A stretch of DNA of 57,753 nt, taken from the NCBI GenBank assembly GCA_013792075.1, contig VMSR01000215.1, positions 1 to 57,753 of the forward strand, given 5' to 3'. Positions 1-57,753 of the stretch are shown in pieces (the first letter of the stretch is position 1; the number at the start of each line of letters is the position of its first letter). The translations under genes and the position numbers were made by a program. A model generated the notes under the pieces. It did no database searches. It saw only the letters and a list, made by a program, of their open reading frames with translations, and was not told where the DNA came from. This DNA is from Desulfobacula sp. GTDB lineage: Bacteria; Desulfobacterota; Desulfobacteria; Desulfobacterales; Desulfobacteraceae.

Positions 1-439
1 CAACGGCTGCAAAGGCGGCAGCCCCTTTGCCGGCATCTTTTACCACCAGAAGTTCAGGTCTCAGGTTCAGGCCCACCCGTTCGTACTGGAAGGCGTTGTA
101 AACTTTTAATGTTTTGTCAAGGGCTGCAAGATCCATATCAGACGCCACGGTGGCGGCAAGTACAGTGGGGTTGAAAAATGTTTTTTCATGTCTGTAAAGA
201 ACGGTTTCACCGCCGGTGGTTGTTTTACGGACACCTTTACCCAAAGCAACCGGGCGAATGGGAGGCGCGGATGCTTCGGCCAGTTTTTCCTTTGCGTCGT
301 CGGATACATAGGGGCAGGCGTCCAATTCTGCTTTTCCCGATGCAAGGTTCATTGCAAAGGCAAGGCATGTGGGAACTCCGCACTCCTTGCAATTTGTCTT
401 GGGAAGGAGTTTGAATATCTGTATACCGGTTAATGCCAT
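1..439 (-). CDS. acsC: CO dehydrogenase/acetyl-CoA synthase corrinoid iron-sulfur protein, large (gamma) subunit, 3' truncated
   Basis: The visible 146 residues are the N-terminus of the corrinoid Fe-S protein large subunit (AcsC/CdhE). This protein carries the methyl group between methyl-tetrahydrofolate and the acetyl-CoA synthase A-cluster. The gene starts at an ATG at 439 with an AGGAGA ribosome site about 6 bases upstream. Residues 17-42 hold the diagnostic cluster pattern CKECGVPTC followed by LAFAMN and a fourth cysteine in DACPY, which binds the [4Fe-4S] centre that reductively activates cobalamin. The rest of the protein, including the corrinoid-contacting barrel, lies outside the window. 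It is the fourth and last visible gene of the minus-strand order acsD-cooS-acsB-acsC, 87 bases after acsB. The family call is firm; only completeness is unknown. Confidence 0.93.
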   Translation of the reverse strand, partial: MALTGIQIFKLLPKTNCKECGVPTCLAFAMNLASGKAELDACPYVSDDAKEKLAEASAPPIRPVALGKGVRKTTTGGETVLYRHEKTFFNPTVLAATVASDMDLAALDKTLKVYNAFQYERVGLNLRPELLVVKDAGKGAAAFAAV

Positions 440-526
440 TTTTATCTCCTTAAGTTTTTGCAACTTTATGGGAAAGGTGCGGCAGATTGAAATTAAAAAT
501 ACTGCCGCACCTTTTTGGTTTAATAA

Positions 527-2740
527 TTATCCTACAAGGGGTTCCATGTTCAGCGCAGGATGGCCTTTTTCCTTGAGGAAGGGTAGAATCTCTTCTTCCG
601 TGATGCCAATGGTTTCATCGGCAATCATGTCGTAGAGTTCCGGAACTCCCATGGCTTTTCCACGGGCCACGATTCTGTCTTTCAGCTCTTCTTTGAGCAT
701 CTTGGGCATCCATACCATTCTTAACAGCCCACCATCGCCCAGGATGAATTTACCCTGGGTGATGTTGTGTTTGGAGTGGCCCACAAACCCAGGAGAACAG
801 GCACCACCGCCCATGACACCGGCCAATGTGGTAAACTTCATGCCGCAGGGGGTCTCGCCAGCGTAATCACGGCCAACGGTCATAACCCCGTTACATCCTG
901 GCAGCATGGCAGCGATACATTCGCAGCAGCCGCAGGTGGTCATGGGATCAACGACCATGGAGTAGAAGTTGTAATGGGTAACCGTACCTCTGGAGGCCTT
1001 GTAGATAAAATCATTGACCCCTTTCCACTGACCCAGCTTGGGATCAATGCATTCCCCTTTTTCGATGGGCTGGTTGGGACCTGTGGGGTTGATTTCAAAG
1101 GCCGCCCTGCAGTCCATCCAGTTGTAAGCACCGCAAAGACCTGTTCTTTCAGGGCTTACCGAGCAGACATGGCTGGGAGCAAAAGACTGGCAAAGCGTAC
1201 AAGAGTAGTATGTTTCCACATCTTCGTCCGTCATCTTGTCAACCCGGGCATCACGTGTCAGGTAGTTTTCACGGGCAATGGCGGTCATCTTGTCCACATC
1301 TTCCGCTTTGGTAAAAAGGGTGACCTGAACCTTGTCAACGATCTTTGTGAAATCCTGATGGAATTTGGCATGGAGAACCACACCGATATCTTTCAGGGTA
1401 AAGCCTTTTTCAATGGCAGATTTGGAGATACGTACCCAGGAGATATCCCTCTGGCCAATGTGCATGACTCCCTGGATATAGTTGATCAGATGATGGATCT
1501 GACGTTCCATGATGGGCTCGAAATCTTCCTGGAACTCGCGTCCGGCGATTTCCACCTTGATTCCCAAGGGGAAGGTGCCGCCCTCTTTGATGCCGTCAAT
1601 GTCCGGTCCTACGATGATAACCTTGCCGTCTTCGATGGCACCCATATCCGCCATTTTTACAAGCTCGGTACACTGGGTCTTACCACCGCCGCATTGTGCG
1701 TACAGATCTGCACCACGGACACGTTCACCCTCATAGGCAGGACCAAAGGCACAGGGAATCTCGATATCGGCAACCTGGACCTTGAGACCCCTGACTTCAA
1801 CGGATCTTTGAACCATGTCGGCATGGGCAACCGGTGCCACTACATGCTCGTAGGTACAGATACCCGTGGGAAGAATTTCAGGAATCGGTGTGTCTGCAAT
1901 TGTGGGGAAACCCCAGTTTACACAACCGGCTGCTGCAACACCCCATTCAGTGCCCACATCGCCCAGGGCGTTGACAAATGCAAATACCCTTTCTTTGTTG
2001 TATTTCAGAATTGTCTTGTAATCACCGGGCTGAACCCCGCCGAATGCCATGGCAGCTCTGTTGGCAAAGCCCAGGGCAAATACAGCAGAAGAGATATCCG
2101 GACCAAAGGGAACGATACGGGTGTTCCAGCCAATCTGCATGCCGGCATCCAGGCACTGCTGAACAAGGGTCTTGCCGTTATGATTTGCTGCGCAGAAGAT
2201 ATACAAAGATCTTTTCTGGTAGTCTTCAACAATCATCTTGGCAATTTCTTTATTGGGGGCAGCACCGACCATGGCGGCAAACCCGGGAGCGGATCCATCA
2301 ACAAATTCAACCCCGCGTTTTCTAAGAATCGTATCATCGGCTGCACCCACCCAGAGTTTTCCGTTTTCAACGTCCGGATCTTCCTGGGCAATATAGAAAT
2401 CAGGTTCGTTCAGGTATCTCAGGGCTTCGATGACTTCATAGGAAAGGATACCGGCCATACCGGCATCAAGCAATGGCCCTAAATAGGGAAGCCAGTTTTT
2501 CAGTTTGATATGGGGCGGTAAGAGTCCCTTTGCAAAGGCCATGGGTTTTTTCAGGTCTTCCAGGGTTTCGACTTTCAGCCCGGTCAGAGAATAAATTACC
2601 GGCAAATAGTAGGCCGTGTTAGGGAATCCCACTTTTGTACTGGCATCATAGGTCTGAAGTGCTCTTTCCAACTGTCCTTCTGCCTGGGCGACTACTTTGT
2701 ATCCACCCTGAATGGCAGCAAATGCGATCAATTTTGACAT
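527..2740 (-). CDS. acsB: Acetyl-CoA synthase, catalytic subunit of the CODH/ACS complex
   Basis: This 737-residue protein is the bacterial-type acetyl-CoA synthase (AcsB, also CdhC), which joins CO, a corrinoid-bound methyl group and CoA into acetyl-CoA, or runs in reverse when acetate is oxidised. Length matches the roughly 730-residue bacterial form with the N-terminal CODH-docking domain that archaeal CdhC lacks. The A-cluster ligands are visible: the cubane cysteines at about 514, 517, 526 and 536 (CTLC, HVC, GLC) and the Cys-Gly-Cys nickel site at 603-605 in TTCGCCECI. It starts at ATG 2740 behind a strong GGAGGAAG ribosome site and lies 58 bases after cooS, so the genes are very probably cotranscribed. 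Nothing in it looks damaged. Confidence 0.97.
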   Translation of the reverse strand: MSKLIAFAAIQGGYKVVAQAEGQLERALQTYDASTKVGFPNTAYYLPVIYSLTGLKVETLEDLKKPMAFAKGLLPPHIKLKNWLPYLGPLLDAGMAGILSYEVIEALRYLNEPDFYIAQEDPDVENGKLWVGAADDTILRKRGVEFVDGSAPGFAAMVGAAPNKEIAKMIVEDYQKRSLYIFCAANHNGKTLVQQCLDAGMQIGWNTRIVPFGPDISSAVFALGFANRAAMAFGGVQPGDYKTILKYNKERVFAFVNALGDVGTEWGVAAAGCVNWGFPTIADTPIPEILPTGICTYEHVVAPVAHADMVQRSVEVRGLKVQVADIEIPCAFGPAYEGERVRGADLYAQCGGGKTQCTELVKMADMGAIEDGKVIIVGPDIDGIKEGGTFPLGIKVEIAGREFQEDFEPIMERQIHHLINYIQGVMHIGQRDISWVRISKSAIEKGFTLKDIGVVLHAKFHQDFTKIVDKVQVTLFTKAEDVDKMTAIARENYLTRDARVDKMTDEDVETYYSCTLCQSFAPSHVCSVSPERTGLCGAYNWMDCRAAFEINPTGPNQPIEKGECIDPKLGQWKGVNDFIYKASRGTVTHYNFYSMVVDPMTTCGCCECIAAMLPGCNGVMTVGRDYAGETPCGMKFTTLAGVMGGGACSPGFVGHSKHNITQGKFILGDGGLLRMVWMPKMLKEELKDRIVARGKAMGVPELYDMIADETIGITEEEILPFLKEKGHPALNMEPLVG

Positions 2741-2798
2741 ATTTTCTTCCTCCTTCTTTGAGGATTTAGTGTATTATCAGTTTTGTTCAACAATCCCA

Positions 2799-4820
2799 TT
2801 AACCTTCAAGTGCCTGGCGGGAAGCCATGTCCATCATGACCCTTTCCCTTGCCTTGTCAATACCCAGCTCTTTACGCTTTTTATCAATATGGGCAATCAT
2901 GAGATGGGCATGTTTGATGGGGTCTGCTTCAACATCCCACATACCGCCATAGAGTTCTTCCATGCCTGATTTCAGGTATTCTTTAAATACCGGAGCACCT
3001 TCAATTGGGAGGGTTCCGCCAAATACAGTGTAAATACCAGAGCAGACAACATATTGTCCGATGGAAATGGCTTTTTCACTCATCCATTCAGGCGCAGAAC
3101 CTGCAACTGGCCAGTCACAAAGATCGTTGCCCATGCCGCCGGCATTTACGACTTCAATGGCAGCATTAAGAATTCTGGAGTTATCCACACAAGAGCCCAT
3201 GTGAAGGACAGGGGGGATACCAACCGTTTCGCAAATTTCAGCCAACCCGGGGCCGCAGTAAGCTGCAGCAGAATCCGGCTGGAGCAGGCCGGCCATGGCA
3301 GCAGTGATACCACCGCAACCAGTGGTCAGAACAATGACGTCGTTTTTGATCAGCTCTTTGATAACCGTCAGATGGGCATTGTTGTGCTGCTGTCTGGCAT
3401 TGTTACACCCGACAACCGCGGCAACACCGCGAATCCGGCCGTTTATCATATTATCGTTCAGGGTGTAGTAGGTGCCTCTGAAGGTACCGCCCAAATGATA
3501 TTTGATGGATTCAACGCCAAACCCTGCCACCTGGGATTGTTTTTCAGGCGGAATCTGGACTTCGGCACCACGGTTTTTGTAGTTCTCAACAGCCATGGTC
3601 ACAATTCTCATGGCATCTTCCATGGCATGATGTTCGTCAAATTCAATGTGAATAACATTGGACTGTTCCATTTTGGCGATGGGGTGGGTGGTGATCAGTT
3701 TGGTGTGGAAACATTTTGCCACATTGGCAAGATTCTGGAATACACATTGAACATCCACAACCATTGTATCACAGGCACCGGTGATAATGGCCAATTCCTG
3801 CTGCAAAAAGTTGCCTGCATTGGGAACGCCGTGTCTTTGAAGAACTTCGTTGGCTGTACAGCAGATACCACTGAGCTGAATGCCTTTTGCACCGACTTTT
3901 ATTGCAAGCTCATGCATTTCTTTAGACTGGGATGCCGCAACAATCATTTCTGAAAGTATGGGCTCATGACCGTGAACGATGATGTTGACATGGTCCTTCT
4001 TCATAACACCGAGGTTGGCTTCTGAAATCAAAGGAGAGGGCGTTCCGAACATAACGTCCTGGAGATCTGTTGCAATCCAGGAACCGCTTAAGTCTGCAAG
4101 TGCACATCGGGCACCCTGTTTCATAAGGTTTTTGTAATCCTGGTCAACACCGATATGGGTTCTGTGCATGACCTCAACAATTTCTCTGTCGATGTTTCTG
4201 GGAAGGATACCCAGTTTTTTCCATAATTCATATCGTACTTTTGGAAATCGTTTTGGAACAAGTGTTGTACTTCCGCTTTTACCCCATTCGGCCAGGGCAA
4301 CATCGGCCAGTTCAACAGCAATTTCATCGATGTCCCTGTCAACCATAACCCCGTCAACTTCAACTTTGATATCCACACCATAGTGCGGTGCAATGGCCAG
4401 AAGTTTGATGGGATCTTTGATTTTATAGTCATTGGTCAGCTTGTTGGCTGCCTGATAAAATACTTCGGCAACGGCTCTACCATGATCAGAGTGGGCAGCG
4501 GCACCGCCTGCAATCATCCTGGTAAAGTTACGGGCTGCAATGGTGTTGGCTGTAGCACCGCAAAGTCCTTTTCGGGTGTCTTCGCCTTCAATGCCGGATT
4601 TGGGAAGCGGCAGCCTGCAGGGTCCCATGGCGCAGTTTTTACAACAGGTGCCCTGGATACCGATGTTACACTGCTTCATGTTAACAGCTCTGTCAAAAAT
4701 AGTTTCCACACCAAGCTCGTGGGAACGGATGATCATTTTTTGGGTTGCAATATCAACGGAAGCTTCTTTCGGGTCCGCCAGTTTTAGTTCCTTGCCTGCT
4801 GTCTCTTTCTTTTCTGCCAT
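2799..4820 (-). CDS. cooS: Anaerobic Ni-Fe carbon-monoxide dehydrogenase catalytic subunit
   Basis: The 673-residue protein is the CODH partner of AcsB (acsA/cooS, sometimes cdhA), interconverting CO2 and CO. The N-terminal cluster cysteines are all present: C51 and C59 for the intersubunit D-cluster, and C60, C63, C68 and C87 for the B-cluster (GTCCKNCAMGPC, then GLCGA). Downstream are the C-cluster elements: the histidine in VHGHEP, and cysteines in GICCT, VDVQC, TTGCGG, AYCGPG and HMGSC. The bacterial length and lack of an archaeal ferredoxin insertion fit the CODH/ACS enzyme. The start is an ATG at 4820 with AGGAGGAACC upstream. It sits between acsD (71-base gap) and acsB (58-base gap) in one operon, so a role in the ACS complex is likelier than a stand-alone CO dehydrogenase. 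Confidence 0.97.
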   Translation of the reverse strand: MAEKKETAGKELKLADPKEASVDIATQKMIIRSHELGVETIFDRAVNMKQCNIGIQGTCCKNCAMGPCRLPLPKSGIEGEDTRKGLCGATANTIAARNFTRMIAGGAAAHSDHGRAVAEVFYQAANKLTNDYKIKDPIKLLAIAPHYGVDIKVEVDGVMVDRDIDEIAVELADVALAEWGKSGSTTLVPKRFPKVRYELWKKLGILPRNIDREIVEVMHRTHIGVDQDYKNLMKQGARCALADLSGSWIATDLQDVMFGTPSPLISEANLGVMKKDHVNIIVHGHEPILSEMIVAASQSKEMHELAIKVGAKGIQLSGICCTANEVLQRHGVPNAGNFLQQELAIITGACDTMVVDVQCVFQNLANVAKCFHTKLITTHPIAKMEQSNVIHIEFDEHHAMEDAMRIVTMAVENYKNRGAEVQIPPEKQSQVAGFGVESIKYHLGGTFRGTYYTLNDNMINGRIRGVAAVVGCNNARQQHNNAHLTVIKELIKNDVIVLTTGCGGITAAMAGLLQPDSAAAYCGPGLAEICETVGIPPVLHMGSCVDNSRILNAAIEVVNAGGMGNDLCDWPVAGSAPEWMSEKAISIGQYVVCSGIYTVFGGTLPIEGAPVFKEYLKSGMEELYGGMWDVEADPIKHAHLMIAHIDKKRKELGIDKARERVMMDMASRQALEG

Positions 4821-4891
4821 TAGAGGTTCCTCCTCTTGATTATTATATAAAGAACTGCAGCAACATGTTGGCGTTGCGCAATTTGTTTTAA

Positions 4892-6454
4892 TTAGCTGAC
4901 TCTTCTATGAACCCTGTCCAGGTTTTCAAGGATTCTTTCCAGCATGTTTTTGTTGATCGTTGCAGGTGTCTTTTTAACTTCTCCTGCAGGGGCAGCGGCT
5001 TTTACCGTAGATGCCTTTGCTCTTTCAGCAGCGCGTTTTTCTTTCAGGGCCAGTTCATCGGCTTCACGCTTGGACGCTTCATCTTTCTCCGCCTGTTTTG
5101 CAGCCGCTATCTTTGCGTTGGCGTCGGCTTCGGCTTTTGCCTTGGCATCTGCTTCGGCTTTGACCTTGGCGGCTGCATCGGTTGCGGCTTTTGCGGCTGC
5201 GTCGGCGGCTGCTTTGGCAGCTGTATCTGCTGCGGCTTTTGCAGCTGCGGCCGGGTCGACAGCAGGGGCAGCGGCTGCGGCAGGGGCTGCGGCCTTGGGA
5301 GCAGGTGCGGCTTCAGCTTTGGGGGCTGCAGCTGCAGGCGCTGCCGGAGCTGCCGGAGCTGCAGCTTTGGCAGGGGCGGCGGCTTTGGCAGGAGCTGCTT
5401 TCTTTTTTTCTTCCTCAATGGTCAGGTCTGGTGCAGGTGACATGGCGGCAAAGTCGATCTCCACATCATCCAGTCGTTTGGTGATGGGGGCCACATCCAT
5501 GGCGGAACCGCCGTCGGAAATCAGATCAATAAAGCTTTTGGTCAGTTTGATGGATTCAGGATGGCGCATAATAAGGATGCTGGAGCCTGACATCAGGTAT
5601 GAAACCGCACCGACCGCTTCCATGAGGATGGCGCGGCGTTCGGGATCACCCAGTTCTGGTGCATCTGCAACCGTCAACTTGGCTTCTTTGCATTTCCAGA
5701 CTTCATTGCCCAGGTTGTTGATCATGGGATTCTGGAGTTTGTCGTCTCCCTGGGTCATGGCTGCCTGGGAAAGGCGCTCCATAACCGAGTAGGAATATTC
5801 GAGCCCATAACCCAAGCCGCCTGTGGTGGGGTCAACAATGACCTTGTCAAGGGAAACGCCCAGGTTTTCAAGGAGGATGTTCACCTGTTTTGCCAGATTG
5901 ACATCAATGGGAGAGGAAGAAATGACCGTATGGCCATATCCCATAGCTGCCGCACCGATCCCTTTATAGTTTTTTTCTTCAACAGGGCCGATGATCAGGT
6001 TTTCACCATCACATACCTCACAGATTTTTTTTAGAACTTCTCCATCTTTGGTCGGAACTGCACAGCCCCAGACAATCAGGGGAACCTTGATGGCACCAAG
6101 GACCTTTTTAACGGTTGCAGCGGCTTCATCGGCGCTGGCATCCTTGTCATTTGGGTCCGTACTTTTCAACTGGAGAACAATGGCCTGTGCGCCGTATTCA
6201 GTCACACATTTCTTTGCCCATGCCGCCGGATCAGATACAACATCCTTAAACGGAGCCAGTGCAGCCTCGGGCCAGTCTTCAGGCACGATATCCCAGATTT
6301 CCATGGCAATCACGGGTTTGTTGGGCATTTTTCCTTCAAACTGATAAAAAGGATAGCTTGTCTGGCCGCCGACGGTAAGGGCATTATCACCTTTTCCAAT
6401 GGTGATGCCTTTGATACTGCCGGCATAGGTTTCTTTGGTTATTTCAAATCCCAC
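4892..6454 (-). CDS. acsD: Corrinoid iron-sulfur protein small (delta) subunit with a long Ala/Pro/Lys-rich C-terminal extension
   Basis: Residues 1 to about 335 are the AcsD/CdhD TIM-barrel small subunit of the corrinoid Fe-S protein, which pairs with AcsC in methyl transfer to acetyl-CoA synthase. Recognisable stretches include VIAMEIWD, VIVDPTTGGLGYGLEY and SYLMSGSSILIMRHPE. The remaining 170 or so residues are not part of the usual fold of about 320 residues. Residues 350-400 are a low-complexity Ala-Pro-Lys linker. Residues 400-480 are Ala/Lys/Asp/Glu-rich and strongly helical, with repeats such as AAADTAAK and AAADAAAK. A short amphipathic terminus, MLERILENLDRVHRRVS, closes the protein. 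The start is a GTG at 6454 with AGGAGGT at good spacing. It is the first gene of the CODH/ACS operon, divergent from fhs. Confidence 0.93.
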   Translation of the reverse strand: MGFEITKETYAGSIKGITIGKGDNALTVGGQTSYPFYQFEGKMPNKPVIAMEIWDIVPEDWPEAALAPFKDVVSDPAAWAKKCVTEYGAQAIVLQLKSTDPNDKDASADEAAATVKKVLGAIKVPLIVWGCAVPTKDGEVLKKICEVCDGENLIIGPVEEKNYKGIGAAAMGYGHTVISSSPIDVNLAKQVNILLENLGVSLDKVIVDPTTGGLGYGLEYSYSVMERLSQAAMTQGDDKLQNPMINNLGNEVWKCKEAKLTVADAPELGDPERRAILMEAVGAVSYLMSGSSILIMRHPESIKLTKSFIDLISDGGSAMDVAPITKRLDDVEIDFAAMSPAPDLTIEEEKKKAAPAKAAAPAKAAAPAAPAAPAAAAPKAEAAPAPKAAAPAAAAAPAVDPAAAAKAAADTAAKAAADAAAKAATDAAAKVKAEADAKAKAEADANAKIAAAKQAEKDEASKREADELALKEKRAAERAKASTVKAAAPAGEVKKTPATINKNMLERILENLDRVHRRVS

Positions 6455-6943
6455 TTTTACCTCCTAAGATTTAAAGATAGTTATGAGTTGGGGGGGGTTA
6501 AGATTAAATAGACATGATGTTATCAGAAGAGAGCAAATAGAAATGGAAACGAATAAATCAAACGTTGATAAAACGGTTTTGATGCTTGTTTCCATATATT
6601 TACCCTATATTATAGGTTGACAATTTGATAACAGCATATGATTTATAATTTGTATGGGTGTTTGTCAATAGATGAGTGCATTTATTGAAACAGCTCTGGA
6701 AATGCTTGAACAGCCGTAGTATCAAGGGTTATTCCGGTAGCGGAATGATGTTGCGGCCCATTGAATTTGATTTAGTTTATAAATCCAAATCCTGGTAACG
6801 AAAAAAAGTTGATTTTTTATATTTATTTAGATAGGTAGGATATTCAGTTAGTCTGTAAAAGACCAAAAAGGGTAGACTTGGTTTCATAATACTTTTTATC
6901 ACAGGCTCGTTCCTAAGAGCCCAAATCAATAAAGGAGTAAACC
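6455..6943. other. Divergent intergenic region between acsD and fhs, no gene seen
   Basis: These 489 bases separate the CODH/ACS operon (minus) from fhs-folD (plus) and must carry both promoters. The region is clearly more AT-rich than its flanks and has no credible open frame. It contains a long imperfect dyad at 6543-6595, a small hairpin at 6731-6746 (ATTCCG, loop GTAG, CGGAAT) and another at 6904-6921 just before the fhs ribosome site. A perfect TTGACA occurs at 6617-6622, but the only good -10 hexamer (TATAAT, 6644-6649) is 21 bases further on, so I do not call a sigma-70 promoter. No riboswitch was recognised. Confidence 0.6.
6543..6595. repeat. Long imperfect dyad (possible operator) between acsD and fhs
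   Basis: ATGGAAAC at 6543-6550 is the inverse of GTTTCCAT at 6588-6595. Inside these arms, ATCAAA (6557-6562) is the inverse of TTTGAT (6578-6583). The centre also contains AACGTT and AAAACGGTTTT. The nested symmetry lies about 90 bases upstream of the acsD start. It could be a regulator-binding site coordinating the two divergent carbon-metabolism operons, or a leader hairpin of the acsD transcript. The symmetry is seen; the function is inferred. Confidence 0.4.
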
Positions 6944-8719
6944 ATGGCATTAGATCCAACAAAACACGCAGATTGGGAAATCGCAGAAGACGCAGAAAAG
7001 ACAATGCTCACCATCTATGAAATAGGTGAAAAATTGGGACTTACCAAAGAAGAGCTTCTTCCCCAAGGTCACTATATTGCGAAAATAGATTTTAGAGCAG
7101 TCCTTGAGCGGCTCAAGGACAAACCCGATGGAAAATACATTGATGTGACTGCGATTTCGCCCACTCCCCTGGGAGAAGGTAAATCCACTTCAAGTATGGG
7201 ACTTGTCCAGGGACTTGGTAAAATTGGTAAAAACGTATGTGCCGCCATTCGTCAGCCTTCCGGCGGACCCACCATGAACATTAAAGGATCTGCAGCCGGC
7301 GGCGGTCTTGCCCAGTGCATTCCTTTAACACCGTTCTCCCTGGGGTTTACCGGTGACATCAATGCCATCATGAATGCCCATAACCTTGCAATGGTTGCCT
7401 TGACCAGTCGTCTTCAGCATGAAAGAAACTATACAGACGAACAATTGGAAAGATTGTCCGGCATGAAACGCCTTGATATCGATCCCACCAACGTGGAAAT
7501 GGGATGGATCATGGATTTCTGCTGCCAGTCACTGCGGAATATCATCATTGGTATTGATGGCGTTAACGGCAAGTCCGACGGTTTCATGATGAAATCAAAA
7601 TTCGGTATTGCCGTGTCTTCGGAAGTTATGGCCATCCTGGCAATTGCAACAGACCTCAAAGACATGCGGGAAAGAATGGGCAAAATTGTGGTTGCCTATA
7701 CCAAGAAGGGAAAACCTGTTACCACGGAAGATCTCCAGGTGGCCGGTGCAATGACGGCCTGGATGGTGGGTGCCTTGAATCCCTCTCTCATGCAGACCCT
7801 TGAAGGCCAGCCTGTCATTGTCCATGCAGGTCCCTTTGCCAATATCGCCATTGGTCAGAGTTCCATCATTGCCGATAAAGTCGGTCTGAAACTTGCCGAT
7901 TACCATGTGACCGAGTCTGGATTTGGTGCGGATATCGGGTTTGAAAAATTCTGGAACCTCAAATGCCGTTACTCAGGTCTGAAACCCGATTGCGCAGTTG
8001 TGGTTGCCACCATCCGGGCCCTTAAATGCCACGGTGGCGCTCCTGTGCCCGTTCCCGGCAAGGCCATGCCTGTGGAATACAGCACTGAAAATGTAGACTG
8101 GGTGGCAAAGGGTTGCGGTAACCTCATCCATCACATCAGAAACGTCAGAAAAGCCGGTATCTCTCCTGTTGTTTGTATCAATGCTTTTTATACAGATACC
8201 GATGCCGAGATTGCAAAGGTGCGTGAGCTCTGTGAAAAAGAAGGCGCAAGGGTTGCCCTTTCCCGTCACTGGGAACAGGGAGGTGCCGGTGCCATTGAAT
8301 TTGCAGAAACCGTTGTGGCTGCCTGCGAAGAAAAATCAGAATTTAAATTTTTGTATGAACTGGATATGCCGGTTAAAGAGAGAATTGAGCTGGTTGCCAA
8401 AGAGGTATATGGTGCTGACGGTGTTGATTACTCTGCAGAAGCCAACAAGGCCCTTGCCAGGATCCAGGCCGACCCGAAACTTGCTGGTCTGGGACTTTGC
8501 ATGGTGAAAACCCATCTGTCCTTGTCTGACAACCCGGCTCTCAAGGGTGTTCCCACCGGCTGGAGACTGACCATCAGAGAAGTTCTGACTTACGGCGGCG
8601 CAGGTTTTATCGTTCCTGTGGCAGGTGCCATCAGCCTGATGCCGGGTACCAGCTCCAACCCGGCCTTCAAGCGGGTGGATGTGGATGTTGAAACCGGTAA
8701 GGTTCAGGGCGTATTCTAA
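6944..8719 (+). CDS. fhs: Formate-tetrahydrofolate ligase
   Basis: The 591-residue protein is formyl-THF synthetase, which attaches formate to tetrahydrofolate with ATP in the methyl branch of the Wood-Ljungdahl pathway and can run in reverse to make ATP. The nucleotide-binding loop [10 protein letters not shown] is at residues 73-82. Other family landmarks include [45 protein letters not shown] and GAISLMPG. It is somewhat longer than the common 556-560-residue form, mainly near the N-terminus. The start ATG is preceded by AAAGGAG 7 bases away. It is divergent from acsD and followed after 87 bases by folD. In a sulfate reducer this placement fits the C1 branch of acetyl-CoA oxidation or synthesis, not folate biosynthesis alone. 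Confidence 0.97.
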
Positions 8720-8744
8720 CCGAAGCCTTAAAGCAAATAACACC

Positions 8745-8780
8745 AAACGGTATCAGGCGCCATTTTGCCTGATACCGTTT
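8745..8780 (+). terminator. Perfect 14-bp hairpin between fhs and folD
   Basis: AAACGGTATCAGGC at 8745-8758 pairs exactly with GCCTGATACCGTTT at 8767-8780 around an 8-base loop. No T-run follows (next bases ATTGACAG), so it may act as a weak terminator, a partial attenuator or an mRNA 3'-end stabiliser that would favour fhs over folD. It begins 26 bases after the fhs stop codon and ends 26 bases before the folD start. Confidence 0.6.
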
Positions 8781-8806
8781 ATTGACAGCCATCAGGAGAA
8801 AAAAGT

Positions 8807-9697
8807 ATGACTGCAGAAATTATCAGCGGTACCGAAATAAGAAAGGCGATCCTCGCAGAGGTCAAAGCCGAAGTTGACCAGATGAGAGAAAAGCACGGCA
8901 AGGTGCCGGGCCTTGTGACCATTCTGGTGGGATCAAGCCCCGCTTCCATCAGCTATGTTACCTTAAAAGTTAAAACAGCCATCAGCCTTGGCTTCCACGA
9001 AATTCAGGATGACCAGCCTGACGACATTTCAGAAGCAGACCTGCTTGCCTTGATTGACAAGTATAACAACGACCCGGATATCCATGGTATCCTGGTTCAG
9101 CTGCCCCTGCCCAAACACATTGATGACAAAAAGGTCCTCAATGCCATCAATCCTGACAAAGATGTGGATGCATTCCATCCGGTCAATGTGGGGAGGCTCA
9201 TGATCGGCGGCGATGAAGTGAAATTTCTTCCCTGTACCCCTGCGGGTATCCAGGAGATGATTGTCCGGTCAGGTACGGAAACTTCCGGCGCCGAAGTGGT
9301 TGTGGTGGGCAGATCCAATATTGTCGGCAAGCCCATTGCAATGATGATGGCCCAGAAGGGTGTGGGTGCCAATGCCACAGTGACCATCGTCCATACCCGG
9401 ACCAAGGATCTTGCCGCCCATTGCAAGCGGGCCGATATCCTCATTGTGGCCGCAGGTGTGCCGGACCTGGTGAAACCCGAATGGATCAAACCCGGCTCCA
9501 CCGTTATTGATGTGGGCGTAAACCGGGTGGGCATGAATGAAAAAACCGGAAAAGCGATCCTCAAGGGGGATGTTGACTATGAGGCGGCCAAAGAGATTGC
9601 CGGCAAGATTACGCCTGTTCCGGGCGGGGTCGGACCCATGACCATTGCCATGCTCATGAAAAACACCCTTAGATCCGCTCAATTGGCTCTCGGATAA
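8807..9697 (+). CDS. folD: Bifunctional methylene-THF dehydrogenase / methenyl-THF cyclohydrolase
   Basis: The 296-residue protein is FolD, which performs the two middle steps of the methyl branch, methenyl-THF hydrolysis and methylene-THF oxidation with NAD(P). The catalytic SYVTLKVK segment contains the Tyr and Lys pair of the active site. Further motifs are QLPLPKHID, DKDVDAFHP, PCTPAGI, the Rossmann segment VVVGRSNIVGKPIA and the signature PVPGGVGPMTIAML. The length is typical. The start ATG follows an AGGAG site at 8793-8797. It follows fhs on the same strand, consistent with a two-gene C1 operon that complements the divergent CODH/ACS genes, and is followed by a rho-independent terminator. 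Confidence 0.97.
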   Translation: MTAEIISGTEIRKAILAEVKAEVDQMREKHGKVPGLVTILVGSSPASISYVTLKVKTAISLGFHEIQDDQPDDISEADLLALIDKYNNDPDIHGILVQLPLPKHIDDKKVLNAINPDKDVDAFHPVNVGRLMIGGDEVKFLPCTPAGIQEMIVRSGTETSGAEVVVVGRSNIVGKPIAMMMAQKGVGANATVTIVHTRTKDLAAHCKRADILIVAAGVPDLVKPEWIKPGSTVIDVGVNRVGMNEKTGKAILKGDVDYEAAKEIAGKITPVPGGVGPMTIAMLMKNTLRSAQLALG

Positions 9698-9746
9698 GCA
9701 AGATAAATCGCTTTTCAGGCATTTTTATCTGCCTGGGGAATAAAAT

Positions 9747-9789
9747 AAAACCGTCGGTGTTACCAAGGGTGATGCCGCCGGTTTTTTTT
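9747..9789 (+). terminator. Rho-independent terminator after folD
   Basis: AAAACCG at 9747-9753 pairs with CGGTTTT at 9779-9785. After one mismatch, CGG (9755-9757) pairs with CCG (9775-9777). The right arm runs directly into eight T residues (9782-9789). This ends the fhs-folD unit and separates it from the acyl-CoA synthetase gene. Confidence 0.75.
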
Positions 9790-9910
9790 GCACTGCCCAA
9801 AGGATTCCCACACCTTTTTTACATCCTTCCCTTTACTTATGGTCCCTTAGACAATATTTTATACTATCATTGGAACTACTTTTATCCTAAGAGAGCAAGG
9901 GAGTCATCAT

Positions 9911-12034
9911 ATGGACAAGCTGGATGCTATTTTTTCTCCACAGACAATCGCAGTGATCGGGGCGTCAACCCAGAAGGGAAAGGTGGGGCATGATATTTTT
10001 GCCAATATCCTATACGGCGGCTATACCGGCACCTTGTATCCGGTAAACCCCAAAGCCAAATCCGTCCTCAGTGTCAAATGCTATATCAGTATTGCCGCCA
10101 TCCCGGACCCCATAGATCTTGCCATGATTATCCTGCCGCCCAAAGCCGCCCTGGGCTCGGTGAAAGAGTGTATTGCAAAGGGGGTAAAGGGGATTGTTAT
10201 CGTGTCTGCCGGTTTCAAGGAGGTGGGCGGAGAAGGGGCCCTGATGGAGATCCAGATAAAAGAACTCTGCGCCCAGGCTGGCGTTCGGCTGGTGGGCCCC
10301 AATTGTCTGGGGGTGATCAACCCGTCTAAAAAAGTTTCCCTGAATGCCAGTTTCTCTGCCAGGATGCCAAAGCCGGGGAATGTGTCGTTCATTTCCCAGA
10401 GCGGGGCCCTTTGCACGGCGGTCCTAGACTATGCGGCAGACAAGGGATTCGGGTTTTCAAAATTCATCTCCATCGGCAACAAGGCAGATGTGGATGAATT
10501 GGACCTGCTGCGGTATTATCATAAAGACCCGGATACCGATGTGGTCATGATCTATATGGAAGAATTGTCCAGAACCTCGGAAGAGTTTGTCACGGAAGTT
10601 CGGGAAATGACCTCGGGCACCAATCCCACCCATGTGATTGTCATCAAGTCCGGATCTTCGGTGGCAGGGGCAGCGGCTGCCGCTTCCCATACCGGCGCCT
10701 TGGCGGGTTCCGATGCCATCTATGACGGGATCTTCACCATGTCGGGAATTTTGCGGTGCAAAACCGTGAACCAGCTGTTCGATTATGCCCAGGCCTTTGC
10801 AGCCAATAAATATCCCACGGGGGACAGAATTGCCATTGTCACCAATGCAGGTGGTCCCGGCATTATTGCCACGGATATGAGTGAGCAGTCCGGGTTGAAG
10901 CTGGCCAAGTTTTCAGAGGAAACAGTCAAGGAATTGAAAAAATATCTGCCGGCCACTGCCAATTTTCACAATCCCGTGGATGTGATCGGGGATGCGGCCA
11001 AGGACCGGTATGAAAATACCCTGGCAACGGTGTTGGCCGATCGGGGGGTTGATGCGGTGCTGATCATCCTGACCCCCCAGTCCATGACAGATGCCATTGG
11101 TACGGCCGAGGCCATTGTTAAAATAGCCAAAAATAGTATCAAGCCCATTCTATGCGCCTTCATGGGGGTGGTGGATGTGTCCGACGGGGTTAAATTGTTA
11201 CAGGCCCACAGGGTGCCGGTATATCAGTTCCCGGAAAGTGCGGCCCGGTCCCTGGGAGCCTTGCGGGAAGGTATGAAGTGGTCGTTCAGAAAAATTTTAC
11301 CCCAGTACGATCTGGTCTATGACAGGGACAAGGCCGCCGGCATTATTGATAAATACATGAAAGAAGGCCGGAAGATACTGGGAGAACTGGATGGAAATGA
11401 GATCCTGAATTGTTACGGGTTTAAAACCATTCCCACGGTCCTTTCGAAAACAGCCAAACAAGCGGTAAAGATTGCAGAAAAAATGGGCTATCCGGTTGTC
11501 ATGAAAATCGTTTCGCCCCAGATTCTGCACAAATCAGATGCCGGCGGGGTAAAGGTCGGGGTTAAGGATGCAGATGGGGTTGAAATGGCCTTTGAAACCA
11601 TCATGAAAAATGGCCGGGCCTATGATCCGGATGCACAGATTTCCGGTGTTCTGGTTCAGAAAATGGCGCCGGAAGGCAAGGAAGTAATCCTGGGGGTGAC
11701 AAAGGATCCGGTATTTGGCCATGCCATTATGTTCGGTCTTGGCGGGATCTTTGTCGAGGTATATAAAGACGTGGCGTTTCGGTTGTCCCCCATGGGTCGG
11801 AATGTGGCCCGGCGCATGGTGAAAAGTATTAAGGGGTATCCAATTCTAAAGGGATTGAGGGGACAGGCCCCTTCTGATATAGAAGCCATTGAAAAAAACA
11901 TTGTGTCTTTGAAGGCCATGGTGGATAATCATCCCATGATTGCGGAGTTGGACATTAATCCGCTTTTTGTCCATGGAGAAGGAGAGGGCACCACTGTGGC
12001 GGATATCGTTATCCGGCTTGAAGATGGCGCCTAA
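9911..12034 (+). CDS. ADP-forming acetyl/acyl-CoA synthetase, fused alpha-beta form
   Basis: This 707-residue protein is an NDP-forming acyl-CoA synthetase (ACD family), interconverting acyl-CoA + ADP + Pi with acid + CoA + ATP. The N-terminal part has a CoA-binding Rossmann fold (SPQTIAVIGAST) and succinyl-CoA-ligase-like domains with the phosphohistidine loop at H260 (SHTGALAGSD). The C-terminal third (about 485-707) is an ATP-grasp beta domain with a second conserved histidine at H540 (LHKSDAGGVKVG). Alpha and beta parts are in one chain, as in many bacterial homologues. The start ATG has AAGGGAG upstream. Placed after the Wood-Ljungdahl genes, it could convert acetyl-CoA to acetate with ATP gain or activate acetate. 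The acyl specificity cannot be read from sequence. Confidence 0.9.
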   Translation: MDKLDAIFSPQTIAVIGASTQKGKVGHDIFANILYGGYTGTLYPVNPKAKSVLSVKCYISIAAIPDPIDLAMIILPPKAALGSVKECIAKGVKGIVIVSAGFKEVGGEGALMEIQIKELCAQAGVRLVGPNCLGVINPSKKVSLNASFSARMPKPGNVSFISQSGALCTAVLDYAADKGFGFSKFISIGNKADVDELDLLRYYHKDPDTDVVMIYMEELSRTSEEFVTEVREMTSGTNPTHVIVIKSGSSVAGAAAAASHTGALAGSDAIYDGIFTMSGILRCKTVNQLFDYAQAFAANKYPTGDRIAIVTNAGGPGIIATDMSEQSGLKLAKFSEETVKELKKYLPATANFHNPVDVIGDAAKDRYENTLATVLADRGVDAVLIILTPQSMTDAIGTAEAIVKIAKNSIKPILCAFMGVVDVSDGVKLLQAHRVPVYQFPESAARSLGALREGMKWSFRKILPQYDLVYDRDKAAGIIDKYMKEGRKILGELDGNEILNCYGFKTIPTVLSKTAKQAVKIAEKMGYPVVMKIVSPQILHKSDAGGVKVGVKDADGVEMAFETIMKNGRAYDPDAQISGVLVQKMAPEGKEVILGVTKDPVFGHAIMFGLGGIFVEVYKDVAFRLSPMGRNVARRMVKSIKGYPILKGLRGQAPSDIEAIEKNIVSLKAMVDNHPMIAELDINPLFVHGEGEGTTVADIVIRLEDGA

Positions 12035-12060
12035 AAAATTAAATTTTAAGGAGAGATAGG

Positions 12061-12378
12061 ATGCCCAAGGGAGATGGATTTGTAATGGAGGAAGGCAAAA
12101 AAAAGGAATCCGGCACCCGGAAAAATTTGCCCAAGGTTGATTTTTCTGCCTTTATCTTGTCTTTGTATTCATCCGGGCTGGTCCAGTTGGGAAAGGTGGA
12201 AGAGCCATCCACAGGTAAAACATCTGTCAATCTTGATCTGGCCAGACATACCATTGACATGATTGCCATGCTGGAAGAAAAGACCCGGGGAAATTTGACC
12301 AATGATGAAGAAAATCTATTAAAAGCGTTGCTCAGTGAGATACGTCTGGCATATGTCGAGGCAAAGGCGTGCGCCTGA
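12061..12378 (+). CDS. DUF1844 family small protein
   Basis: The 105-residue acidic protein matches the DUF1844 pattern: a hydrophobic FILSLYSSGLVQLG segment, then NLDLARHTIDMIAMLEEKTRGNLTNDEENLL and a C-terminal helix. No catalytic residues or membrane segment are evident and the function is unknown. A good ribosome site (AAGGAGAG) precedes the ATG. It lies 26 bases after the ADP-forming synthetase, and its 3' end overlaps the start of ispE by 10 bases, so the three are probably translated from one message. Confidence 0.75.
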   Translation: MPKGDGFVMEEGKKKESGTRKNLPKVDFSAFILSLYSSGLVQLGKVEEPSTGKTSVNLDLARHTIDMIAMLEEKTRGNLTNDEENLLKALLSEIRLAYVEAKACA

Positions 12379-13253
12379 AAAAATTATCCTTTGCCAAGAT
12401 CAATCTTTTTCTGCATGTAACCGGAAAACGAGAGGATGGGTATCATGAACTTTGTTCTTTGATGGCCCAGATTAATATCCGGGATGAACTGGATTTTTTT
12501 TTTGAAGGAAGCGGTATCCGGGTCACCTGTGACCATCCGTTAGTGCCGGAAGATAAAACAAACCTGGCCCATAGGGCCGCAGCCCTTTTTTTTCATACCT
12601 GTAAAAAAAAAAACAGGCCCCTTCCCTTGGACGGAGTGTCCATCCATATTAAGAAACAAATACCGCCCGGAGGCGGTCTTGGCGGCGGTAGCAGCAATGC
12701 GGCCTGTGTTTTGATGGCCCTGAATGACTATTGTTCGACCGTATTTTCCAAGGATGAGCTCATGGGGATTGGGCTTGAATTGGGGGCGGATGTCCCGTTT
12801 TTTATTTTTGGGAGTCCTGCCATTGCCACAGGCGTGGGGGAAAGGCTTGAGAAATATTCCAATTTGCCGGATTTATATTTGGTTTTATGTGATCCGGGGG
12901 TGCCGGCTTCCACAGTGGATGTTTTTAAAAATAGTGTTTTTAGATTGACATCCGGGCCCGATTATAATATGAATACTGGTTTGAATGCGCTGTTAAGAGG
13001 ACAGGGGGTTGAAGGAAGGGAAAAATTGCACAATGACCTGGAAGCGTCGGCATGCAGATTGTACCCGGAAATCGGCTCAGCCAAAGAAGAGATGGAGTTT
13101 TTGCTGAAAAGAAATGTGTATATGTCTGGAAGCGGCTCATCTCTTTTTGCTCTTTTTTCCGGACCAGAAACTGCAGGCAAGGCATATGAGCTGCTTGCAG
13201 AAAAATGGTCTCAAGGTCCTAAAAAGGTTTTTTTGACCTCCTTAAGGCGCTGA
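12369..13253 (+). CDS. ispE: 4-diphosphocytidyl-2-C-methyl-D-erythritol kinase
   Basis: The 294-residue protein is the GHMP-family kinase of the non-mevalonate (MEP) isoprenoid pathway. It has the N-terminal AKINLFLHV segment with the catalytic lysine, the GHMP ATP-binding loop PPGGGLGGGSSNAA, GADVPFFIFG with the catalytic aspartate, and the C-terminal MSGSGSSLFALF loop. The start is a GTG at 12369 inside the end of the DUF1844 gene, implying translational coupling. The ispE-tRNA-Gln-prs-rplY-pth order is a common arrangement in deltaproteobacteria. The chain is complete. Confidence 0.95.
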   Translation: MRLKKLSFAKINLFLHVTGKREDGYHELCSLMAQINIRDELDFFFEGSGIRVTCDHPLVPEDKTNLAHRAAALFFHTCKKKNRPLPLDGVSIHIKKQIPPGGGLGGGSSNAACVLMALNDYCSTVFSKDELMGIGLELGADVPFFIFGSPAIATGVGERLEKYSNLPDLYLVLCDPGVPASTVDVFKNSVFRLTSGPDYNMNTGLNALLRGQGVEGREKLHNDLEASACRLYPEIGSAKEEMEFLLKRNVYMSGSGSSLFALFSGPETAGKAYELLAEKWSQGPKKVFLTSLRR

Positions 13254-13271
13254 CATTTGAGTTAAATGTAC

Positions 13272-13346
13272 TGGGGCGTCGTCAAGCGGTAAGACACAGG
13301 GTTTTGATCCCTGCACTCAGAGGTTCGAATCCTCTCGCCCCAGCCA
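13272..13346 (+). tRNA. tRNA-Gln, anticodon TTG
   Basis: A full cloverleaf is visible: acceptor TGGGGCG/CGCCCCA, D arm GTC...GAC, anticodon stem CAGGG/CCCTG around the loop TTTTGAT, and T arm AGAGG-TTCGAAT-CCTCT. The anticodon is TTG at 13304-13306, reading glutamine codons. The discriminator base is G and CCA is encoded (13344-13346). It closely resembles the E. coli glutamine tRNA. It sits between ispE and prs and is probably processed from the same transcript. Confidence 0.96.
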
Positions 13347-13377
13347 AACTTAATATATTAAAAAAAAGAGATTTAAT

Positions 13378-14316
13378 ATGAATGGCTTGTCCATTTTTGC
13401 CGGGAACTCAAATCCACTACTGGCTGAGCGGATTTCAGAGTACCTTGCAAAACCCTTGGGAAGATTGAAAGTCAACCGTTTCAGTGATGGTGAAACACAG
13501 GTTGAAATCCATGAGAACGTCAGGAAAAGGGAAATATATGTTATCCAGTCCACCTGCCATCCTGTGAACGACAATCTGGTTGAACTTTTACTTCTGATTG
13601 ATGCTTTCAGGCGGTCTTCCGCCAGTCGGATCACTGCGGTTATTCCGTATTTCGGGTATTCCCGTCAGGATAAAAAAGTATCGCCAAGGGTGCCCATCAG
13701 CGCCAAGCTTGTTGCAGATCTCCTGGATGTTGCGGGTGTCGACAGGGTCATTACAATGGATCTCCATGCAGGACAGATCCAGGGATTCTTTAATGTTCCC
13801 GTGGATAACCTGTATTCAGCTCCTATTATTATTGATGATATTAGAACCCGATTTTCTGAAAACCTGGTGGTTGTGTCTCCGGACGCAGGCGGGGTTGAAA
13901 GGGCGAGGGCCTATGCCAAGCGTCTGAACGCCGGTCTTGCCATTGTCGACAAGAGACGGAGTGCGCCGAATCAGGCCAAGGCCATGGCCATCATTGGAGA
14001 TGTTCAGGATAAAATTGCCATCATCATAGATGATATGGCGGACACGGCAGGGACGCTGACCGAGGCAGCCGGTGTGATTCGGAAGGAAGGTGCCAGGGAA
14101 GTTCACGCCTATTGCACCCATCCTGTCCTTTCCGGCCCGGCCATTGACAGAATCAATAACTCATCTTTAAATTCTCTTGTTGTAACGGATACCATCCCCT
14201 TATCCGAGGAAGCAAAAAAATGTGACAAGATTAAAATACTTTCCATCGCCAAATTGGTGGGGGAGGCGATTATGCGCAGTTATCGGGGTGATTCTGTAAA
14301 TTCTCTATTTGTATAA
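13378..14316 (+). CDS. prs: Ribose-phosphate pyrophosphokinase (PRPP synthetase, class I)
   Basis: The 312-residue enzyme makes PRPP from ribose 5-phosphate and ATP for nucleotide, histidine and tryptophan synthesis. Hallmarks are the start [27 protein letters not shown], the ATP-contacting [10 protein letters not shown], the signature [11 protein letters not shown] and the PRPP-binding loop [12 protein letters not shown]. Length is normal for class I. The gene follows the glutamine tRNA by 31 bases and precedes rplY by 52 bases. Its ATG is preceded only by a weak AAAGAG ribosome site. Confidence 0.96.
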
Positions 14317-14368
14317 AAATATATATTAGTCTTCTGCAAAATTATGGCAGATACGGAGGGTAAAAACG

Positions 14369-14998
14369 TTGGAATTAATTGAACTAAACGCAAAAAAAAG
14401 AGAAACCAAGGGTAAGGGCGCTGCTAGAAAATTGAGAGTCACAAAAGCCATACCCGCAATTGTCTATGGGGCCAAAATAGATCCCATGATGCTATCCCTT
14501 GACGCGGTTGAATTTGTCAAAGTTATCAGGGATTACGGTAATACCGGTCTTTTCTTCAACCTGAAGATTGAAGACGGTCCTGATAAGACTGTCATGCTCA
14601 AGGCGATGCAGATGGATGCCTTTAGTCTTGAGTATCTCCATGTGGACCTCCATGAAGTCGATATGGACCATTCGGTAACTGTTATGGTTCCCGTTGAAAC
14701 AAGCGGTGTCTGCCCAGGGGTTAAGAATGGCGGTGGTATGATTCAGATTATCCGGCGCGAACTTGAAGTGATTTGTAAGCCTGTGGATATGCCGGAGAGC
14801 ATTGTTCTGGATATTTCCGGGCTGGATATCGGGGATTCGATCCATGTGAAAGATATCGATCTGGGGGATTCAATTGTGATTCCCCATGAAGTGAATTTTA
14901 CCATTATTACCATTGTTCCGCCGACAGCCGATGACTCTGAAGATTCAGAAGAGGATGAAGAAGATCTTATTGAAGAAGATGATACCAGCGAAGAATAA
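14369..14998 (+). CDS. rplY: 50S ribosomal protein L25 / general stress protein Ctc
   Basis: The 209-residue protein is the long (Ctc/TL5) form of ribosomal protein L25, which binds 5S rRNA. The N-terminal L25 domain (KRETKGKGAARKLRVTKAIPAIVYG) is followed by the C-terminal beta domain (residues about 95-190, with VPVETSGVCPGVKNGGGM). A strongly acidic tail rich in Asp, Glu and Ser ends the chain. The start is a TTG at 14369, supported by the CGGAGGG ribosome site 8 bases upstream. It lies between prs and pth, a frequent bacterial arrangement. Confidence 0.93.
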   Translation: MELIELNAKKRETKGKGAARKLRVTKAIPAIVYGAKIDPMMLSLDAVEFVKVIRDYGNTGLFFNLKIEDGPDKTVMLKAMQMDAFSLEYLHVDLHEVDMDHSVTVMVPVETSGVCPGVKNGGGMIQIIRRELEVICKPVDMPESIVLDISGLDIGDSIHVKDIDLGDSIVIPHEVNFTIITIVPPTADDSEDSEEDEEDLIEEDDTSEE

Positions 14999-15008
14999 AT
15001 TGTAATAA

Positions 15009-15587
15009 ATGTCAGATGCCAAATTTAAACTGATTGCGGGTCTGGGAAATCCGGGAACGGATTATGCCCAGACCCGTCATAATATTGGTTTTTTAGTGGT
15101 TGATGCCCTGGCGTCAGCCTCCTGCCTGGAAATAAACAAATCTCGTTTTGACGCTGCCTATGCCAAGGGCAGAATCAAAGATCTGGACGTATTCCTTGTC
15201 AAGCCCATGTCCTATATGAACAGGAGTGGGGGACCCATCCAAAAATTTGCCGCCTATTATAAAATTGAACTGCCGGATATCATTCTTGTCCACGACGACA
15301 TGGATCTTGATTTTGGGAAGATTAAAATTGTTCAGGGAAGGGGTCACGGCGGTCATAACGGGGTTCGATCCATCATGGATGCATTCGGCCAGAAAGAGTG
15401 TATACGCGTGAAGGTCGGCGTGGGGCATCCAGGTGGTCAAAAGGGCGTGATTGGTCATGTTCTGGGTCGGTTTGCTCCTGACGAACAGCAGGTGTTGGAT
15501 GATACTGTTGCGGCCGCGATGGATGCCTGCCTGGCCATTCTCGGCAATGGGGTTACCCGGGCCATGAATACCGTGAATACCCGTTGA
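15009..15587 (+). CDS. pth: Peptidyl-tRNA hydrolase
   Basis: The 192-residue enzyme releases tRNA from prematurely dropped peptidyl-tRNA. Family landmarks are all present: IAGLGNPGTDYAQTRHNIGF with the catalytic histidine, KPMSYMNRSG with the conserved asparagine, VHDDMDLDFGKIK, and GHGGHNGVRSI. Length is typical. It follows rplY after a 10-base gap, so it is probably the last gene of the ispE-tRNA-prs-rplY-pth unit. Confidence 0.96.
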   Translation: MSDAKFKLIAGLGNPGTDYAQTRHNIGFLVVDALASASCLEINKSRFDAAYAKGRIKDLDVFLVKPMSYMNRSGGPIQKFAAYYKIELPDIILVHDDMDLDFGKIKIVQGRGHGGHNGVRSIMDAFGQKECIRVKVGVGHPGGQKGVIGHVLGRFAPDEQQVLDDTVAAAMDACLAILGNGVTRAMNTVNTR

Positions 15588-15675
15588 TGGAACCATCTGC
15601 CCCTATCCACCCTTGAACACGCTCTGATCAACCTCATTTTTCCCCGCAAATCAAAACCGAAATCCGAAAGTTTTG

Positions 15676-15724
15676 TTATTGAATAGCGCCTTTGGTTTTA
15701 TTCAATAATTTCAGGGAAACCCTG
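15676..15724. repeat. Two tandem inverted repeats between pth and carD
   Basis: TTATTGAATA (15676-15685) is a perfect inverse of TATTCAATAA (15699-15708). Immediately after, CAGGG-AAA-CCCTG (15712-15724) is a second perfect hairpin. Neither is followed by a T-run, so intrinsic termination of the pth unit is unlikely to be their only role. They lie about 110 bases before the carD start in a 245-base non-coding stretch, which also holds a TTGACA at about 15754-15759 with no convincing -10 partner. Confidence 0.45.
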
Positions 15725-15832
15725 CTATTCCGAAGCGTTTTGCAATTATTTGATTGACAATGTTGTTAAAATATGGTTCTCTGCATGAGAATGGGCAACT
15801 TGTTTTTAAAAAAAAATTAAGGTGGGCTATCT

Positions 15833-16366
15833 ATGGGTGAAAAATCCAAAAACGTCAAGGCAGCGGCAAACGGTTCAACAAAAAAAGAATTTTCAAAGGG
15901 AGATCTGGCTGTTTATCCGGCACATGGGGTTGGCTATATCGAGTCAATTGAAAGCAAAGAGATAAACGGAGACACCATGAATTTTTACATGATGAAAATT
16001 GTGGAAAACGGCATGGTAATCATGATTCCAACCTCAAACGTGGAATCTGTCGGGTTGCGGGAAGTGACTCCCGTGGCCGAGGTTCCGGAAGTCTACAAGG
16101 TAATGCAGGAAAAGGCCCAGGGTGCTGACAACCAGACATGGAACCGTAGATACAGGGAATATATGGATAAGATCAAGACCGGGTCCATCTATGATGTGGC
16201 TGAAGTCTTCCGGGATCTGTTCCAGCTCAAGCTTGAAAAGGATCTTTCCTTTGGTGAGCGGAAGCTGCTTGATACTGCCCAGAATCTTCTGGTTCAGGAG
16301 CTTTCCATGGCCAAGGATGTTGATGAAAAAGCAATGATGACAGAGATTGAAAACCTTTTTAATTAA
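15833..16366 (+). CDS. CarD-like transcriptional regulator
   Basis: This 177-residue protein has a CarD/TRCF RNA-polymerase-interacting domain (about 20-80: FSKGDLAVYPAHGVGYIESI, then MKIVENGMVIMIPTSN) and the helical C-terminal domain of CarD proteins (NRRYREYMDKIKTG, DLSFGERKLLDTAQNLL). CarD proteins bind the polymerase beta subunit and stabilise open promoter complexes. A short Lys/Ala-rich N-terminal tail precedes the domain. The start ATG follows TTAAGGTGGG. The gene stands alone between two non-coding stretches and ends at a strong terminator. Confidence 0.92.
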   Translation: MGEKSKNVKAAANGSTKKEFSKGDLAVYPAHGVGYIESIESKEINGDTMNFYMMKIVENGMVIMIPTSNVESVGLREVTPVAEVPEVYKVMQEKAQGADNQTWNRRYREYMDKIKTGSIYDVAEVFRDLFQLKLEKDLSFGERKLLDTAQNLLVQELSMAKDVDEKAMMTEIENLFN

Positions 16367-16391
16367 CCACCAGGAGTCATAAAAAATTTGT

Positions 16392-16429
16392 ACCGGTGGG
16401 TTAGGAGACTAACCTGCCGGTTTTTTTTT
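16392..16429 (+). terminator. Rho-independent terminator after carD
   Basis: ACCGG and GGGTTAG (16392-16403) pair with CTAACC and CCGGT around a GAGA loop, with one small internal mismatch. The right arm runs straight into nine T residues (16421-16429). The next gene's ATG is only 7 bases beyond the T-run. Confidence 0.85.
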
Positions 16430-16436
16430 ACACAGT

Positions 16437-17387
16437 ATGAGACTTAAATTTACGATTTCCATGGATCAGGTGGATTTGCGTCTGGACCAGGTTCTTTCCA
16501 CTGCTGTTGAGACCTGCTCCAGGAGCCAGGCATCTGACCTGATCTCCTGCGGCAAGGTTCTGGTATCGGGTATGAAAAAACGGCCCGGGTACCGGGTTAA
16601 AAAAGGGGATGCCATATCAGGCCAGATTCCTGAACCAGTGACAGAGGAGCTCCCCAAACCCGAACCCATGGATCTTTCGATTCTCTTTGAAGACGATTAT
16701 ATCCTTGTCATAGACAAGCCCCCTGGCCTTGTGGTGCATCCGGGGCCGGGAAATCTTTGCAATACCCTTGTGAATGGTTTGATGCATCATGTTCCCGGTT
16801 TTCTGGATGGGGGATGGGATCCCGTTCGACCCGGTATTGTCCATCGCCTTGATAAAGATACATCAGGTTTGATTGTGGTGGCCAAGACCCTTACTAGCCT
16901 GTCCTTTCTCCAGAAAGAATTTAAACAGCGGCGGGTGGAAAAAAGATACCTTGCCCTGGCAGAGGGAAAGGCCATTGCCCCCAGGGGAGAGATTCTACTG
17001 CCCCTTGGCCGCCATCCGGTCAGAAGAAAGATAATGGCCGTGAACCATGAAACCGGAAAGTATGCCAGAACATCCTGGCAGGTTCTGCAACGGTTTGCCC
17101 AGGCGTGTTTGATTGATGTTCGCCTCCATACGGGCCGTACCCACCAAATCCGGATTCATTTTTATGCCATGGATATGCCCCTTCTCGGAGACAATGTGTA
17201 CCAATACCGCAGGAATCGCGGGAAAAAAATACTTACCGATCGTCAGATGCTTCATTCCTGGAAGCTTCGATTCCGCCACCCCTATTCGGGGCAGGAAATG
17301 ATGTTTGCGTCAGAAATGCCCCATGATTTTGCCCAGACCATGGCAAAGCTGGGTCCTTCTGATAAAGAGGACCCCAGCTTGAGTTAA
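16437..17387 (+). CDS. rluD: RluA/RluD family 23S rRNA pseudouridine synthase
   Basis: The 316-residue protein has an N-terminal S4 RNA-binding domain (residues about 12-60, RLDQVLSTAVETCSRSQASDLI) and the RluA-type catalytic domain. The catalytic aspartate lies in the signature GIVHRLDKDTSGLIVVAKT. Further motifs are IDKPPGLVVHPGPGN, RRVEKRYLALAEG and LHTGRTHQIRIHF. It probably modifies 23S rRNA helix 69, as RluD does, but another RluA-class target cannot be excluded. No ribosome site is visible: the ATG sits 7 bases after the carD terminator. An in-frame ATG at 16461 has no better site. Its 3' end contains a hairpin. Confidence 0.88.
   Translation: MRLKFTISMDQVDLRLDQVLSTAVETCSRSQASDLISCGKVLVSGMKKRPGYRVKKGDAISGQIPEPVTEELPKPEPMDLSILFEDDYILVIDKPPGLVVHPGPGNLCNTLVNGLMHHVPGFLDGGWDPVRPGIVHRLDKDTSGLIVVAKTLTSLSFLQKEFKQRRVEKRYLALAEGKAIAPRGEILLPLGRHPVRRKIMAVNHETGKYARTSWQVLQRFAQACLIDVRLHTGRTHQIRIHFYAMDMPLLGDNVYQYRRNRGKKILTDRQMLHSWKLRFRHPYSGQEMMFASEMPHDFAQTMAKLGPSDKEDPSLS
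17346..17380. terminator. Hairpin at the rluD 3' end between convergent genes
   Basis: AAGCTGGGTCCT (17346-17357) pairs with AGGACCCCAGCTT (17368-17380) apart from one bulged base. The hairpin lies within the last codons of rluD, 45 bases from the stop of the convergent ferredoxin gene. No T-run follows on either strand, so it is a candidate 3'-end structure, not a clear intrinsic terminator. Confidence 0.4.
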
Positions 17388-17424
17388 GGTGATTCATATC
17401 GAATAGCCTTCAGGTTTTTTAAGA

Positions 17425-17766
17425 CTATCTGGGCGACCAGAGAACCATTCTCGGCTTTTGTTCAAGTTTTTTGGCAAGCTCCTGAAAGCTGCCGTATGTC
17501 AGACAATTTGCCATGCAATGCTTGACACAGGTTGGATCGAGTCCTTCCCGGGTCCGTTTGGAGCACAAAACACAAAGCTCGGTGGGGAAGGGCAGAAATG
17601 TCAGATACGCTTTGCCCTTGGGCAAATCCTGTACAATTTCCATTATCTTTATACCGCTTAACGGGGCTTCCCAGCCATGTTCCTGGCAACAGGCAACGGT
17701 GCAGGCAAAGCATCCCGTACAATACTCATAATCGATGAGAAGTCCGTTCTTGCTGGATTTAGACAT
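17425..17766 (-). CDS. Small ferredoxin-type electron-transfer subunit of the adjacent molybdoenzyme
   Basis: The 113-residue protein carries two cysteine sets. One is CTGCFACTVAC near residue 16. The other starts at CVLC and continues, after an 11-residue spacing, with CVKHC and then ANC. They resemble the [4Fe-4S] sites of DMSO-reductase-family beta subunits but in a truncated, two-cluster protein. The start at ATG 17766 is chosen because GGAGGT precedes it and because it overlaps the stop of the molybdoenzyme gene by 8 bases, showing translational coupling. An upstream frame extension to 17823 would run into that gene and has no ribosome site. It most likely passes electrons to or from the molybdoenzyme. 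Its partner is unknown. Confidence 0.8.
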   Translation of the reverse strand: MSKSSKNGLLIDYEYCTGCFACTVACCQEHGWEAPLSGIKIMEIVQDLPKGKAYLTFLPFPTELCVLCSKRTREGLDPTCVKHCMANCLTYGSFQELAKKLEQKPRMVLWSPR

Positions 17767-20200
17767 TCTTGACCTCCACACTTTCTTTGCGGATACTGCA
17801 GAGCAGATGTTTAATGGGGGCACCCAGGCCGTCCTCTCCCTGTTCCCCCATGGGAATCAGCATGTTGATATTGGATTCAAAGGTGTGAAACAAGGGGTCC
17901 TCTTTCTTCTCCGGAAACCACCAGCCATGGGCGGCCATGACCATCCAGGGCGGAACAATTTTTGTCACCTTGGCCTTGAACCGGGCCTTTCCCATCCAGT
18001 TTTCAAGAACCACCCATTCTCCGTTGGAGATGGCGTAAAGCGTTGCCGTATCCGGGTGAATTTCCACAACCGGGTCGGGGTCAAGGGCTCTCAGCCACGG
18101 GATATTGCGATGCTCTGCGTGAAAGAATGCAGGGGACCTTCTGCCGGTACTCAAGATCAAAGGATAGTCTTTGAAAAGGTCCGGCCGTGAAACGGGTGTA
18201 AAGGGCGGTTCCTTAAAATAAGGGGTGGCCCTGAGATTCCATTCCTCCCTTAAAGTAGCATACAATTCGAATTTTCCCGACGGGGTGGCAAACCCGGGTT
18301 TTTTGTCTGATCTCAACAATCCCTTTTCATGCCGCCGATAGGGCCGGGACGCGCTATTTTCCGGTGGAAGGGCCCATCCTTTTTCAGAAAGCGTTTTAAA
18401 ATTCATTCCGGACGGTTTGAGAATTTCATCAAAGAGCGCATGGATGGTATCCCACTTAAAATCCGGATCAAATCGCTTGGACAATTCAAAATTGATCTCT
18501 ACATCCGGCCGGCACCCCTCCACGGTCATGGCCTTGTTAATGGTCTGCAAGGGCACCCACCAGGACCTTACCCCGTCTTTTTCAAGAAAGGTGGCAGCTG
18601 GCAGGATAATATCGGCATACCGCAGGGATGGGGTCATGAACAGGTCCACACCGACAATGAAATCCAGTTTTTCAAAGGCTTTCTGCCATTGTTTCGGATC
18701 AAGGCCGATGCCGGATAGCGGATTGCAGGTCTGCATCCAGAGCCCCTTAACAGGGTAGGGTTTTTCACTGAAAATCTGTTCCATGACCTTGTCGGTCTGG
18801 CAGCGCCAGATAAACTTATTGAACGGGCCGTAGGCATCCTTACCGATTCGGGGGATGTCCTGATCCTGATCCTTGAGTTTGATGACGCCTTCGGCACCGG
18901 GAAGGGCATAGGCCACGGCATTAAATGCGGACCGGGTAAAAACATTGCCGCCCGGTACATCCAGATTGCCGGTCAAGGCCCACAGGGCGGCAATGGCATG
19001 GCACAAGGGCGTTATTTCCGGGGTCATGTCGATGGGCACGCCCCAGTGTATGGCAGCAGGCTTTGCCTTTGCATAAAACCGGGCCGCCTTTTGAATCTTC
19101 AGGGCAGGAACAAATGTGATTTCTTCGACTTTTTCAGGTGTATAGGGGGCGCAGCTCTCCTTGAATTTTTCCCATACGCTGGTACAGGTAATTTGTGTGC
19201 CGTCTAAAAGTGTAATATCAAAAATACCGGTAAGTGCAGGAGTGGCAGACGCTTTGCCATAGGCCTGTTCAAGGGTATTCCAGATAACCGGTGTATTTGA
19301 ATCTGTGTCAAACACAACAAAATTTTGATCTGATCCGGTCTGAAAAATATCCGATTCCCGCAAGAGTTTGCCTGTGTCATTTCGGACAAGCCTTGGGGCA
19401 TCGGTCCAGGTTTCAAGAAAGCTCGCATCGTAGAGTTCTTCTTTAATAATGACCTGTAAAAATCCAAGGGCAAGGGCAGCATCAGTTCCGGGCCGGATTT
19501 GGAGCCAGTGTTTTGAGCGGGAAGCAAAAAATGAAAGCCGGGGGTCAATGCAGATGATTTTTGTTCCTTTTTTCATCAGATCGATGATCCAGTGCCCAAA
19601 CAGGTTGTCCGGGCAGGTGGCGGAGATATTATACCCCCAGATGATCATGCATTCGGGTACCTTGTACTCGGGGTTGTCATACCGGCCCGGCAGCCACTGG
19701 GCCGCATCAAACACACAATAATCTCCCTGGACCGTATCCAGGGCAGCAATCCTCGGGCTGTAGCAGGCATTTCCGCTCAGGGCAAACATGACATTGGGGC
19801 TGCCAAAGGCATAGGCCAGCATACAGATCCAGGGACCGATATCCCGGCCTGTTCCCATTGAAAATATCATGCTTTCAGGCCCGAATTCATCCCGGATGCC
19901 TTTCATCCGCTCTTCAATGATATCAAAGGCCTCTTCCCAGGTGATTTCCTCAAATTGGTCCTCTCCCCGTTTGCCCACCCGTTTCAGGGGGGACCTTAAA
20001 CGGTCATGGTGGTCGATATACTGGGTCATGGCAAGGGCTCTGGTGCAGAGGCGGCCCTGGTTCCAGGGATGATCCGGGTCACCTTCCAGTTTGACCAGCT
20101 TGTTGTCCTTGATGTGGGCCAGCACGCCACACCCCCCGTGACATCCCGGCCCTGCTGACCAGGTGGTGGTTCTAACTATTTTTGTTTTGGTTTTTTCCAT
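17759..20200 (-). CDS. Molybdopterin-dependent oxidoreductase (DMSO reductase superfamily), substrate unknown
   Basis: The 813-residue protein is a bis-MGD molybdenum or tungsten enzyme. The N-terminal cluster region has C20 and C24 (CHGGC) and C52 (GRLC), followed by PLKRVGKRGE and the ITWEEAFDII block typical of the superfamily. The likely metal ligand is C146 in LSGNACYSPR. The C-terminal cofactor-binding domain (about 690-800) contains LILSTGRRSPAFFHAEHRN and GEWVVLENWMG. There is no twin-arginine signal, so it should be cytoplasmic. A fourth cluster cysteine is not at its usual CxxC position (residue 17 is Gly). It forms an operon with the upstream IclR gene (25-base gap) and the downstream ferredoxin. 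The substrate cannot be named from sequence. Confidence 0.85.
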   Translation of the reverse strand: MEKTKTKIVRTTTWSAGPGCHGGCGVLAHIKDNKLVKLEGDPDHPWNQGRLCTRALAMTQYIDHHDRLRSPLKRVGKRGEDQFEEITWEEAFDIIEERMKGIRDEFGPESMIFSMGTGRDIGPWICMLAYAFGSPNVMFALSGNACYSPRIAALDTVQGDYCVFDAAQWLPGRYDNPEYKVPECMIIWGYNISATCPDNLFGHWIIDLMKKGTKIICIDPRLSFFASRSKHWLQIRPGTDAALALGFLQVIIKEELYDASFLETWTDAPRLVRNDTGKLLRESDIFQTGSDQNFVVFDTDSNTPVIWNTLEQAYGKASATPALTGIFDITLLDGTQITCTSVWEKFKESCAPYTPEKVEEITFVPALKIQKAARFYAKAKPAAIHWGVPIDMTPEITPLCHAIAALWALTGNLDVPGGNVFTRSAFNAVAYALPGAEGVIKLKDQDQDIPRIGKDAYGPFNKFIWRCQTDKVMEQIFSEKPYPVKGLWMQTCNPLSGIGLDPKQWQKAFEKLDFIVGVDLFMTPSLRYADIILPAATFLEKDGVRSWWVPLQTINKAMTVEGCRPDVEINFELSKRFDPDFKWDTIHALFDEILKPSGMNFKTLSEKGWALPPENSASRPYRRHEKGLLRSDKKPGFATPSGKFELYATLREEWNLRATPYFKEPPFTPVSRPDLFKDYPLILSTGRRSPAFFHAEHRNIPWLRALDPDPVVEIHPDTATLYAISNGEWVVLENWMGKARFKAKVTKIVPPWMVMAAHGWWFPEKKEDPLFHTFESNINMLIPMGEQGEDGLGAPIKHLLCSIRKESVEVKNV

Positions 20201-20225
20201 TTAAAGGCCTGTTTTGTAAGGTGTA

Positions 20226-21002
20226 TTATAATTGTGCGCCCGCAAGCCTGGAAATCATCCGGGCAACGGCTGCAGTCTTCTCCCCAAATTGTTCAAATTT
20301 ATCTTCGGTAAAGGTTCCCACCAGTACAATACCGGCTGCCACTGTAGTGTTGTGATCAAATACCGGCGCGCTGACAGCGGTAATTCCCGGTGTGATCTCA
20401 CCATTGTCAACGGAATAGCCATGTTGACGGCAGAAGATCAACTCTTGTTCAAGTTTTTCCCGGTTAAAGGAATCAATGTCTCCGTGAAAAAAGAGCCGGC
20501 CTGCGTCCAAAATCCGTTGCTGGTCTTTTTTGTCCAAAAAAGAAAAAATCGCCTTTCCATGGGAGCCGTGGGTAATGTGCAGGGACTGATATTGCCGGAT
20601 CGTGATGGAAAGTGTTTCGGTTCCATCATATTTGGCAGCAATATAAAACTGATCGTTGCAGATAATACCAAGCAGGGCGCTGGTTTTGGTTTGATTGGCC
20701 AAATGCTGAAGAGACTCTTTTGCAAGGGCGGAAATATCCAGTTTTTCCTTGGCCTTTTGTGCCAGGGGCAGGAGGGCCGGACCCAGGGAATAGGTTTTGG
20801 TTTTGGCGTCTTTGACGATCAAATCATATTGGGCAAGGGCATTTAAGATAGAGTATCCCTTGCTTTTGTGGATTCCGATTTCATTGCAGATGGCTGTCAG
20901 TCCCATTTCATTGTCGCGGTTTTTCCCAAGGCTGAGAAGGAGTTGGGCAGCCTGTTCCACAGCTGGAGAAAAGGGATTGTAAACAGATTTTTTCTTTTCC
21001 AT
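20226..21002 (-). CDS. IclR family transcriptional regulator
   Basis: The 258-residue protein has an N-terminal winged helix (VEQAAQLLLSLGKNRDNEMGLTAICNEIGIHKSKGYSILNAL) and the IclR effector domain with GSHGKAIFSFL and GYSVDNGEITPGITAVSAPVF. The frame is open to an ATG at 21056, but a near-consensus promoter abuts that codon, so the message should start downstream of it. I therefore choose the ATG at 21002 (MEKKKSVYNPF); its ribosome site is weak. It is the first gene of the unit with the molybdoenzyme and ferredoxin and probably controls that unit in response to a small organic acid or aromatic ligand, as IclR proteins usually do. The ligand is unknown. Confidence 0.88.
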   Translation of the reverse strand: MEKKKSVYNPFSPAVEQAAQLLLSLGKNRDNEMGLTAICNEIGIHKSKGYSILNALAQYDLIVKDAKTKTYSLGPALLPLAQKAKEKLDISALAKESLQHLANQTKTSALLGIICNDQFYIAAKYDGTETLSITIRQYQSLHITHGSHGKAIFSFLDKKDQQRILDAGRLFFHGDIDSFNREKLEQELIFCRQHGYSVDNGEITPGITAVSAPVFDHNTTVAAGIVLVGTFTEDKFEQFGEKTAAVARMISRLAGAQL

Positions 21003-21056
21003 ATGTCTGGCCCGCCACTTTTCAACAATTTCTGTATACAGAACAAGGTTCTGCAT

Positions 21057-21085
21057 ATTAAATCAAATGAAAAATTGTCTGTCAA
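21057..21085 (-). promoter_or_regulatory. Sigma-70-type promoter of the IclR-molybdoenzyme-ferredoxin unit
   Basis: Read on the minus strand, TTGACA (21085-21080) is followed after exactly 17 bases by TTTAAT (21062-21057). This is a perfect -35 box with a good -10 box at ideal spacing. Transcription should start near 21050, inside the region between the two possible IclR start codons. The promoter lies directly downstream of the fdhA terminator. Confidence 0.7.
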
Positions 21086-21086
21086 G

Positions 21087-21121
21087 AAAAAAGCTCCCTG
21101 GTTTTTGACCAGGGAGCTTTT
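21087..21121 (-). terminator. Rho-independent terminator after fdhA
   Basis: AAAGCTCCCTGGT (21090-21102) pairs perfectly with ACCAGGGAGCTTT (21108-21120) around a 5-base loop. On the minus strand the stem ends in a run of six T residues. It starts about 40 bases after the fdhA stop and isolates fdhA from the IclR unit. Confidence 0.88.
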
Positions 21122-21161
21122 CCAGTATGAATCAGGATCTTCGGATTGGTATGGGGTTTTG

Positions 21162-23930
21162 TCAGGCAGAAGCCGGTGCAATATGGATGGCGCAGACCTT
21201 GAATTCGGGTATTTTGGCGGTGGGGTCAAGCTTCCCATTGGTGAGTACATTGGCAGCAGCCTTGGCAAAATGGAAGGGGATAAAAACCGTGCCTTCCACA
21301 GCCTTGGAGGAGACCTTGAGTTTTGCCGTGATTTTTCCCCTTCGGGAGGAAACATCCACCATGGCACCGCTGTCAAGGCCCAGTTTTTGAACATCCTTGT
21401 CAGAAATTTCCACGAAACACTCGGGGGAAAGGCGGTTGAGCCCATCGGTCCGCATGGTCATGGTACCGGTATGGTAGTGGTATAAGACCCTTCCTGTGGT
21501 AAGAATATAGGGATATTCCTCGTCGGTTTGTTCGGCCGGGGGCGTGTGTTCAATGGCATGGAAAAGTCCTTTTCCCCTTGTGAACTGTGCCGTATGCAGG
21601 ATGGGTGTCCCTGCGTGGTCTTCACTGGGACATGGCCAGTGAATGCCGATTTGGTCGATTCTCTCCCAGGTGATGCCTTTGTAGGAAGGGGTTAGGTCGG
21701 CAATTTCCTTGAAAATTTCATGGCTGTTTTCATAGGTCATTTCATAGCCCATCCGGGTGGCAATCTCACAAATTATTTCCCAGTCCCTACGGGCTTCTCC
21801 AGGTGCATCCACAGCTTTTCTCACCCGTTGGACCCTGCGTTCCGAGTTGGTAAAGGTACCGTTTTTTTCTGCAAAGCAGAAGGAAGGCAATACCACATCC
21901 GCCATCCGGGTGGTCTCGGTTTCAAAAATATCCTGAACCACGAGAAACTCCAGATTGCCAAGGGCTTTTCTGGCATGGTTCAGGTCCGGATCCGATACCA
22001 TGGGGTTTTCTCCAATGATAAATAAGGATTTAAATTCGCCTTCATAGGCTTTCTGGACCATTTCCGTTGCCACAAGCCCCGGAGTGGGGGAAAGGTCCGT
22101 GACATTCCAGGCCCGTTCAAATTTAATCCTGGCCTCTTCATTGCCCACCGGCAGGTAGGCCGTGAACACATTGGGCAGGCCGCCCATGTCACAGGCGCCC
22201 TGGACATTGTTCTGGCCCCGCAGGGGATTGACGCCCCCACCGGGTTTGCCCAGGTGGCCGCAGAGCAGGGATAGGTTTGCCAGGGATTTTACATTGTCCG
22301 TGCCGCAGGTGTGCTGGGTAATGCCCATGCAATAGAGGATTGTGGCCGCAGGGGCATTCGCAAATTGTCTGGCCACTTCAATGAGATCCTCTTGTTTGAT
22401 GCCGGTGATCGCTTCAACATAGGCGGGCGTATATTTTTCAACGGTCTCTTTCAGGGCATCAAAGTTTTCGGTTCGTTGCGCAATGAAGTTTTTATCATGG
22501 AGATCTTCTTGGATGATCACATGCATCATGCCGTTGATCCAGGCAATGTCGGTACCGGGAAAAGGCCTGAGCCAGTTATCGGCATGGTCTGCCAGTTTGA
22601 CCCGTCTGGGATCGATGAGATAGAGTTTTTTGCCCTTCAGGGCCGCTCTTTTGACAAAACTGGACAAAACCGGGTGGTTTTCCGTGGTATTGGACCCTGT
22701 GACAAGGATCATGTCGCTTGTTTCAATATCGGCGATGGTGTTTGTCATGGCACCACTTCCGAATGCTGCAGCCAGACCGGCTACGGTGGAGCTGTGTCAG
22801 AGTCGGGCACAATGATCTATATTGTTTGTTTTCAATACAGCCCGGGTAAATTTTTGTGCGATATAATTGTCTTCGTTGGTCACCCGGGCAGAGGTGAGAA
22901 CCCCCAGGGCATCGGAGCCGAATTCATCCTTTATGGCGGTGAACTTTTCGGCCACAAGGGCCAGAGCTTCATCCCAGGATGCCTGGACCTGCTTTCCTTC
23001 CTTTTTAATGAGGGGAAGGGTGAGGCGGTCGGAAGAACTGACAAAATCAAATCCAAAGCGGCCCTTGACGCAGAGGCTTGCATTGTTGGGGGGTAAATTG
23101 ACATCCGCCCCGTCAATTTTTACAATCTGGTTATCCTGGACAAACAGATCCATCTGGCATCCCACGCCGCAAAAAGAACAGGTGGTCCTGACGGTATGGG
23201 TATCCTTAAATCGGTCATCCCGGAAGGCCCTGTCCGGTATCAATGCCCCCACCGGGCAGACCTGAAGACATTCTCCGCAGAAAACGCAATCCGAATCTTT
23301 CAGATGGGCATCATTTTTGGCAATGATTTTAAGGTCCTTGTCGGCATATCCAAATTGGATGGCATTGTTTACCTGGATTTCACAACAGGCTTTCACGCAC
23401 CGGCCACAAAGGATACACCGGGAAAAATCCCGGATAATGAAAGGGTTGGCCCTTTCTGTTTCATATTGGCATTCATTCAGGGGCATGCCCTTTGTTTTGA
23501 CCTGATATCGGTAGGCAAGATCCTGGAGTTCGCAATCTCCCCAGACAGGGCAGAGGTCATTTTTTTGGTCATCCTTTAATACGCCCAGCTGGAAAGAGGT
23601 CCAGTCAATGGTATCAAAATCACGAATGGCACAATTATGGTTTCCCGATGCCAGCATGCGGCTGATATTTTCCCTGCGGGCATTTACGACTCTCGGAGAT
23701 TCTGATGAGACAACCATGCCAATGGCAGCTTTTGTCGCACAGGACTCCACAAGGTCTTTGCTTCCCTTTATTTCAACAAGACAGACTTTGCAGGTATTGG
23801 TTGGGATGGTGTTTTTCAAATGGCAGAGGGTCGGAATATCGATTCTATTCCGCTGGGCTATGTCAAGAATTGTTTCACCAGGTTCAAAGGCCAGACTATT
23901 TTCATTTATTGTTATAATATGGTCTTCCAT
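21162..23930 (-). CDS. fdhA: Selenocysteine-containing formate dehydrogenase, catalytic subunit
   Basis: Two frames separated by one TGA form a single 922-residue enzyme with selenocysteine at residue 378. The sequence reads DHCARL-Sec-HSSTVAGL, the active-site signature of formate dehydrogenases, and stays in frame across the codon. A SECIS hairpin follows. Domains in order are an N-terminal [2Fe-2S] ferredoxin (C36, C47, C50, C64), a His/Cys cluster region (H98, C100, C127, C133), two [4Fe-4S] sites (CILCGRCVKAC, CVFCGECLQVC), the molybdopterin-domain cluster (CSFCGVGC, SLCVKG) and the cofactor-binding domains ending near the C-terminus. AAGGA precedes the ATG at 23930. No signal peptide is present and no NADH-binding subunit is adjacent. 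It is divergent from the RnfB/GltD fusion, its likely redox partner. Confidence 0.93.
22768..22799 (-). promoter_or_regulatory. UGA-Sec codon and bacterial SECIS hairpin in fdhA
   Basis: On the minus strand the TGA codon occupies 22799-22797. Twelve bases later GUAGCC (22784-22779) pairs with GGCUGC (22773-22768) around the loop GGUCU (22778-22774). E. coli fdhF has the same GGUCU apical loop at the same distance of 18 bases from UGA, where SelB binds. Sequence and spacing are seen directly; SelB recognition is inferred from that match. Confidence 0.85.
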
Positions 23931-23980
23931 GGTTTTTCCTTGGATTTATTTATAACATTATCACTTGTTTGTCCCGGACA

Positions 23981-24024
23981 ACGGTATTTAACTACCGTAT
24001 CACCCATATATTGTCAATGTGACA
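23981..24024. promoter_or_regulatory. Two short perfect dyads in the fdhA/RnfB-fusion divergent region
   Basis: ACGGTA-TTTAAC-TACCGT (23981-23998) and TGTCA-ATG-TGACA (24012-24024) are perfect inverted repeats between the divergent starts. The second includes a TTGACA on the minus strand, which could be the -35 box of fdhA, so a protein bound there would affect fdhA directly. They do not match the FNR-type TTGAT-N4-ATCAA box. These are operator candidates only. Confidence 0.4.
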
Positions 24025-24049
24025 GATAAAATAATTTTTATTGATATTG

Positions 24050-24079
24050 TTGACTTTTTATTTTGCTGATGGGTATACA
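24050..24079 (+). promoter_or_regulatory. Candidate promoter of the RnfB-fusion/kinase unit
   Basis: TTGACT (24050-24055) is followed after 18 bases by TATACA (24074-24079). The hexamers match 5 of 6 and 4 of 6 consensus positions. The expected start is about 55 bases before the chosen start codon at 24142. Confidence 0.4.
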
Positions 24080-24141
24080 GTAGTGGATTATTTTACGGGT
24101 GAAAAAAGGCGATAAAGTATTACATGCCACAAGGATATACT

Positions 24142-26214
24142 ATGATTCAGTCGATTATAATGATGGGAGGGTTGGGGATTGCAATCGGTACGGTTCTGGT
24201 GATTGCATCAAAAGCATTTTATGTGTATGAGGATCCAACGGTTGTTGCCATTGATGAGGTGCTTCCGGGTGCCAATTGCGGGGGGTGTGGATTTCCGGGG
24301 TGTAATGCCAATGCCCTGGCCATTGTTGATGGATTGTCCAGTGTGAATTCCTGCGTGGCGGCCGGCAGCGATGTGGCCATGGCCATTGCACAAATCATGG
24401 GTGTTTCCGTTTCCGATAAAGAGCCTGAGTTTGCAGGTCCGGGGTGTTATTATGGCACTGCCGATGCAGACTTAAATTATATCTACCGCGGGGTACAGGA
24501 TTGCCGGGCAGCGGCCATGCTCCTGGGCGGAATGAAGGTTTGCCGAATCGGATGCCTCGGGCTTGGCACCTGTGTGACCGCCTGTCAGTTTGGTGCCCTT
24601 TCCATAGGAAAAGACGGACTGCCCAAGGTGGATCAGGAAAAGTGCACCGGATGCGGCGCCTGTGAAAAAATTTGCCCGAAACATATCATCCGTCTCACCT
24701 CGGTGACCCGGAGAATCATCCGGGAGTATACAAAGGAAGAATGTGTGACTCCCTGCCAGCGGGCCTGCCCTTCGGGCATCAATATACGGGAATATGTTCG
24801 CCTGATAAAGGAAGGCGATTACCATGGATCCCTCCAGGTGATAAAAGAAAGGATGCCTTTCCCCACCGTGATCTCCCGGATCTGTCCGGCCCTGTGTGAG
24901 TTTGATTGCCGCAGGCTCCTTTCGGACGAGTCCGTGGGCATTAATAACCTGAAACGGTTTGTCTGCGATTATGAAATGAACCAGGACAAACGGATTCAGC
25001 CCTATAAGGCTCCGGCCTCTGGCAAAAAAATTGCCGTGATCGGCGGTGGCGTTGAAGGATTGTCTGCTGCTTTTTTCAGCGCCCGGCTGGGCCATGATGC
25101 CACTGTTTTTGAAACAACCGATCACCTGGGCGGTATCCTGCGCAAGGCCATTGCAAGACAGCGCCTGACAATGGATGTTCTGGACTGGGATATCCAGGGA
25201 ATTGTTGACATGGGCGTTCAAGTGAAAACCGGCCGGGAGGCGGGCAGGGATTTTACCATACCCGATTTGCTTGGCAAAGGATATGATGCGGTCTTCATCG
25301 CAACCGGCGGCTGGGATTCCCGGCTTGCACGGGGAGGCGTGGACAAGGCCGCCTCGGTATTCCCAGGGGCATATCTGCTCATCGATCTGCTCAGAAGCAG
25401 TTCCAATGAAGCCATTGTGGTAGACAGCAAGAAAAAGGTGGTGATTGCAGGCGGCGGAAGCGCTTTGCCCGATGCCGTGAAAATACTTCGCGCCAGGGGT
25501 GCCGACACGATCATTGTTATTTCCCGGAAACCGGCGGACCAGTCTTCCTTTGACCGGGAACAAATTGAAGAACTGGCCCTGCAAGGGGTAACCATTATTT
25601 ACAATACCGGTATCACGAGGGTTATGGGAAAAGATCAGGCCTTGACCGGAATTGAGTATATTGAGCTTGACACAGGCGTGAAACATGTTATGGATACAGA
25701 TTCCCTGATCATTGGTTCCGGGCGGTTTCCGGAACTGGTGTTCCGGCCTTTGGTTGATGAGACCCGGGAAGATGAAGTAGCGGAAGAGGGTGGACAACCT
25801 GGAACAAAGGGCGTTGATACCAGTATGCCCTGGGAAGGTGTTGAACTGCAGAAAAAACCAGATGCAAACAGGGAACACGGTCTATTGTCAAAACAGGATG
25901 TTATTTCTGAATACGCTTCTGCCGTTGCTGCCATTAACGGCGGCAGGCAGGCAGCCGTAGCCGTCCATCATTTGATCTACGGCATTGAATTTCAGAATCC
26001 TGTCAACATGATAACCCAGAGATCGGTTCTTCAGGATGTTCGATCCCTGGTTCAAGTAACCCCATCCCCCCGAAATATCCTTGAAATAGCAAGAACCAGA
26101 GAGGTGCGAAAAGATAAATTTTCCACCGGTTTTTCAGTGGAAACAGCCCATGGGGAGGCAAACCGTTGCCTGGGATGCGGGCTTGTCTGTTATGAAAAAT
26201 CAAAGGTGTCCTAA
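24142..26214 (+). CDS. RnfB-like ferredoxin module fused to a GltD/NfnB-like FAD-NAD(P) oxidoreductase
   Basis: One 690-residue chain joins two modules. Residues 1-25 form an N-terminal membrane anchor. Next comes an RnfB-type Fe-S domain (C46, C49, C54 in ANCGGCGFPGC, then C71) and two [4Fe-4S] ferredoxin sites (C134/C138/C144/C148 and C168/C171/C174/C178). From about residue 195 it is GltD-like: the cluster domain (CVTPCQRAC, ICPALCEFDC), the FAD fold VIGGGVEGLSAAFFSARLG and a second nucleotide fold VVIAGGGSALPDAVKILRARG near 432. A terminal CLGCGLVCYEK motif closes it. ATG 24142 is chosen for its AAGGA site at correct spacing; ATG 24124, 18 bases earlier, has none. RnfB normally passes electrons from ferredoxin and GltD/NfnB binds NAD(P)H, so ferredoxin-pyridine nucleotide exchange is inferred. 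Confidence 0.85.
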   Translation: MIQSIIMMGGLGIAIGTVLVIASKAFYVYEDPTVVAIDEVLPGANCGGCGFPGCNANALAIVDGLSSVNSCVAAGSDVAMAIAQIMGVSVSDKEPEFAGPGCYYGTADADLNYIYRGVQDCRAAAMLLGGMKVCRIGCLGLGTCVTACQFGALSIGKDGLPKVDQEKCTGCGACEKICPKHIIRLTSVTRRIIREYTKEECVTPCQRACPSGINIREYVRLIKEGDYHGSLQVIKERMPFPTVISRICPALCEFDCRRLLSDESVGINNLKRFVCDYEMNQDKRIQPYKAPASGKKIAVIGGGVEGLSAAFFSARLGHDATVFETTDHLGGILRKAIARQRLTMDVLDWDIQGIVDMGVQVKTGREAGRDFTIPDLLGKGYDAVFIATGGWDSRLARGGVDKAASVFPGAYLLIDLLRSSSNEAIVVDSKKKVVIAGGGSALPDAVKILRARGADTIIVISRKPADQSSFDREQIEELALQGVTIIYNTGITRVMGKDQALTGIEYIELDTGVKHVMDTDSLIIGSGRFPELVFRPLVDETREDEVAEEGGQPGTKGVDTSMPWEGVELQKKPDANREHGLLSKQDVISEYASAVAAINGGRQAAVAVHHLIYGIEFQNPVNMITQRSVLQDVRSLVQVTPSPRNILEIARTREVRKDKFSTGFSVETAHGEANRCLGCGLVCYEKSKVS

Positions 26215-26264
26215 AAAATGAGAAAAGGCAATCTGGCAGGTAACAATGACAATCGGGAAAGGTT

Positions 26265-28238
26265 ATGAGACCAGAAAAGATACTTGTTGTTGATGATGAA
26301 AAGCGGATCGTTGATAATATTGCACGTTGCCTGAACCGGGAAGGATTTGACGTAACAGGTGCCCACGACGGTTCAGAGGCTGTCGCATTGTTTGAGCACC
26401 AGCGGTTTGACCTGATTTTGCTGGATATCAGCATGCCCGGCATGAATGGGTATGAGGTCATGGAACACATCTTTGGTCTGGATGGGGATGTTCTTATCAT
26501 TATCATGACCGGATTTGCTTCTGTGGAATCTGCAGTAAAAGCCCTGAAAAAAGGGGCATGGGATTATTTAAAAAAACCATTTGAATATACGGATCTGATT
26601 AAAACCGTAAAAAACGCCCTGGCCCAGAGCAATCTTCTGGCAGAGAAAAAAGCGGTATCCGCACGCCTTGAAGCGTCTGAACGACAATACAAATACATGG
26701 TTAACAATTCTCCGGACCTTGTCTTTACCCTTGATACAAACGGGTGTTTTACCTTTGTGAACGATCAGTTTGAACGACTGCTGGGGTTTTCCAGAAAGGT
26801 GCTCGTGGGAAGTCTGTTTGAAGACCTGGTTCACAAGGGTGACCGGGAAAGGGTCAGGGAACTGGTTGCCTCTGGAAACTTTGTTCAGGAGGGAACCGAC
26901 GGTCATGAACTGAATTTCAGATTTAAAAGGGCCAGCCGGAATTTATCCCATTATGATCCCCATGGCGCCTTTGCACACATGGAACTAAAGGCTTCTCCCA
27001 TGTATCTGCCGGCCAGTGAGACCAGAAAAGAACGAAAAGGAGTTTATGCCGTTGCCCGGGATGTGACCGAGAGAGTCATTCTTGAGGCCCAGCTGCGCCA
27101 GGCACAGAAAATGGAGGCCATTGGAACCCTTGCCGGGGGCATAGCCCATGATTTCAACAATATCCTCATGGGGATACAAGGATATGCTTCCCTGGTGAAA
27201 TGCGGTTTTGACAGGGACAGTGAGGAGTTTAAGCGGCTGTCCAACATCGATGAATATGTTTCCAACGGAGCGGAAATGGCACGGCATCTTCTTGGCTTTG
27301 CCCAGAAAAGCTGCCATGAAGTCAGTATGATCAACCTGAACTATCTGCTCAAGATGTCTGCCAAAATGTTTGGCAGGACCAAAAAAGATATTATTATTGA
27401 TCAATATCTGGAGAAGAAACTCTGGGGTACGATTGTGGATGAGGGCCAGATCAAACAGGTATTGATGAATCTTTTTGTAAATGCCTGGCAGGCAATGTCC
27501 CAGGGGGGGAAAATTACGATCAAATCCGAGAATGTTCGAATCGATGAATCACGGATCGATGAATTTGGTTTTGAGGCCCCGGGTGCATTTGTAAAAATTA
27601 CCGTGGCCGATACGGGCATGGGCATGGACAAAGAGACCATGTCCCGGATCTTTGATCCTTTTTTTACCACAAAGGCCAGGGGGCAGGGAACAGGCCTTGG
27701 CCTTGCAACCGCCTATGGAATTATCAAAAGCCACAGGGGTGCTTTTAAGGTTGACAGCAAGCCGGGCCGGGGCAGTTCATTCATGTTTTTTCTGCCGGCC
27801 GAGGACACCCTTGTGGAGTGCGATCCCACCGTTGAACAGGACGATAAAATCATCAACGGGAAGGGGAGAATTCTTCTGGTGGATGATGAAAAAGGGGTGA
27901 TTGAGGTCTGTTTTGAGATGCTTGAAGCCCTTGGGTATGAGGTGAAAGTCGCAACCAGCGGTATGGAAGCCATTAAAATAATGGATAGGGAAGGAGATAA
28001 AATCGATCTTGTGATATTGGATATGGTCATGCCCGGAATGAACGGGTTGGAGACCTATGAGGTGATCCGGAGAATTCGGCCTGATACCCGGGTGCTTGTT
28101 TCCTCGGGCTATAGCAGAGAAGAAGACCTCAACCGGATGATGGAAAAAGGGTGCAATGATTTTATCCTCAAGCCGTTTGATGTGGCCATGCTGTCTGAAA
28201 AATTAAGGGGTGTGTTCAATCCCTTGGAAAAGGTCTGA
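26265..28238 (+). CDS. Hybrid sensor histidine kinase: REC-PAS-HisKA-HATPase-REC
   Basis: The 657-residue protein begins with a receiver domain (phospho-acceptor D54 in [13 protein letters not shown]). A short coiled segment and a PAS domain follow (about 140-265, [22 protein letters not shown]). The histidine kinase core has H295 in GGIAHDFNN, an N-box at [11 protein letters not shown] and G-boxes ADTGMGM and [17 protein letters not shown] second receiver domain (D586 in [13 protein letters not shown]) ends the chain. No membrane segment is seen, so it is probably cytoplasmic. It lies 50 bases after the RnfB-type fusion on the same strand, suggesting cotranscription and perhaps redox or energy-state sensing. 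The signal and output are unknown. Confidence 0.9.
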
Positions 28239-28268
28239 ACAAAAGGGTAGATATATCTAAAAAATATA

Positions 28269-28305
28269 AAAAGGGGCCGGGAAAAGATTTTTCCCGGCCC
28301 CTTTT
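28269..28305. terminator. Bidirectional terminator between kinase and ppaC
   Basis: A 17-bp perfect stem, AAAAGGGGCCGGGAAAA (28269-28285) with its inverse at 28289-28305, closes on a 3-base loop. Its flanks are A-rich on the left and T-rich on the right, so it can terminate the plus-strand kinase and the minus-strand pyrophosphatase alike. Confidence 0.88.
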
Positions 28306-28323
28306 GGTTTTTAGGGTATTCGT

Positions 28324-29247
28324 CTATTTGCCGAATACTTTTTCAAGAAAGGGCACGATCTCTTTTTTACGGCTCATGATGCCGGGAAGCCACGCTTTCC
28401 CGTTTGCCGGTTTCACGCCAAAAGCTTTTTCAACAACAGATTCGTCATCTGATACGATTAAAAGTTCTGTACCTTCCTTCATGATATCGGTCAGCATGAG
28501 AAATACGCTGTGGTGGCCTTTTTCTTTCTTAAGGGCGGCAATATCTTTTTCAAGGTCGGCTTTAATGCCATCCACAATGGAAAGATCTACCAGCTCAAGC
28601 TGACCCACGCCCACGCCTTTGCCGTTCATGTTGAAATCTTTGTAATCCCGGAAAACCAGTTCCCGGATGGGGGTACCCTCAACCGCTGATTTTACTTTGA
28701 ACATTTCAATGCCAAGGGCCGGCAGATCTTTTTCGCCGCAGATTTCAGACAGCTCGGCACAGACTTTTTTGTCAGAATCTGTACAGGTGGCTGATTTGAA
28801 GATAACCGTATCGGAAAGGATGGCGCAGAGCATGATACCGGCAATATCTTTCGGGATGGCAATGCCAAAATATTTATACATGGAGGCCACAACGGTGCAG
28901 GTACAGCCAACGGGCCAGATCCAGCACTCAAGGGGCTGACTGGTTGTCACATCTCCCAGTTTGTGATGGTCAACGATGCCAAGGATATTGGCTTTTCCCA
29001 GATCGTCGGGGCTCTGGCTAAGGTCTGAATGATCCACAAGGTATACATCTTTGCCGGCGTAGCTGGTAACGACCGCAGGTGCAGCCACACCATATTTTTT
29101 AAGAACAAATGTAGATTCAGGATTAAGCTCTCCCTGCATTGCAGGTGCGATATCTTCACCAAGTTTTTTCTTAAGATCCGCCAGTGCAATGGCTGCACAA
29201 ACTGAATCTGTATCTGGGTTTTTGTGACCAAATACCAAAGTTGACAT
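28324..29247 (-). CDS. ppaC: Manganese-dependent inorganic pyrophosphatase (family II, DHH)
   Basis: The 307-residue protein is a family II pyrophosphatase. It has the N-terminal metal site GHKNPDTDS, the DHH motif in GIVDHHKLGD, and the C-terminal substrate loop PGIMSRKKE. CBS domains are absent. Pyrophosphate removal pulls ATP-sulfurylase forward in sulfate activation, so a soluble pyrophosphatase is important in a sulfate reducer. The start at 29247 is chosen because AGGAGG precedes it at ideal spacing; the open frame extends 21 codons further without a ribosome site. It ends at a shared terminator and is divergent from the polyamine transporter. Confidence 0.94.
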   Translation of the reverse strand: MSTLVFGHKNPDTDSVCAAIALADLKKKLGEDIAPAMQGELNPESTFVLKKYGVAAPAVVTSYAGKDVYLVDHSDLSQSPDDLGKANILGIVDHHKLGDVTTSQPLECWIWPVGCTCTVVASMYKYFGIAIPKDIAGIMLCAILSDTVIFKSATCTDSDKKVCAELSEICGEKDLPALGIEMFKVKSAVEGTPIRELVFRDYKDFNMNGKGVGVGQLELVDLSIVDGIKADLEKDIAALKKEKGHHSVFLMLTDIMKEGTELLIVSDDESVVEKAFGVKPANGKAWLPGIMSRKKEIVPFLEKVFGK

Positions 29248-29283
29248 AAAACCTCCTAAATGTTGTTGTCGTGTTATAAATCG

Positions 29284-29308
29284 GATGATTCCACACACGG
29301 AAATCATC
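29284..29308. repeat. Dyad upstream of ppaC
   Basis: GATGATTCC (29284-29292) and GGAAATCATC (29299-29308) are inverse apart from one extra base. The dyad lies 37 bases upstream of the ppaC start, in the 300-base region divergent to the polyamine transporter. A regulatory role is possible. I found no convincing promoter for either gene in the rest of this region. Confidence 0.35.
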
Positions 29309-29547
29309 AAAAATTCCCAAACAAAATTCAGAATATCTTATAGAATTAATTGTGCAGATACTCAAGGAAAATTTTTAAATTTCAGATGACGCCCGGTATC
29401 CTTAAATTTTTTAGTTTTAGTTTTATTTGACCTTTGTTAGGGATACTTGAAAAATCTTTACACCCGTCAGGAATAGTGATAGGCAATTAATGGTGGAGCA
29501 CCTTGTCTTGAACGTCTATCCAATAAAAATAAAAATGGAGGAAAAAA

Positions 29548-30618
29548 ATGTTGAGAAAAATGATTGCTTTGTTGGTTGCCATGGTTGCAGGGTTTTGTTT
29601 CCTGTCAACTCCGGTATCGGCTGAAACCCTTGAGCTTCTTACCTGGAAAGGGTATGCGCCCACGGTCCTTGTTGACAAATTTAAAGCAGAAACCAATATC
29701 GATGTAAAGGTTACTTTTACCAACAACGAAGAGATGATTGCAAAGCTTCGGGCAACCAGGGGCGCAGGCTTTGACCTTGCCCAGCCCAGCCAGGACCGGA
29801 TATCCTCTGTCCAGGAAAAATACCAAATCTATCAACCCATTGATATTTCAAAAATCAATGCAGATCAGATCATCACCTCCATGCTGGATGCCGTTAAAAA
29901 GAACACAAATGTTGCCGGCAAACCCCATGCCGTTCCGTTTTGCTGGGGAACAGACGGCCTTGTTGTCAATAAGAAACTGGCACCCAATGCGTCGGACTAT
30001 ACAGACCTTCTCAATGCCGCCTATGAAGGCCGGGTGAGCTATCGTCTCAAACGGCCCACCCTGATTGCCATGGCCTTTGCCATGGGAGAGGACCCCTTTG
30101 CCAAATATTCAGATCCGGTTGCGTACAAGGCCCTCATGGACAAGATCGGGCAGGCGCTTATTGACAATAAGAAACTGGTTCAAAATTACTGGTCCAATGG
30201 CGATGCCCTGATACAGTCCATGCGAGCCAATGAGATTTATGTGGCCATGGCATGGGACAATGGCGGGTGGAAACTCCATGAAGAAAATCCGGACATTGAT
30301 TTTGTCGCGCCCAAAAGCGGTGCCATGGGATGGATCGATACCTTTGCCATTCCTGCCAAGGCAAAGAACCCGGAAGCCGCTTATAAATGGATTAATTTCA
30401 TGCTCAGACCGGAAAATGCAGCCATTTTTACAAATCTTGAAAAGTGCGGTACCGCTTCCAAGGGCGCCATAAAATTGACCGATGCCAGTGTAAGAGCCAA
30501 CTTTGAGAGAAGCTTTTCCGATGCAGATATTGACAATATCAAATGGTATCCGCCGGTACCGGCCAACCTGGAATCCATCGAAGGCATGGTCCTGGATAAG
30601 GTGAAGGCTTCAAAGTAA
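29548..30618 (+). CDS. potD: Polyamine (spermidine/putrescine) ABC transporter substrate-binding protein
   Basis: The 356-residue protein has a Sec signal peptide (residues 1-25, ending VSA before ETLELLTWKGY) and no lipobox cysteine, so it should be soluble in the periplasm. The mature part is a PotD/PotF-type periplasmic binding protein, with features such as WGTDGLVVNKKL, an AMAWDNGGW segment and the C-terminal WYPPVPANLESIEG. The start follows ATGGAGG at proper spacing. It heads a potD-A-B-C unit. Polyamines are the family's usual ligand, but related proteins bind other cationic or small organic solutes, so the exact substrate is not certain. Confidence 0.85.
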   Translation: MLRKMIALLVAMVAGFCFLSTPVSAETLELLTWKGYAPTVLVDKFKAETNIDVKVTFTNNEEMIAKLRATRGAGFDLAQPSQDRISSVQEKYQIYQPIDISKINADQIITSMLDAVKKNTNVAGKPHAVPFCWGTDGLVVNKKLAPNASDYTDLLNAAYEGRVSYRLKRPTLIAMAFAMGEDPFAKYSDPVAYKALMDKIGQALIDNKKLVQNYWSNGDALIQSMRANEIYVAMAWDNGGWKLHEENPDIDFVAPKSGAMGWIDTFAIPAKAKNPEAAYKWINFMLRPENAAIFTNLEKCGTASKGAIKLTDASVRANFERSFSDADIDNIKWYPPVPANLESIEGMVLDKVKASK

Positions 30619-30643
30619 ACGTTTAAGCGACAGTTTTGAAGAA

Positions 30644-30700
30644 CATTGGTGCCGAAAGATTTATGGGACGACCCTTGTGTCCATGAATCTTTCGGCCAAT
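30644..30700 (+). promoter_or_regulatory. Intercistronic hairpin between potD and potA
   Basis: CATTG...GCCGAAAGATT (30644-30661) pairs with AATCTTTCGGC-CAATG (ending 30700), with a 2-base bulge and an extra ATGG/CCAT pair near the loop. No T-run follows. Such hairpins after binding-protein genes typically protect the upstream message and lower downstream expression. That role is inferred here. Confidence 0.5.
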
Positions 30701-30756
30701 GGGCCTTGTAAAGGCCGGGGTACTATTATTTTACCATTATGCGGGTTGGGACAAAG

Positions 30757-31890
30757 ATGCAGACAGATCTTTCAGTTGTTCGAGTGATGAAAAAATTTCA
30801 GGATTTCACAGCAGTTGATTGTGTGTCCTTTGATGTTGAAAAAGGAAAATTTTTTTCTATTTTAGGACCTTCGGGATGCGGGAAAACAACCCTGCTTCGA
30901 ATGATATCCGGATTTTTTGAACCCACCAGCGGGACCATTGAGATCAATGGGAGAAACATGGCCGGGATTCCGCCCAACAAACGGCCTGTGAATTTGATTT
31001 TTCAGAACCTTGCCCTGTTTCCCATGATGAATGTGGGCCAAAACATTGCCTTTGGCCTTGAGCGGCAAGGGGAAAAACGCCATGTCATTCAAACAAAGAC
31101 AGCTCAAATGCTGGAACGGGTGGGGCTGCCGGGATTTGAGAAAAAAAAAGTGGATCAATTGTCCGGGGGGCAGCGGCAGCGGGTTGCCATTGCCAGAAGC
31201 CTGATCCTGGAACCGGCGGTTTTGCTGCTGGACGAACCCCTTGGCGCCCTGGACCTGAAACTGCGGGAGCAGATGAAAATTGAACTCAAAATTCTCCAGA
31301 CCCAGGTGGGAACGACCTTTGTCTATATCACCCATGACCAGTCGGAAGCCCTCGTCATGTCAGACCATGTGGCGGTTATGAACAAGGGCAGATTTGAGCA
31401 GGTGGATACGCCCAGAAATCTATATTCAAAACCTTCCACTCCCTTTGTGGCCCGGTTTGTGGGAGAGAACAACCAATGGGATGCCCGGGTGATTTCACTG
31501 GAAGAGCACCAGGGCCGGCAGGTTGCTGCCATCATGACACCCGAGGGCAATCAATTTGAAGCCCTTGTCCAGGGGCAGCTTACCCCTGGCGATGAGATTG
31601 ATCTTTTTTTGCGGCCCGAGGCCATTGTCCTGGAACCTGACGCCGCCATTGAAGGGTTGAACCGGTTTTTTATCATTGTCAGATCCATTTTGTTTGACGG
31701 TGCAAACAGCAGAATTCTTGCCCTGTTGCCGGAATCTGACAGGGAAATCCAGATTTCCCTTCCCCAGACCCGGCAGTTTGACCACATAGCGCCCGGCGAC
31801 CGGGTTGAGGCAGGGTGGAGTCCGGAATCCGGCATGATGTTTGTCAAAGAAAAAAACATGTACAAAGACGCAGGAACGGTGACCCCATGA
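30757..31890 (+). CDS. potA: Polyamine ABC transporter ATP-binding protein
   Basis: The 377-residue ATPase has Walker A GPSGCGKTT, the Q-loop at FQNLALFPMMNVGQNI, signature LSGGQRQRVAIARSL, Walker B LLLDEPLGALD and the switch histidine in YITHDQSEAL. A C-terminal TOBE-type regulatory domain occupies about 245-375, as in PotA and MalK relatives. The start at 30757 is chosen for a GGGAC stretch upstream; an in-frame ATG at 30739 has no ribosome site. Its stop overlaps the potB start (ATGA), so translation is coupled. Confidence 0.92.
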   Translation: MQTDLSVVRVMKKFQDFTAVDCVSFDVEKGKFFSILGPSGCGKTTLLRMISGFFEPTSGTIEINGRNMAGIPPNKRPVNLIFQNLALFPMMNVGQNIAFGLERQGEKRHVIQTKTAQMLERVGLPGFEKKKVDQLSGGQRQRVAIARSLILEPAVLLLDEPLGALDLKLREQMKIELKILQTQVGTTFVYITHDQSEALVMSDHVAVMNKGRFEQVDTPRNLYSKPSTPFVARFVGENNQWDARVISLEEHQGRQVAAIMTPEGNQFEALVQGQLTPGDEIDLFLRPEAIVLEPDAAIEGLNRFFIIVRSILFDGANSRILALLPESDREIQISLPQTRQFDHIAPGDRVEAGWSPESGMMFVKEKNMYKDAGTVTP

Positions 31891-32744
31891 AGCCGGGTAT
31901 CCGATGGGGGCTTGTGATTTTCATCTCCCCGGTACTTGCCTGGTTGACCCTTTTGATCGTGCTTCCCCAGGTGGACATGTTCATCATGGCCATCCGGGCG
32001 GAAAATCCCTTGGGTGAGATGGGCTTTTCCCTTGGCAATTTCAAACTCTTTTTTTTGGAACCCATTTATTGGAGAACCTTTGCCAGAACCGCTATTTTCT
32101 CGGTTCTGGTGACCTTTCTGACCTTTTTGATCACCATGCCCGTGGCATTTTACATCACCAAGGTGGTCTCTCCAAAATTCCAGGGGTTTCTGGCCGTTCT
32201 GGTCCTGATGCCCTTTTGGGTCAGTGAACTGGTCCGGGTATACGGCTGGATGATTCTCCTGCGGGAAAGCGGGGTCATCAATCATTTTCTGCTAAAATTC
32301 GGCGTGCTGGAGCAACCCATGGAAATGCTCTATAACGATGTGGCCATGGTCATGGGGCTTGTCTACACTTCCATGCTCTTTATGCTGGTGCCGCTGTTGT
32401 CGGCCCTGGAAAGCCTGGATAACAATCTCATAGAAGCCGCCTATGACCTCGGGGGGAATGTGTGGTCCATTGCCATGCGAATTGTCATCCCCCATTGCCT
32501 TCCCGGTATCGTTTCAGGCTCCATTGTGGTGTTCATGCTGACCCTTGGCAATTATCTGACCCCCAATCTTATGGGCGGGAAAAATGGCCTCTGGTTCACC
32601 GAACAGATCTACAATCAGTTTATTGCAAGTTTTAACTGGAACCAGGGCAGCGCCTTTGGATTTTTGCTGCTGATTCTCTCGTCGGGGATTATCTGGCTTG
32701 GACTGAAACTGACACACCAGCGCCTGGGAAAGGTGGTCCAATGA
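31887..32744 (+). CDS. potB: Polyamine ABC transporter permease (PotB type)
   Basis: The 285-residue membrane protein has about six hydrophobic helices and the ABC permease EAA-like loop (EAAYDLGGNVWSIAMRIVIPHCLPGI). The start at 31887 overlaps the potA stop by 4 bases (ATGA); longer frame extensions run into potA and are not used. Its own stop overlaps the potC start in the same way. It pairs with PotC to form the inner-membrane channel. Confidence 0.9.
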   Translation: MKPGIRWGLVIFISPVLAWLTLLIVLPQVDMFIMAIRAENPLGEMGFSLGNFKLFFLEPIYWRTFARTAIFSVLVTFLTFLITMPVAFYITKVVSPKFQGFLAVLVLMPFWVSELVRVYGWMILLRESGVINHFLLKFGVLEQPMEMLYNDVAMVMGLVYTSMLFMLVPLLSALESLDNNLIEAAYDLGGNVWSIAMRIVIPHCLPGIVSGSIVVFMLTLGNYLTPNLMGGKNGLWFTEQIYNQFIASFNWNQGSAFGFLLLILSSGIIWLGLKLTHQRLGKVVQ

Positions 32745-33595
32745 TTCGAAATATTCCCCAAACACGATCCTATTCACACGGGTTTCGACTCTATGTGATT
32801 CTTTATTTTGTATTCCTTTTTGCACCCCTGGCAATTACCTGTATCCTTGCTTTTAACGATTCCATGTTTCCTTCCCTTCCCTGGAAAGGGTTCACCCCGG
32901 AATGGTTTACCGGCAATACCGTGGAAAGGACCGGAATATTCCATGATCAGATCAATCTGGACAGTATCTGGGTCAGTTTTAAGGTGGCATTTTTTGTATC
33001 CATCCTGTCCACATTTGTGGGGACCATGGCCGCTTTTTTGTTTGAACAGGAATCGTTTCCCTTTAAATCCGTTCTTTTTTTTCTGATGCTGGCACCCCTT
33101 GTCATTCCCGGTGTTATCCTGGGTATTTCCATCCTGCTTTTTTCCAATACCCTGGGACTGTTTTTTGAAACCCATTTTGGGGTTGATGTGGGCCTTTTCA
33201 GGCCCGGGTTCTGGCTGGTGGTATTGGGCCAGTTTTCATTTATTACCACCATTGTGACCCTGATTGTTTCTGCCAGACTTAAAAAATTTGATCCCACCCT
33301 GGAAGAAGCCGCCATGAACCTGGGGGCGACCCGGTTTGAAACCATTGTGCATATCACCTTAAAATTTTTAAGACCTTCTATTCTGGGGGCATTGGCTGTT
33401 TCTTTTCTCATGTCCTTTGAAAATTTTAATACCACCCTGTTCCTGGTGGGGTCCCAGGCAACCCTGCCCATCAATCTCTATCTCCAGGTCCGGGACGGCA
33501 GTACGCCTGTCATCAATGCCATTTCAGTGCTCATGATCGGCGGCACCTCCCTGCTTGCTCTGGTGAACCTTTATTTTTCAAGGAAAAAAAACTAG
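32741..33595 (+). CDS. potC: Polyamine ABC transporter permease (PotC type)
   Basis: The 284-residue inner-membrane permease carries a cytoplasmic N-terminus, about six membrane helices and the EAA loop EEAAMNLGATRFETIVHITLKFL. The start overlaps the potB stop by 4 bases. It is the last gene of the four-gene transporter unit; no clear terminator follows within the next 87 bases. Confidence 0.9.
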   Translation: MIRNIPQTRSYSHGFRLYVILYFVFLFAPLAITCILAFNDSMFPSLPWKGFTPEWFTGNTVERTGIFHDQINLDSIWVSFKVAFFVSILSTFVGTMAAFLFEQESFPFKSVLFFLMLAPLVIPGVILGISILLFSNTLGLFFETHFGVDVGLFRPGFWLVVLGQFSFITTIVTLIVSARLKKFDPTLEEAAMNLGATRFETIVHITLKFLRPSILGALAVSFLMSFENFNTTLFLVGSQATLPINLYLQVRDGSTPVINAISVLMIGGTSLLALVNLYFSRKKN

Positions 33596-33682
33596 GGCCT
33601 TTAGAGATGGAAGGACTGTGGAAATAGGAAAACAAGGACAGGCCCAATTGGCATGAATTTACAAAAAGGCGGAGAGTGAAGA

Positions 33683-34009
33683 ATGATCCTAAATATTTTG
33701 ATTTTGGCGGTAGCTGTATTTCTGGTGGCCCGATTTTTGCCCGGGATACGGGTTAGAAACTTTTATACCGCCATTCTTGTGGCAATCGTGTATTCACTCG
33801 TAAATTTTTTCATTGGCTGGCTCCTGATTCTCGTAACCCTGCCTTTTATGATCATAACCTTTGGTCTTTTCAAGCTTATGATCAATGCCTTTATGCTCTG
33901 GCTTACAGACAAACTCATGGATGATTTTAAGATCAAAGATTTTTTGACAACCTTTATTGCGGCATTTCTCATTACCATGGTAGACTCGGCTATCAGGTGG
34001 ATGCTCTAA
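33683..34009 (+). CDS. Small membrane protein of the YvlD / phage holin family 4 type
   Basis: The 108-residue protein is almost wholly hydrophobic with about four membrane segments. It matches the PF04020-type pattern (ARFLPGIRVRNFYTAILVAIVYSLVN, LVTLPFMIITFGLFKLMINAFMLWL, a short DDFKIKDF loop and a final helix). Despite the family name it is a widespread chromosomal protein and not evidence of a prophage. GGAGAG precedes the ATG. Its function is unknown. It converges on the radical SAM gene with 12 bases between. Confidence 0.8.
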   Translation: MILNILILAVAVFLVARFLPGIRVRNFYTAILVAIVYSLVNFFIGWLLILVTLPFMIITFGLFKLMINAFMLWLTDKLMDDFKIKDFLTTFIAAFLITMVDSAIRWML

Positions 34010-34021
34010 AAAAAAGTTTGG

Positions 34022-35797
34022 TCAAACGGATATACAGACCTGACAACGGCTGCAGTCTTTCATAGGGCAGGAAACTGATTTTTTTTCCTGTTGGGCTTTT
34101 TTATATTCGTTGGATAAAAATGTATCTGTAACCCTATGGTGCAGTATATTCCAGGGCAATGCCATTTTCGGAAACGTTTTGTCCGGCATGGGTTTTTCCT
34201 GGTAAATTACCCGGTCCAAATAATCAGTGTTCAACCGCAGGGCCCGGGTCCAGCCGAACGCGACTGCCGATTCAATGATATCTGCTGTGTGCCTGTCTCC
34301 CAAAGATAGCAGGGCATGGCGTTTTGCCTCCCTTAAAGATTCAAAATTTAAGGTCACATTGGCTGTTTTTTTCAAGCCCTGGCGGAGGATTTCCGCCCGG
34401 TGTTTCAAGAGGGGCTCCCGGGTCATGGCAGACCATTGGAAGGGGGTGCAGGGTTTGGGAATAAACGGGTTGATGCTCAGGGTGATGGTGCCGATTTTTT
34501 TCTTTTTTTTCGAGGCGTTTAAAAAAACCGTTTTTATGGCCAGGACCAGCAGAACAATTTCCGCCACATCCTGGTCTGTTTCAAAGGGGAGACCAATCAT
34601 AAAATAGAGTTTCAGGTTGATGATTCCCTTGTCCACAAGTCGTTTGGCGGCATTTAGAATTTGTTTTTCGGTAATTTTTTTATTGATGATATTTCTCATC
34701 CTCTGGGATCCGGCTTCCGGGGCAATGGTGGCGGTTTTTACCCCGGAATCCGAAAGAATCCGGATGATGGGAGCGGTGAGCTTGTCTGCCCTGAGGGAAG
34801 AAAAAGCAAGCTTCAGCCCCTGATCCCTGGCATACTGGCAGATAAGGCCTATATCCGGGTGGTCCAGAACTGCGGAACTGACCAGTCCTATTTTGTTTGT
34901 CCGCAGCTTTGCTTCATCTATGGCCTGGTAAATGGTCGCCAGGGGATAGATTCGGGGGGGGCGGTAGATAAATCCTGCCGTGCAGAACCGGCACCCATGG
35001 GGACATCCCTTCAGGGTTTCGATAAGAAATGTTTCTTTAAAGGCAGTATCGGCGGTCATGATGGTGGTGGTGGTCTTTATCTGATCAAGGCTGTCAAGGT
35101 ATTGCACCTGGATCTTGGCTGGGGGAAAATGGGGGGAATTCTCTTGTTCGGAATAGAGAATGGGCGGGTGAAGAGCGGGCACATAGGCTCCGGGCAGGGC
35201 GGCTTCAATGGTGGAAAGAAGGGCTGCCTTGTTTTCGGCCTTTTGGAAGTGTTTAAAAAAAACATCCAGCAGGCACTCTGCTTCCCCGAGCAGGAAAAGA
35301 TCCATGAACGGGGCAATGGGTTCCGGGTTTAAAAAACAGGCAACCCCCCCTGCAACCACCAGGGGGTGGATGTGGTTTCGATCGGATGATCGCAGGGGGA
35401 TGCCGGTCTCTTTCAGGAGTTGGGCCAGGTGTAAAAAGTCGTTCTCAAATGAGATCGAGAACAGAATAATGTCAAATTTGTCAAGACTTAAACCGGTTTC
35501 AAGGCTTTTTACGGCCCTTTCCTTTTGACCTGGATCGGGTAAGAATACCCGTTCACAGGCAATGGCCTCCACCTGGTTTGCCAGCCGGTAGACCGTCTGG
35601 AACCCCAGGCTTGACATGCCGGCCTTGTAGGTATTGGGATAGACAAGGGCGGCCTTGATCAGGTTTTTGCCCTGTTTTACAATGACCCCTTGCTCTTCAT
35701 GTCCTTGTCTCCCGGGACCCTGTTCGTTCTGGGCTGGTCTATCCGGGCCACGCTTACCTGATCCGTGTTTTTTGGCTGGTTTAAGCCGTTTTTTCAT
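34022..35797 (-). CDS. B12-binding-type radical SAM protein
   Basis: The 591-residue protein has a polar, low-complexity N-terminal tail (1-45), then a B12-binding-like domain (about 47-210: AALVYPNTYKAGMSSLGFQTVYRL, VVAGGVACFLNPEP). The radical SAM core has the cluster motif CPHGCRFC, preceded by LIETLKG. Later SAM-core segments include PEAGSQRMRNIINKKI and LYFMIGLPFETDQDV. The C-terminus adds a cysteine-rich end, CPMKDCSRCQVC, that could bind a second metal centre. Family resemblance is to the B12-domain radical SAM proteins of the TIGR03960 type; the reaction is unknown. It starts 3 bases after the ftsZ stop, so it is cotranscribed with the dcw genes. Confidence 0.85.
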   Translation of the reverse strand: MKKRLKPAKKHGSGKRGPDRPAQNEQGPGRQGHEEQGVIVKQGKNLIKAALVYPNTYKAGMSSLGFQTVYRLANQVEAIACERVFLPDPGQKERAVKSLETGLSLDKFDIILFSISFENDFLHLAQLLKETGIPLRSSDRNHIHPLVVAGGVACFLNPEPIAPFMDLFLLGEAECLLDVFFKHFQKAENKAALLSTIEAALPGAYVPALHPPILYSEQENSPHFPPAKIQVQYLDSLDQIKTTTTIMTADTAFKETFLIETLKGCPHGCRFCTAGFIYRPPRIYPLATIYQAIDEAKLRTNKIGLVSSAVLDHPDIGLICQYARDQGLKLAFSSLRADKLTAPIIRILSDSGVKTATIAPEAGSQRMRNIINKKITEKQILNAAKRLVDKGIINLKLYFMIGLPFETDQDVAEIVLLVLAIKTVFLNASKKKKKIGTITLSINPFIPKPCTPFQWSAMTREPLLKHRAEILRQGLKKTANVTLNFESLREAKRHALLSLGDRHTADIIESAVAFGWTRALRLNTDYLDRVIYQEKPMPDKTFPKMALPWNILHHRVTDTFLSNEYKKAQQEKKSVSCPMKDCSRCQVCISV

Positions 35798-35800
35798 TTA

Positions 35801-37102
35801 TCAGTCTGCTTTTCTTCTCAAAAATGTGGGCACCTCCAGGTCGTCATGGTCAAAGGTCATGGGCGGATAATCATTGACCATGTCTTCACCCCCGACCACC
35901 CGTTTGTGGGTGACCCGGACCGGGTTGTCAAATTCGTTCCAATTGGCCAGTTCCTCCTGGGTGGGAATCCGGACTTGGCCCCTGGCAACAGGATCCCTGG
36001 GCGATGCTGAATTCGATGGCCTTGCAGCTTCCATTGCGCCTGCATAGGCCTGCTGGGCATAAACCGGCTGTTGGGTGGCTGCCTGTGCTGCTGCTGCCTG
36101 TGCTTTGGGATCAAACCGATGCATATTTTCCGCAAGTTTGGGTTCTGCACTGCCGATACCGGTGGCAATAACCGTGATCCGGATTTCATCCCCAAGCTCT
36201 TCATCAAAGGTTTGCCCCCAGATGATGTCTGCATCATCGCCGACTTCCTGGTGGATCCTGTCCGAAGCTGCGGTCATTTCTTCCAGGGTCAGGTCTGAAC
36301 TGGAGGTAATATTCATGAGTACCCCTTTGGCACCGGAGATGGAAATGTCTTCCAGCAGGGGATGAGAAATGGCTTTTTCAGCCGCTTCAATGGCCCTGTT
36401 TTCACCCGAGGCAACACCAATTCCCATGAGTGCTTTGCCTGCCTTTTGCATGGTGGCTTTCACATCTGCAAAATCCAGGTTGACGTGACCGGGCATCATG
36501 ATCAGATCCGTAATCCCCTTGACGGAATGGTGAAGGATTTCATCGGCTTTGATAAACATGTCCACCATTCTGGCACCCTTGGGGGCAATACCCCGGAGCC
36601 TGTCATTGGGAATGGTGATTACGGTGTCAGTGATTTCATGAAGTTTTTCAAGTCCGTCCAGGGCCTGTCGTTCCCTTTTTTTGCCTTCAAATGAAAAGGG
36701 TTTGGATGCGACAGCCACGGTGAGAATGCCAAGATCCTTGCAGATCTCTGCAATAATGGGAGCAGCTCCTGTACCGGTTCCACCGCCAAATCCTGCAGTG
36801 ATAAAAACCATATGGCTATCTTCCAGCGCGGCTCTGATTTCATCCATGCTTTCCAGGGCAGCTTCCCTGCCTGTGTTGGGATTGGCCCCGGCTCCGAGAC
36901 CCTGGGTCAGGGTTTTCCCCAACTGGATTTTTATCTCGGCCCGTGAGGATTCAAGGGCCTGGGCATCTGTATTGGCAACAATGAATTTGACCCCCCGAAG
37001 TTTGGCGTCAATCATGTTGTTTACTGCGTTTCCGCCGGCTCCGCCAACACCGATAACCTTGATTTTTGCCGATTTGTCACTCTCTACATAAGAAAACGTC
37101 AT
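35801..37102 (-). CDS. ftsZ: Cell division GTPase FtsZ
   Basis: The 433-residue tubulin homologue forms the Z-ring. It shows the N-terminal GVGGAGGNAVNNMI, the tubulin signature GGGTGTGAAPIIA and the T7-loop region. A Gln/Ala-rich linker and the conserved terminal peptide DLEVPTFLRRKAD, which binds FtsA and other partners, complete it. The start at ATG 37102 is chosen because GGGAGG ends 6 bases before it; a GTG two codons upstream lies inside that ribosome site. It follows ftsA after 17 bases. Confidence 0.97.
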   Translation of the reverse strand: MTFSYVESDKSAKIKVIGVGGAGGNAVNNMIDAKLRGVKFIVANTDAQALESSRAEIKIQLGKTLTQGLGAGANPNTGREAALESMDEIRAALEDSHMVFITAGFGGGTGTGAAPIIAEICKDLGILTVAVASKPFSFEGKKRERQALDGLEKLHEITDTVITIPNDRLRGIAPKGARMVDMFIKADEILHHSVKGITDLIMMPGHVNLDFADVKATMQKAGKALMGIGVASGENRAIEAAEKAISHPLLEDISISGAKGVLMNITSSSDLTLEEMTAASDRIHQEVGDDADIIWGQTFDEELGDEIRITVIATGIGSAEPKLAENMHRFDPKAQAAAAQAATQQPVYAQQAYAGAMEAARPSNSASPRDPVARGQVRIPTQEELANWNEFDNPVRVTHKRVVGGEDMVNDYPPMTFDHDDLEVPTFLRRKAD

Positions 37103-37119
37103 ATCCACCTCCCTAAAAA

Positions 37120-38346
37120 TTAGATGATATCTTTAAACCATTGTTTCATTCTTGTTAATATGGGTTTTAAACCGCGTGTATCTGTTTCTTTGAAATCAAG
37201 CTTGCAGGTTGCATTGCTGCCGAAAATCACAAGGCCCACCCCTGTTGCATAGGCTGGGTTTCTTACAATATCTTTTAACCCGCCGATATTATTGGGTTGG
37301 CCAATTCTCACCGGAACATTGAAAACCGATTCGGCAATTTCCGAAATACCGTTCAGGACTACACTTCCCCCTGTCAGAACAAACCCGGCAGGAAAGGAGT
37401 TTTCAAGTCCGTTGGAAAAGATCTCTTTTTTCAACAGGGAAAAAATTTCATCCACTCTGGGTTCAAGAATTTCTGCCAGAATACCCTTGGATAATTTTTT
37501 GGGAGCCCTGCCGCCCACAGCCGGCACTTGAATGGTGGCGCCTTGTTTTACATTCTGAGGCACGCAGGTGCCGTGTTCTATTTTAATTTTTTCCGCCTCG
37601 GGCAGGGGGGTCCGCAGCCCGATGGAAATATCGTTGGTCAGGTTGTTGCCGCCCACTGTTAGCTCATAAATAAATTTGACGTTGTTGTCCTTAAAAAGGG
37701 CAAGGTCTGTGGTTCCGCCTCCCATATCCGCCAGCAGACACCCAAGTTCCTTTTCTTCATTGGTGAGGACTGCCTGGCCAGAGGCCAGGGATTCCAAGAC
37801 AACATCACAGACCTCAAGGCCTGCCTTGTTGCAGCATTTGATAATATTTCTCGCCGAAGAGACCGCCCCTGTGACAATATGGATTTTTGCTTCAAGGCGG
37901 ATGGCTGTCATGCCCACGGGGTTTTGAATGGACTCCATATCATCCACGATGAATTCCTGGGGAATGACATGGAGAATCTCCCGATCCGTGGGGATGGCAA
38001 CCGCTTTTGCAGCGTCTATTACCCTTTCCACATCGGATTCCATGATTTCCCGGCCCTTGATGGCAATGATGCCATGGCTGTTGAACCCTTTGATATGGTT
38101 TCCGGCAATCCCCACATAAACAGATGAAATGTCACAGCCGGCCATGAGTTCTGCTTCTTCAACGGCTTTTCGTATGGCGTCCACGGTTGATTCTATGTTT
38201 ACCACAGATCCCTTGCGCAACCCTGTGGACGGGTGGGATCCCACGCCGATGATGTTGATTTCATCATCGAGCATCTCCCCGACAACTGCGCAGATCTTGG
38301 TCGTGCCGATGTCGAGACCTACTATTATTTTTTCGTTTCCCTGCAA
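37120..38346 (-). CDS. ftsA: Cell division protein FtsA
   Basis: The 408-residue actin-like protein tethers FtsZ to the membrane. The phosphate-binding segments GLDIGTTKICAVVGE, LADMGGGTTDLALF and LTGGSVVLNGI are present, and the chain ends in an amphipathic helix (RMKQWFKDII) of the membrane-targeting type. The start is a TTG at 38346 with an excellent AAGGGGG ribosome site 8 bases upstream; ftsQ ends one base before. Confidence 0.96.
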   Translation of the reverse strand: MQGNEKIIVGLDIGTTKICAVVGEMLDDEINIIGVGSHPSTGLRKGSVVNIESTVDAIRKAVEEAELMAGCDISSVYVGIAGNHIKGFNSHGIIAIKGREIMESDVERVIDAAKAVAIPTDREILHVIPQEFIVDDMESIQNPVGMTAIRLEAKIHIVTGAVSSARNIIKCCNKAGLEVCDVVLESLASGQAVLTNEEKELGCLLADMGGGTTDLALFKDNNVKFIYELTVGGNNLTNDISIGLRTPLPEAEKIKIEHGTCVPQNVKQGATIQVPAVGGRAPKKLSKGILAEILEPRVDEIFSLLKKEIFSNGLENSFPAGFVLTGGSVVLNGISEIAESVFNVPVRIGQPNNIGGLKDIVRNPAYATGVGLVIFGSNATCKLDFKETDTRGLKPILTRMKQWFKDII

Positions 38347-38347
38347 A

Positions 38348-39229
38348 TTAAACCCCCTTTTCTAGTGTGTGGTGCAGAGCATCAGTCTCTTTTGTAGTGA
38401 TAAAGATTTTTTCAATGTTATAAAGATCCATGGCGCAAATGCTTTTGTCTGGAAAATTTTTATCAATATAGGTGCTGATTTTTATTGCCTTGATCCGTTT
38501 TTCCTCAAACTGGTTGAACCCAAGTTTTATGGGCATGATTGTTTGTGTATTGACCGGATTTCGATTGTAAATGTCCTGACTTTGAATGGTGATGCCGATG
38601 TTTTCATCTCCCATGATCTTGCTGATCCTGCCAAACCCCTGGAGTTTCAAAAGATCCATGATGGAATTGAACAAGAGCCCCTCAAATTGGTAGGTGGTGC
38701 CGGCCTGGGTCAGATCCACCCCGGAGATAACCGGGAGAAAGTTCAGCTGATCCTTTTGGGGGTCATATTCCTTAAAGGGCTGTCCCTGGGTGTTGATGAT
38801 GATGTCGGCCAGATTCTCAATATTCACAATGGCCAGGGGTTCTTCTTCAACAATGGCCACCACAAGGGTTGAAAAAAAAGAGCGTTTGACCGAGGCCCTT
38901 TCAATCCAGGGATGGCTGACAAGTTGCTGCTCAATGATGTTCAGGTTTATCTGAAACAGGTTGGCCTGTTCTGTCAGGCCTGCAAGTTGAATGATCTCCT
39001 TTTTTTCCACCCGAAGGGCCCCTGAAATGTCCACCTGTTTTATGGTGAAAAACGGGCATTGGGTGATGGCATCATGGACCCAGATGGCTGAAAGGCTCAT
39101 CAGAATTACCAGGCCAACTGTTACACAGATTTTCAGACCGTTTTTTTCCAGGAGGTTTGGGCCGGCATTTTTCCCTTTGGGGGAAGACGGTTCAGGCTTA
39201 TACTTGTTCTGTTTCATTTGTTTATTCAC
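38348..39229 (-). CDS. ftsQ: Cell division protein FtsQ
   Basis: The 293-residue protein has a short basic cytoplasmic tail, one membrane segment (about 32-53, ICVTVGLVILMSLSAIWV) and a periplasmic POTRA domain (FFTIKQVDISGALRVEKKEIIQLAG), as in FtsQ/DivIB. It scaffolds FtsL and FtsB in the divisome. The GTG start at 39229 overlaps the murB stop by 8 bases. An ATG four codons later is an alternative with a comparable ribosome site. Confidence 0.9.
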   Translation of the reverse strand: MNKQMKQNKYKPEPSSPKGKNAGPNLLEKNGLKICVTVGLVILMSLSAIWVHDAITQCPFFTIKQVDISGALRVEKKEIIQLAGLTEQANLFQINLNIIEQQLVSHPWIERASVKRSFFSTLVVAIVEEEPLAIVNIENLADIIINTQGQPFKEYDPQKDQLNFLPVISGVDLTQAGTTYQFEGLLFNSIMDLLKLQGFGRISKIMGDENIGITIQSQDIYNRNPVNTQTIMPIKLGFNQFEEKRIKAIKISTYIDKNFPDKSICAMDLYNIEKIFITTKETDALHHTLEKGV

Positions 39230-40151
39230 CTGTTACCTTTACTTCTGTTTCAAGTTGTATCTGAAATTTTTCAAACACGGTTTTTTGGATCAGTCTTTTC
39301 AGGGCCAGTATATCCGCACACCTGGCATTGCCGGTGTTGATGATGAAATTGGCATGGAGTTCCGATACCATTGCACCATTGATTTTTTTCCCCTTTAAAC
39401 CGGCATCTTCAATGAGCTTTCCGGCCGGCAGGTTATTTGGCGGGTTTTTGAAGAAGCATCCTGCACTTGCCAGGGATACCGGCTGGGTGGCCTTTTTGTT
39501 TTTCATCTGTTGGTCAAATCTTTTTCGGATCAGTTTCGGGTCTGCCGTTGTCAGGGTAAAATGTGCTCCAAGAAGGATATTGTCTTCCAGACATAGTTTC
39601 CGATAGGAAAAGGCAAGGTCTTTTTTTTCAAGGGTCTGATACAAAAGCGTCTTTGTGTCAATGGTTTCCACAGAGGCCACTGCCTGGGAAATATTCCAGG
39701 TGGCGGTTCCGGCATTCATCATGATGGCGCCCCCAAGGGTGCCGGGGATACCGGCGGCAAACTCAAGTCCGGAAAGGCCCTGGTCCATGGCAAAATTGCA
39801 GACCGTTGACAAGCGCTCTCCTGCATCGGCAATGATGGTCTTTGTATCCTTTTGGGTGTTTTGGGGCGCTTCCACCCTGCAGGGAAGGGATTTGAATTCA
39901 CTCAGAACAATGACAAGTCCCCGAATGCCCTTGTCAGAAACCAGAATATTGGTACCGCCCCCTATAATACTGACAGGTATGTTTTCCTTTTTGGCGGCCA
40001 AAAGCAGGTCAACAAGGGACTGCCTGTCCTTGGGAAGGCCTAAAAGATCTGCCGGTCCCCCGACCCTGAAGCTGGTATAGCGACGCAAAGGCTCCTGGGA
40101 CAAAAGCTTAAAATTTTCTTTAAGGCGGCTATGGTTTTTGTCGGCAGTCAT
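39222..40151 (-). CDS. murB: UDP-N-acetylenolpyruvoylglucosamine reductase
   Basis: The 309-residue flavoprotein makes UDP-MurNAc with NADPH. It has the FAD-binding PP-loop segment (YTSFRVGGPADLL, GGGTNILVSD), GIPGTLGGAIMMNAGT and the catalytic serine/glutamate region beginning SAGCFFKNPPNNLPAGKLIE. The shorter catalytic loop indicates the type II enzyme. It follows murC after 6 bases and overlaps ftsQ. No ddl gene separates murB and ftsQ. Confidence 0.96.
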   Translation of the reverse strand: MTADKNHSRLKENFKLLSQEPLRRYTSFRVGGPADLLGLPKDRQSLVDLLLAAKKENIPVSIIGGGTNILVSDKGIRGLVIVLSEFKSLPCRVEAPQNTQKDTKTIIADAGERLSTVCNFAMDQGLSGLEFAAGIPGTLGGAIMMNAGTATWNISQAVASVETIDTKTLLYQTLEKKDLAFSYRKLCLEDNILLGAHFTLTTADPKLIRKRFDQQMKNKKATQPVSLASAGCFFKNPPNNLPAGKLIEDAGLKGKKINGAMVSELHANFIINTGNARCADILALKRLIQKTVFEKFQIQLETEVKVTGE

Positions 40152-40157
40152 TTTATT

Positions 40158-41525
40158 TTATAATATCTCCACCAGTCGTTCTCCAAGGGTGTATATGTCT
40201 CCGGCGCCCAGGGTAAGGACCAAATCATTTTTGCGCGCCTTGTGGGTGATCATGGACAGGGCCTGGGTAAAATCCGGTGCAAAGGATACATCCTTATGGC
40301 CATGGGCCTTTATACCCTTGCACAGAAGGTTTGAATCCACGCCTTCAATGGCAGCCTCACTGGCTGCGTAAATGGGCAGTACAATCAAGATGGCAGACTG
40401 ATAAAAGGACCGGGTGAAGGCATCAAACAGCGCCTGGGTCCTGGTATACCGGTGGGGCTGGAACACAACAATGAGGCGCCTTTCCGGATAGCTTTCCCGG
40501 ACAGCCGTCAGGGTGGCCATGATCTCTGTGGGGTGGTGGCCGTAATCGTCCATGACGAGGATGCCTTTTTTTTCTCCTTTTAGTTCAAGGCGGCGTTTGA
40601 CGCCTTTGATTTCTTCCAGTGCCTTTTTGATGGTGTCAAAGGGTATTTTCAGTTCCAGGCCCGTGGCGATTCCGGCCAGGGCATTGGATATATTGTGAAT
40701 ACCGGCAATGTTCAGGTTGATTTCTCCCAGGTCCATGTCCTTGTGAAAGACGGAAAAGCGGCTTTTCCCGCCCTGGAAGCTGATGCCCCTGGCCTGGAGA
40801 TCCGACTGGGCACTCATGCCAAAGGTGGTGTACCGGACATGGATTCTGGGCAGGATGTCCTGGATGTGCTGGTTGTCCAGGCAGAGGATGGCCAGGCCGT
40901 AAAAGGGGACGGAATTGATAAACTTTACAAAAGTGTCCTTGATGTCTTCAATGTCCTTGTAAAAATCCAGGTGCTCCAGGTCAATATTGGTGACAGCTGC
41001 AATGGCGGGGGAATATTTGAGAAACGAGCCGTCACTTTCGTCGGCTTCGGCCACAATGAAGTCTCCGTTACCGTGGAGGGCATTGGTGTCCAGTCCCTGT
41101 AACAGACCACCGATGATCACCGTAGGATCAAGCCCAGCGGTATTTAAGATCTGGGAGATCATGGCCGTGGTGGAGGTCTTCCCATGGGCGCCGGAAATGG
41201 CGATGGAGTATTTTATCCGCATGAGCTCGGCCAGCATTTCCGCCCTGGGGATGATGGGGATGATCAGCTGTTTTGCCTGGACCACTTCCGGGTTTTCCTG
41301 GGAAATGGCCGACGAAGTGACAATGACATTGGCCCCTTTTATCTGGCCCTTGGCATGTCCCTGGAAAATTGTGGCACCCTTTTTTTCAAGCCGTTTTGTG
41401 ATATGGGAAAGTTTCAGGTCTGACCCGGACACGGTGTATCCAAGGTTGATCAGCAATTCCGCAATCCCGCTCATGCCGATGCCGCCGATGCCAACAAAGT
41501 GGATATGATAATTGCTCTGGTACAT
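40158..41525 (-). CDS. murC: UDP-N-acetylmuramate-L-alanine ligase
   Basis: The 455-residue Mur ligase adds the first residue of the peptide stem. It contains the N-terminal UDP-binding fold (HFVGIGGIGMSGIAELL), the ATP loop SGAHGKTSTTAMI, the central ADESDGSFLKYSP segment and the C-terminal VVFQPHRYTRTQALFDAF region. Length is typical. It lies 2 bases after murG. Confidence 0.97.
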   Translation of the reverse strand: MYQSNYHIHFVGIGGIGMSGIAELLINLGYTVSGSDLKLSHITKRLEKKGATIFQGHAKGQIKGANVIVTSSAISQENPEVVQAKQLIIPIIPRAEMLAELMRIKYSIAISGAHGKTSTTAMISQILNTAGLDPTVIIGGLLQGLDTNALHGNGDFIVAEADESDGSFLKYSPAIAAVTNIDLEHLDFYKDIEDIKDTFVKFINSVPFYGLAILCLDNQHIQDILPRIHVRYTTFGMSAQSDLQARGISFQGGKSRFSVFHKDMDLGEINLNIAGIHNISNALAGIATGLELKIPFDTIKKALEEIKGVKRRLELKGEKKGILVMDDYGHHPTEIMATLTAVRESYPERRLIVVFQPHRYTRTQALFDAFTRSFYQSAILIVLPIYAASEAAIEGVDSNLLCKGIKAHGHKDVSFAPDFTQALSMITHKARKNDLVLTLGAGDIYTLGERLVEIL

Positions 41526-41527
41526 GG

Positions 41528-42628
41528 TTACACCCCTAAGTTTTTTGTGTTTAAAATTATAGTGGCTATGATCTTGTCAGCATCGGGCATGGCCAGATTT
41601 TTTGCAGCAAGTCCCATTTGTTTCAACTTTTTCCGGTCTGCCAGAAGCGTCTGGAGGGTGTCTTTTAGCACAGATCCTGTCAGGTCCTTGTCGGCAATGA
41701 GAATGGCGGCTCCTTTTTCTTCCAGAATTTTGGCATTAAATGTCTGGTGGTCGTCGGCAGCATGGGGAAAGGGAACCAAAATTGCCGGCAAGCCTTTTAT
41801 CGTCAATTCGGAAACCGTGGAGGCACCGGCCCTTGTGATGGCAAGGCAGGCCTTCTCCTGGAGTGCTGGCATGTTCTGGAAAAATGCCTGGACCGTTCCC
41901 CGCACCTTAATTTGCCCATAGGCTTGCTTTATGGCGGTTTCATCGGCAATTCCTGTCTGGTGGATAATATACACCTGGTCCAGGTTGTCCATGGATTTTA
42001 TTGCCTGGACAAAGGCCCGGTTGATACTGGCAGCGCCCTGGCTTCCTCCGGTTACCAGGATGACAAAATCATCCGGATGGATATCCATTGGCCCTTCCTG
42101 GAGCTCTTTGGGCGTTGTCCTCCGGATGGGATTCCCCACACATTTGGTTTTTGGGCTGCTGGACATGCCCTTGGTGGTTTCAAAGGCTGTGAAGATACTG
42201 TCGGCAAACCGGGACAGCATGCGGTTGGTAATGCCGGGTATGGAATTTTGTTCCTGGATGGCCCTTGGAATTCGAAGGATCCAGGCGGCCAGCACAAGTG
42301 CAAAGGATGAGAACCCGCCAACCCCCAGTACATAGTCTGCCTTGAAACGGGTCAGAATACCCAGGGCCTGGACCAGGCTGACAAGGATAAGGGCGCTTGA
42401 AAAAAGTTTGCTTAAAGGACTGCCGCCCTTGATGGGCCTGGAGACGATGGTTTTATGATCAAACCCATAGGTTTTCAAGGTGGAGACCTCAAAGGGAGCA
42501 TCGGTTCCGACAAAGAGAATTTTTGCATTGGGATATTCTGCCTTGAGTGCCTGGGCAACGGCAATCCCGGGGAAAAGGTGTCCCCCTGTTTTTCCGCCGG
42601 CAATGATCAGGTTGAATTTATCGGTCAT
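41528..42628 (-). CDS. murG: UDP-GlcNAc:lipid I N-acetylglucosaminyltransferase
   Basis: The 366-residue glycosyltransferase makes lipid II on the cytoplasmic membrane face. The glycine-rich loops are visible as IIAGGKTGGHLFPGIAVAQAL and VTGGSQGAASINRAF, with the donor-site region ITRAGASTVSELTIKGLPAILVPFPHAADDHQ. The first loop carries a Lys within the usual GGTGGH pattern, a small variation. The start at ATG 42628 overlaps the ftsW stop by 11 bases; a TTG six codons upstream is the longer option. Confidence 0.95.
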   Translation of the reverse strand: MTDKFNLIIAGGKTGGHLFPGIAVAQALKAEYPNAKILFVGTDAPFEVSTLKTYGFDHKTIVSRPIKGGSPLSKLFSSALILVSLVQALGILTRFKADYVLGVGGFSSFALVLAAWILRIPRAIQEQNSIPGITNRMLSRFADSIFTAFETTKGMSSSPKTKCVGNPIRRTTPKELQEGPMDIHPDDFVILVTGGSQGAASINRAFVQAIKSMDNLDQVYIIHQTGIADETAIKQAYGQIKVRGTVQAFFQNMPALQEKACLAITRAGASTVSELTIKGLPAILVPFPHAADDHQTFNAKILEEKGAAILIADKDLTGSVLKDTLQTLLADRKKLKQMGLAAKNLAMPDADKIIATIILNTKNLGV

Positions 42629-43742
42629 TTTTATTCGATGCCCCAATGTTCATTAAAATTCCCATGGCAGCCATGTTGACCACCAGAGAGGTTCCGCCAT
42701 AACTGATAAACGGCAGGGTAAGACCTTTGGTGGGAAGTACTCCCAATGCAACCCCCGTGTTGATGATAACCTGGACCCCAATATACAAGGTCAGGCCGGC
42801 GGCTGTGATGGAGCCGAACATATTGTCTGCGTGCTTGGCAATCTGGGAACCGGTTACCAGGAGAATTATGTAGAGTATGAAAATTGCAAATACGCCAACC
42901 AGACCCAGTTCTTCACCGATGATGGAAAAGATGAAATCTGTATGGGGTTCCGGCAAATAGTGCATTTTCTGCATCCCCAGGCCAATGCCTTTGCCAAACA
43001 GACCGCCGGAGCCAATGGCCTTTAAGGAATTGGTGATCTGGTATCCGGTATTGTAGGGATCATCCCAGGGGTTCAGAAAGGTCAGGATCCGCAGCATCCG
43101 ATATTCAACCTTGAAGATCAGAAAATAAACAATGGGGATGACCAGGGGCAGTGGACTGAGCAAATGGAGAAGTCTTACCCCGGCAACAAACATCATTCCC
43201 CAGCAGATGAGCCCCATCACAACGATGGTGCCGAAATCCGGCTGAAGGATAATGAGCCCGGCAAAGAGGCCGAAGATAACGGCATGGGGAAAGAAGCCGA
43301 CGGAAAATTGTGCGATCAGCTCTTGTTTTTTTGCCAGGGAATAGGCCATAAAAAGGATCATGGCCAATTTTGCAAATTCTGCGGGTTGAAAGGTGAACCC
43401 GCCCAGGTTCAACCATCGATATGCGCCCCCTGCTTTGATATGCAGCCCGGGAAAGAGCACAGCAACAAGCAGGCCCAGGGCTGCTGCAAGAATGATATAG
43501 GCAAAACTTCTATAAAGCCTGTAGGGAAAGGAGGCTGTGACGAACATTACACAAAGGCTGATGGACAAAAACAGGGCCTGTTTTTTCATGTAATAGAACA
43601 GGTTGTTGTGGTCTTCCATACTGATGGAGGATGAGGCCGAATAGACCATTACAATACCAATGCCTGAAAGCAGCAGCACCGGAAAGAGAATACGTTTTTC
43701 CCGGAAAAATGGGTGTAGGGAATTGGGTGTTTTAGCGGCCAT
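42618..43742 (-). CDS. ftsW: SEDS peptidoglycan polymerase FtsW
   Basis: The 374-residue SEDS membrane protein has about ten transmembrane helices. It polymerises septal glycan with FtsI. Recognisable parts include MVYSASSS, FQPAEFAKLAMILFMAY, LQPDFGTIVV, GIGLGMQKMHYLPEPHTDFIFSIIGEELG and the C-terminal LPTKGLTLPFISYGGTS. ATG 43742 is chosen; it overlaps the murD stop by 11 bases, and a TTG two codons earlier is possible. Confidence 0.95.
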   Translation of the reverse strand: MAAKTPNSLHPFFREKRILFPVLLLSGIGIVMVYSASSSISMEDHNNLFYYMKKQALFLSISLCVMFVTASFPYRLYRSFAYIILAAALGLLVAVLFPGLHIKAGGAYRWLNLGGFTFQPAEFAKLAMILFMAYSLAKKQELIAQFSVGFFPHAVIFGLFAGLIILQPDFGTIVVMGLICWGMMFVAGVRLLHLLSPLPLVIPIVYFLIFKVEYRMLRILTFLNPWDDPYNTGYQITNSLKAIGSGGLFGKGIGLGMQKMHYLPEPHTDFIFSIIGEELGLVGVFAIFILYIILLVTGSQIAKHADNMFGSITAAGLTLYIGVQVIINTGVALGVLPTKGLTLPFISYGGTSLVVNMAAMGILMNIGASNKNDR

Positions 43743-45096
43743 TTTCAAGCCCCCTTACCAGGGCAATAAAATCATCCCCCCTGGCGCCATAGTTTTCATA
43801 CATGTCAAAACTGGCGCAGGCAGGAGACAGCAGGACCACCTCTCCTTTACCGGCCAGTTCACAGGCTTTTTCAACAGCCTCTTTCATGGAGTTCACCGCC
43901 ACTACCGAACAGATTTTTTCCAGGGTTTTTTGGATATGGTCCTTTGCTTCGCCCAAGGCAATTATTTGTTTTACCCCTTGTTTGATGGCGGGGATGAGCT
44001 GTGAGAAATCAGTTCCTTTTTCCCGTCCTCCCAGAATCAGGATGACAGGTGTTTGAAAGGATTCTAGGGCACGGACCACAGCATCTGTGTTCGTGGCCTT
44101 GGAATCATCGTAAAAGTCGACGCCATTAATTTTTCGGACAAACGCCATGCGGTGGGGAAGGTTTTTAAAGTTTTCCAGGGCCTGTAAAATACCCGCCATG
44201 TTCCCGCCGGCCAGCAGACTCGCCAGGGCAGCTGCTGCAATGTTTTCCCGGTTGTGAATCCCTGGAAGTTCTGTCAGGGAGCAAGTATCAATATGGTGCA
44301 CACCTTCTTGGGTCATGAGGATGATCTTGTCACCGCAAATCCGGGCTCCTTCCTGAATGGTTTGGGATTCAGGGCGGGATGAAAAAGAAAAGATACGGGA
44401 AGCAATCCGGGAAATTCGGGTTTCAAATCCTTCAATGGCCTGGTTGATGATGGCTTTGTCATGGGATGTCTGGTTTTTGAAAATTTTCCATTTGGATTCT
44501 GTATACCCGTCAAACCCGTCATACCGGTCCAGATGATCTTCGGTCACATTCAGCAGGAGGGCAAATTCCGGCTTGAAGTTGCTGGCAAGGTCCAGCTGAA
44601 AACTGGAAATTTCGGCCACGATCAGGTCTGCCTTTTGTTCTGCCATGAGGTGTTCCACCAGAGGAGTGCCGATATTGCCGCCCATAAAGGTGGAAAGGCC
44701 TGAGGCTTCCAGCATGTCCCGGATCAGGGTGGTGGTGGTGGTCTTTCCGTTGGTTCCTGTTATGGCGATGACAGGGGCCTTGTTATAGTGGGAGAAAATA
44801 TCCAGTTCTCCCATGATGGGAACCCCTTTTTGGGCGGCTGCCTTGAGGTAGGCCATGTCCAGGGGGATGCCCGGGCTGACCACAATGGCCGTTGCAAGGT
44901 CAAAGGTTTTCTGGTCATGGAACCCGATTTGGGTTCGGATGCCCAGATCTTTGAGAAGTCTTTGGGCCGCAGGTTTTGATTCGTCAATGTCCGTTGCCAC
45001 GACGTGTCTGCCTATTGAATGGAGAAACCGGGCCATGGACAGACCGGAGCTGCCCAATCCCACGACCAGATAATATGATTTTTTGGTTTCTTCCAT
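43732..45096 (-). CDS. murD: UDP-N-acetylmuramoylalanine-D-glutamate ligase
   Basis: The 454-residue Mur ligase adds D-glutamate to the peptide stem. It has the N-terminal fold VVGLGSSGLSMARFL, the ATP loop GTNGKTTTTTLI, NVTEDHLDRYDGF, FYDDSKATNTDA and LSPACASFDMYENYGARGD. It lies 5 bases after mraY and overlaps ftsW. Confidence 0.97.
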   Translation of the reverse strand: MEETKKSYYLVVGLGSSGLSMARFLHSIGRHVVATDIDESKPAAQRLLKDLGIRTQIGFHDQKTFDLATAIVVSPGIPLDMAYLKAAAQKGVPIMGELDIFSHYNKAPVIAITGTNGKTTTTTLIRDMLEASGLSTFMGGNIGTPLVEHLMAEQKADLIVAEISSFQLDLASNFKPEFALLLNVTEDHLDRYDGFDGYTESKWKIFKNQTSHDKAIINQAIEGFETRISRIASRIFSFSSRPESQTIQEGARICGDKIILMTQEGVHHIDTCSLTELPGIHNRENIAAAALASLLAGGNMAGILQALENFKNLPHRMAFVRKINGVDFYDDSKATNTDAVVRALESFQTPVILILGGREKGTDFSQLIPAIKQGVKQIIALGEAKDHIQKTLEKICSVVAVNSMKEAVEKACELAGKGEVVLLSPACASFDMYENYGARGDDFIALVRGLENGR

Positions 45097-45101
45097 GTGC
45101 T

Positions 45102-46181
45102 TTACCTTATCTTAAGTGTACTCAATGAAATCAGGGCCAGGGTAATGGCGATGATCCAGAATCTCACGATGACCTTGGACTCATGCCAGCCCTTGAGTTC
45201 AAAATGGTGGTGCAGGGGCGCCATCCTGAAGACGCGCTTTCCCTTTGATATTTTAAAATAGGAAACCTGGATGATGACGGACATGGCTTCGATGACAAAA
45301 AGTCCCCCCACAATGAGCAACAAAATTTCCTGCTTGGTAACCACGGCAATGGTGCCCAGGATGGCGCCCAGGGGGATGGATCCGGAATCTCCCATGAACA
45401 CCTGGGCCGGGTGGGCATTGAACCAGAGAAACCCCAGGCCCGCACCGGCCAGAATTCCGCAGATAACGGTAATTTCTCCGGCCGATGCAATGTGCCGGAC
45501 ATGGAGATATCCGGCAAACTGGGTGTGGCCTGCCACATAGGCAAAAAACATATAGGTCACACTGGCCACAATATAGGGGCCTATGGCAAGTCCGTCCAAT
45601 CCGTCTGTCAGGTTGACGGCATTGGAGGTTCCCACAATCACCAGGCAGGCAAAGGGAATATAATAAAGCCCTAGGTCAGGGGAGAAATCTTTAAAAAAAG
45701 GAATGGTCAGGGTGGTGTTGAAATCCGGACATTTATAGATCAAAAATCCGATGATCAGCCCGAAAAGAACCTGGATGGTAAACTTTCCCCTGGCGGTAAA
45801 GCCCATGTTTCTTTTTTTGATTTGCATCAAATAGTCGTCAATAAAGCCGATAAATCCAAAAAGAAGAACGGTTAACAAAAGGATGGAAACATAATGATTG
45901 GAGATGTTTCCCCAGAGAATGGTTGACAGGAAAACGGAAAAAAGAATCAGAATTCCGCCCATGGTAGGGGTTCCCTGCTTTCCCAGGTGGGACTTGGGTC
46001 CGTCTGTCTGGATGATCTGGCCGATCTGCATTCGGGAAAGCTGGCGAATGACAAAGGGACCGAGCAAAAGGCAGATCAGAAAAGCCGTTAGACTGCCGTA
46101 TATGGTTCTAAAGGTAATATACCGGAATATATTCAGGGCTGAATAATATTCACGCAATGGATATAAAAACTGGTAGAGCAT
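45102..46181 (-). CDS. mraY: Phospho-N-acetylmuramoyl-pentapeptide transferase
   Basis: The 359-residue polytopic membrane enzyme makes lipid I. Diagnostic segments are DGPKSHLGKQGTPTMGG, FIDDYLM, NLTDGLDGLAIGP, MGDSGSIPLGA and the PLHHHFELKGWHE loop. The start at 46181 (MLYQFLYPLREYYSAL) matches the family and has CTAAGG upstream; the frame is open 34 codons further, into murEF, but without similarity. It follows murEF after 5 bases. Confidence 0.96.
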   Translation of the reverse strand: MLYQFLYPLREYYSALNIFRYITFRTIYGSLTAFLICLLLGPFVIRQLSRMQIGQIIQTDGPKSHLGKQGTPTMGGILILFSVFLSTILWGNISNHYVSILLLTVLLFGFIGFIDDYLMQIKKRNMGFTARGKFTIQVLFGLIIGFLIYKCPDFNTTLTIPFFKDFSPDLGLYYIPFACLVIVGTSNAVNLTDGLDGLAIGPYIVASVTYMFFAYVAGHTQFAGYLHVRHIASAGEITVICGILAGAGLGFLWFNAHPAQVFMGDSGSIPLGAILGTIAVVTKQEILLLIVGGLFVIEAMSVIIQVSYFKISKGKRVFRMAPLHHHFELKGWHESKVIVRFWIIAITLALISLSTLKIR

Positions 46182-46186
46182 GGACC

Positions 46187-49100
46187 TTAGATTACCTTTC
46201 TGGTTGGTTGGGTTATTTTTGTCTTCATGTCTGAAATAATGGTTTCCATGGCCATGCCCCGGGACCCTTTGAAAAGAATCCAATCGCCTTTTTGGGCCAG
46301 GTGCACGGAATGATCGCCAATTTCCTGTTTTGATCCCCAGAAAATTTTGTCTTCTGAAAGACCTTTTTCAAGGGCACCATACCGCAGGTGAGCTACTTGC
46401 TCGCCAAACAGATATAAGCGGGATACCCTTAGTTCTGCCGCAAGGTTTCCGATTTCCCGGTGGAGCTTGTCCGAGTCTTTGCCAAGTTCCAGCATGTCAC
46501 CGAGTATGGCAATGGCTGTTTTCCCCTTTGCCATGAGCATTAGGGTTTTCAGGGCCTGGGCCATGGATGCGGGATTGGCATTATAGGTATCATCAATGAA
46601 AGAAATACCATTGGGAAGCTGATCCATCTTCATGCGGCCGGAAACAGGGGTAAAGGCGGCAAGTCCTGTTCGGATCCCCTGGCTTGAAATTCCGGCAATT
46701 TTTGCGGCAGTGATGGCGGCAAGGGCATTGTTGACCATAAAAGGAGCAGGGGAGCCAATGGAATAAACACTTGCGTCTTTTGTATCCCCAAGCTTGAAGG
46801 TTGTGGTTTGACCGGTGATTTTGATATCCAGTGCACGGGTATCAGCGTCTTTATCAGATCCAAAGAACACAAGCTGGGTGATGTCTTTGTTTTTTTGGGC
46901 ACAGGCTTCAAGGATTTCCCGTCTTTCATCATCCGCAAAAATGACGGCACAGCCATCTTCCCTGACATGCTCAAAAATTTCACCCTTGGCCCTGGCAACA
47001 TTGTCTGCATTTTTTAAGCCTTCAAGATGGGCACCCGCGGTATTGGTGACAATGGCAATATCCGGGCAGGCGATTTGGCAGAGCCTGAAAATTTCACCGG
47101 GGTGGTTCATGCCCATTTCAATGACAGCCCATTCATGGGCAGAAGAGAGGTTCAGCAGGGTCAGGGGCATGCCGATTTCATTGTTGAAATTTCCCTTGGT
47201 TGCCAGGGTGTGAAACCGTGTTTTAAATATTTCCTGGGTGATCTTCCGGGTGGTGGTTTTGCCGTTGGAGCCGGTAATGGCGATCAGTTTTACATTTGAA
47301 CGCAGTCTTTGATACCTGGCAAGGCTTCCCAGGGCCGTCATTGTATCGTCTGTCTCAAAAAAAAGAGTTCCCTTTTTTTCCATCAGGCCCACAAGGGATG
47401 GGTCAAGGGTGGTGACATACCCCTTTTTGGCAACAATTGCCCGGATGCCTTTTTGAATAAGGTCCGGGATAAACCCATGGCCGTCAAAGGTTTCGCCCTT
47501 GAGGGCAAGAAAAACCTCGGTGGAGGTGATGGTCCTGGAATCTGTATTGATCCGGGTAAACAAAGGGGAGGGGGTAAGGGTGCCCATGACAGGCGCCGCA
47601 CCCAGGGCGCTGGACAGGTCCTGTCCGCTCCATTGAATGGGGGTAAACCTTGTTTCGTATTTTTGACAGGCCCGGATCAGCTCTTCTGTGTCATCAAAGT
47701 GGATGGTGCCTGCATTGGTGATCTGGTAGGTTTCGTGCCCTTTGCCGGCGGCCACAATAATATCGGATGGGTTGGATATCATGACGGCAAGCTCTATGGC
47801 TTTTTTCCGGTCCACTTCCTTGAAATAGCCTTTTTTCCCGGGACAGGTGGAAAGGGTGTCCTGATCCAGCTCACAGATGTTGTCCTCCCGGATACCGGCA
47901 ATGATGTCCTTGACAATGGCTTCCGGGGATTCGCTTCTGGGGTTGTCAGAGGTGACAATGGCCACATCACTGTATTTACAGGCAATTTTTCCCATGAGGG
48001 GGCGTTTGGTCCGGTCCCTGTCCCCACCGCACCCGAATACTGTGATAACCCGTTCCGGTGCCCGCTGTGCCAGGGTGGAAAGAATAGATTCAAGTGCATC
48101 GGGTGTATGGGCATAATCCACAAACAAATAGCGGTTGAGGGGGTTGTTTATTTTTTCCAGGCGGCCGGGCACCCGGGTCAAAGATTCTATGCCCTGTTGA
48201 ATCTTTTCTGTGCCGATGCCGATTGCATGAGCAGCACCCACAGCACATAAAATATTTTCAAGGTTGAAGCGGCCGGTCAGGGATGTCTTCAGAGAAAATT
48301 GCCCGCCAGGCAGGCAAATGGTGCCGGACAGTCCGTTAATATCATCGGTTATATCCACAGCCGTCACGTCTGCAGGGAGGCGATGGCTGAGGGTAAATTT
48401 TTTGTAGGAGATGGCGTCTGCCAGAACCTTTCCCCTGGCATCGTCGATGTTAATAATGGCCGGAGCTCTGCCTGTCCTGCTTTTGGGCCCTAAAAAATCG
48501 GTAAAAAATCGTTTTTTACACGCAAAGTAGCCTTCCATTGACCCATGGTAATCCAGGTGATCCTGGGTCAGATTGGTATAGACCCCGGCATCAAACTCAC
48601 AGGTATCCACCCGGGACTGGGAAAGGCCGTGGGAGGAAACTTCCATTATAACGTGGGTGATTCCGGCCTCTTGCATGTTGAACAGCGCCTTTTGCAGTTC
48701 AATGGCGTCCGGGGTGGTGACGGGATTGTCAAATGTTTTTCCCTTGTACCGGATATTGACCGTGCCAATGACGCCGCAGCTAAAGCCGCAGGCGTTGAAA
48801 ATGCTTTCCAGTATCCAGGTGGTGGTCGTTTTTCCGTTGGTTCCGGTGATGCCCACCAGTGTCAGGTTTCTTGAAGGCCAGCCGTAGAAATTTGCCGCCA
48901 CAATGGCAATGGCTTTTCTGGAATCTTCCACAAGGATGAGAGTGACGGACCCGGGGATATCTGATTTTACGGGTTTTTCCTGGGCAATGATGGCAATGGC
49001 CCCATTCTCAATGGCCTGGTCAATATAGTCATGGCCATCTGCTGAATTGCCCTTGATTGCCAGAAAAAGTCCGCCCGGTTTAATGTCCTGGGCCCTGGAA

Positions 49101-49195
49101 CTGATGGCAAGAATATCAATATTCTCTCCAGATTCCAAAACCAGATCGGTTGTCTTTTTCAGGTCACAGCCCTTGATCAGTGCAGACAATTTCAA
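46187..49195 (-). CDS. murE: MurE-MurF fusion: UDP-MurNAc-tripeptide synthetase / tripeptide:D-Ala-D-Ala ligase
   Basis: A single 1002-residue frame contains two complete Mur ligases. Residues 1 to about 512 are MurE, with GTNGKTTTT at 118-126, the tail region VFGCGGDRDRTKRPLMG and DNPR at 417-420, which indicates meso-diaminopimelate specificity. Residues about 520-1002 are MurF, with NTDSRTITSTEVFLALKGE, a second ATP loop TGSNGKTTTR at 641-650 and the C-terminal DDTYNANPASM. The junction is a short non-conserved stretch (about 510-545). No stop or frame change separates the halves. The start is a TTG at 49195 overlapping the ftsI stop by 4 bases, with GGGAG upstream. In most bacteria these are two genes. 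Confidence 0.95.
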   Translation of the reverse strand: MKLSALIKGCDLKKTTDLVLESGENIDILAISSRAQDIKPGGLFLAIKGNSADGHDYIDQAIENGAIAIIAQEKPVKSDIPGSVTLILVEDSRKAIAIVAANFYGWPSRNLTLVGITGTNGKTTTTWILESIFNACGFSCGVIGTVNIRYKGKTFDNPVTTPDAIELQKALFNMQEAGITHVIMEVSSHGLSQSRVDTCEFDAGVYTNLTQDHLDYHGSMEGYFACKKRFFTDFLGPKSRTGRAPAIINIDDARGKVLADAISYKKFTLSHRLPADVTAVDITDDINGLSGTICLPGGQFSLKTSLTGRFNLENILCAVGAAHAIGIGTEKIQQGIESLTRVPGRLEKINNPLNRYLFVDYAHTPDALESILSTLAQRAPERVITVFGCGGDRDRTKRPLMGKIACKYSDVAIVTSDNPRSESPEAIVKDIIAGIREDNICELDQDTLSTCPGKKGYFKEVDRKKAIELAVMISNPSDIIVAAGKGHETYQITNAGTIHFDDTEELIRACQKYETRFTPIQWSGQDLSSALGAAPVMGTLTPSPLFTRINTDSRTITSTEVFLALKGETFDGHGFIPDLIQKGIRAIVAKKGYVTTLDPSLVGLMEKKGTLFFETDDTMTALGSLARYQRLRSNVKLIAITGSNGKTTTRKITQEIFKTRFHTLATKGNFNNEIGMPLTLLNLSSAHEWAVIEMGMNHPGEIFRLCQIACPDIAIVTNTAGAHLEGLKNADNVARAKGEIFEHVREDGCAVIFADDERREILEACAQKNKDITQLVFFGSDKDADTRALDIKITGQTTTFKLGDTKDASVYSIGSPAPFMVNNALAAITAAKIAGISSQGIRTGLAAFTPVSGRMKMDQLPNGISFIDDTYNANPASMAQALKTLMLMAKGKTAIAILGDMLELGKDSDKLHREIGNLAAELRVSRLYLFGEQVAHLRYGALEKGLSEDKIFWGSKQEIGDHSVHLAQKGDWILFKGSRGMAMETIISDMKTKITQPTRKVI

Positions 49196-50925
49196 TTTTT
49201 CTCTCCCTTTGTGACTGCTGCGATCATGGATTTTGTCCGTTCAGGTGCAATATTCAGATAGTTAAAGGATTTGGCCAGAATGGTTTTAAATGCAGGCGCT
49301 GCCACATCCCCGCCATAATGCTGTTTTTGGGGTTCATCTATCACCACAAGGATGGCAAGTTCCGGGTTTTCCTGGGGGGCAAATCCGGCAAAAGCCGAAA
49401 TATATTTGTTTTTTGCATATCCGGCCTGTCCTGTGCTGGCCTTTTGGGCAGTGCTTGTTTTTCCACAAACTGCATAGCCTTCCATGGCCGCTTTTGTGCC
49501 GGTTCCTTCTTCCTGGACCACCAGGTTCATCATATGTTTGACCTGGGCGGCTGTTTTGGGTGAAATTATCTGGCGGAGCCGTGTGGGGGCAAATACTTCA
49601 AGCTCATTGCCGGTATTGGAGATGATCTTTTTGATGAGCATGGGTTTCATGAGCATGCCGCCGTTGGCAATGGCAGAGATGCCTGAAATCAGCTGGAGAG
49701 ATGAAACCGCGAGGCCCTGGCCAAAAGAGATGGCACCGGCATCGATGTTTGACCATTTCTCATGGGGAAGCAGGGTGCCATTGGTTTCACCCGGGCAGCC
49801 CACATCGGTTTTGTCACCAAATCCAAAGCCGGCCAGGTAATAGTGAAGTGCTTCTTTTCCAATGGTTTCGGAAATTTTTGCAGCGCCGATATTGCTGGAA
49901 AACTGGACAATCTGGTTTAAGGTGAGCCATTCCCTGGGATGGGTATCATGGATGGTAAACCTGCCGATACGATACTCACCCTTTTCGCAAAAGAAAATGG
50001 ATTTTGGGGTAAATCCCTTTTCAAGGGCCGCAGCTGCTGTGAATACTTTTATGATGGAGCCCGGCTCAAAGGCATCGGTCAAGGCCCTGTTCCTGTATGT
50101 GTCCTTGTCCGAGGACATGTAATTGTTGGGGTTGAATCCCGGGTAATGGGCAATGGCCAGCAATTCCCCTGTGGAGGGTTTCATGACAAGGGCCATCCCG
50201 GATTTTGCCCGGTGGTCCCGAACGGTTTGTTCAAGGGTCCTTTCCGAAAGAAACTGAATTTTTTTATCAATGGTCAGCACAATGGAATTGCCCTTTAATT
50301 CCATTCTCGGATTTTGGTTGATGTCCAGGACCCTGCCGGCGCCGTCTCTTCTTACTTTTATGTTGACAATATCTCCGTCGAGGATGTCATTGTATTTGAA
50401 TTCCAGACCTTCCAGACCTGAATCGTTTTCTCCTGTAAACCCGATGACCTGGGCTGCCAGGTCGCGATTGGGGTAAAAGCGCTTGGAATCGTTTTCAAAA
50501 TAGATTCCCTGGAGTTTCAGGGCTCTGATCTGGTCAGCCTGGGCTGTGGACACCTTTCTGGCAATCATGGTAAACCGCCCGCGCCGGGACAATTTTTCTT
50601 TTACAGATTTTTCATCTGTTTTCAGGATCCGTGCCAGGTCTTTTGCCGCCTGGGCCGTGTTGCGGATCTGGGATGGATCGGCTGTTATGGTGGGGGCATC
50701 AATATTGGTACCCAGTTCATTGAGATTCCGGTCCAGAATCTGACCCCGTTCCCCTTTAATGGTAAGGTCTTTGGAATAACTTTGTTCCGCTTTTTCCGTT
50801 AGGTCCCGGGCCTCGAAAATCTGAACTTCAAAGGACTTCGCCCCCAAAAAACAGAGACACCCCACTAGCAGGATCTGAACCATAAGAATTCGCCGCTGGG
50901 TCTTTTTTTGGGGAGCGGTTTTCAT
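49192..50925 (-). CDS. ftsI: Septal peptidoglycan transpeptidase FtsI (PBP3)
   Basis: The 577-residue class B penicillin-binding protein has an N-terminal membrane segment (about 12-30), a PBP dimerisation/pedestal domain with GERGQILDRN, and the transpeptidase domain. Its active site shows S290-IIK, SSN at 343-345 and KTS at 489-491 (KTST where KTGT is more usual). No PASTA domains follow, so it is FtsI-like and not a SpoVD/PBP2x type. It begins at ATG 50925, overlapping ftsL by one base (TAATG), and couples to murEF. Confidence 0.95.
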   Translation of the reverse strand: MKTAPQKKTQRRILMVQILLVGCLCFLGAKSFEVQIFEARDLTEKAEQSYSKDLTIKGERGQILDRNLNELGTNIDAPTITADPSQIRNTAQAAKDLARILKTDEKSVKEKLSRRGRFTMIARKVSTAQADQIRALKLQGIYFENDSKRFYPNRDLAAQVIGFTGENDSGLEGLEFKYNDILDGDIVNIKVRRDGAGRVLDINQNPRMELKGNSIVLTIDKKIQFLSERTLEQTVRDHRAKSGMALVMKPSTGELLAIAHYPGFNPNNYMSSDKDTYRNRALTDAFEPGSIIKVFTAAAALEKGFTPKSIFFCEKGEYRIGRFTIHDTHPREWLTLNQIVQFSSNIGAAKISETIGKEALHYYLAGFGFGDKTDVGCPGETNGTLLPHEKWSNIDAGAISFGQGLAVSSLQLISGISAIANGGMLMKPMLIKKIISNTGNELEVFAPTRLRQIISPKTAAQVKHMMNLVVQEEGTGTKAAMEGYAVCGKTSTAQKASTGQAGYAKNKYISAFAGFAPQENPELAILVVIDEPQKQHYGGDVAAPAFKTILAKSFNYLNIAPERTKSMIAAVTKGEKN

Positions 50926-51251
50926 TATTGGTCCGTTCCTGAAAGGTAAATGGTTTGACTAAACGCATCGGTTGAAAGGTTCAGGTGGGTTCTGGCAATC
51001 TTTGTGATCCGTGTATCTGATTTGAGCCTGTCCCGTTCAAGGGACAACTCTTTTTTATAGGACATGTTTTTTGTGATGCCTGCCTGGGCATGGGATATCC
51101 TTAATATGGCCTGGGTAGACTCTGTCCTGACCCATGCATGGACCATGAGTTCACAAAACAGGATGGCAATCAGTGCCAGCCATCTGAAACCTATGTGCTG
51201 CCGGTTCTGTGTTGTGGTTTTTAATGTCATGGGTCCCTTCAGTGTATTCAT
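50925..51251 (-). CDS. ftsL: Cell division protein FtsL
   Basis: The 108-residue bitopic protein has a short basic N-terminus, one membrane helix (about 24-42, WLALIAILFCELMVHAWV) and a periplasmic coiled-coil with heptad-like spacing (MSYKKELSLERDRLKSD). Sequence identity among FtsL proteins is low, so the call rests on topology and on its position between rsmH and ftsI. ATG 51251 overlaps the rsmH stop (ATGA). Confidence 0.85.
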   Translation of the reverse strand: MNTLKGPMTLKTTTQNRQHIGFRWLALIAILFCELMVHAWVRTESTQAILRISHAQAGITKNMSYKKELSLERDRLKSDTRITKIARTHLNLSTDAFSQTIYLSGTDQ

Positions 51252-52186
51252 ATTCTTTCTGCCACCCGAAGTTTGGAACTTCGGGCCATTGGGTTTGCAT
51301 CTATCTCCGCTTGTGTGGGAAGCAATGGTTTTTTAAGGATTGATCTCAGCATGGGTACAAATCCGCACATGCAATGGGGGAATTGCCTGGGGCAGGTGCA
51401 CCCGGCTTCAAATTTTCTCAAGCCGTGTTTGACAATGCGGTCCTCAAGGGAGTGAAAGGAAATAATACAGACCCGTCCGCCCTTTACAAGCAGGGAAGGA
51501 AGGTCTTTCATAAAGGTTTCAAGCTGGGCCAGTTCCTGGTTAACCTCAATTCGCAAGGCCTGGAAAACCCGGGTGGCCGGATGGATTTTCTGGGCAAAGA
51601 TTTGTTTTGCAGGGGTTGCATCCACAAGGATCTGGGCCAGTTCTTTGCTCGTTTCAATGGGGGCTTCTTCCCGTTTTTTTATAATGGTCCGTGTGAGTTT
51701 CCTGGAAAACCGTTCCTCTCCAAATTTAAAAAAAATATTAACCAAATCTTTTTCCGTGTAGGTGTTTATAACCTGCCGCGCCGTGAGGGGGGTCCGGATA
51801 TCCATTCGCATATCCAGGGGTTCGTCTTTGTTGAAACTGAACCCGCGATTCCCATTCACCAGCTGGTTGAAGGAAAAACCCAGGTCAAGGAGGATGGAAT
51901 TGACGCCGGTGATACCGCATGATTCCAGAATTTCCGGGAGTTTGGAAAAATTGCTATGGAACAATCGGATGTTTTTTTCAAAGGGATTAAGCACTTTTTT
52001 CGCGTTGTCAATGGCGTCCATGTCCTGGTCAATGCCCAGGAGAGTGCCATTGGGGAGGATGGCCCTGATAGTTGAAAGCGCATGTCCTGAACCGCCCAAG
52101 GTACAATCCACACAAATGTCTCCGGGTTTCAGGTTTTGATACTCATGCACTTCCTTTGGCATGACAGATGTATGTTCAAATCCCAT
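51248..52186 (-). CDS. rsmH: 16S rRNA (cytosine-1402-N4)-methyltransferase
   Basis: The 312-residue protein (formerly MraW) shows the start HTSVMPKEVHEYQNLKPGDICVDCTLGGSGHA, the SAM-site segments LGIDQDMDAI and SILLDLGFSFNQL, and the C-terminal CIISFHSLEDRIVKHGLRKF. It is the second gene of the dcw cluster, 2 bases after mraZ, as in most bacteria. Confidence 0.97.
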   Translation of the reverse strand: MGFEHTSVMPKEVHEYQNLKPGDICVDCTLGGSGHALSTIRAILPNGTLLGIDQDMDAIDNAKKVLNPFEKNIRLFHSNFSKLPEILESCGITGVNSILLDLGFSFNQLVNGNRGFSFNKDEPLDMRMDIRTPLTARQVINTYTEKDLVNIFFKFGEERFSRKLTRTIIKKREEAPIETSKELAQILVDATPAKQIFAQKIHPATRVFQALRIEVNQELAQLETFMKDLPSLLVKGGRVCIISFHSLEDRIVKHGLRKFEAGCTCPRQFPHCMCGFVPMLRSILKKPLLPTQAEIDANPMARSSKLRVAERI

Positions 52187-52188
52187 TT

Positions 52189-52629
52189 TTACAACCCTAG
52201 GGAAGCAATTTCTTCTCGTACTTCCTCTTTTTCAAGTTCTTGCTCCATTTTGAGGTTCTCGTGATCCCATTTTTCCCTGGACCAAATTTCAAACCGGTCC
52301 AGAACACCCACAAGGACAATATCCTTTTCAATATCAGCATAGGTTCTTAAACTCTGGGGAATAAGAATCCTATCCTGGTTATCGCATTTCAACGGGCAGG
52401 CATTGCCAAGAAAAAAACGTTTGAATTTTTCCATACTGGCGCTTTTGGCCGCACGGATTCTTTGTTCAAGTTTTTTCCATTCATCGAAGGTATACGCGTA
52501 GATACAGCCGTCCTTGATTGAGATCACCACCCCGTATTCATCATCTGCCTTCAAGACCTTCCGGAACCTTGCCGGAATGATAATCCTGCCTTTTGGGTCA
52601 ATTGTATGAAAGGAGCTTGATCGAAACAC
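52189..52629 (-). CDS. mraZ: Transcriptional regulator MraZ
   Basis: The 146-residue protein carries two MraZ/AbrB-like repeats: FRSSSFHTIDPKGRIIIPARFRKVL at the start and a second with GNACPLKCDNQDRILIPQSLRTYADI. MraZ binds its own promoter and represses or tunes the dcw cluster. The start is a GTG at 52629 with AGGCGG 6 bases upstream. It is the first gene of the cluster, and a periodic operator lies just upstream. Confidence 0.95.
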   Translation of the reverse strand: MFRSSSFHTIDPKGRIIIPARFRKVLKADDEYGVVISIKDGCIYAYTFDEWKKLEQRIRAAKSASMEKFKRFFLGNACPLKCDNQDRILIPQSLRTYADIEKDIVLVGVLDRFEIWSREKWDHENLKMEQELEKEEVREEIASLGL

Positions 52630-52656
52630 TTATTACCGCCTCAGTAAAAATTACAT

Positions 52657-52683
52657 CCACTTTCCACCACCATACGACACACT
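52657..52683 (-). promoter_or_regulatory. MraZ-type operator: three repeats with 10-bp period
   Basis: Read on the minus strand, AGTGTGT (52683-52677), ATGGTGG (52673-52667) and AAAGTGG (52663-52657) share the pattern A-N-N-GTG-K and start exactly 10 bases apart. MraZ proteins are known to bind several direct repeats spaced about one helical turn apart upstream of mraZ. The array abuts the -10 box and lies before the mraZ start, well placed for autoregulation. Confidence 0.6.
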
Positions 52684-52709
52684 TTTACGAAAAATGCGCT
52701 GTAAGTCAA
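52682..52709 (-). promoter_or_regulatory. Promoter of the dcw cluster
   Basis: On the minus strand TTGACT (52709-52704) is followed after 16 bases by TAAAAG (52687-52682), with 5 of 6 and 4 of 6 consensus matches. The predicted start is within the operator repeats and about 45 bases before mraZ. Confidence 0.55.
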
Positions 52710-52746
52710 GAAGAAAATTCAAAATATTTTATAATTTTTAATGAAA

Positions 52747-52765
52747 TTGCCTGTTTTAAAGGCAA
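52747..52765 (-). terminator. Weak terminator-like hairpin between the response regulator and the dcw promoter
   Basis: TTGCCT (52747-52752) pairs with AGGCAA (52760-52765) around a 7-base loop; on the minus strand TTTCATT follows. The stem is short, so termination of the upstream response-regulator message is only possible. The rest of 52710-52967 is non-coding, and I saw nothing else of note in it. Confidence 0.3.
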
Positions 52766-52967
52766 AGGCCCGGGGGTGTGTGAAGGGGAGTAAAGTGGTT
52801 CTTATGGTATGGCTCTGTGGTTTTCCGAAAAAGACTATGGAGAAATATATTTAAAATCAATAGGTTAGCTTTTTGGGGATCTTGGGCGTGATGCGGAAAA
52901 ATAGGCATGTTGGGGGGTAAAGTGGAGTGAAGGAGAGGAAACGTTTTGGGTTCTTATTTTAAACGGA

Positions 52968-53384
52968 TTATGGGGTATTGATCAATTGATCGATGGTTTT
53001 TTTTAATTCAGCAAGCCGATAGGGTTTGGGGATAACACCCTTGAGTCCGTATGCCTTGTAATTGGACATGACCGGATTGTTTGAATTGCCTGAAGATAAA
53101 ACAATACATGCATGGGGATCCAGTTCGAGGATCTTTTTTGAGGCATCTTCACCCCCCATACCGCCGGGAATGGTCAGATCCATGATCACCATGGAGAAAG
53201 GGGCCTTTTGTTCGCAGGCTTCACAATAGCGATCAATCGCCTCTTGTCCGGTTTCCGCCAAAACAACGGAATAACCGAATTTTTCAAGCATTTTCTGGGT
53301 AATGGTGAGGATATGGTGTTCGTCATCCATAACAAGGATTTTGATCCGGGTATCTGAACAGAGCGTATGATTTTCTGAGACCAT
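52968..53384 (-). CDS. Single-domain response regulator (REC only)
   Basis: The 138-residue protein is a lone receiver domain: acidic pair in VMDDEHHIL, phospho-acceptor D69 in VIMDLTIPGGMGG, the switch serine in VLSSGNSNNP and the lysine in PKPYRL. There is no output domain. Such proteins usually relay phosphate or regulate by protein contact, often with a hybrid kinase encoded elsewhere. AAGGA precedes the ATG. It lies between the Gld-type ABC cluster and the dcw cluster without evident functional linkage to either. Confidence 0.88.
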   Translation of the reverse strand: MVSENHTLCSDTRIKILVMDDEHHILTITQKMLEKFGYSVVLAETGQEAIDRYCEACEQKAPFSMVIMDLTIPGGMGGEDASKKILELDPHACIVLSSGNSNNPVMSNYKAYGLKGVIPKPYRLAELKKTIDQLINTP

Positions 53385-53484
53385 GGTTTTTCCTTTGCAT
53401 CAAGCGGAAGATGAACATGATTATTCAAGTATCCAAAATTATATCAGAAACAAAAAATAAAAAAAACCAAAAATTGATTCTAAC

Positions 53485-53509
53485 GTCCGCTGGAAATTGT
53501 CCGGCGGAC
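53485..53509 (-). terminator. Probable terminator after the DUF4340 gene
   Basis: GTCCGC (53485-53490) pairs with GCGGAC (53504-53509), and GG/CC can extend the stem past one mismatch. On the minus strand it is followed by a T-rich tract including a run of eight T about 20 bases on. It begins 25 bases after the DUF4340 stop. Confidence 0.5.
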
Positions 53510-53533
53510 TTTAGAAACCGATTCACTTTTCAG

Positions 53534-54481
53534 CTATTTTTTTGTTTCCTCGGCAAGTCCTGCAATTTTATCCACATATGAAAGGATGTCCTTTCCCTTA
53601 TAAGATTCCAGGATGAAGGCATACGGACTTGCGGAAGAGGTGCCGAAAAGTGTTTCCCCATTGTCCCGGTCAAAGAGGTTTAGAACAATTGGGGTTTCAT
53701 TTTCAAGGGTTATTTTACAGGTTGGGGGATTTTTTTCCAGGTCTTGTTTTGAAAATTTGTCTGAAAAAGACTCACATGCCAGAAATGACAGGGAAGATAG
53801 AAGATTTGTAAGGGCCTCGCCATCCGGCAGGGTTTTGTCTTCAAATCTCCATGAAACAGAGGGTTTCTCTTTGCCGTCCGGTGTCTGGACCGCACTGAGA
53901 ACTTTTGATACCCCTCCTTTTTCCAGGGTGATGCGGTTAATGGCTTCTTCCTTGAAGGTCAAGACCCGTTTGTCCCTGAGAGCGTCAACCGTGGTATCAA
54001 AAGCGTTTCTAAAGCTGCCGTCTGCCTGATAGATTCTGGTGTCACCTGCCAGCATGACAAAGGTATGATTTCCGCTGGGGGCGGTTTTGCCGATCTTAAA
54101 TTCCAGAAGGGTCTCTTTGCCGCTGGCGACAATTACCCCAACGGCACGGGCCTCATCCAACTCATACCGGATAAGATCTGCGCTTTCGGAAATAAGGGCG
54201 GATAGACGAAGATCCCTTGCCACGTCCAGCATATTATTGACGGCCGTCATATCAGCAGTAAAATTTTTATCCGTCACTGCCCAGGCGTCCTTGTCTTTTT
54301 TCAGTTCAATTGTAAGGCCATCGGGCGCTTTTTTTTGGGAAATGACCATTCTGTCAATTTTCCCTTTCTCGATGGACACGGGTTGGGGCAAGGTGTAATT
54401 GCGCTGGTTGTCTTTTTTAAATACAAGATAGGCGCTTAGGGCAAGGATGAGCACAGCCAGTAGTATATATTCTTTTTTCAT
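53534..54481 (-). CDS. DUF4340 domain protein, membrane-anchored
   Basis: The 315-residue protein has an N-terminal membrane anchor (residues 5-20, YILLAVLILALSAYLVF) and a mainly beta extracytoplasmic region of the DUF4340 type, with repeated short segments about Trp-x-(V/F) and GKTAPSGNHTFVMLAGDTRIYQ. DUF4340 proteins are often encoded next to Gld-type ABC exporters, as here. Their molecular role is unknown. It ends the minus-strand cluster and follows the auxiliary protein gene by 18 bases. Confidence 0.85.
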   Translation of the reverse strand: MKKEYILLAVLILALSAYLVFKKDNQRNYTLPQPVSIEKGKIDRMVISQKKAPDGLTIELKKDKDAWAVTDKNFTADMTAVNNMLDVARDLRLSALISESADLIRYELDEARAVGVIVASGKETLLEFKIGKTAPSGNHTFVMLAGDTRIYQADGSFRNAFDTTVDALRDKRVLTFKEEAINRITLEKGGVSKVLSAVQTPDGKEKPSVSWRFEDKTLPDGEALTNLLSSLSFLACESFSDKFSKQDLEKNPPTCKITLENETPIVLNLFDRDNGETLFGTSSASPYAFILESYKGKDILSYVDKIAGLAEETKK

Positions 54482-54499
54482 ATCTGTTTGGGTTCCTTA

Positions 54500-56674
54500 T
54501 TAGACGTTAAACATCTTTGAGATTCTTTTCTTTTTAGCGTTCCGGAAAACAAGAACGCCCAGGCCGAACAGGACAACCAGAACCGGCAGGATGGCGATGT
54601 TAATTGTTTTGATCACCCCTCTGGCAAAAGGCGTGATCTCGGCAAGGGGATTTAGGGTCTGCTGCTTGCTTCTCATGGCCGCAATTTTGTCTTCCCCGTT
54701 GAGGTGGTCGATCACATTTAGCAAAAAGGTGGCATTGGTGGAGCGGCCGGCAGGATCCAGCATATTGTCCTGGAGCATCTGGGAGCAGGCCAGTACAAAA
54801 AGTTTGGCAGGCTTGGAGGATGCCAGCATCTGGTTCTGGGCCATAAGCCCTTCGGGGGCCTTGGTTTCGGCCGGCATTGTTTCTGTATCTTCGGTGATAT
54901 CTTTTACCCCTATCTTTTTTTCAGGAATCGCTTTTCCTGCAAAAAAACTGGTGAAGTTTCCTTCCAGAATATAGGCCAGGTCAAAGGTTTTGAATTCCTC
55001 CGGGACGGTCGGCGGGGTAATGAACATGGGGTTCAGGTTGATCATGCCCTCCATGAGCCATGCCTGGTCCGAGGATGCCAAAAGTCGAGTGGCACTCACC
55101 CGTCCGGTATCGATATTTTTTGTTTCAAGGGTCAAAGGCGAGATCTGCATGGCCACAAGGCCCTTGATATTGTTCATGAACCCGGGGGCAGTGTTAATGG
55201 AGGTTTCCTTTAGCATGGGGGCAAAATAGATGGTTTGTTCTCCGCCGCCCTGGTTTGGAGGAAGCTGGTGCCTGTAGGCCTCCTTGTCCAGCACATAGGC
55301 AGGTTTCATGCTGATCCCGTAGTGGGTCAATAATTTTTCCAGGCCTGTATCCATGGGGACATACTGGGGGGGCATGCCCATGCCGCCCTGGGGCATGATT
55401 TCGTTGAAGGCATCACCGAAAAAGGCAATATTGGTTCCCTTCATCAGGGCCTGGTCGATCTGGAACAGGTCATAATCGGAAAAGGGTTCTGTGGGTTTTG
55501 CAATAATCAAACAAGTCAAACCGTCGGGAATGGGGGCATCCTTTAAGTTGATGGATTTGATGTCGTAGCGGGAGGATAAAAGCTGGTTGAATACCTCCAG
55601 CCCATCGCCGGGTCTTCCCTGCATCATGGCCATCCTGTCCTGTCCCAATATGGGGGTGCCGTGGTCGGACAGGTACCCAATGTCCTTGTTAATGCCGATC
55701 AGTTTTTCCATGATGGCTGTCAGTTCTTGTTCCAGCCTCTGTGGATCGGCCATCTGATAGGTGGTGCCGATGATGGGCAGTTCCACCGTGGAAATAAGGG
55801 GCAGGGTGGTCGCCTGTCCTTTGTATTCCATTACAAGGCCTGCCGCCCCATGGCCTGCTGCAATTTTTTTGTCGGCGATTTCAGGCCAGGTCATGGCCAT
55901 GAGGTCAAATTTTTTGGAAATGGTTTCCATCTCTTCTTTGGTTTGAAGATCTTTGTGTTCAAATTCAAATATCCCCAGGTTTTTGGCGTTCAGGTCCTCA
56001 ATGGTCGTTTCTATTCCCCTGGCCAGCTGGGGCAGTTGATCAAGTCCGATGAGGGGGGCAATGGGGTTCAGGGAGGACGATAAATACAGGGTTACACGGA
56101 TTTTGTCCTTCTGGCGCAACAGGGCGCTGACCTTGTTGTTTAGTTTTTGAATGGCGGTGGTCAGCTGATATTCCAGGCCGTCGGTGGCGGTGATGGCTGG
56201 AATTTTTTCAATGAGATCCCCGTGGATGATGACAAGGCCCATGTAAGCGTTTTTAAACTTTACCTCGTCATTTTCCATGACCCGGATCTGGACCGGCTGG
56301 ATTCCAAAATTTTTGGCAATTTCCCGGTTGTCATCTGCCTGTTTTGTCAGATCTCCCTGTTCGGAAGAAACATTGTAGAAGGTATAGTTAAAATGTCTGC
56401 CGCTATTGGCGGCATACTCGACCAGCAGGTCCCGAAGATACCGCTCGGTGTTGTTGTAAGGGGCCGGCAAATCATTGGAGAAAAAGACGTTGATGCTCAG
56501 GGGTTCCGACAGGGTGCCCACGGCATCTTTGCTGGCATCGGACAGGGAATAAAGTTTATTTCGGGTCAGGTCTGTCCTGGAAAACAGGTTCAGTCCCACA
56601 ATGTTGACCAGTACAATCACAGCTATATACAGGATAAATTTAAAATAATGTTCTTTTATGGATGGATTACCCAT
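54500..56674 (-). CDS. GldG-like ABC transporter auxiliary protein
   Basis: The 724-residue protein has an N-terminal membrane helix (about 13-31), a large extracytoplasmic region resembling the Gld-type ABC transport auxiliary domain (LSDASKDAVGTLSEPLSINVFFSNDLPAPYNNTERYL, YLSDHGTPIL) and a C-terminal membrane helix (about 692-712) with a basic tail. In gliding bacteria GldG works with the permease GldF and ATPase GldA; in other bacteria the same trio has unknown cargo. It lies 9 bases after the permease gene. Confidence 0.85.
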   Translation of the reverse strand: MGNPSIKEHYFKFILYIAVIVLVNIVGLNLFSRTDLTRNKLYSLSDASKDAVGTLSEPLSINVFFSNDLPAPYNNTERYLRDLLVEYAANSGRHFNYTFYNVSSEQGDLTKQADDNREIAKNFGIQPVQIRVMENDEVKFKNAYMGLVIIHGDLIEKIPAITATDGLEYQLTTAIQKLNNKVSALLRQKDKIRVTLYLSSSLNPIAPLIGLDQLPQLARGIETTIEDLNAKNLGIFEFEHKDLQTKEEMETISKKFDLMAMTWPEIADKKIAAGHGAAGLVMEYKGQATTLPLISTVELPIIGTTYQMADPQRLEQELTAIMEKLIGINKDIGYLSDHGTPILGQDRMAMMQGRPGDGLEVFNQLLSSRYDIKSINLKDAPIPDGLTCLIIAKPTEPFSDYDLFQIDQALMKGTNIAFFGDAFNEIMPQGGMGMPPQYVPMDTGLEKLLTHYGISMKPAYVLDKEAYRHQLPPNQGGGEQTIYFAPMLKETSINTAPGFMNNIKGLVAMQISPLTLETKNIDTGRVSATRLLASSDQAWLMEGMINLNPMFITPPTVPEEFKTFDLAYILEGNFTSFFAGKAIPEKKIGVKDITEDTETMPAETKAPEGLMAQNQMLASSKPAKLFVLACSQMLQDNMLDPAGRSTNATFLLNVIDHLNGEDKIAAMRSKQQTLNPLAEITPFARGVIKTINIAILPVLVVLFGLGVLVFRNAKKKRISKMFNV

Positions 56675-56683
56675 GGTGTCTCC

Positions 56684-57391
56684 TTAGTTCTTCTCATGCA
56701 TAACAATATAGGTTGAAAAAATGAAAACAAAGACCAGGCTGATAAAATAAAGGATATCCCGTGAATCTATGATGCCTTTGGAAATATTTGCAAAATGGGA
56801 ATTGGCCCCGATAAATTCGATGAAAGCCGTAAGTTTTTCCGGCACGAAAAACAGCATCCGGTCAAGGATGGTCAGGGTAAAACACAGGGCGCATCCGATG
56901 AGAAAGGCGATGATCTGGTTCCGGGTCAGGGCCGAGGCAAAAATGCCAATGCTGCAATAGGCCGCTGCCAGCAAAACAGCCCCCAGGTAGCCGCCGATGA
57001 CAGGGCCCGGGTCCACATCGCCGATAAAAGAGATAAACAGGGGATAGGCAAGGGTGGGGACCAGCATGGCGGTCGTAAACAAGGTGGCCGCAAAAAATTT
57101 TCCAATGGCAATGTCCGAAAAAGAGACGGGCATGGTCAGAAGGGTTTCATAGGACCCCACATTTTTTTCTTCTGAAAAAAGCCGCATGGTAATGGCCGGT
57201 ATAAAAAAGGAAAAGGTAATGGGTAAAAATGAGAAAAAATCCCTTAGATCCGCCCGCCCGAATATGAAAAAGGTGGAAAAGAAAAACCACCCGCTTACAA
57301 TCAAAAAGAGTGCAATCACAATATAGGCAATGGGTGAGATAAAATAGTCTTTGAATTCTTTGGCAGCAATGGTTTTGATCTGGGTCAGCAT
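56684..57391 (-). CDS. ABC-2 type permease, GldF-like
   Basis: The 235-residue polytopic membrane protein has about six hydrophobic segments and the ABC-2 pattern around MRLFSEEKNVGSYETLLTMPVSFSDIAIGKF. Its length and context match GldF-type permeases. The ATG at 57391 overlaps the upstream ATPase stop by one base (TAATG), so the subunits are coupled. Confidence 0.88.
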   Translation of the reverse strand: MLTQIKTIAAKEFKDYFISPIAYIVIALFLIVSGWFFFSTFFIFGRADLRDFFSFLPITFSFFIPAITMRLFSEEKNVGSYETLLTMPVSFSDIAIGKFFAATLFTTAMLVPTLAYPLFISFIGDVDPGPVIGGYLGAVLLAAAYCSIGIFASALTRNQIIAFLIGCALCFTLTILDRMLFFVPEKLTAFIEFIGANSHFANISKGIIDSRDILYFISLVFVFIFSTYIVMHEKN

Positions 57392-57753
57392 TACACTTCC
57401 TCTCTTGTCAGTTCCTGGAATATTTTTTCAAGTGCCTGGGATTCTTTGGCAAGCTCTGTCAGGGTCCAGTCGGTTTCTTTGATTTTCATATAAATCCGGG
57501 ATCTGATATCTGTATTTTCCGATCCAATGTCCGGGTTCCTGATTTCAAAGGAAACCATGTTCTGCTCAATGGGAGCAATGGACTTTATTTCCAGCCTGTC
57601 ATCAATGGTTTTAAGCAGGTCCAGGGCTTGGCTTTCAGTGGGTCCCGAAAGGGAGAGACGGATGAGCGAAGCCTGGGTGGCATTCTGTTTTAATTGGGAG
57701 GTGGTGTCGTTGGCCACCACCCGACCCTTGTTGATGATGGCAATCCTGTCGCA
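57391..57753 (-). CDS. ABC transporter ATP-binding protein, C-terminal part only
   Basis: The frame is open from the window edge at 57753. The first residues, CDRIAIINKGRVVAND, are the characteristic post-switch segment of an ABC ATPase (CDRvaiinkGrvva), followed by about 100 residues of C-terminal domain. Walker motifs and the true start lie outside the window. By position it is the GldA-like ATPase that drives the adjacent permease and auxiliary protein. Confidence 0.85.
   Translation of the reverse strand, partial: CDRIAIINKGRVVANDTTSQLKQNATQASLIRLSLSGPTESQALDLLKTIDDRLEIKSIAPIEQNMVSFEIRNPDIGSENTDIRSRIYMKIKETDWTLTELAKESQALEKIFQELTREEV

Follow-up and report, generated by a model that had tools for sequence, protein, structure and literature searches.

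An RnfB-GltD fusion protein encoded divergently from a selenocysteine formate dehydrogenase in Desulfobacteraceae lacks the NAD(P)H-site signature

The window, that is, the whole stretch of DNA analysed here, comprises 57,753 nucleotides of contig VMSR01000215.1 from Desulfobacula sp. (assembly GCA_013792075.1). It carries Wood-Ljungdahl genes, a formate dehydrogenase gene, a gene in which RnfB-type and GltD-type modules are fused, and a sensor kinase gene. The relevant features are as follows, with residues of the fusion numbered from the ATG at 24142 (690 aa).

530..9694, both strands: Wood-Ljungdahl genes for ACS/CODH beta, CODH, CdhD, formate-THF ligase and FolD
21162..23930, minus strand: fdhA, formate dehydrogenase alpha with a NuoG-like N-terminal domain; Sec codon TGA at 22797-22799
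23931..24141, no strand: predicted divergent promoter region, with TTGACT-18-TATACA at 24050 and the palindrome TGTCAATGTGACA at 24012
24142..26214, plus strand: RnfB-GltD fusion, 690 aa; an alternative ATG at 24124 gives 696 aa
24145..24216, plus strand: N-terminal membrane anchor helix, residues 2-25 (helix in the AlphaFold model)
24277..24354, plus strand: RnfB FeS domain ANCGGCGFPGC...C, with C46, C49, C54 and C71 (PF04060)
24541..24675, plus strand: two [4Fe-4S] ferredoxin-type sites, C134-C178 (Pfam Fer4 families; cysteines invariant)
24742..24984, plus strand: GltD/DPYD-type cluster domain Fer4_20, with C201, C205, C209, C248, C252 and C256 (Pfam, alignment)
25024..25341, plus strand: FAD-binding Rossmann part, GGGxxG intact; R341 is the counterpart of StnC R239 (alignment)
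25414..25776, plus strand: second Rossmann domain, NAD(P)H-site signature lost (alignment)
26128..26199, plus strand: C-terminal RCLxCGLxCY cluster motif, with C676, C679 and C683 (alignments)
26265..28238, plus strand: hybrid sensor kinase REC-PAS-HK-REC, the gene downstream of the fusion, often conserved

As the initial annotation had proposed, the open reading frame at 24142-26214 joins an intact, membrane-anchored RnfB-type unit and a GltD-type module in one chain, an arrangement recovered by Pfam and NCBIfam profiles and, for the anchor helix, by an AlphaFold model. The start at 24142, also the one chosen in that annotation, fits the alignment of most homologues. The RnfB unit (approximately residues 1-192) comprises the FeS domain PF04060 and two 4Fe-4S sites and scores 72.2 bits against the RnfB family profile TIGR01944 (cut-off 68.7); it is followed by Fer4_20 (PF14691, 1.8e-18) and Pyr_redox_2 (PF07992, 4.7e-18). 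The protein thus has the N-terminal anchor, FeS domain and two [4Fe-4S] sites of an RnfB together with the Fer4_20 cluster domain and FAD-binding Rossmann fold of NfnB/GltD, but it lies outside an rnfCDGEAB operon and lacks the sequence signature of the NADPH-binding second Rossmann site. It falls below the curated NCBIfam cut-offs for PRK12771 (282.3 vs 516) and gltA (182.6 vs 471.75) and below the equivalog cut-offs for AegA and YgfT (113.9 vs 1003 and 97.3 vs 1154). Full-length homologues are present in most genomes of the family, and the fusion is therefore not a chance open reading frame; homologues across the family and the class also rule out an assembly artefact.

The AlphaFold model, built with 43 sequences, has a mean pLDDT of 79 and a pTM of 0.80. 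Residues 198-681 match the NfnABC and StnC chains 9bov, 9n5v, 8oh5 and 9n5u with Z scores of 22.8-24.4 at an rmsd of about 14 Å; the fold searches gave whole-model rmsd values of about 12-17 Å, too large for the relative placement of the domains to be trusted. Solved relatives of the fusion include the NfnABC chains 9n5u and 9bov, StnC (8oh5), RnfB (9eri, 7zc6) and NfnL/GltD, and its GltD part is nearest to the NfnABC and StnC chains.

The fusion gene and fdhA are divergent and do not form one operon. FdhA has a single in-frame TGA at 22797-22799; among 61 rows of FdhA orthologues, 59 have an in-frame TGA and the remaining two have no stop at all. Scored as two halves around the TGA, the window FdhA gives 162.0 and 647.8 against TIGR01591 (cut-off 666.25), and its N-terminus matches [2Fe-2S]/4Fe-4S NuoG-like Pfam domains, the part that serves for NuoF docking in related enzymes. 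The matches to the two genes are separated by 174-384 bp in 32 genomes. A sigma-54-like site (TGGC-N7/8-TTGC) was found in none of 24 intergenic regions searched, and an Rfam scan of positions 20000-29500 gave no match at the gathering cut-off. Of 35 group-1 loci examined (group 1 is defined below), 21 have the hybrid kinase gene after the fusion, and some of the loci end too soon to show it. No gene for an NADH-binding partner adjoins fdhA at this locus and, as was also stated originally, no rnf gene besides the fusion is seen among the window genes scanned with Pfam profiles. The same scan recognised no second acceptor subunit beside the fusion, and no NfnA partner occurs among the neighbours scanned.

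Elsewhere in the same genome (G000), an rnfCDGEAB operon with a plain RnfB of 272 aa represents Rnf1 (L038). Genes of the Rnf2 type are present on a contig that breaks off 59 residues into rnfA (L178), and residues 334-694 of a distinct fused RnfB of the Rnf2 type (84% identical to group 2) lie at the end of contig C25 (L239); judging by relatives, the two contig ends are probably parts of a single operon. Of the RnfB-type genes in this genome, the one that stands outside rnf operons is the window gene. Given an Rnf1 RnfB and an Rnf2-type fused RnfB, the window fusion is not the sole RnfB on hand, and we rejected it as the RnfB of this organism.

A search for the same architecture and its neighbourhoods in other genomes, as had been suggested at the outset, returned a match at or below 1e-60 in 81 of the 86 family genomes; the matches belong mainly to two groups of full-length proteins. 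Group 1 is the clade of the window gene and lies mostly outside rnf operons. Group 2 shares about 35% full-length identity with the window protein and is encoded by the last gene of operons with the order RseC-like, cytochrome c3-like, rnfC, D, G, E, A and fusion; among 24 group-2 loci, homologues of the reference rnf genes were recovered for rnfA in 24, rnfE in 23, rnfC and rnfD in 22 each and rnfG in 20. It corresponds to the large RnfB reported for the Rnf2 complex of Desulfobacula toluolica, Desulfococcus multivorans and D. autotrophicum (PMC5109826), where a fused RnfB of about 700 residues is the regular RnfB of Rnf2 in Desulfobacteraceae, a complex reported as core in this family (PMC11887813). 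Thus, the statement that the parts joined here occur in separate proteins in Rnf and Nfn does not hold for Rnf, given the fused subunit of the family's Rnf2 operons, and the architecture is not unprecedented, having already been in print (PMC5109826). The RnfC of Rnf1 contains a strong NADH/FMN domain (PF01512, 170 bits, cut-off 31.2), and for six RnfCs encoded beside a fused RnfB the scores were 22.3 (L040), 25.7 (L124), 33.5 (L139) and 40.8 (L116), with the domain unreported in two (L130, L140); the weaker domain in the fused-RnfB operons broadly agrees with the account in PMC5109826.

A tree computed for 103 fusions by a quick method and rooted at the midpoint contains clade A, with 42 rows, 41 of them rnf-linked by the linkage rule applied, and clade B, with 61 rows; the latter include the window gene, the rows linked to NuoEF and, near the base, three that are rnf-linked. 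The rule missed L065, with FdhA 3.1 kb away, and L132, which is rnf-linked by tblastn. A tree built on the RnfB part of 34 selected fusions and 27 plain RnfBs places all the fusions together, apart from the plain proteins (99/94; recovered in 98% of bootstrap trees). Because the fusions are monophyletic and rnf-linked rows lie near the base of the clade, there was probably one fusion event, with rnf linkage ancestral and departure from the rnf operons later. Judged by sequence, the window fusion is of common descent with the RnfB-GltD subunit of the Rnf2 complex.

This origin raises the possibility that the fusion is an exchangeable RnfB whose anchor docks on the RnfADE core of Rnf1 or Rnf2, such that formate electrons would drive ion pumping. 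The anchor is retained, with a mean pairwise identity of 0.74 over residues 1-35 within the window clade; the 14 cysteines of the RnfB part are invariant in 104 fusions (41/41, 21/21 and 42/42 rows) as well as in 27/27 plain RnfBs; rnfD scores above its curated cut-off in 76 of the 86 genomes; and both Rnf1 and Rnf2 genes are present in G000. However, Rnf1 and Rnf2 each have an RnfB of their own, the FdhA clade shows no linkage to rnf genes, and the anchor is no more similar to those of Rnf2-type RnfBs (identity 0.49) than are the soluble cluster domains (0.48-0.57). We consider this scenario unlikely.

The two groups differ at the second Rossmann domain. The Rnf2-type clade preserves the NAD(P)H-site signature (41-42 of 42 rows per residue): the N of GGGN in 42/42 rows, the R three after its D in 42/42, the second R of YRR in 41/42 and the Q of AIGQ in 42/42. 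In the window clade, counted over 62 rows (the 61 tree rows plus L144), the same positions are conserved in 5/62, 5/62, 5/62 and 0/62 rows, respectively, the full signature is kept in 0/62, and the AIGQ glutamine is replaced by R in 62/62 (GRFPE-like). The FAD glycines are kept in both clades (42/42 and 62/62), as is the flavin-site arginine that, as read off our alignment and the text of PMC10482914, matches StnC R239/NfnB R201 (42/42 and 62/62). C201 is present in 62/62 rows of the window clade vs 7/42 Rnf2-type rows, the other Fer4_20 cysteines being present in all fusions. The second Rossmann domain has a mean pairwise identity of 0.46 in the FdhA clade (41 rows) vs 0.79 in group 2 (24 rows); together with the C-terminal tail (0.43), it is the least conserved part of the FdhA-clade proteins, the RnfB and cluster parts of which have values of 0.74-0.80. 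Beyond the family, we inspected 20 group-1-like loci from 20 genomes of 16 families (50-55% identity, selected by rank and contig extent): the GxGN motif is absent in 20/20, all have GR(F/L/M)PE, and a loose AIGQ-like pattern occurs in two and a loose YRR-like one in one. Our interpretation is that the window clade has given up NAD(P)H use, FAD and clusters apparently being kept; the loss of signature residues does not amount to proof of lost nucleotide binding, as Rossmann strands and a helix are still predicted.

These counts bear directly on the original proposal that the fusion is a one-protein ferredoxin/NAD(P)H branch used with formate. Because the full NAD(P)H-site signature is absent from every member of the clade, that branch is unsupported. 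A version in which FdhA and the fusion would make up a formate/ferredoxin/NAD(P)H enzyme, perhaps bifurcating at the GltD flavin like Nfn, draws on the similarity of the GltD part to NfnABC and StnC chains, on the conserved flavin-site arginine, and on the NADPH-linked reading given to an fdhF2 gene beside nfnB in Seep-SRB1g (PMC10553843). Set against the missing signature in the clade and the missing GxGN in the 20 further loci, and given that the same fold in StnC binds NADPH and does not bifurcate (PMC10482914), such an enzyme appears quite unlikely.

The association between the fusion and FdhA was assessed in the 86 family genomes using hand-made lists, with 61 genomes carrying a group-1 fusion and 59 an FdhA orthologue (at least 67% identity); these lists exclude group-2 rows, FdhA rows of lower identity and second pieces, whereas some of the counted fusion rows are fragments at contig ends and one (G071) has three in-frame stops. 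Both genes were found in 54 genomes, the fusion only in 7, FdhA only in 5 and neither in 20 (Fisher 1.5e-9, a statistic that ignores common descent), so that the fusion accompanies FdhA in 54 of the 61 genomes that have it. The co-occurrence rests largely on a split within genus g4, because 15 of the 20 genomes with neither gene belong to it. When both are on the same contig, 39 of 41 pairs are divergently oriented and no more than 4 kb apart, 32 of these within 400 bp, in line with the divergent arrangement noted initially; in 20 fusion genomes there is no FdhA row on the contig of the fusion. Partial genes at contig ends show the divergent order as well in G084 (L059), G085 (L190) and G080 (L216). 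The two exceptions are Desulfotignum genomes of genus g9 (G062 and G063; g5 contains Desulfobacula and g3 Desulfamplus, the window genome being placed in g1), in which both genes are kept but unlinked, and in three Desulfotignum genomes examined the FdhA orthologue lies near NuoEF genes (L179-L181). FdhA without the fusion is found in four g9 genomes and in G043. In G049, which has the fusion, FdhA is more distant (61%) and belongs to an FdhA-NuoE-NuoF operon elsewhere in the genome (L183).

The pair is also linked to the Wood-Ljungdahl pathway, which most Desulfobacteraceae run (PMC11887813). In the window, the fusion locus is about 23 kb from the CODH/ACS genes. Among 18 genomes (two Desulfotignum counter-examples and those in which a single contig carries both the fusion and CdhC), the distance is 20-43 kb in 16; it is 559 kb in G062, and the genes are on different contigs in G063. 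Across the 86 genomes, 52 have both fusion and CdhC, 9 only the fusion, 8 only CdhC and 17 neither. In genus g4, all 15 fusion-less genomes lack CdhC and all four with the fusion have it; Desulfobacter uses the TCA cycle in place of the Wood-Ljungdahl pathway (PMC11887813), and the fusion-less g4 genomes would accordingly be Desulfobacter.

Where the fusion is missing, other candidate partner genes can occupy the corresponding place. Four fusion-less g5 genomes were examined. In three (G031, G038 and G048; L206, L211 and L212), the kinase orthologue (67-69%) comes after a NuoE-NuoF-FdhA operon whose FdhA shares 46-47% identity with that of the window; in the fourth, G050 (L213), NuoE-NuoF-FdhA is present and no kinase is seen in the stretch examined. 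The operon is 25.8 kb away from CdhC in G038 and 25.7 kb away in G050, a distance like that of the fusion pair in other genomes. The fusion, for its part, has other neighbours. A class-wide search gave a match at or below 1e-90, to either fusion group, in 316 of 389 genomes, and at the 20 out-of-family loci NuoF is upstream in 12, NuoE in 11 and a DRTGG gene in 13, an RseC-like gene is downstream in 15, one locus has none of these neighbour types, and FdhA adjoins the fusion in two (L226, same strand; L228, divergent). In Desulfatibacillum alkenivorans (L144), a divergent FdhA (60%) is beside the fusion. The NuoF-linked loci rule out confinement of the fusion to FdhA loci.

HdrA has a bifurcating FAD without an NAD(P)H partner, and a similar split of formate electrons between ferredoxin and a higher-potential acceptor could be imagined at the FAD of the fusion, whose binding motif is kept amid Fe-S centres while the NAD(P)H signature is not. 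Desulfamplus in fact has a second, Cys-type FdhA (about 70%), a close relative, beside HdrA-MvhD genes (L185, L186). The lack of a recognised second acceptor subunit beside the fusion speaks against this idea, and nothing in the sequence fixes the flavin potentials; we regard it as very unlikely.

From the gene order, the co-occurrence and the exchange of partner genes, together with the conserved clusters and FAD motif and the lost NAD(P)H signature, we find it reasonably probable that the fusion serves the Wood-Ljungdahl FdhA as a membrane-anchored electron-transfer partner, with formate and not NAD(P)H as the source of electrons and the RnfB part as their exit. The Sec-Mo/W site of FdhA would oxidize formate (or reduce CO2), and the NuoG-like Fe-S domain of that enzyme would relay the electrons to the fusion's cluster/FAD module. 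This module would no longer take up hydride from NAD(P)H, and the RnfB-type clusters would hand the electrons over to ferredoxin or a membrane acceptor. The fusion would take the place of NuoEF as the electron partner of FdhA. We infer the physical FdhA-fusion complex, the direction of electron flow and the final acceptor in this scheme. Gene lists alone are silent on where Wood-Ljungdahl formate electrons enter energy metabolism, and the locus offers a testable candidate. In more speculative terms, RnfB-GltD could be an interchangeable membrane hub for input modules (the Rnf core, NuoEF with NADH, or FdhA with formate), its FdhA version acting as a formate-driven ion pump through an Rnf-type core. 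We deem this improbable; if true, such a pump would need neither free ferredoxin nor NAD.

The fusion as an electron partner of FdhA can be placed among several known systems. The large RnfB of Rnf2 has the same domain order and groups with it in the RnfB-part tree, but is the last gene of an rnf operon and keeps the NADPH-type site. The GltD module and cluster cysteines are common to StnABC/NfnABC (8oh5, 9bov, 9n5u), and NuoE-NuoF genes preceding the fusion in relatives of the window gene resemble StnA-StnB; StnAB is HydBC-like and StnC carries the GltD module (PMC10482914). StnC, however, combines that module with a NuoG/FdhF-like domain in the same chain, has NuoE/NuoF-like StnAB partners and binds NADPH (PMC10482914), whereas the fusion has no such domain but an RnfB part instead. 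With NfnB/NfnL of NfnAB, it shares Fer4_20 clusters, FAD fold and flavin-site arginine and differs in its membrane anchor, the absence of an NfnA neighbour and the lost NADPH signature. AegA and YgfT of E. coli, classified in NCBIfam as formate-dependent uric acid utilization proteins, likewise join a ferredoxin-type N-terminus to a GltD-like module, although that N-terminus is HycB/HydN-related, not RnfB-type, and presumably without a membrane anchor. AegA was found to have no influence on FDH-H activity (PMC6004506). The FdhA-NuoE-NuoF and FdhA-HdrA-MvhD enzymes of the same bacterial family contain related FdhA proteins (46-73%) but have NuoEF or HdrA-MvhD as partner genes in place of the fusion.

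A parallel in print is fdhF2-nfnB of the sulfate reducer Seep-SRB1g, where a formate dehydrogenase gene and a GltD/NfnB-type gene lie side by side, possibly with the same architecture when compared by description; the accessible part of that report reads it as NADPH-dependent and makes no mention of an RnfB part (PMC10553843). Besides the Rnf2 fusion, this remark was all that our searches of the open-access literature returned, and we found in the accessible texts no description of an FdhA-linked RnfB-GltD protein; the early characterization of the system as poorly described was therefore fair. The architecture is known from Rnf2, and the FdhA-linked clade without the NAD(P)H signature is a new variant, in which a known pump subunit has been turned into a module that swaps partner genes. 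For annotation, this means that an NfnB/GltD or RnfB label in these genomes should not lead to NADPH activity being assigned by name.

A separate observation concerns the RnfB FeS motif itself. In at least eight genomes of two other families (f33, f58), selected for an internal TGA among the matches listed in the class-wide search, the first cysteine of the motif is replaced by an in-frame TGA (PGAN*GGCGLPGC). No SECIS family of Rfam matched the eight loci (L241-L248) up to E = 1. When the 45 bases after the TGA were folded, hairpins formed in the TGA copies; these are not decisive, because some Cys copies fold similarly. The accessible part of PMC5109826 names other Sec proteins, with RnfB not among them. 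SelB scores above its cut-off in six of the eight genomes and in G000, with weaker matches only in G333 and G337, and the reading frame stays open for 631-640 codons after the TGA in 8/8 genomes checked, a pattern that suggests selenocysteine as a candidate ligand of an RnfB FeS cluster.

In eight clade-B fusions from two other families, the codon for the first cysteine of the FeS motif in the RnfB part is an in-frame TGA, whereas the window fusion has TGC at this site. The residue encoded by TGA is a candidate selenocysteine ligand of an RnfB [4Fe-4S] cluster in these eight proteins. The positions concerned, together with a second cysteine in the window fusion, are as follows:

24277-24279, TGC codon, equivalent to the TGA of the fusions at loci L241-L248 (also L225, L232)
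24964-24966, C275 of the window fusion

A cysteine occupies the C275 position in 40 of the 41 fusions of the FdhA clade, compared with one of the 21 other clade-B fusions and none of the 42 Rnf2-type fusions.

Many fusions outside the FdhA clade are flanked by genes for DRTGG-domain and RseC-like proteins (loci L104, L105, L108, L110, L111, L219-L238). RseC also occurs in Rnf2 operons, and its presence here is perhaps a trace of the rnf origin. In the RnfB-part tree, the plain RnfB of locus L146 and that of L147 are sister to the fusions; the former, a 266-aa ORF, precedes a run of Rnf2-type rnfCDE genes by about 1 kb.

Around fdhA and the fusion, the window contains these additional features:

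24012-24024, palindrome TGTCAATGTGACA
24050-24079, promoter-like pair TTGACT-18-TATACA
26265-28238, hybrid sensor kinase, REC-PAS-HK-REC
17759-21056, minus strand, second molybdopterin oxidoreductase (813 aa) and IclR-type regulator, downstream of fdhA

The palindrome and the promoter-like pair are each partly conserved in an alignment of 24 intergenic regions. The sensor kinase is kept at formate dehydrogenase loci, even where NuoE-NuoF takes the place of the fusion. For the 813-aa oxidoreductase, the top NCBIfam match is PhsA-like, scoring below the cut-off. Elsewhere, at locus L208 (genome G056), the formate dehydrogenase has partner genes of two kinds, HdrA-MvhD and NuoE-NuoF, in a single HdrA-MvhD-FdhA(60%)-NuoE-NuoF stretch.
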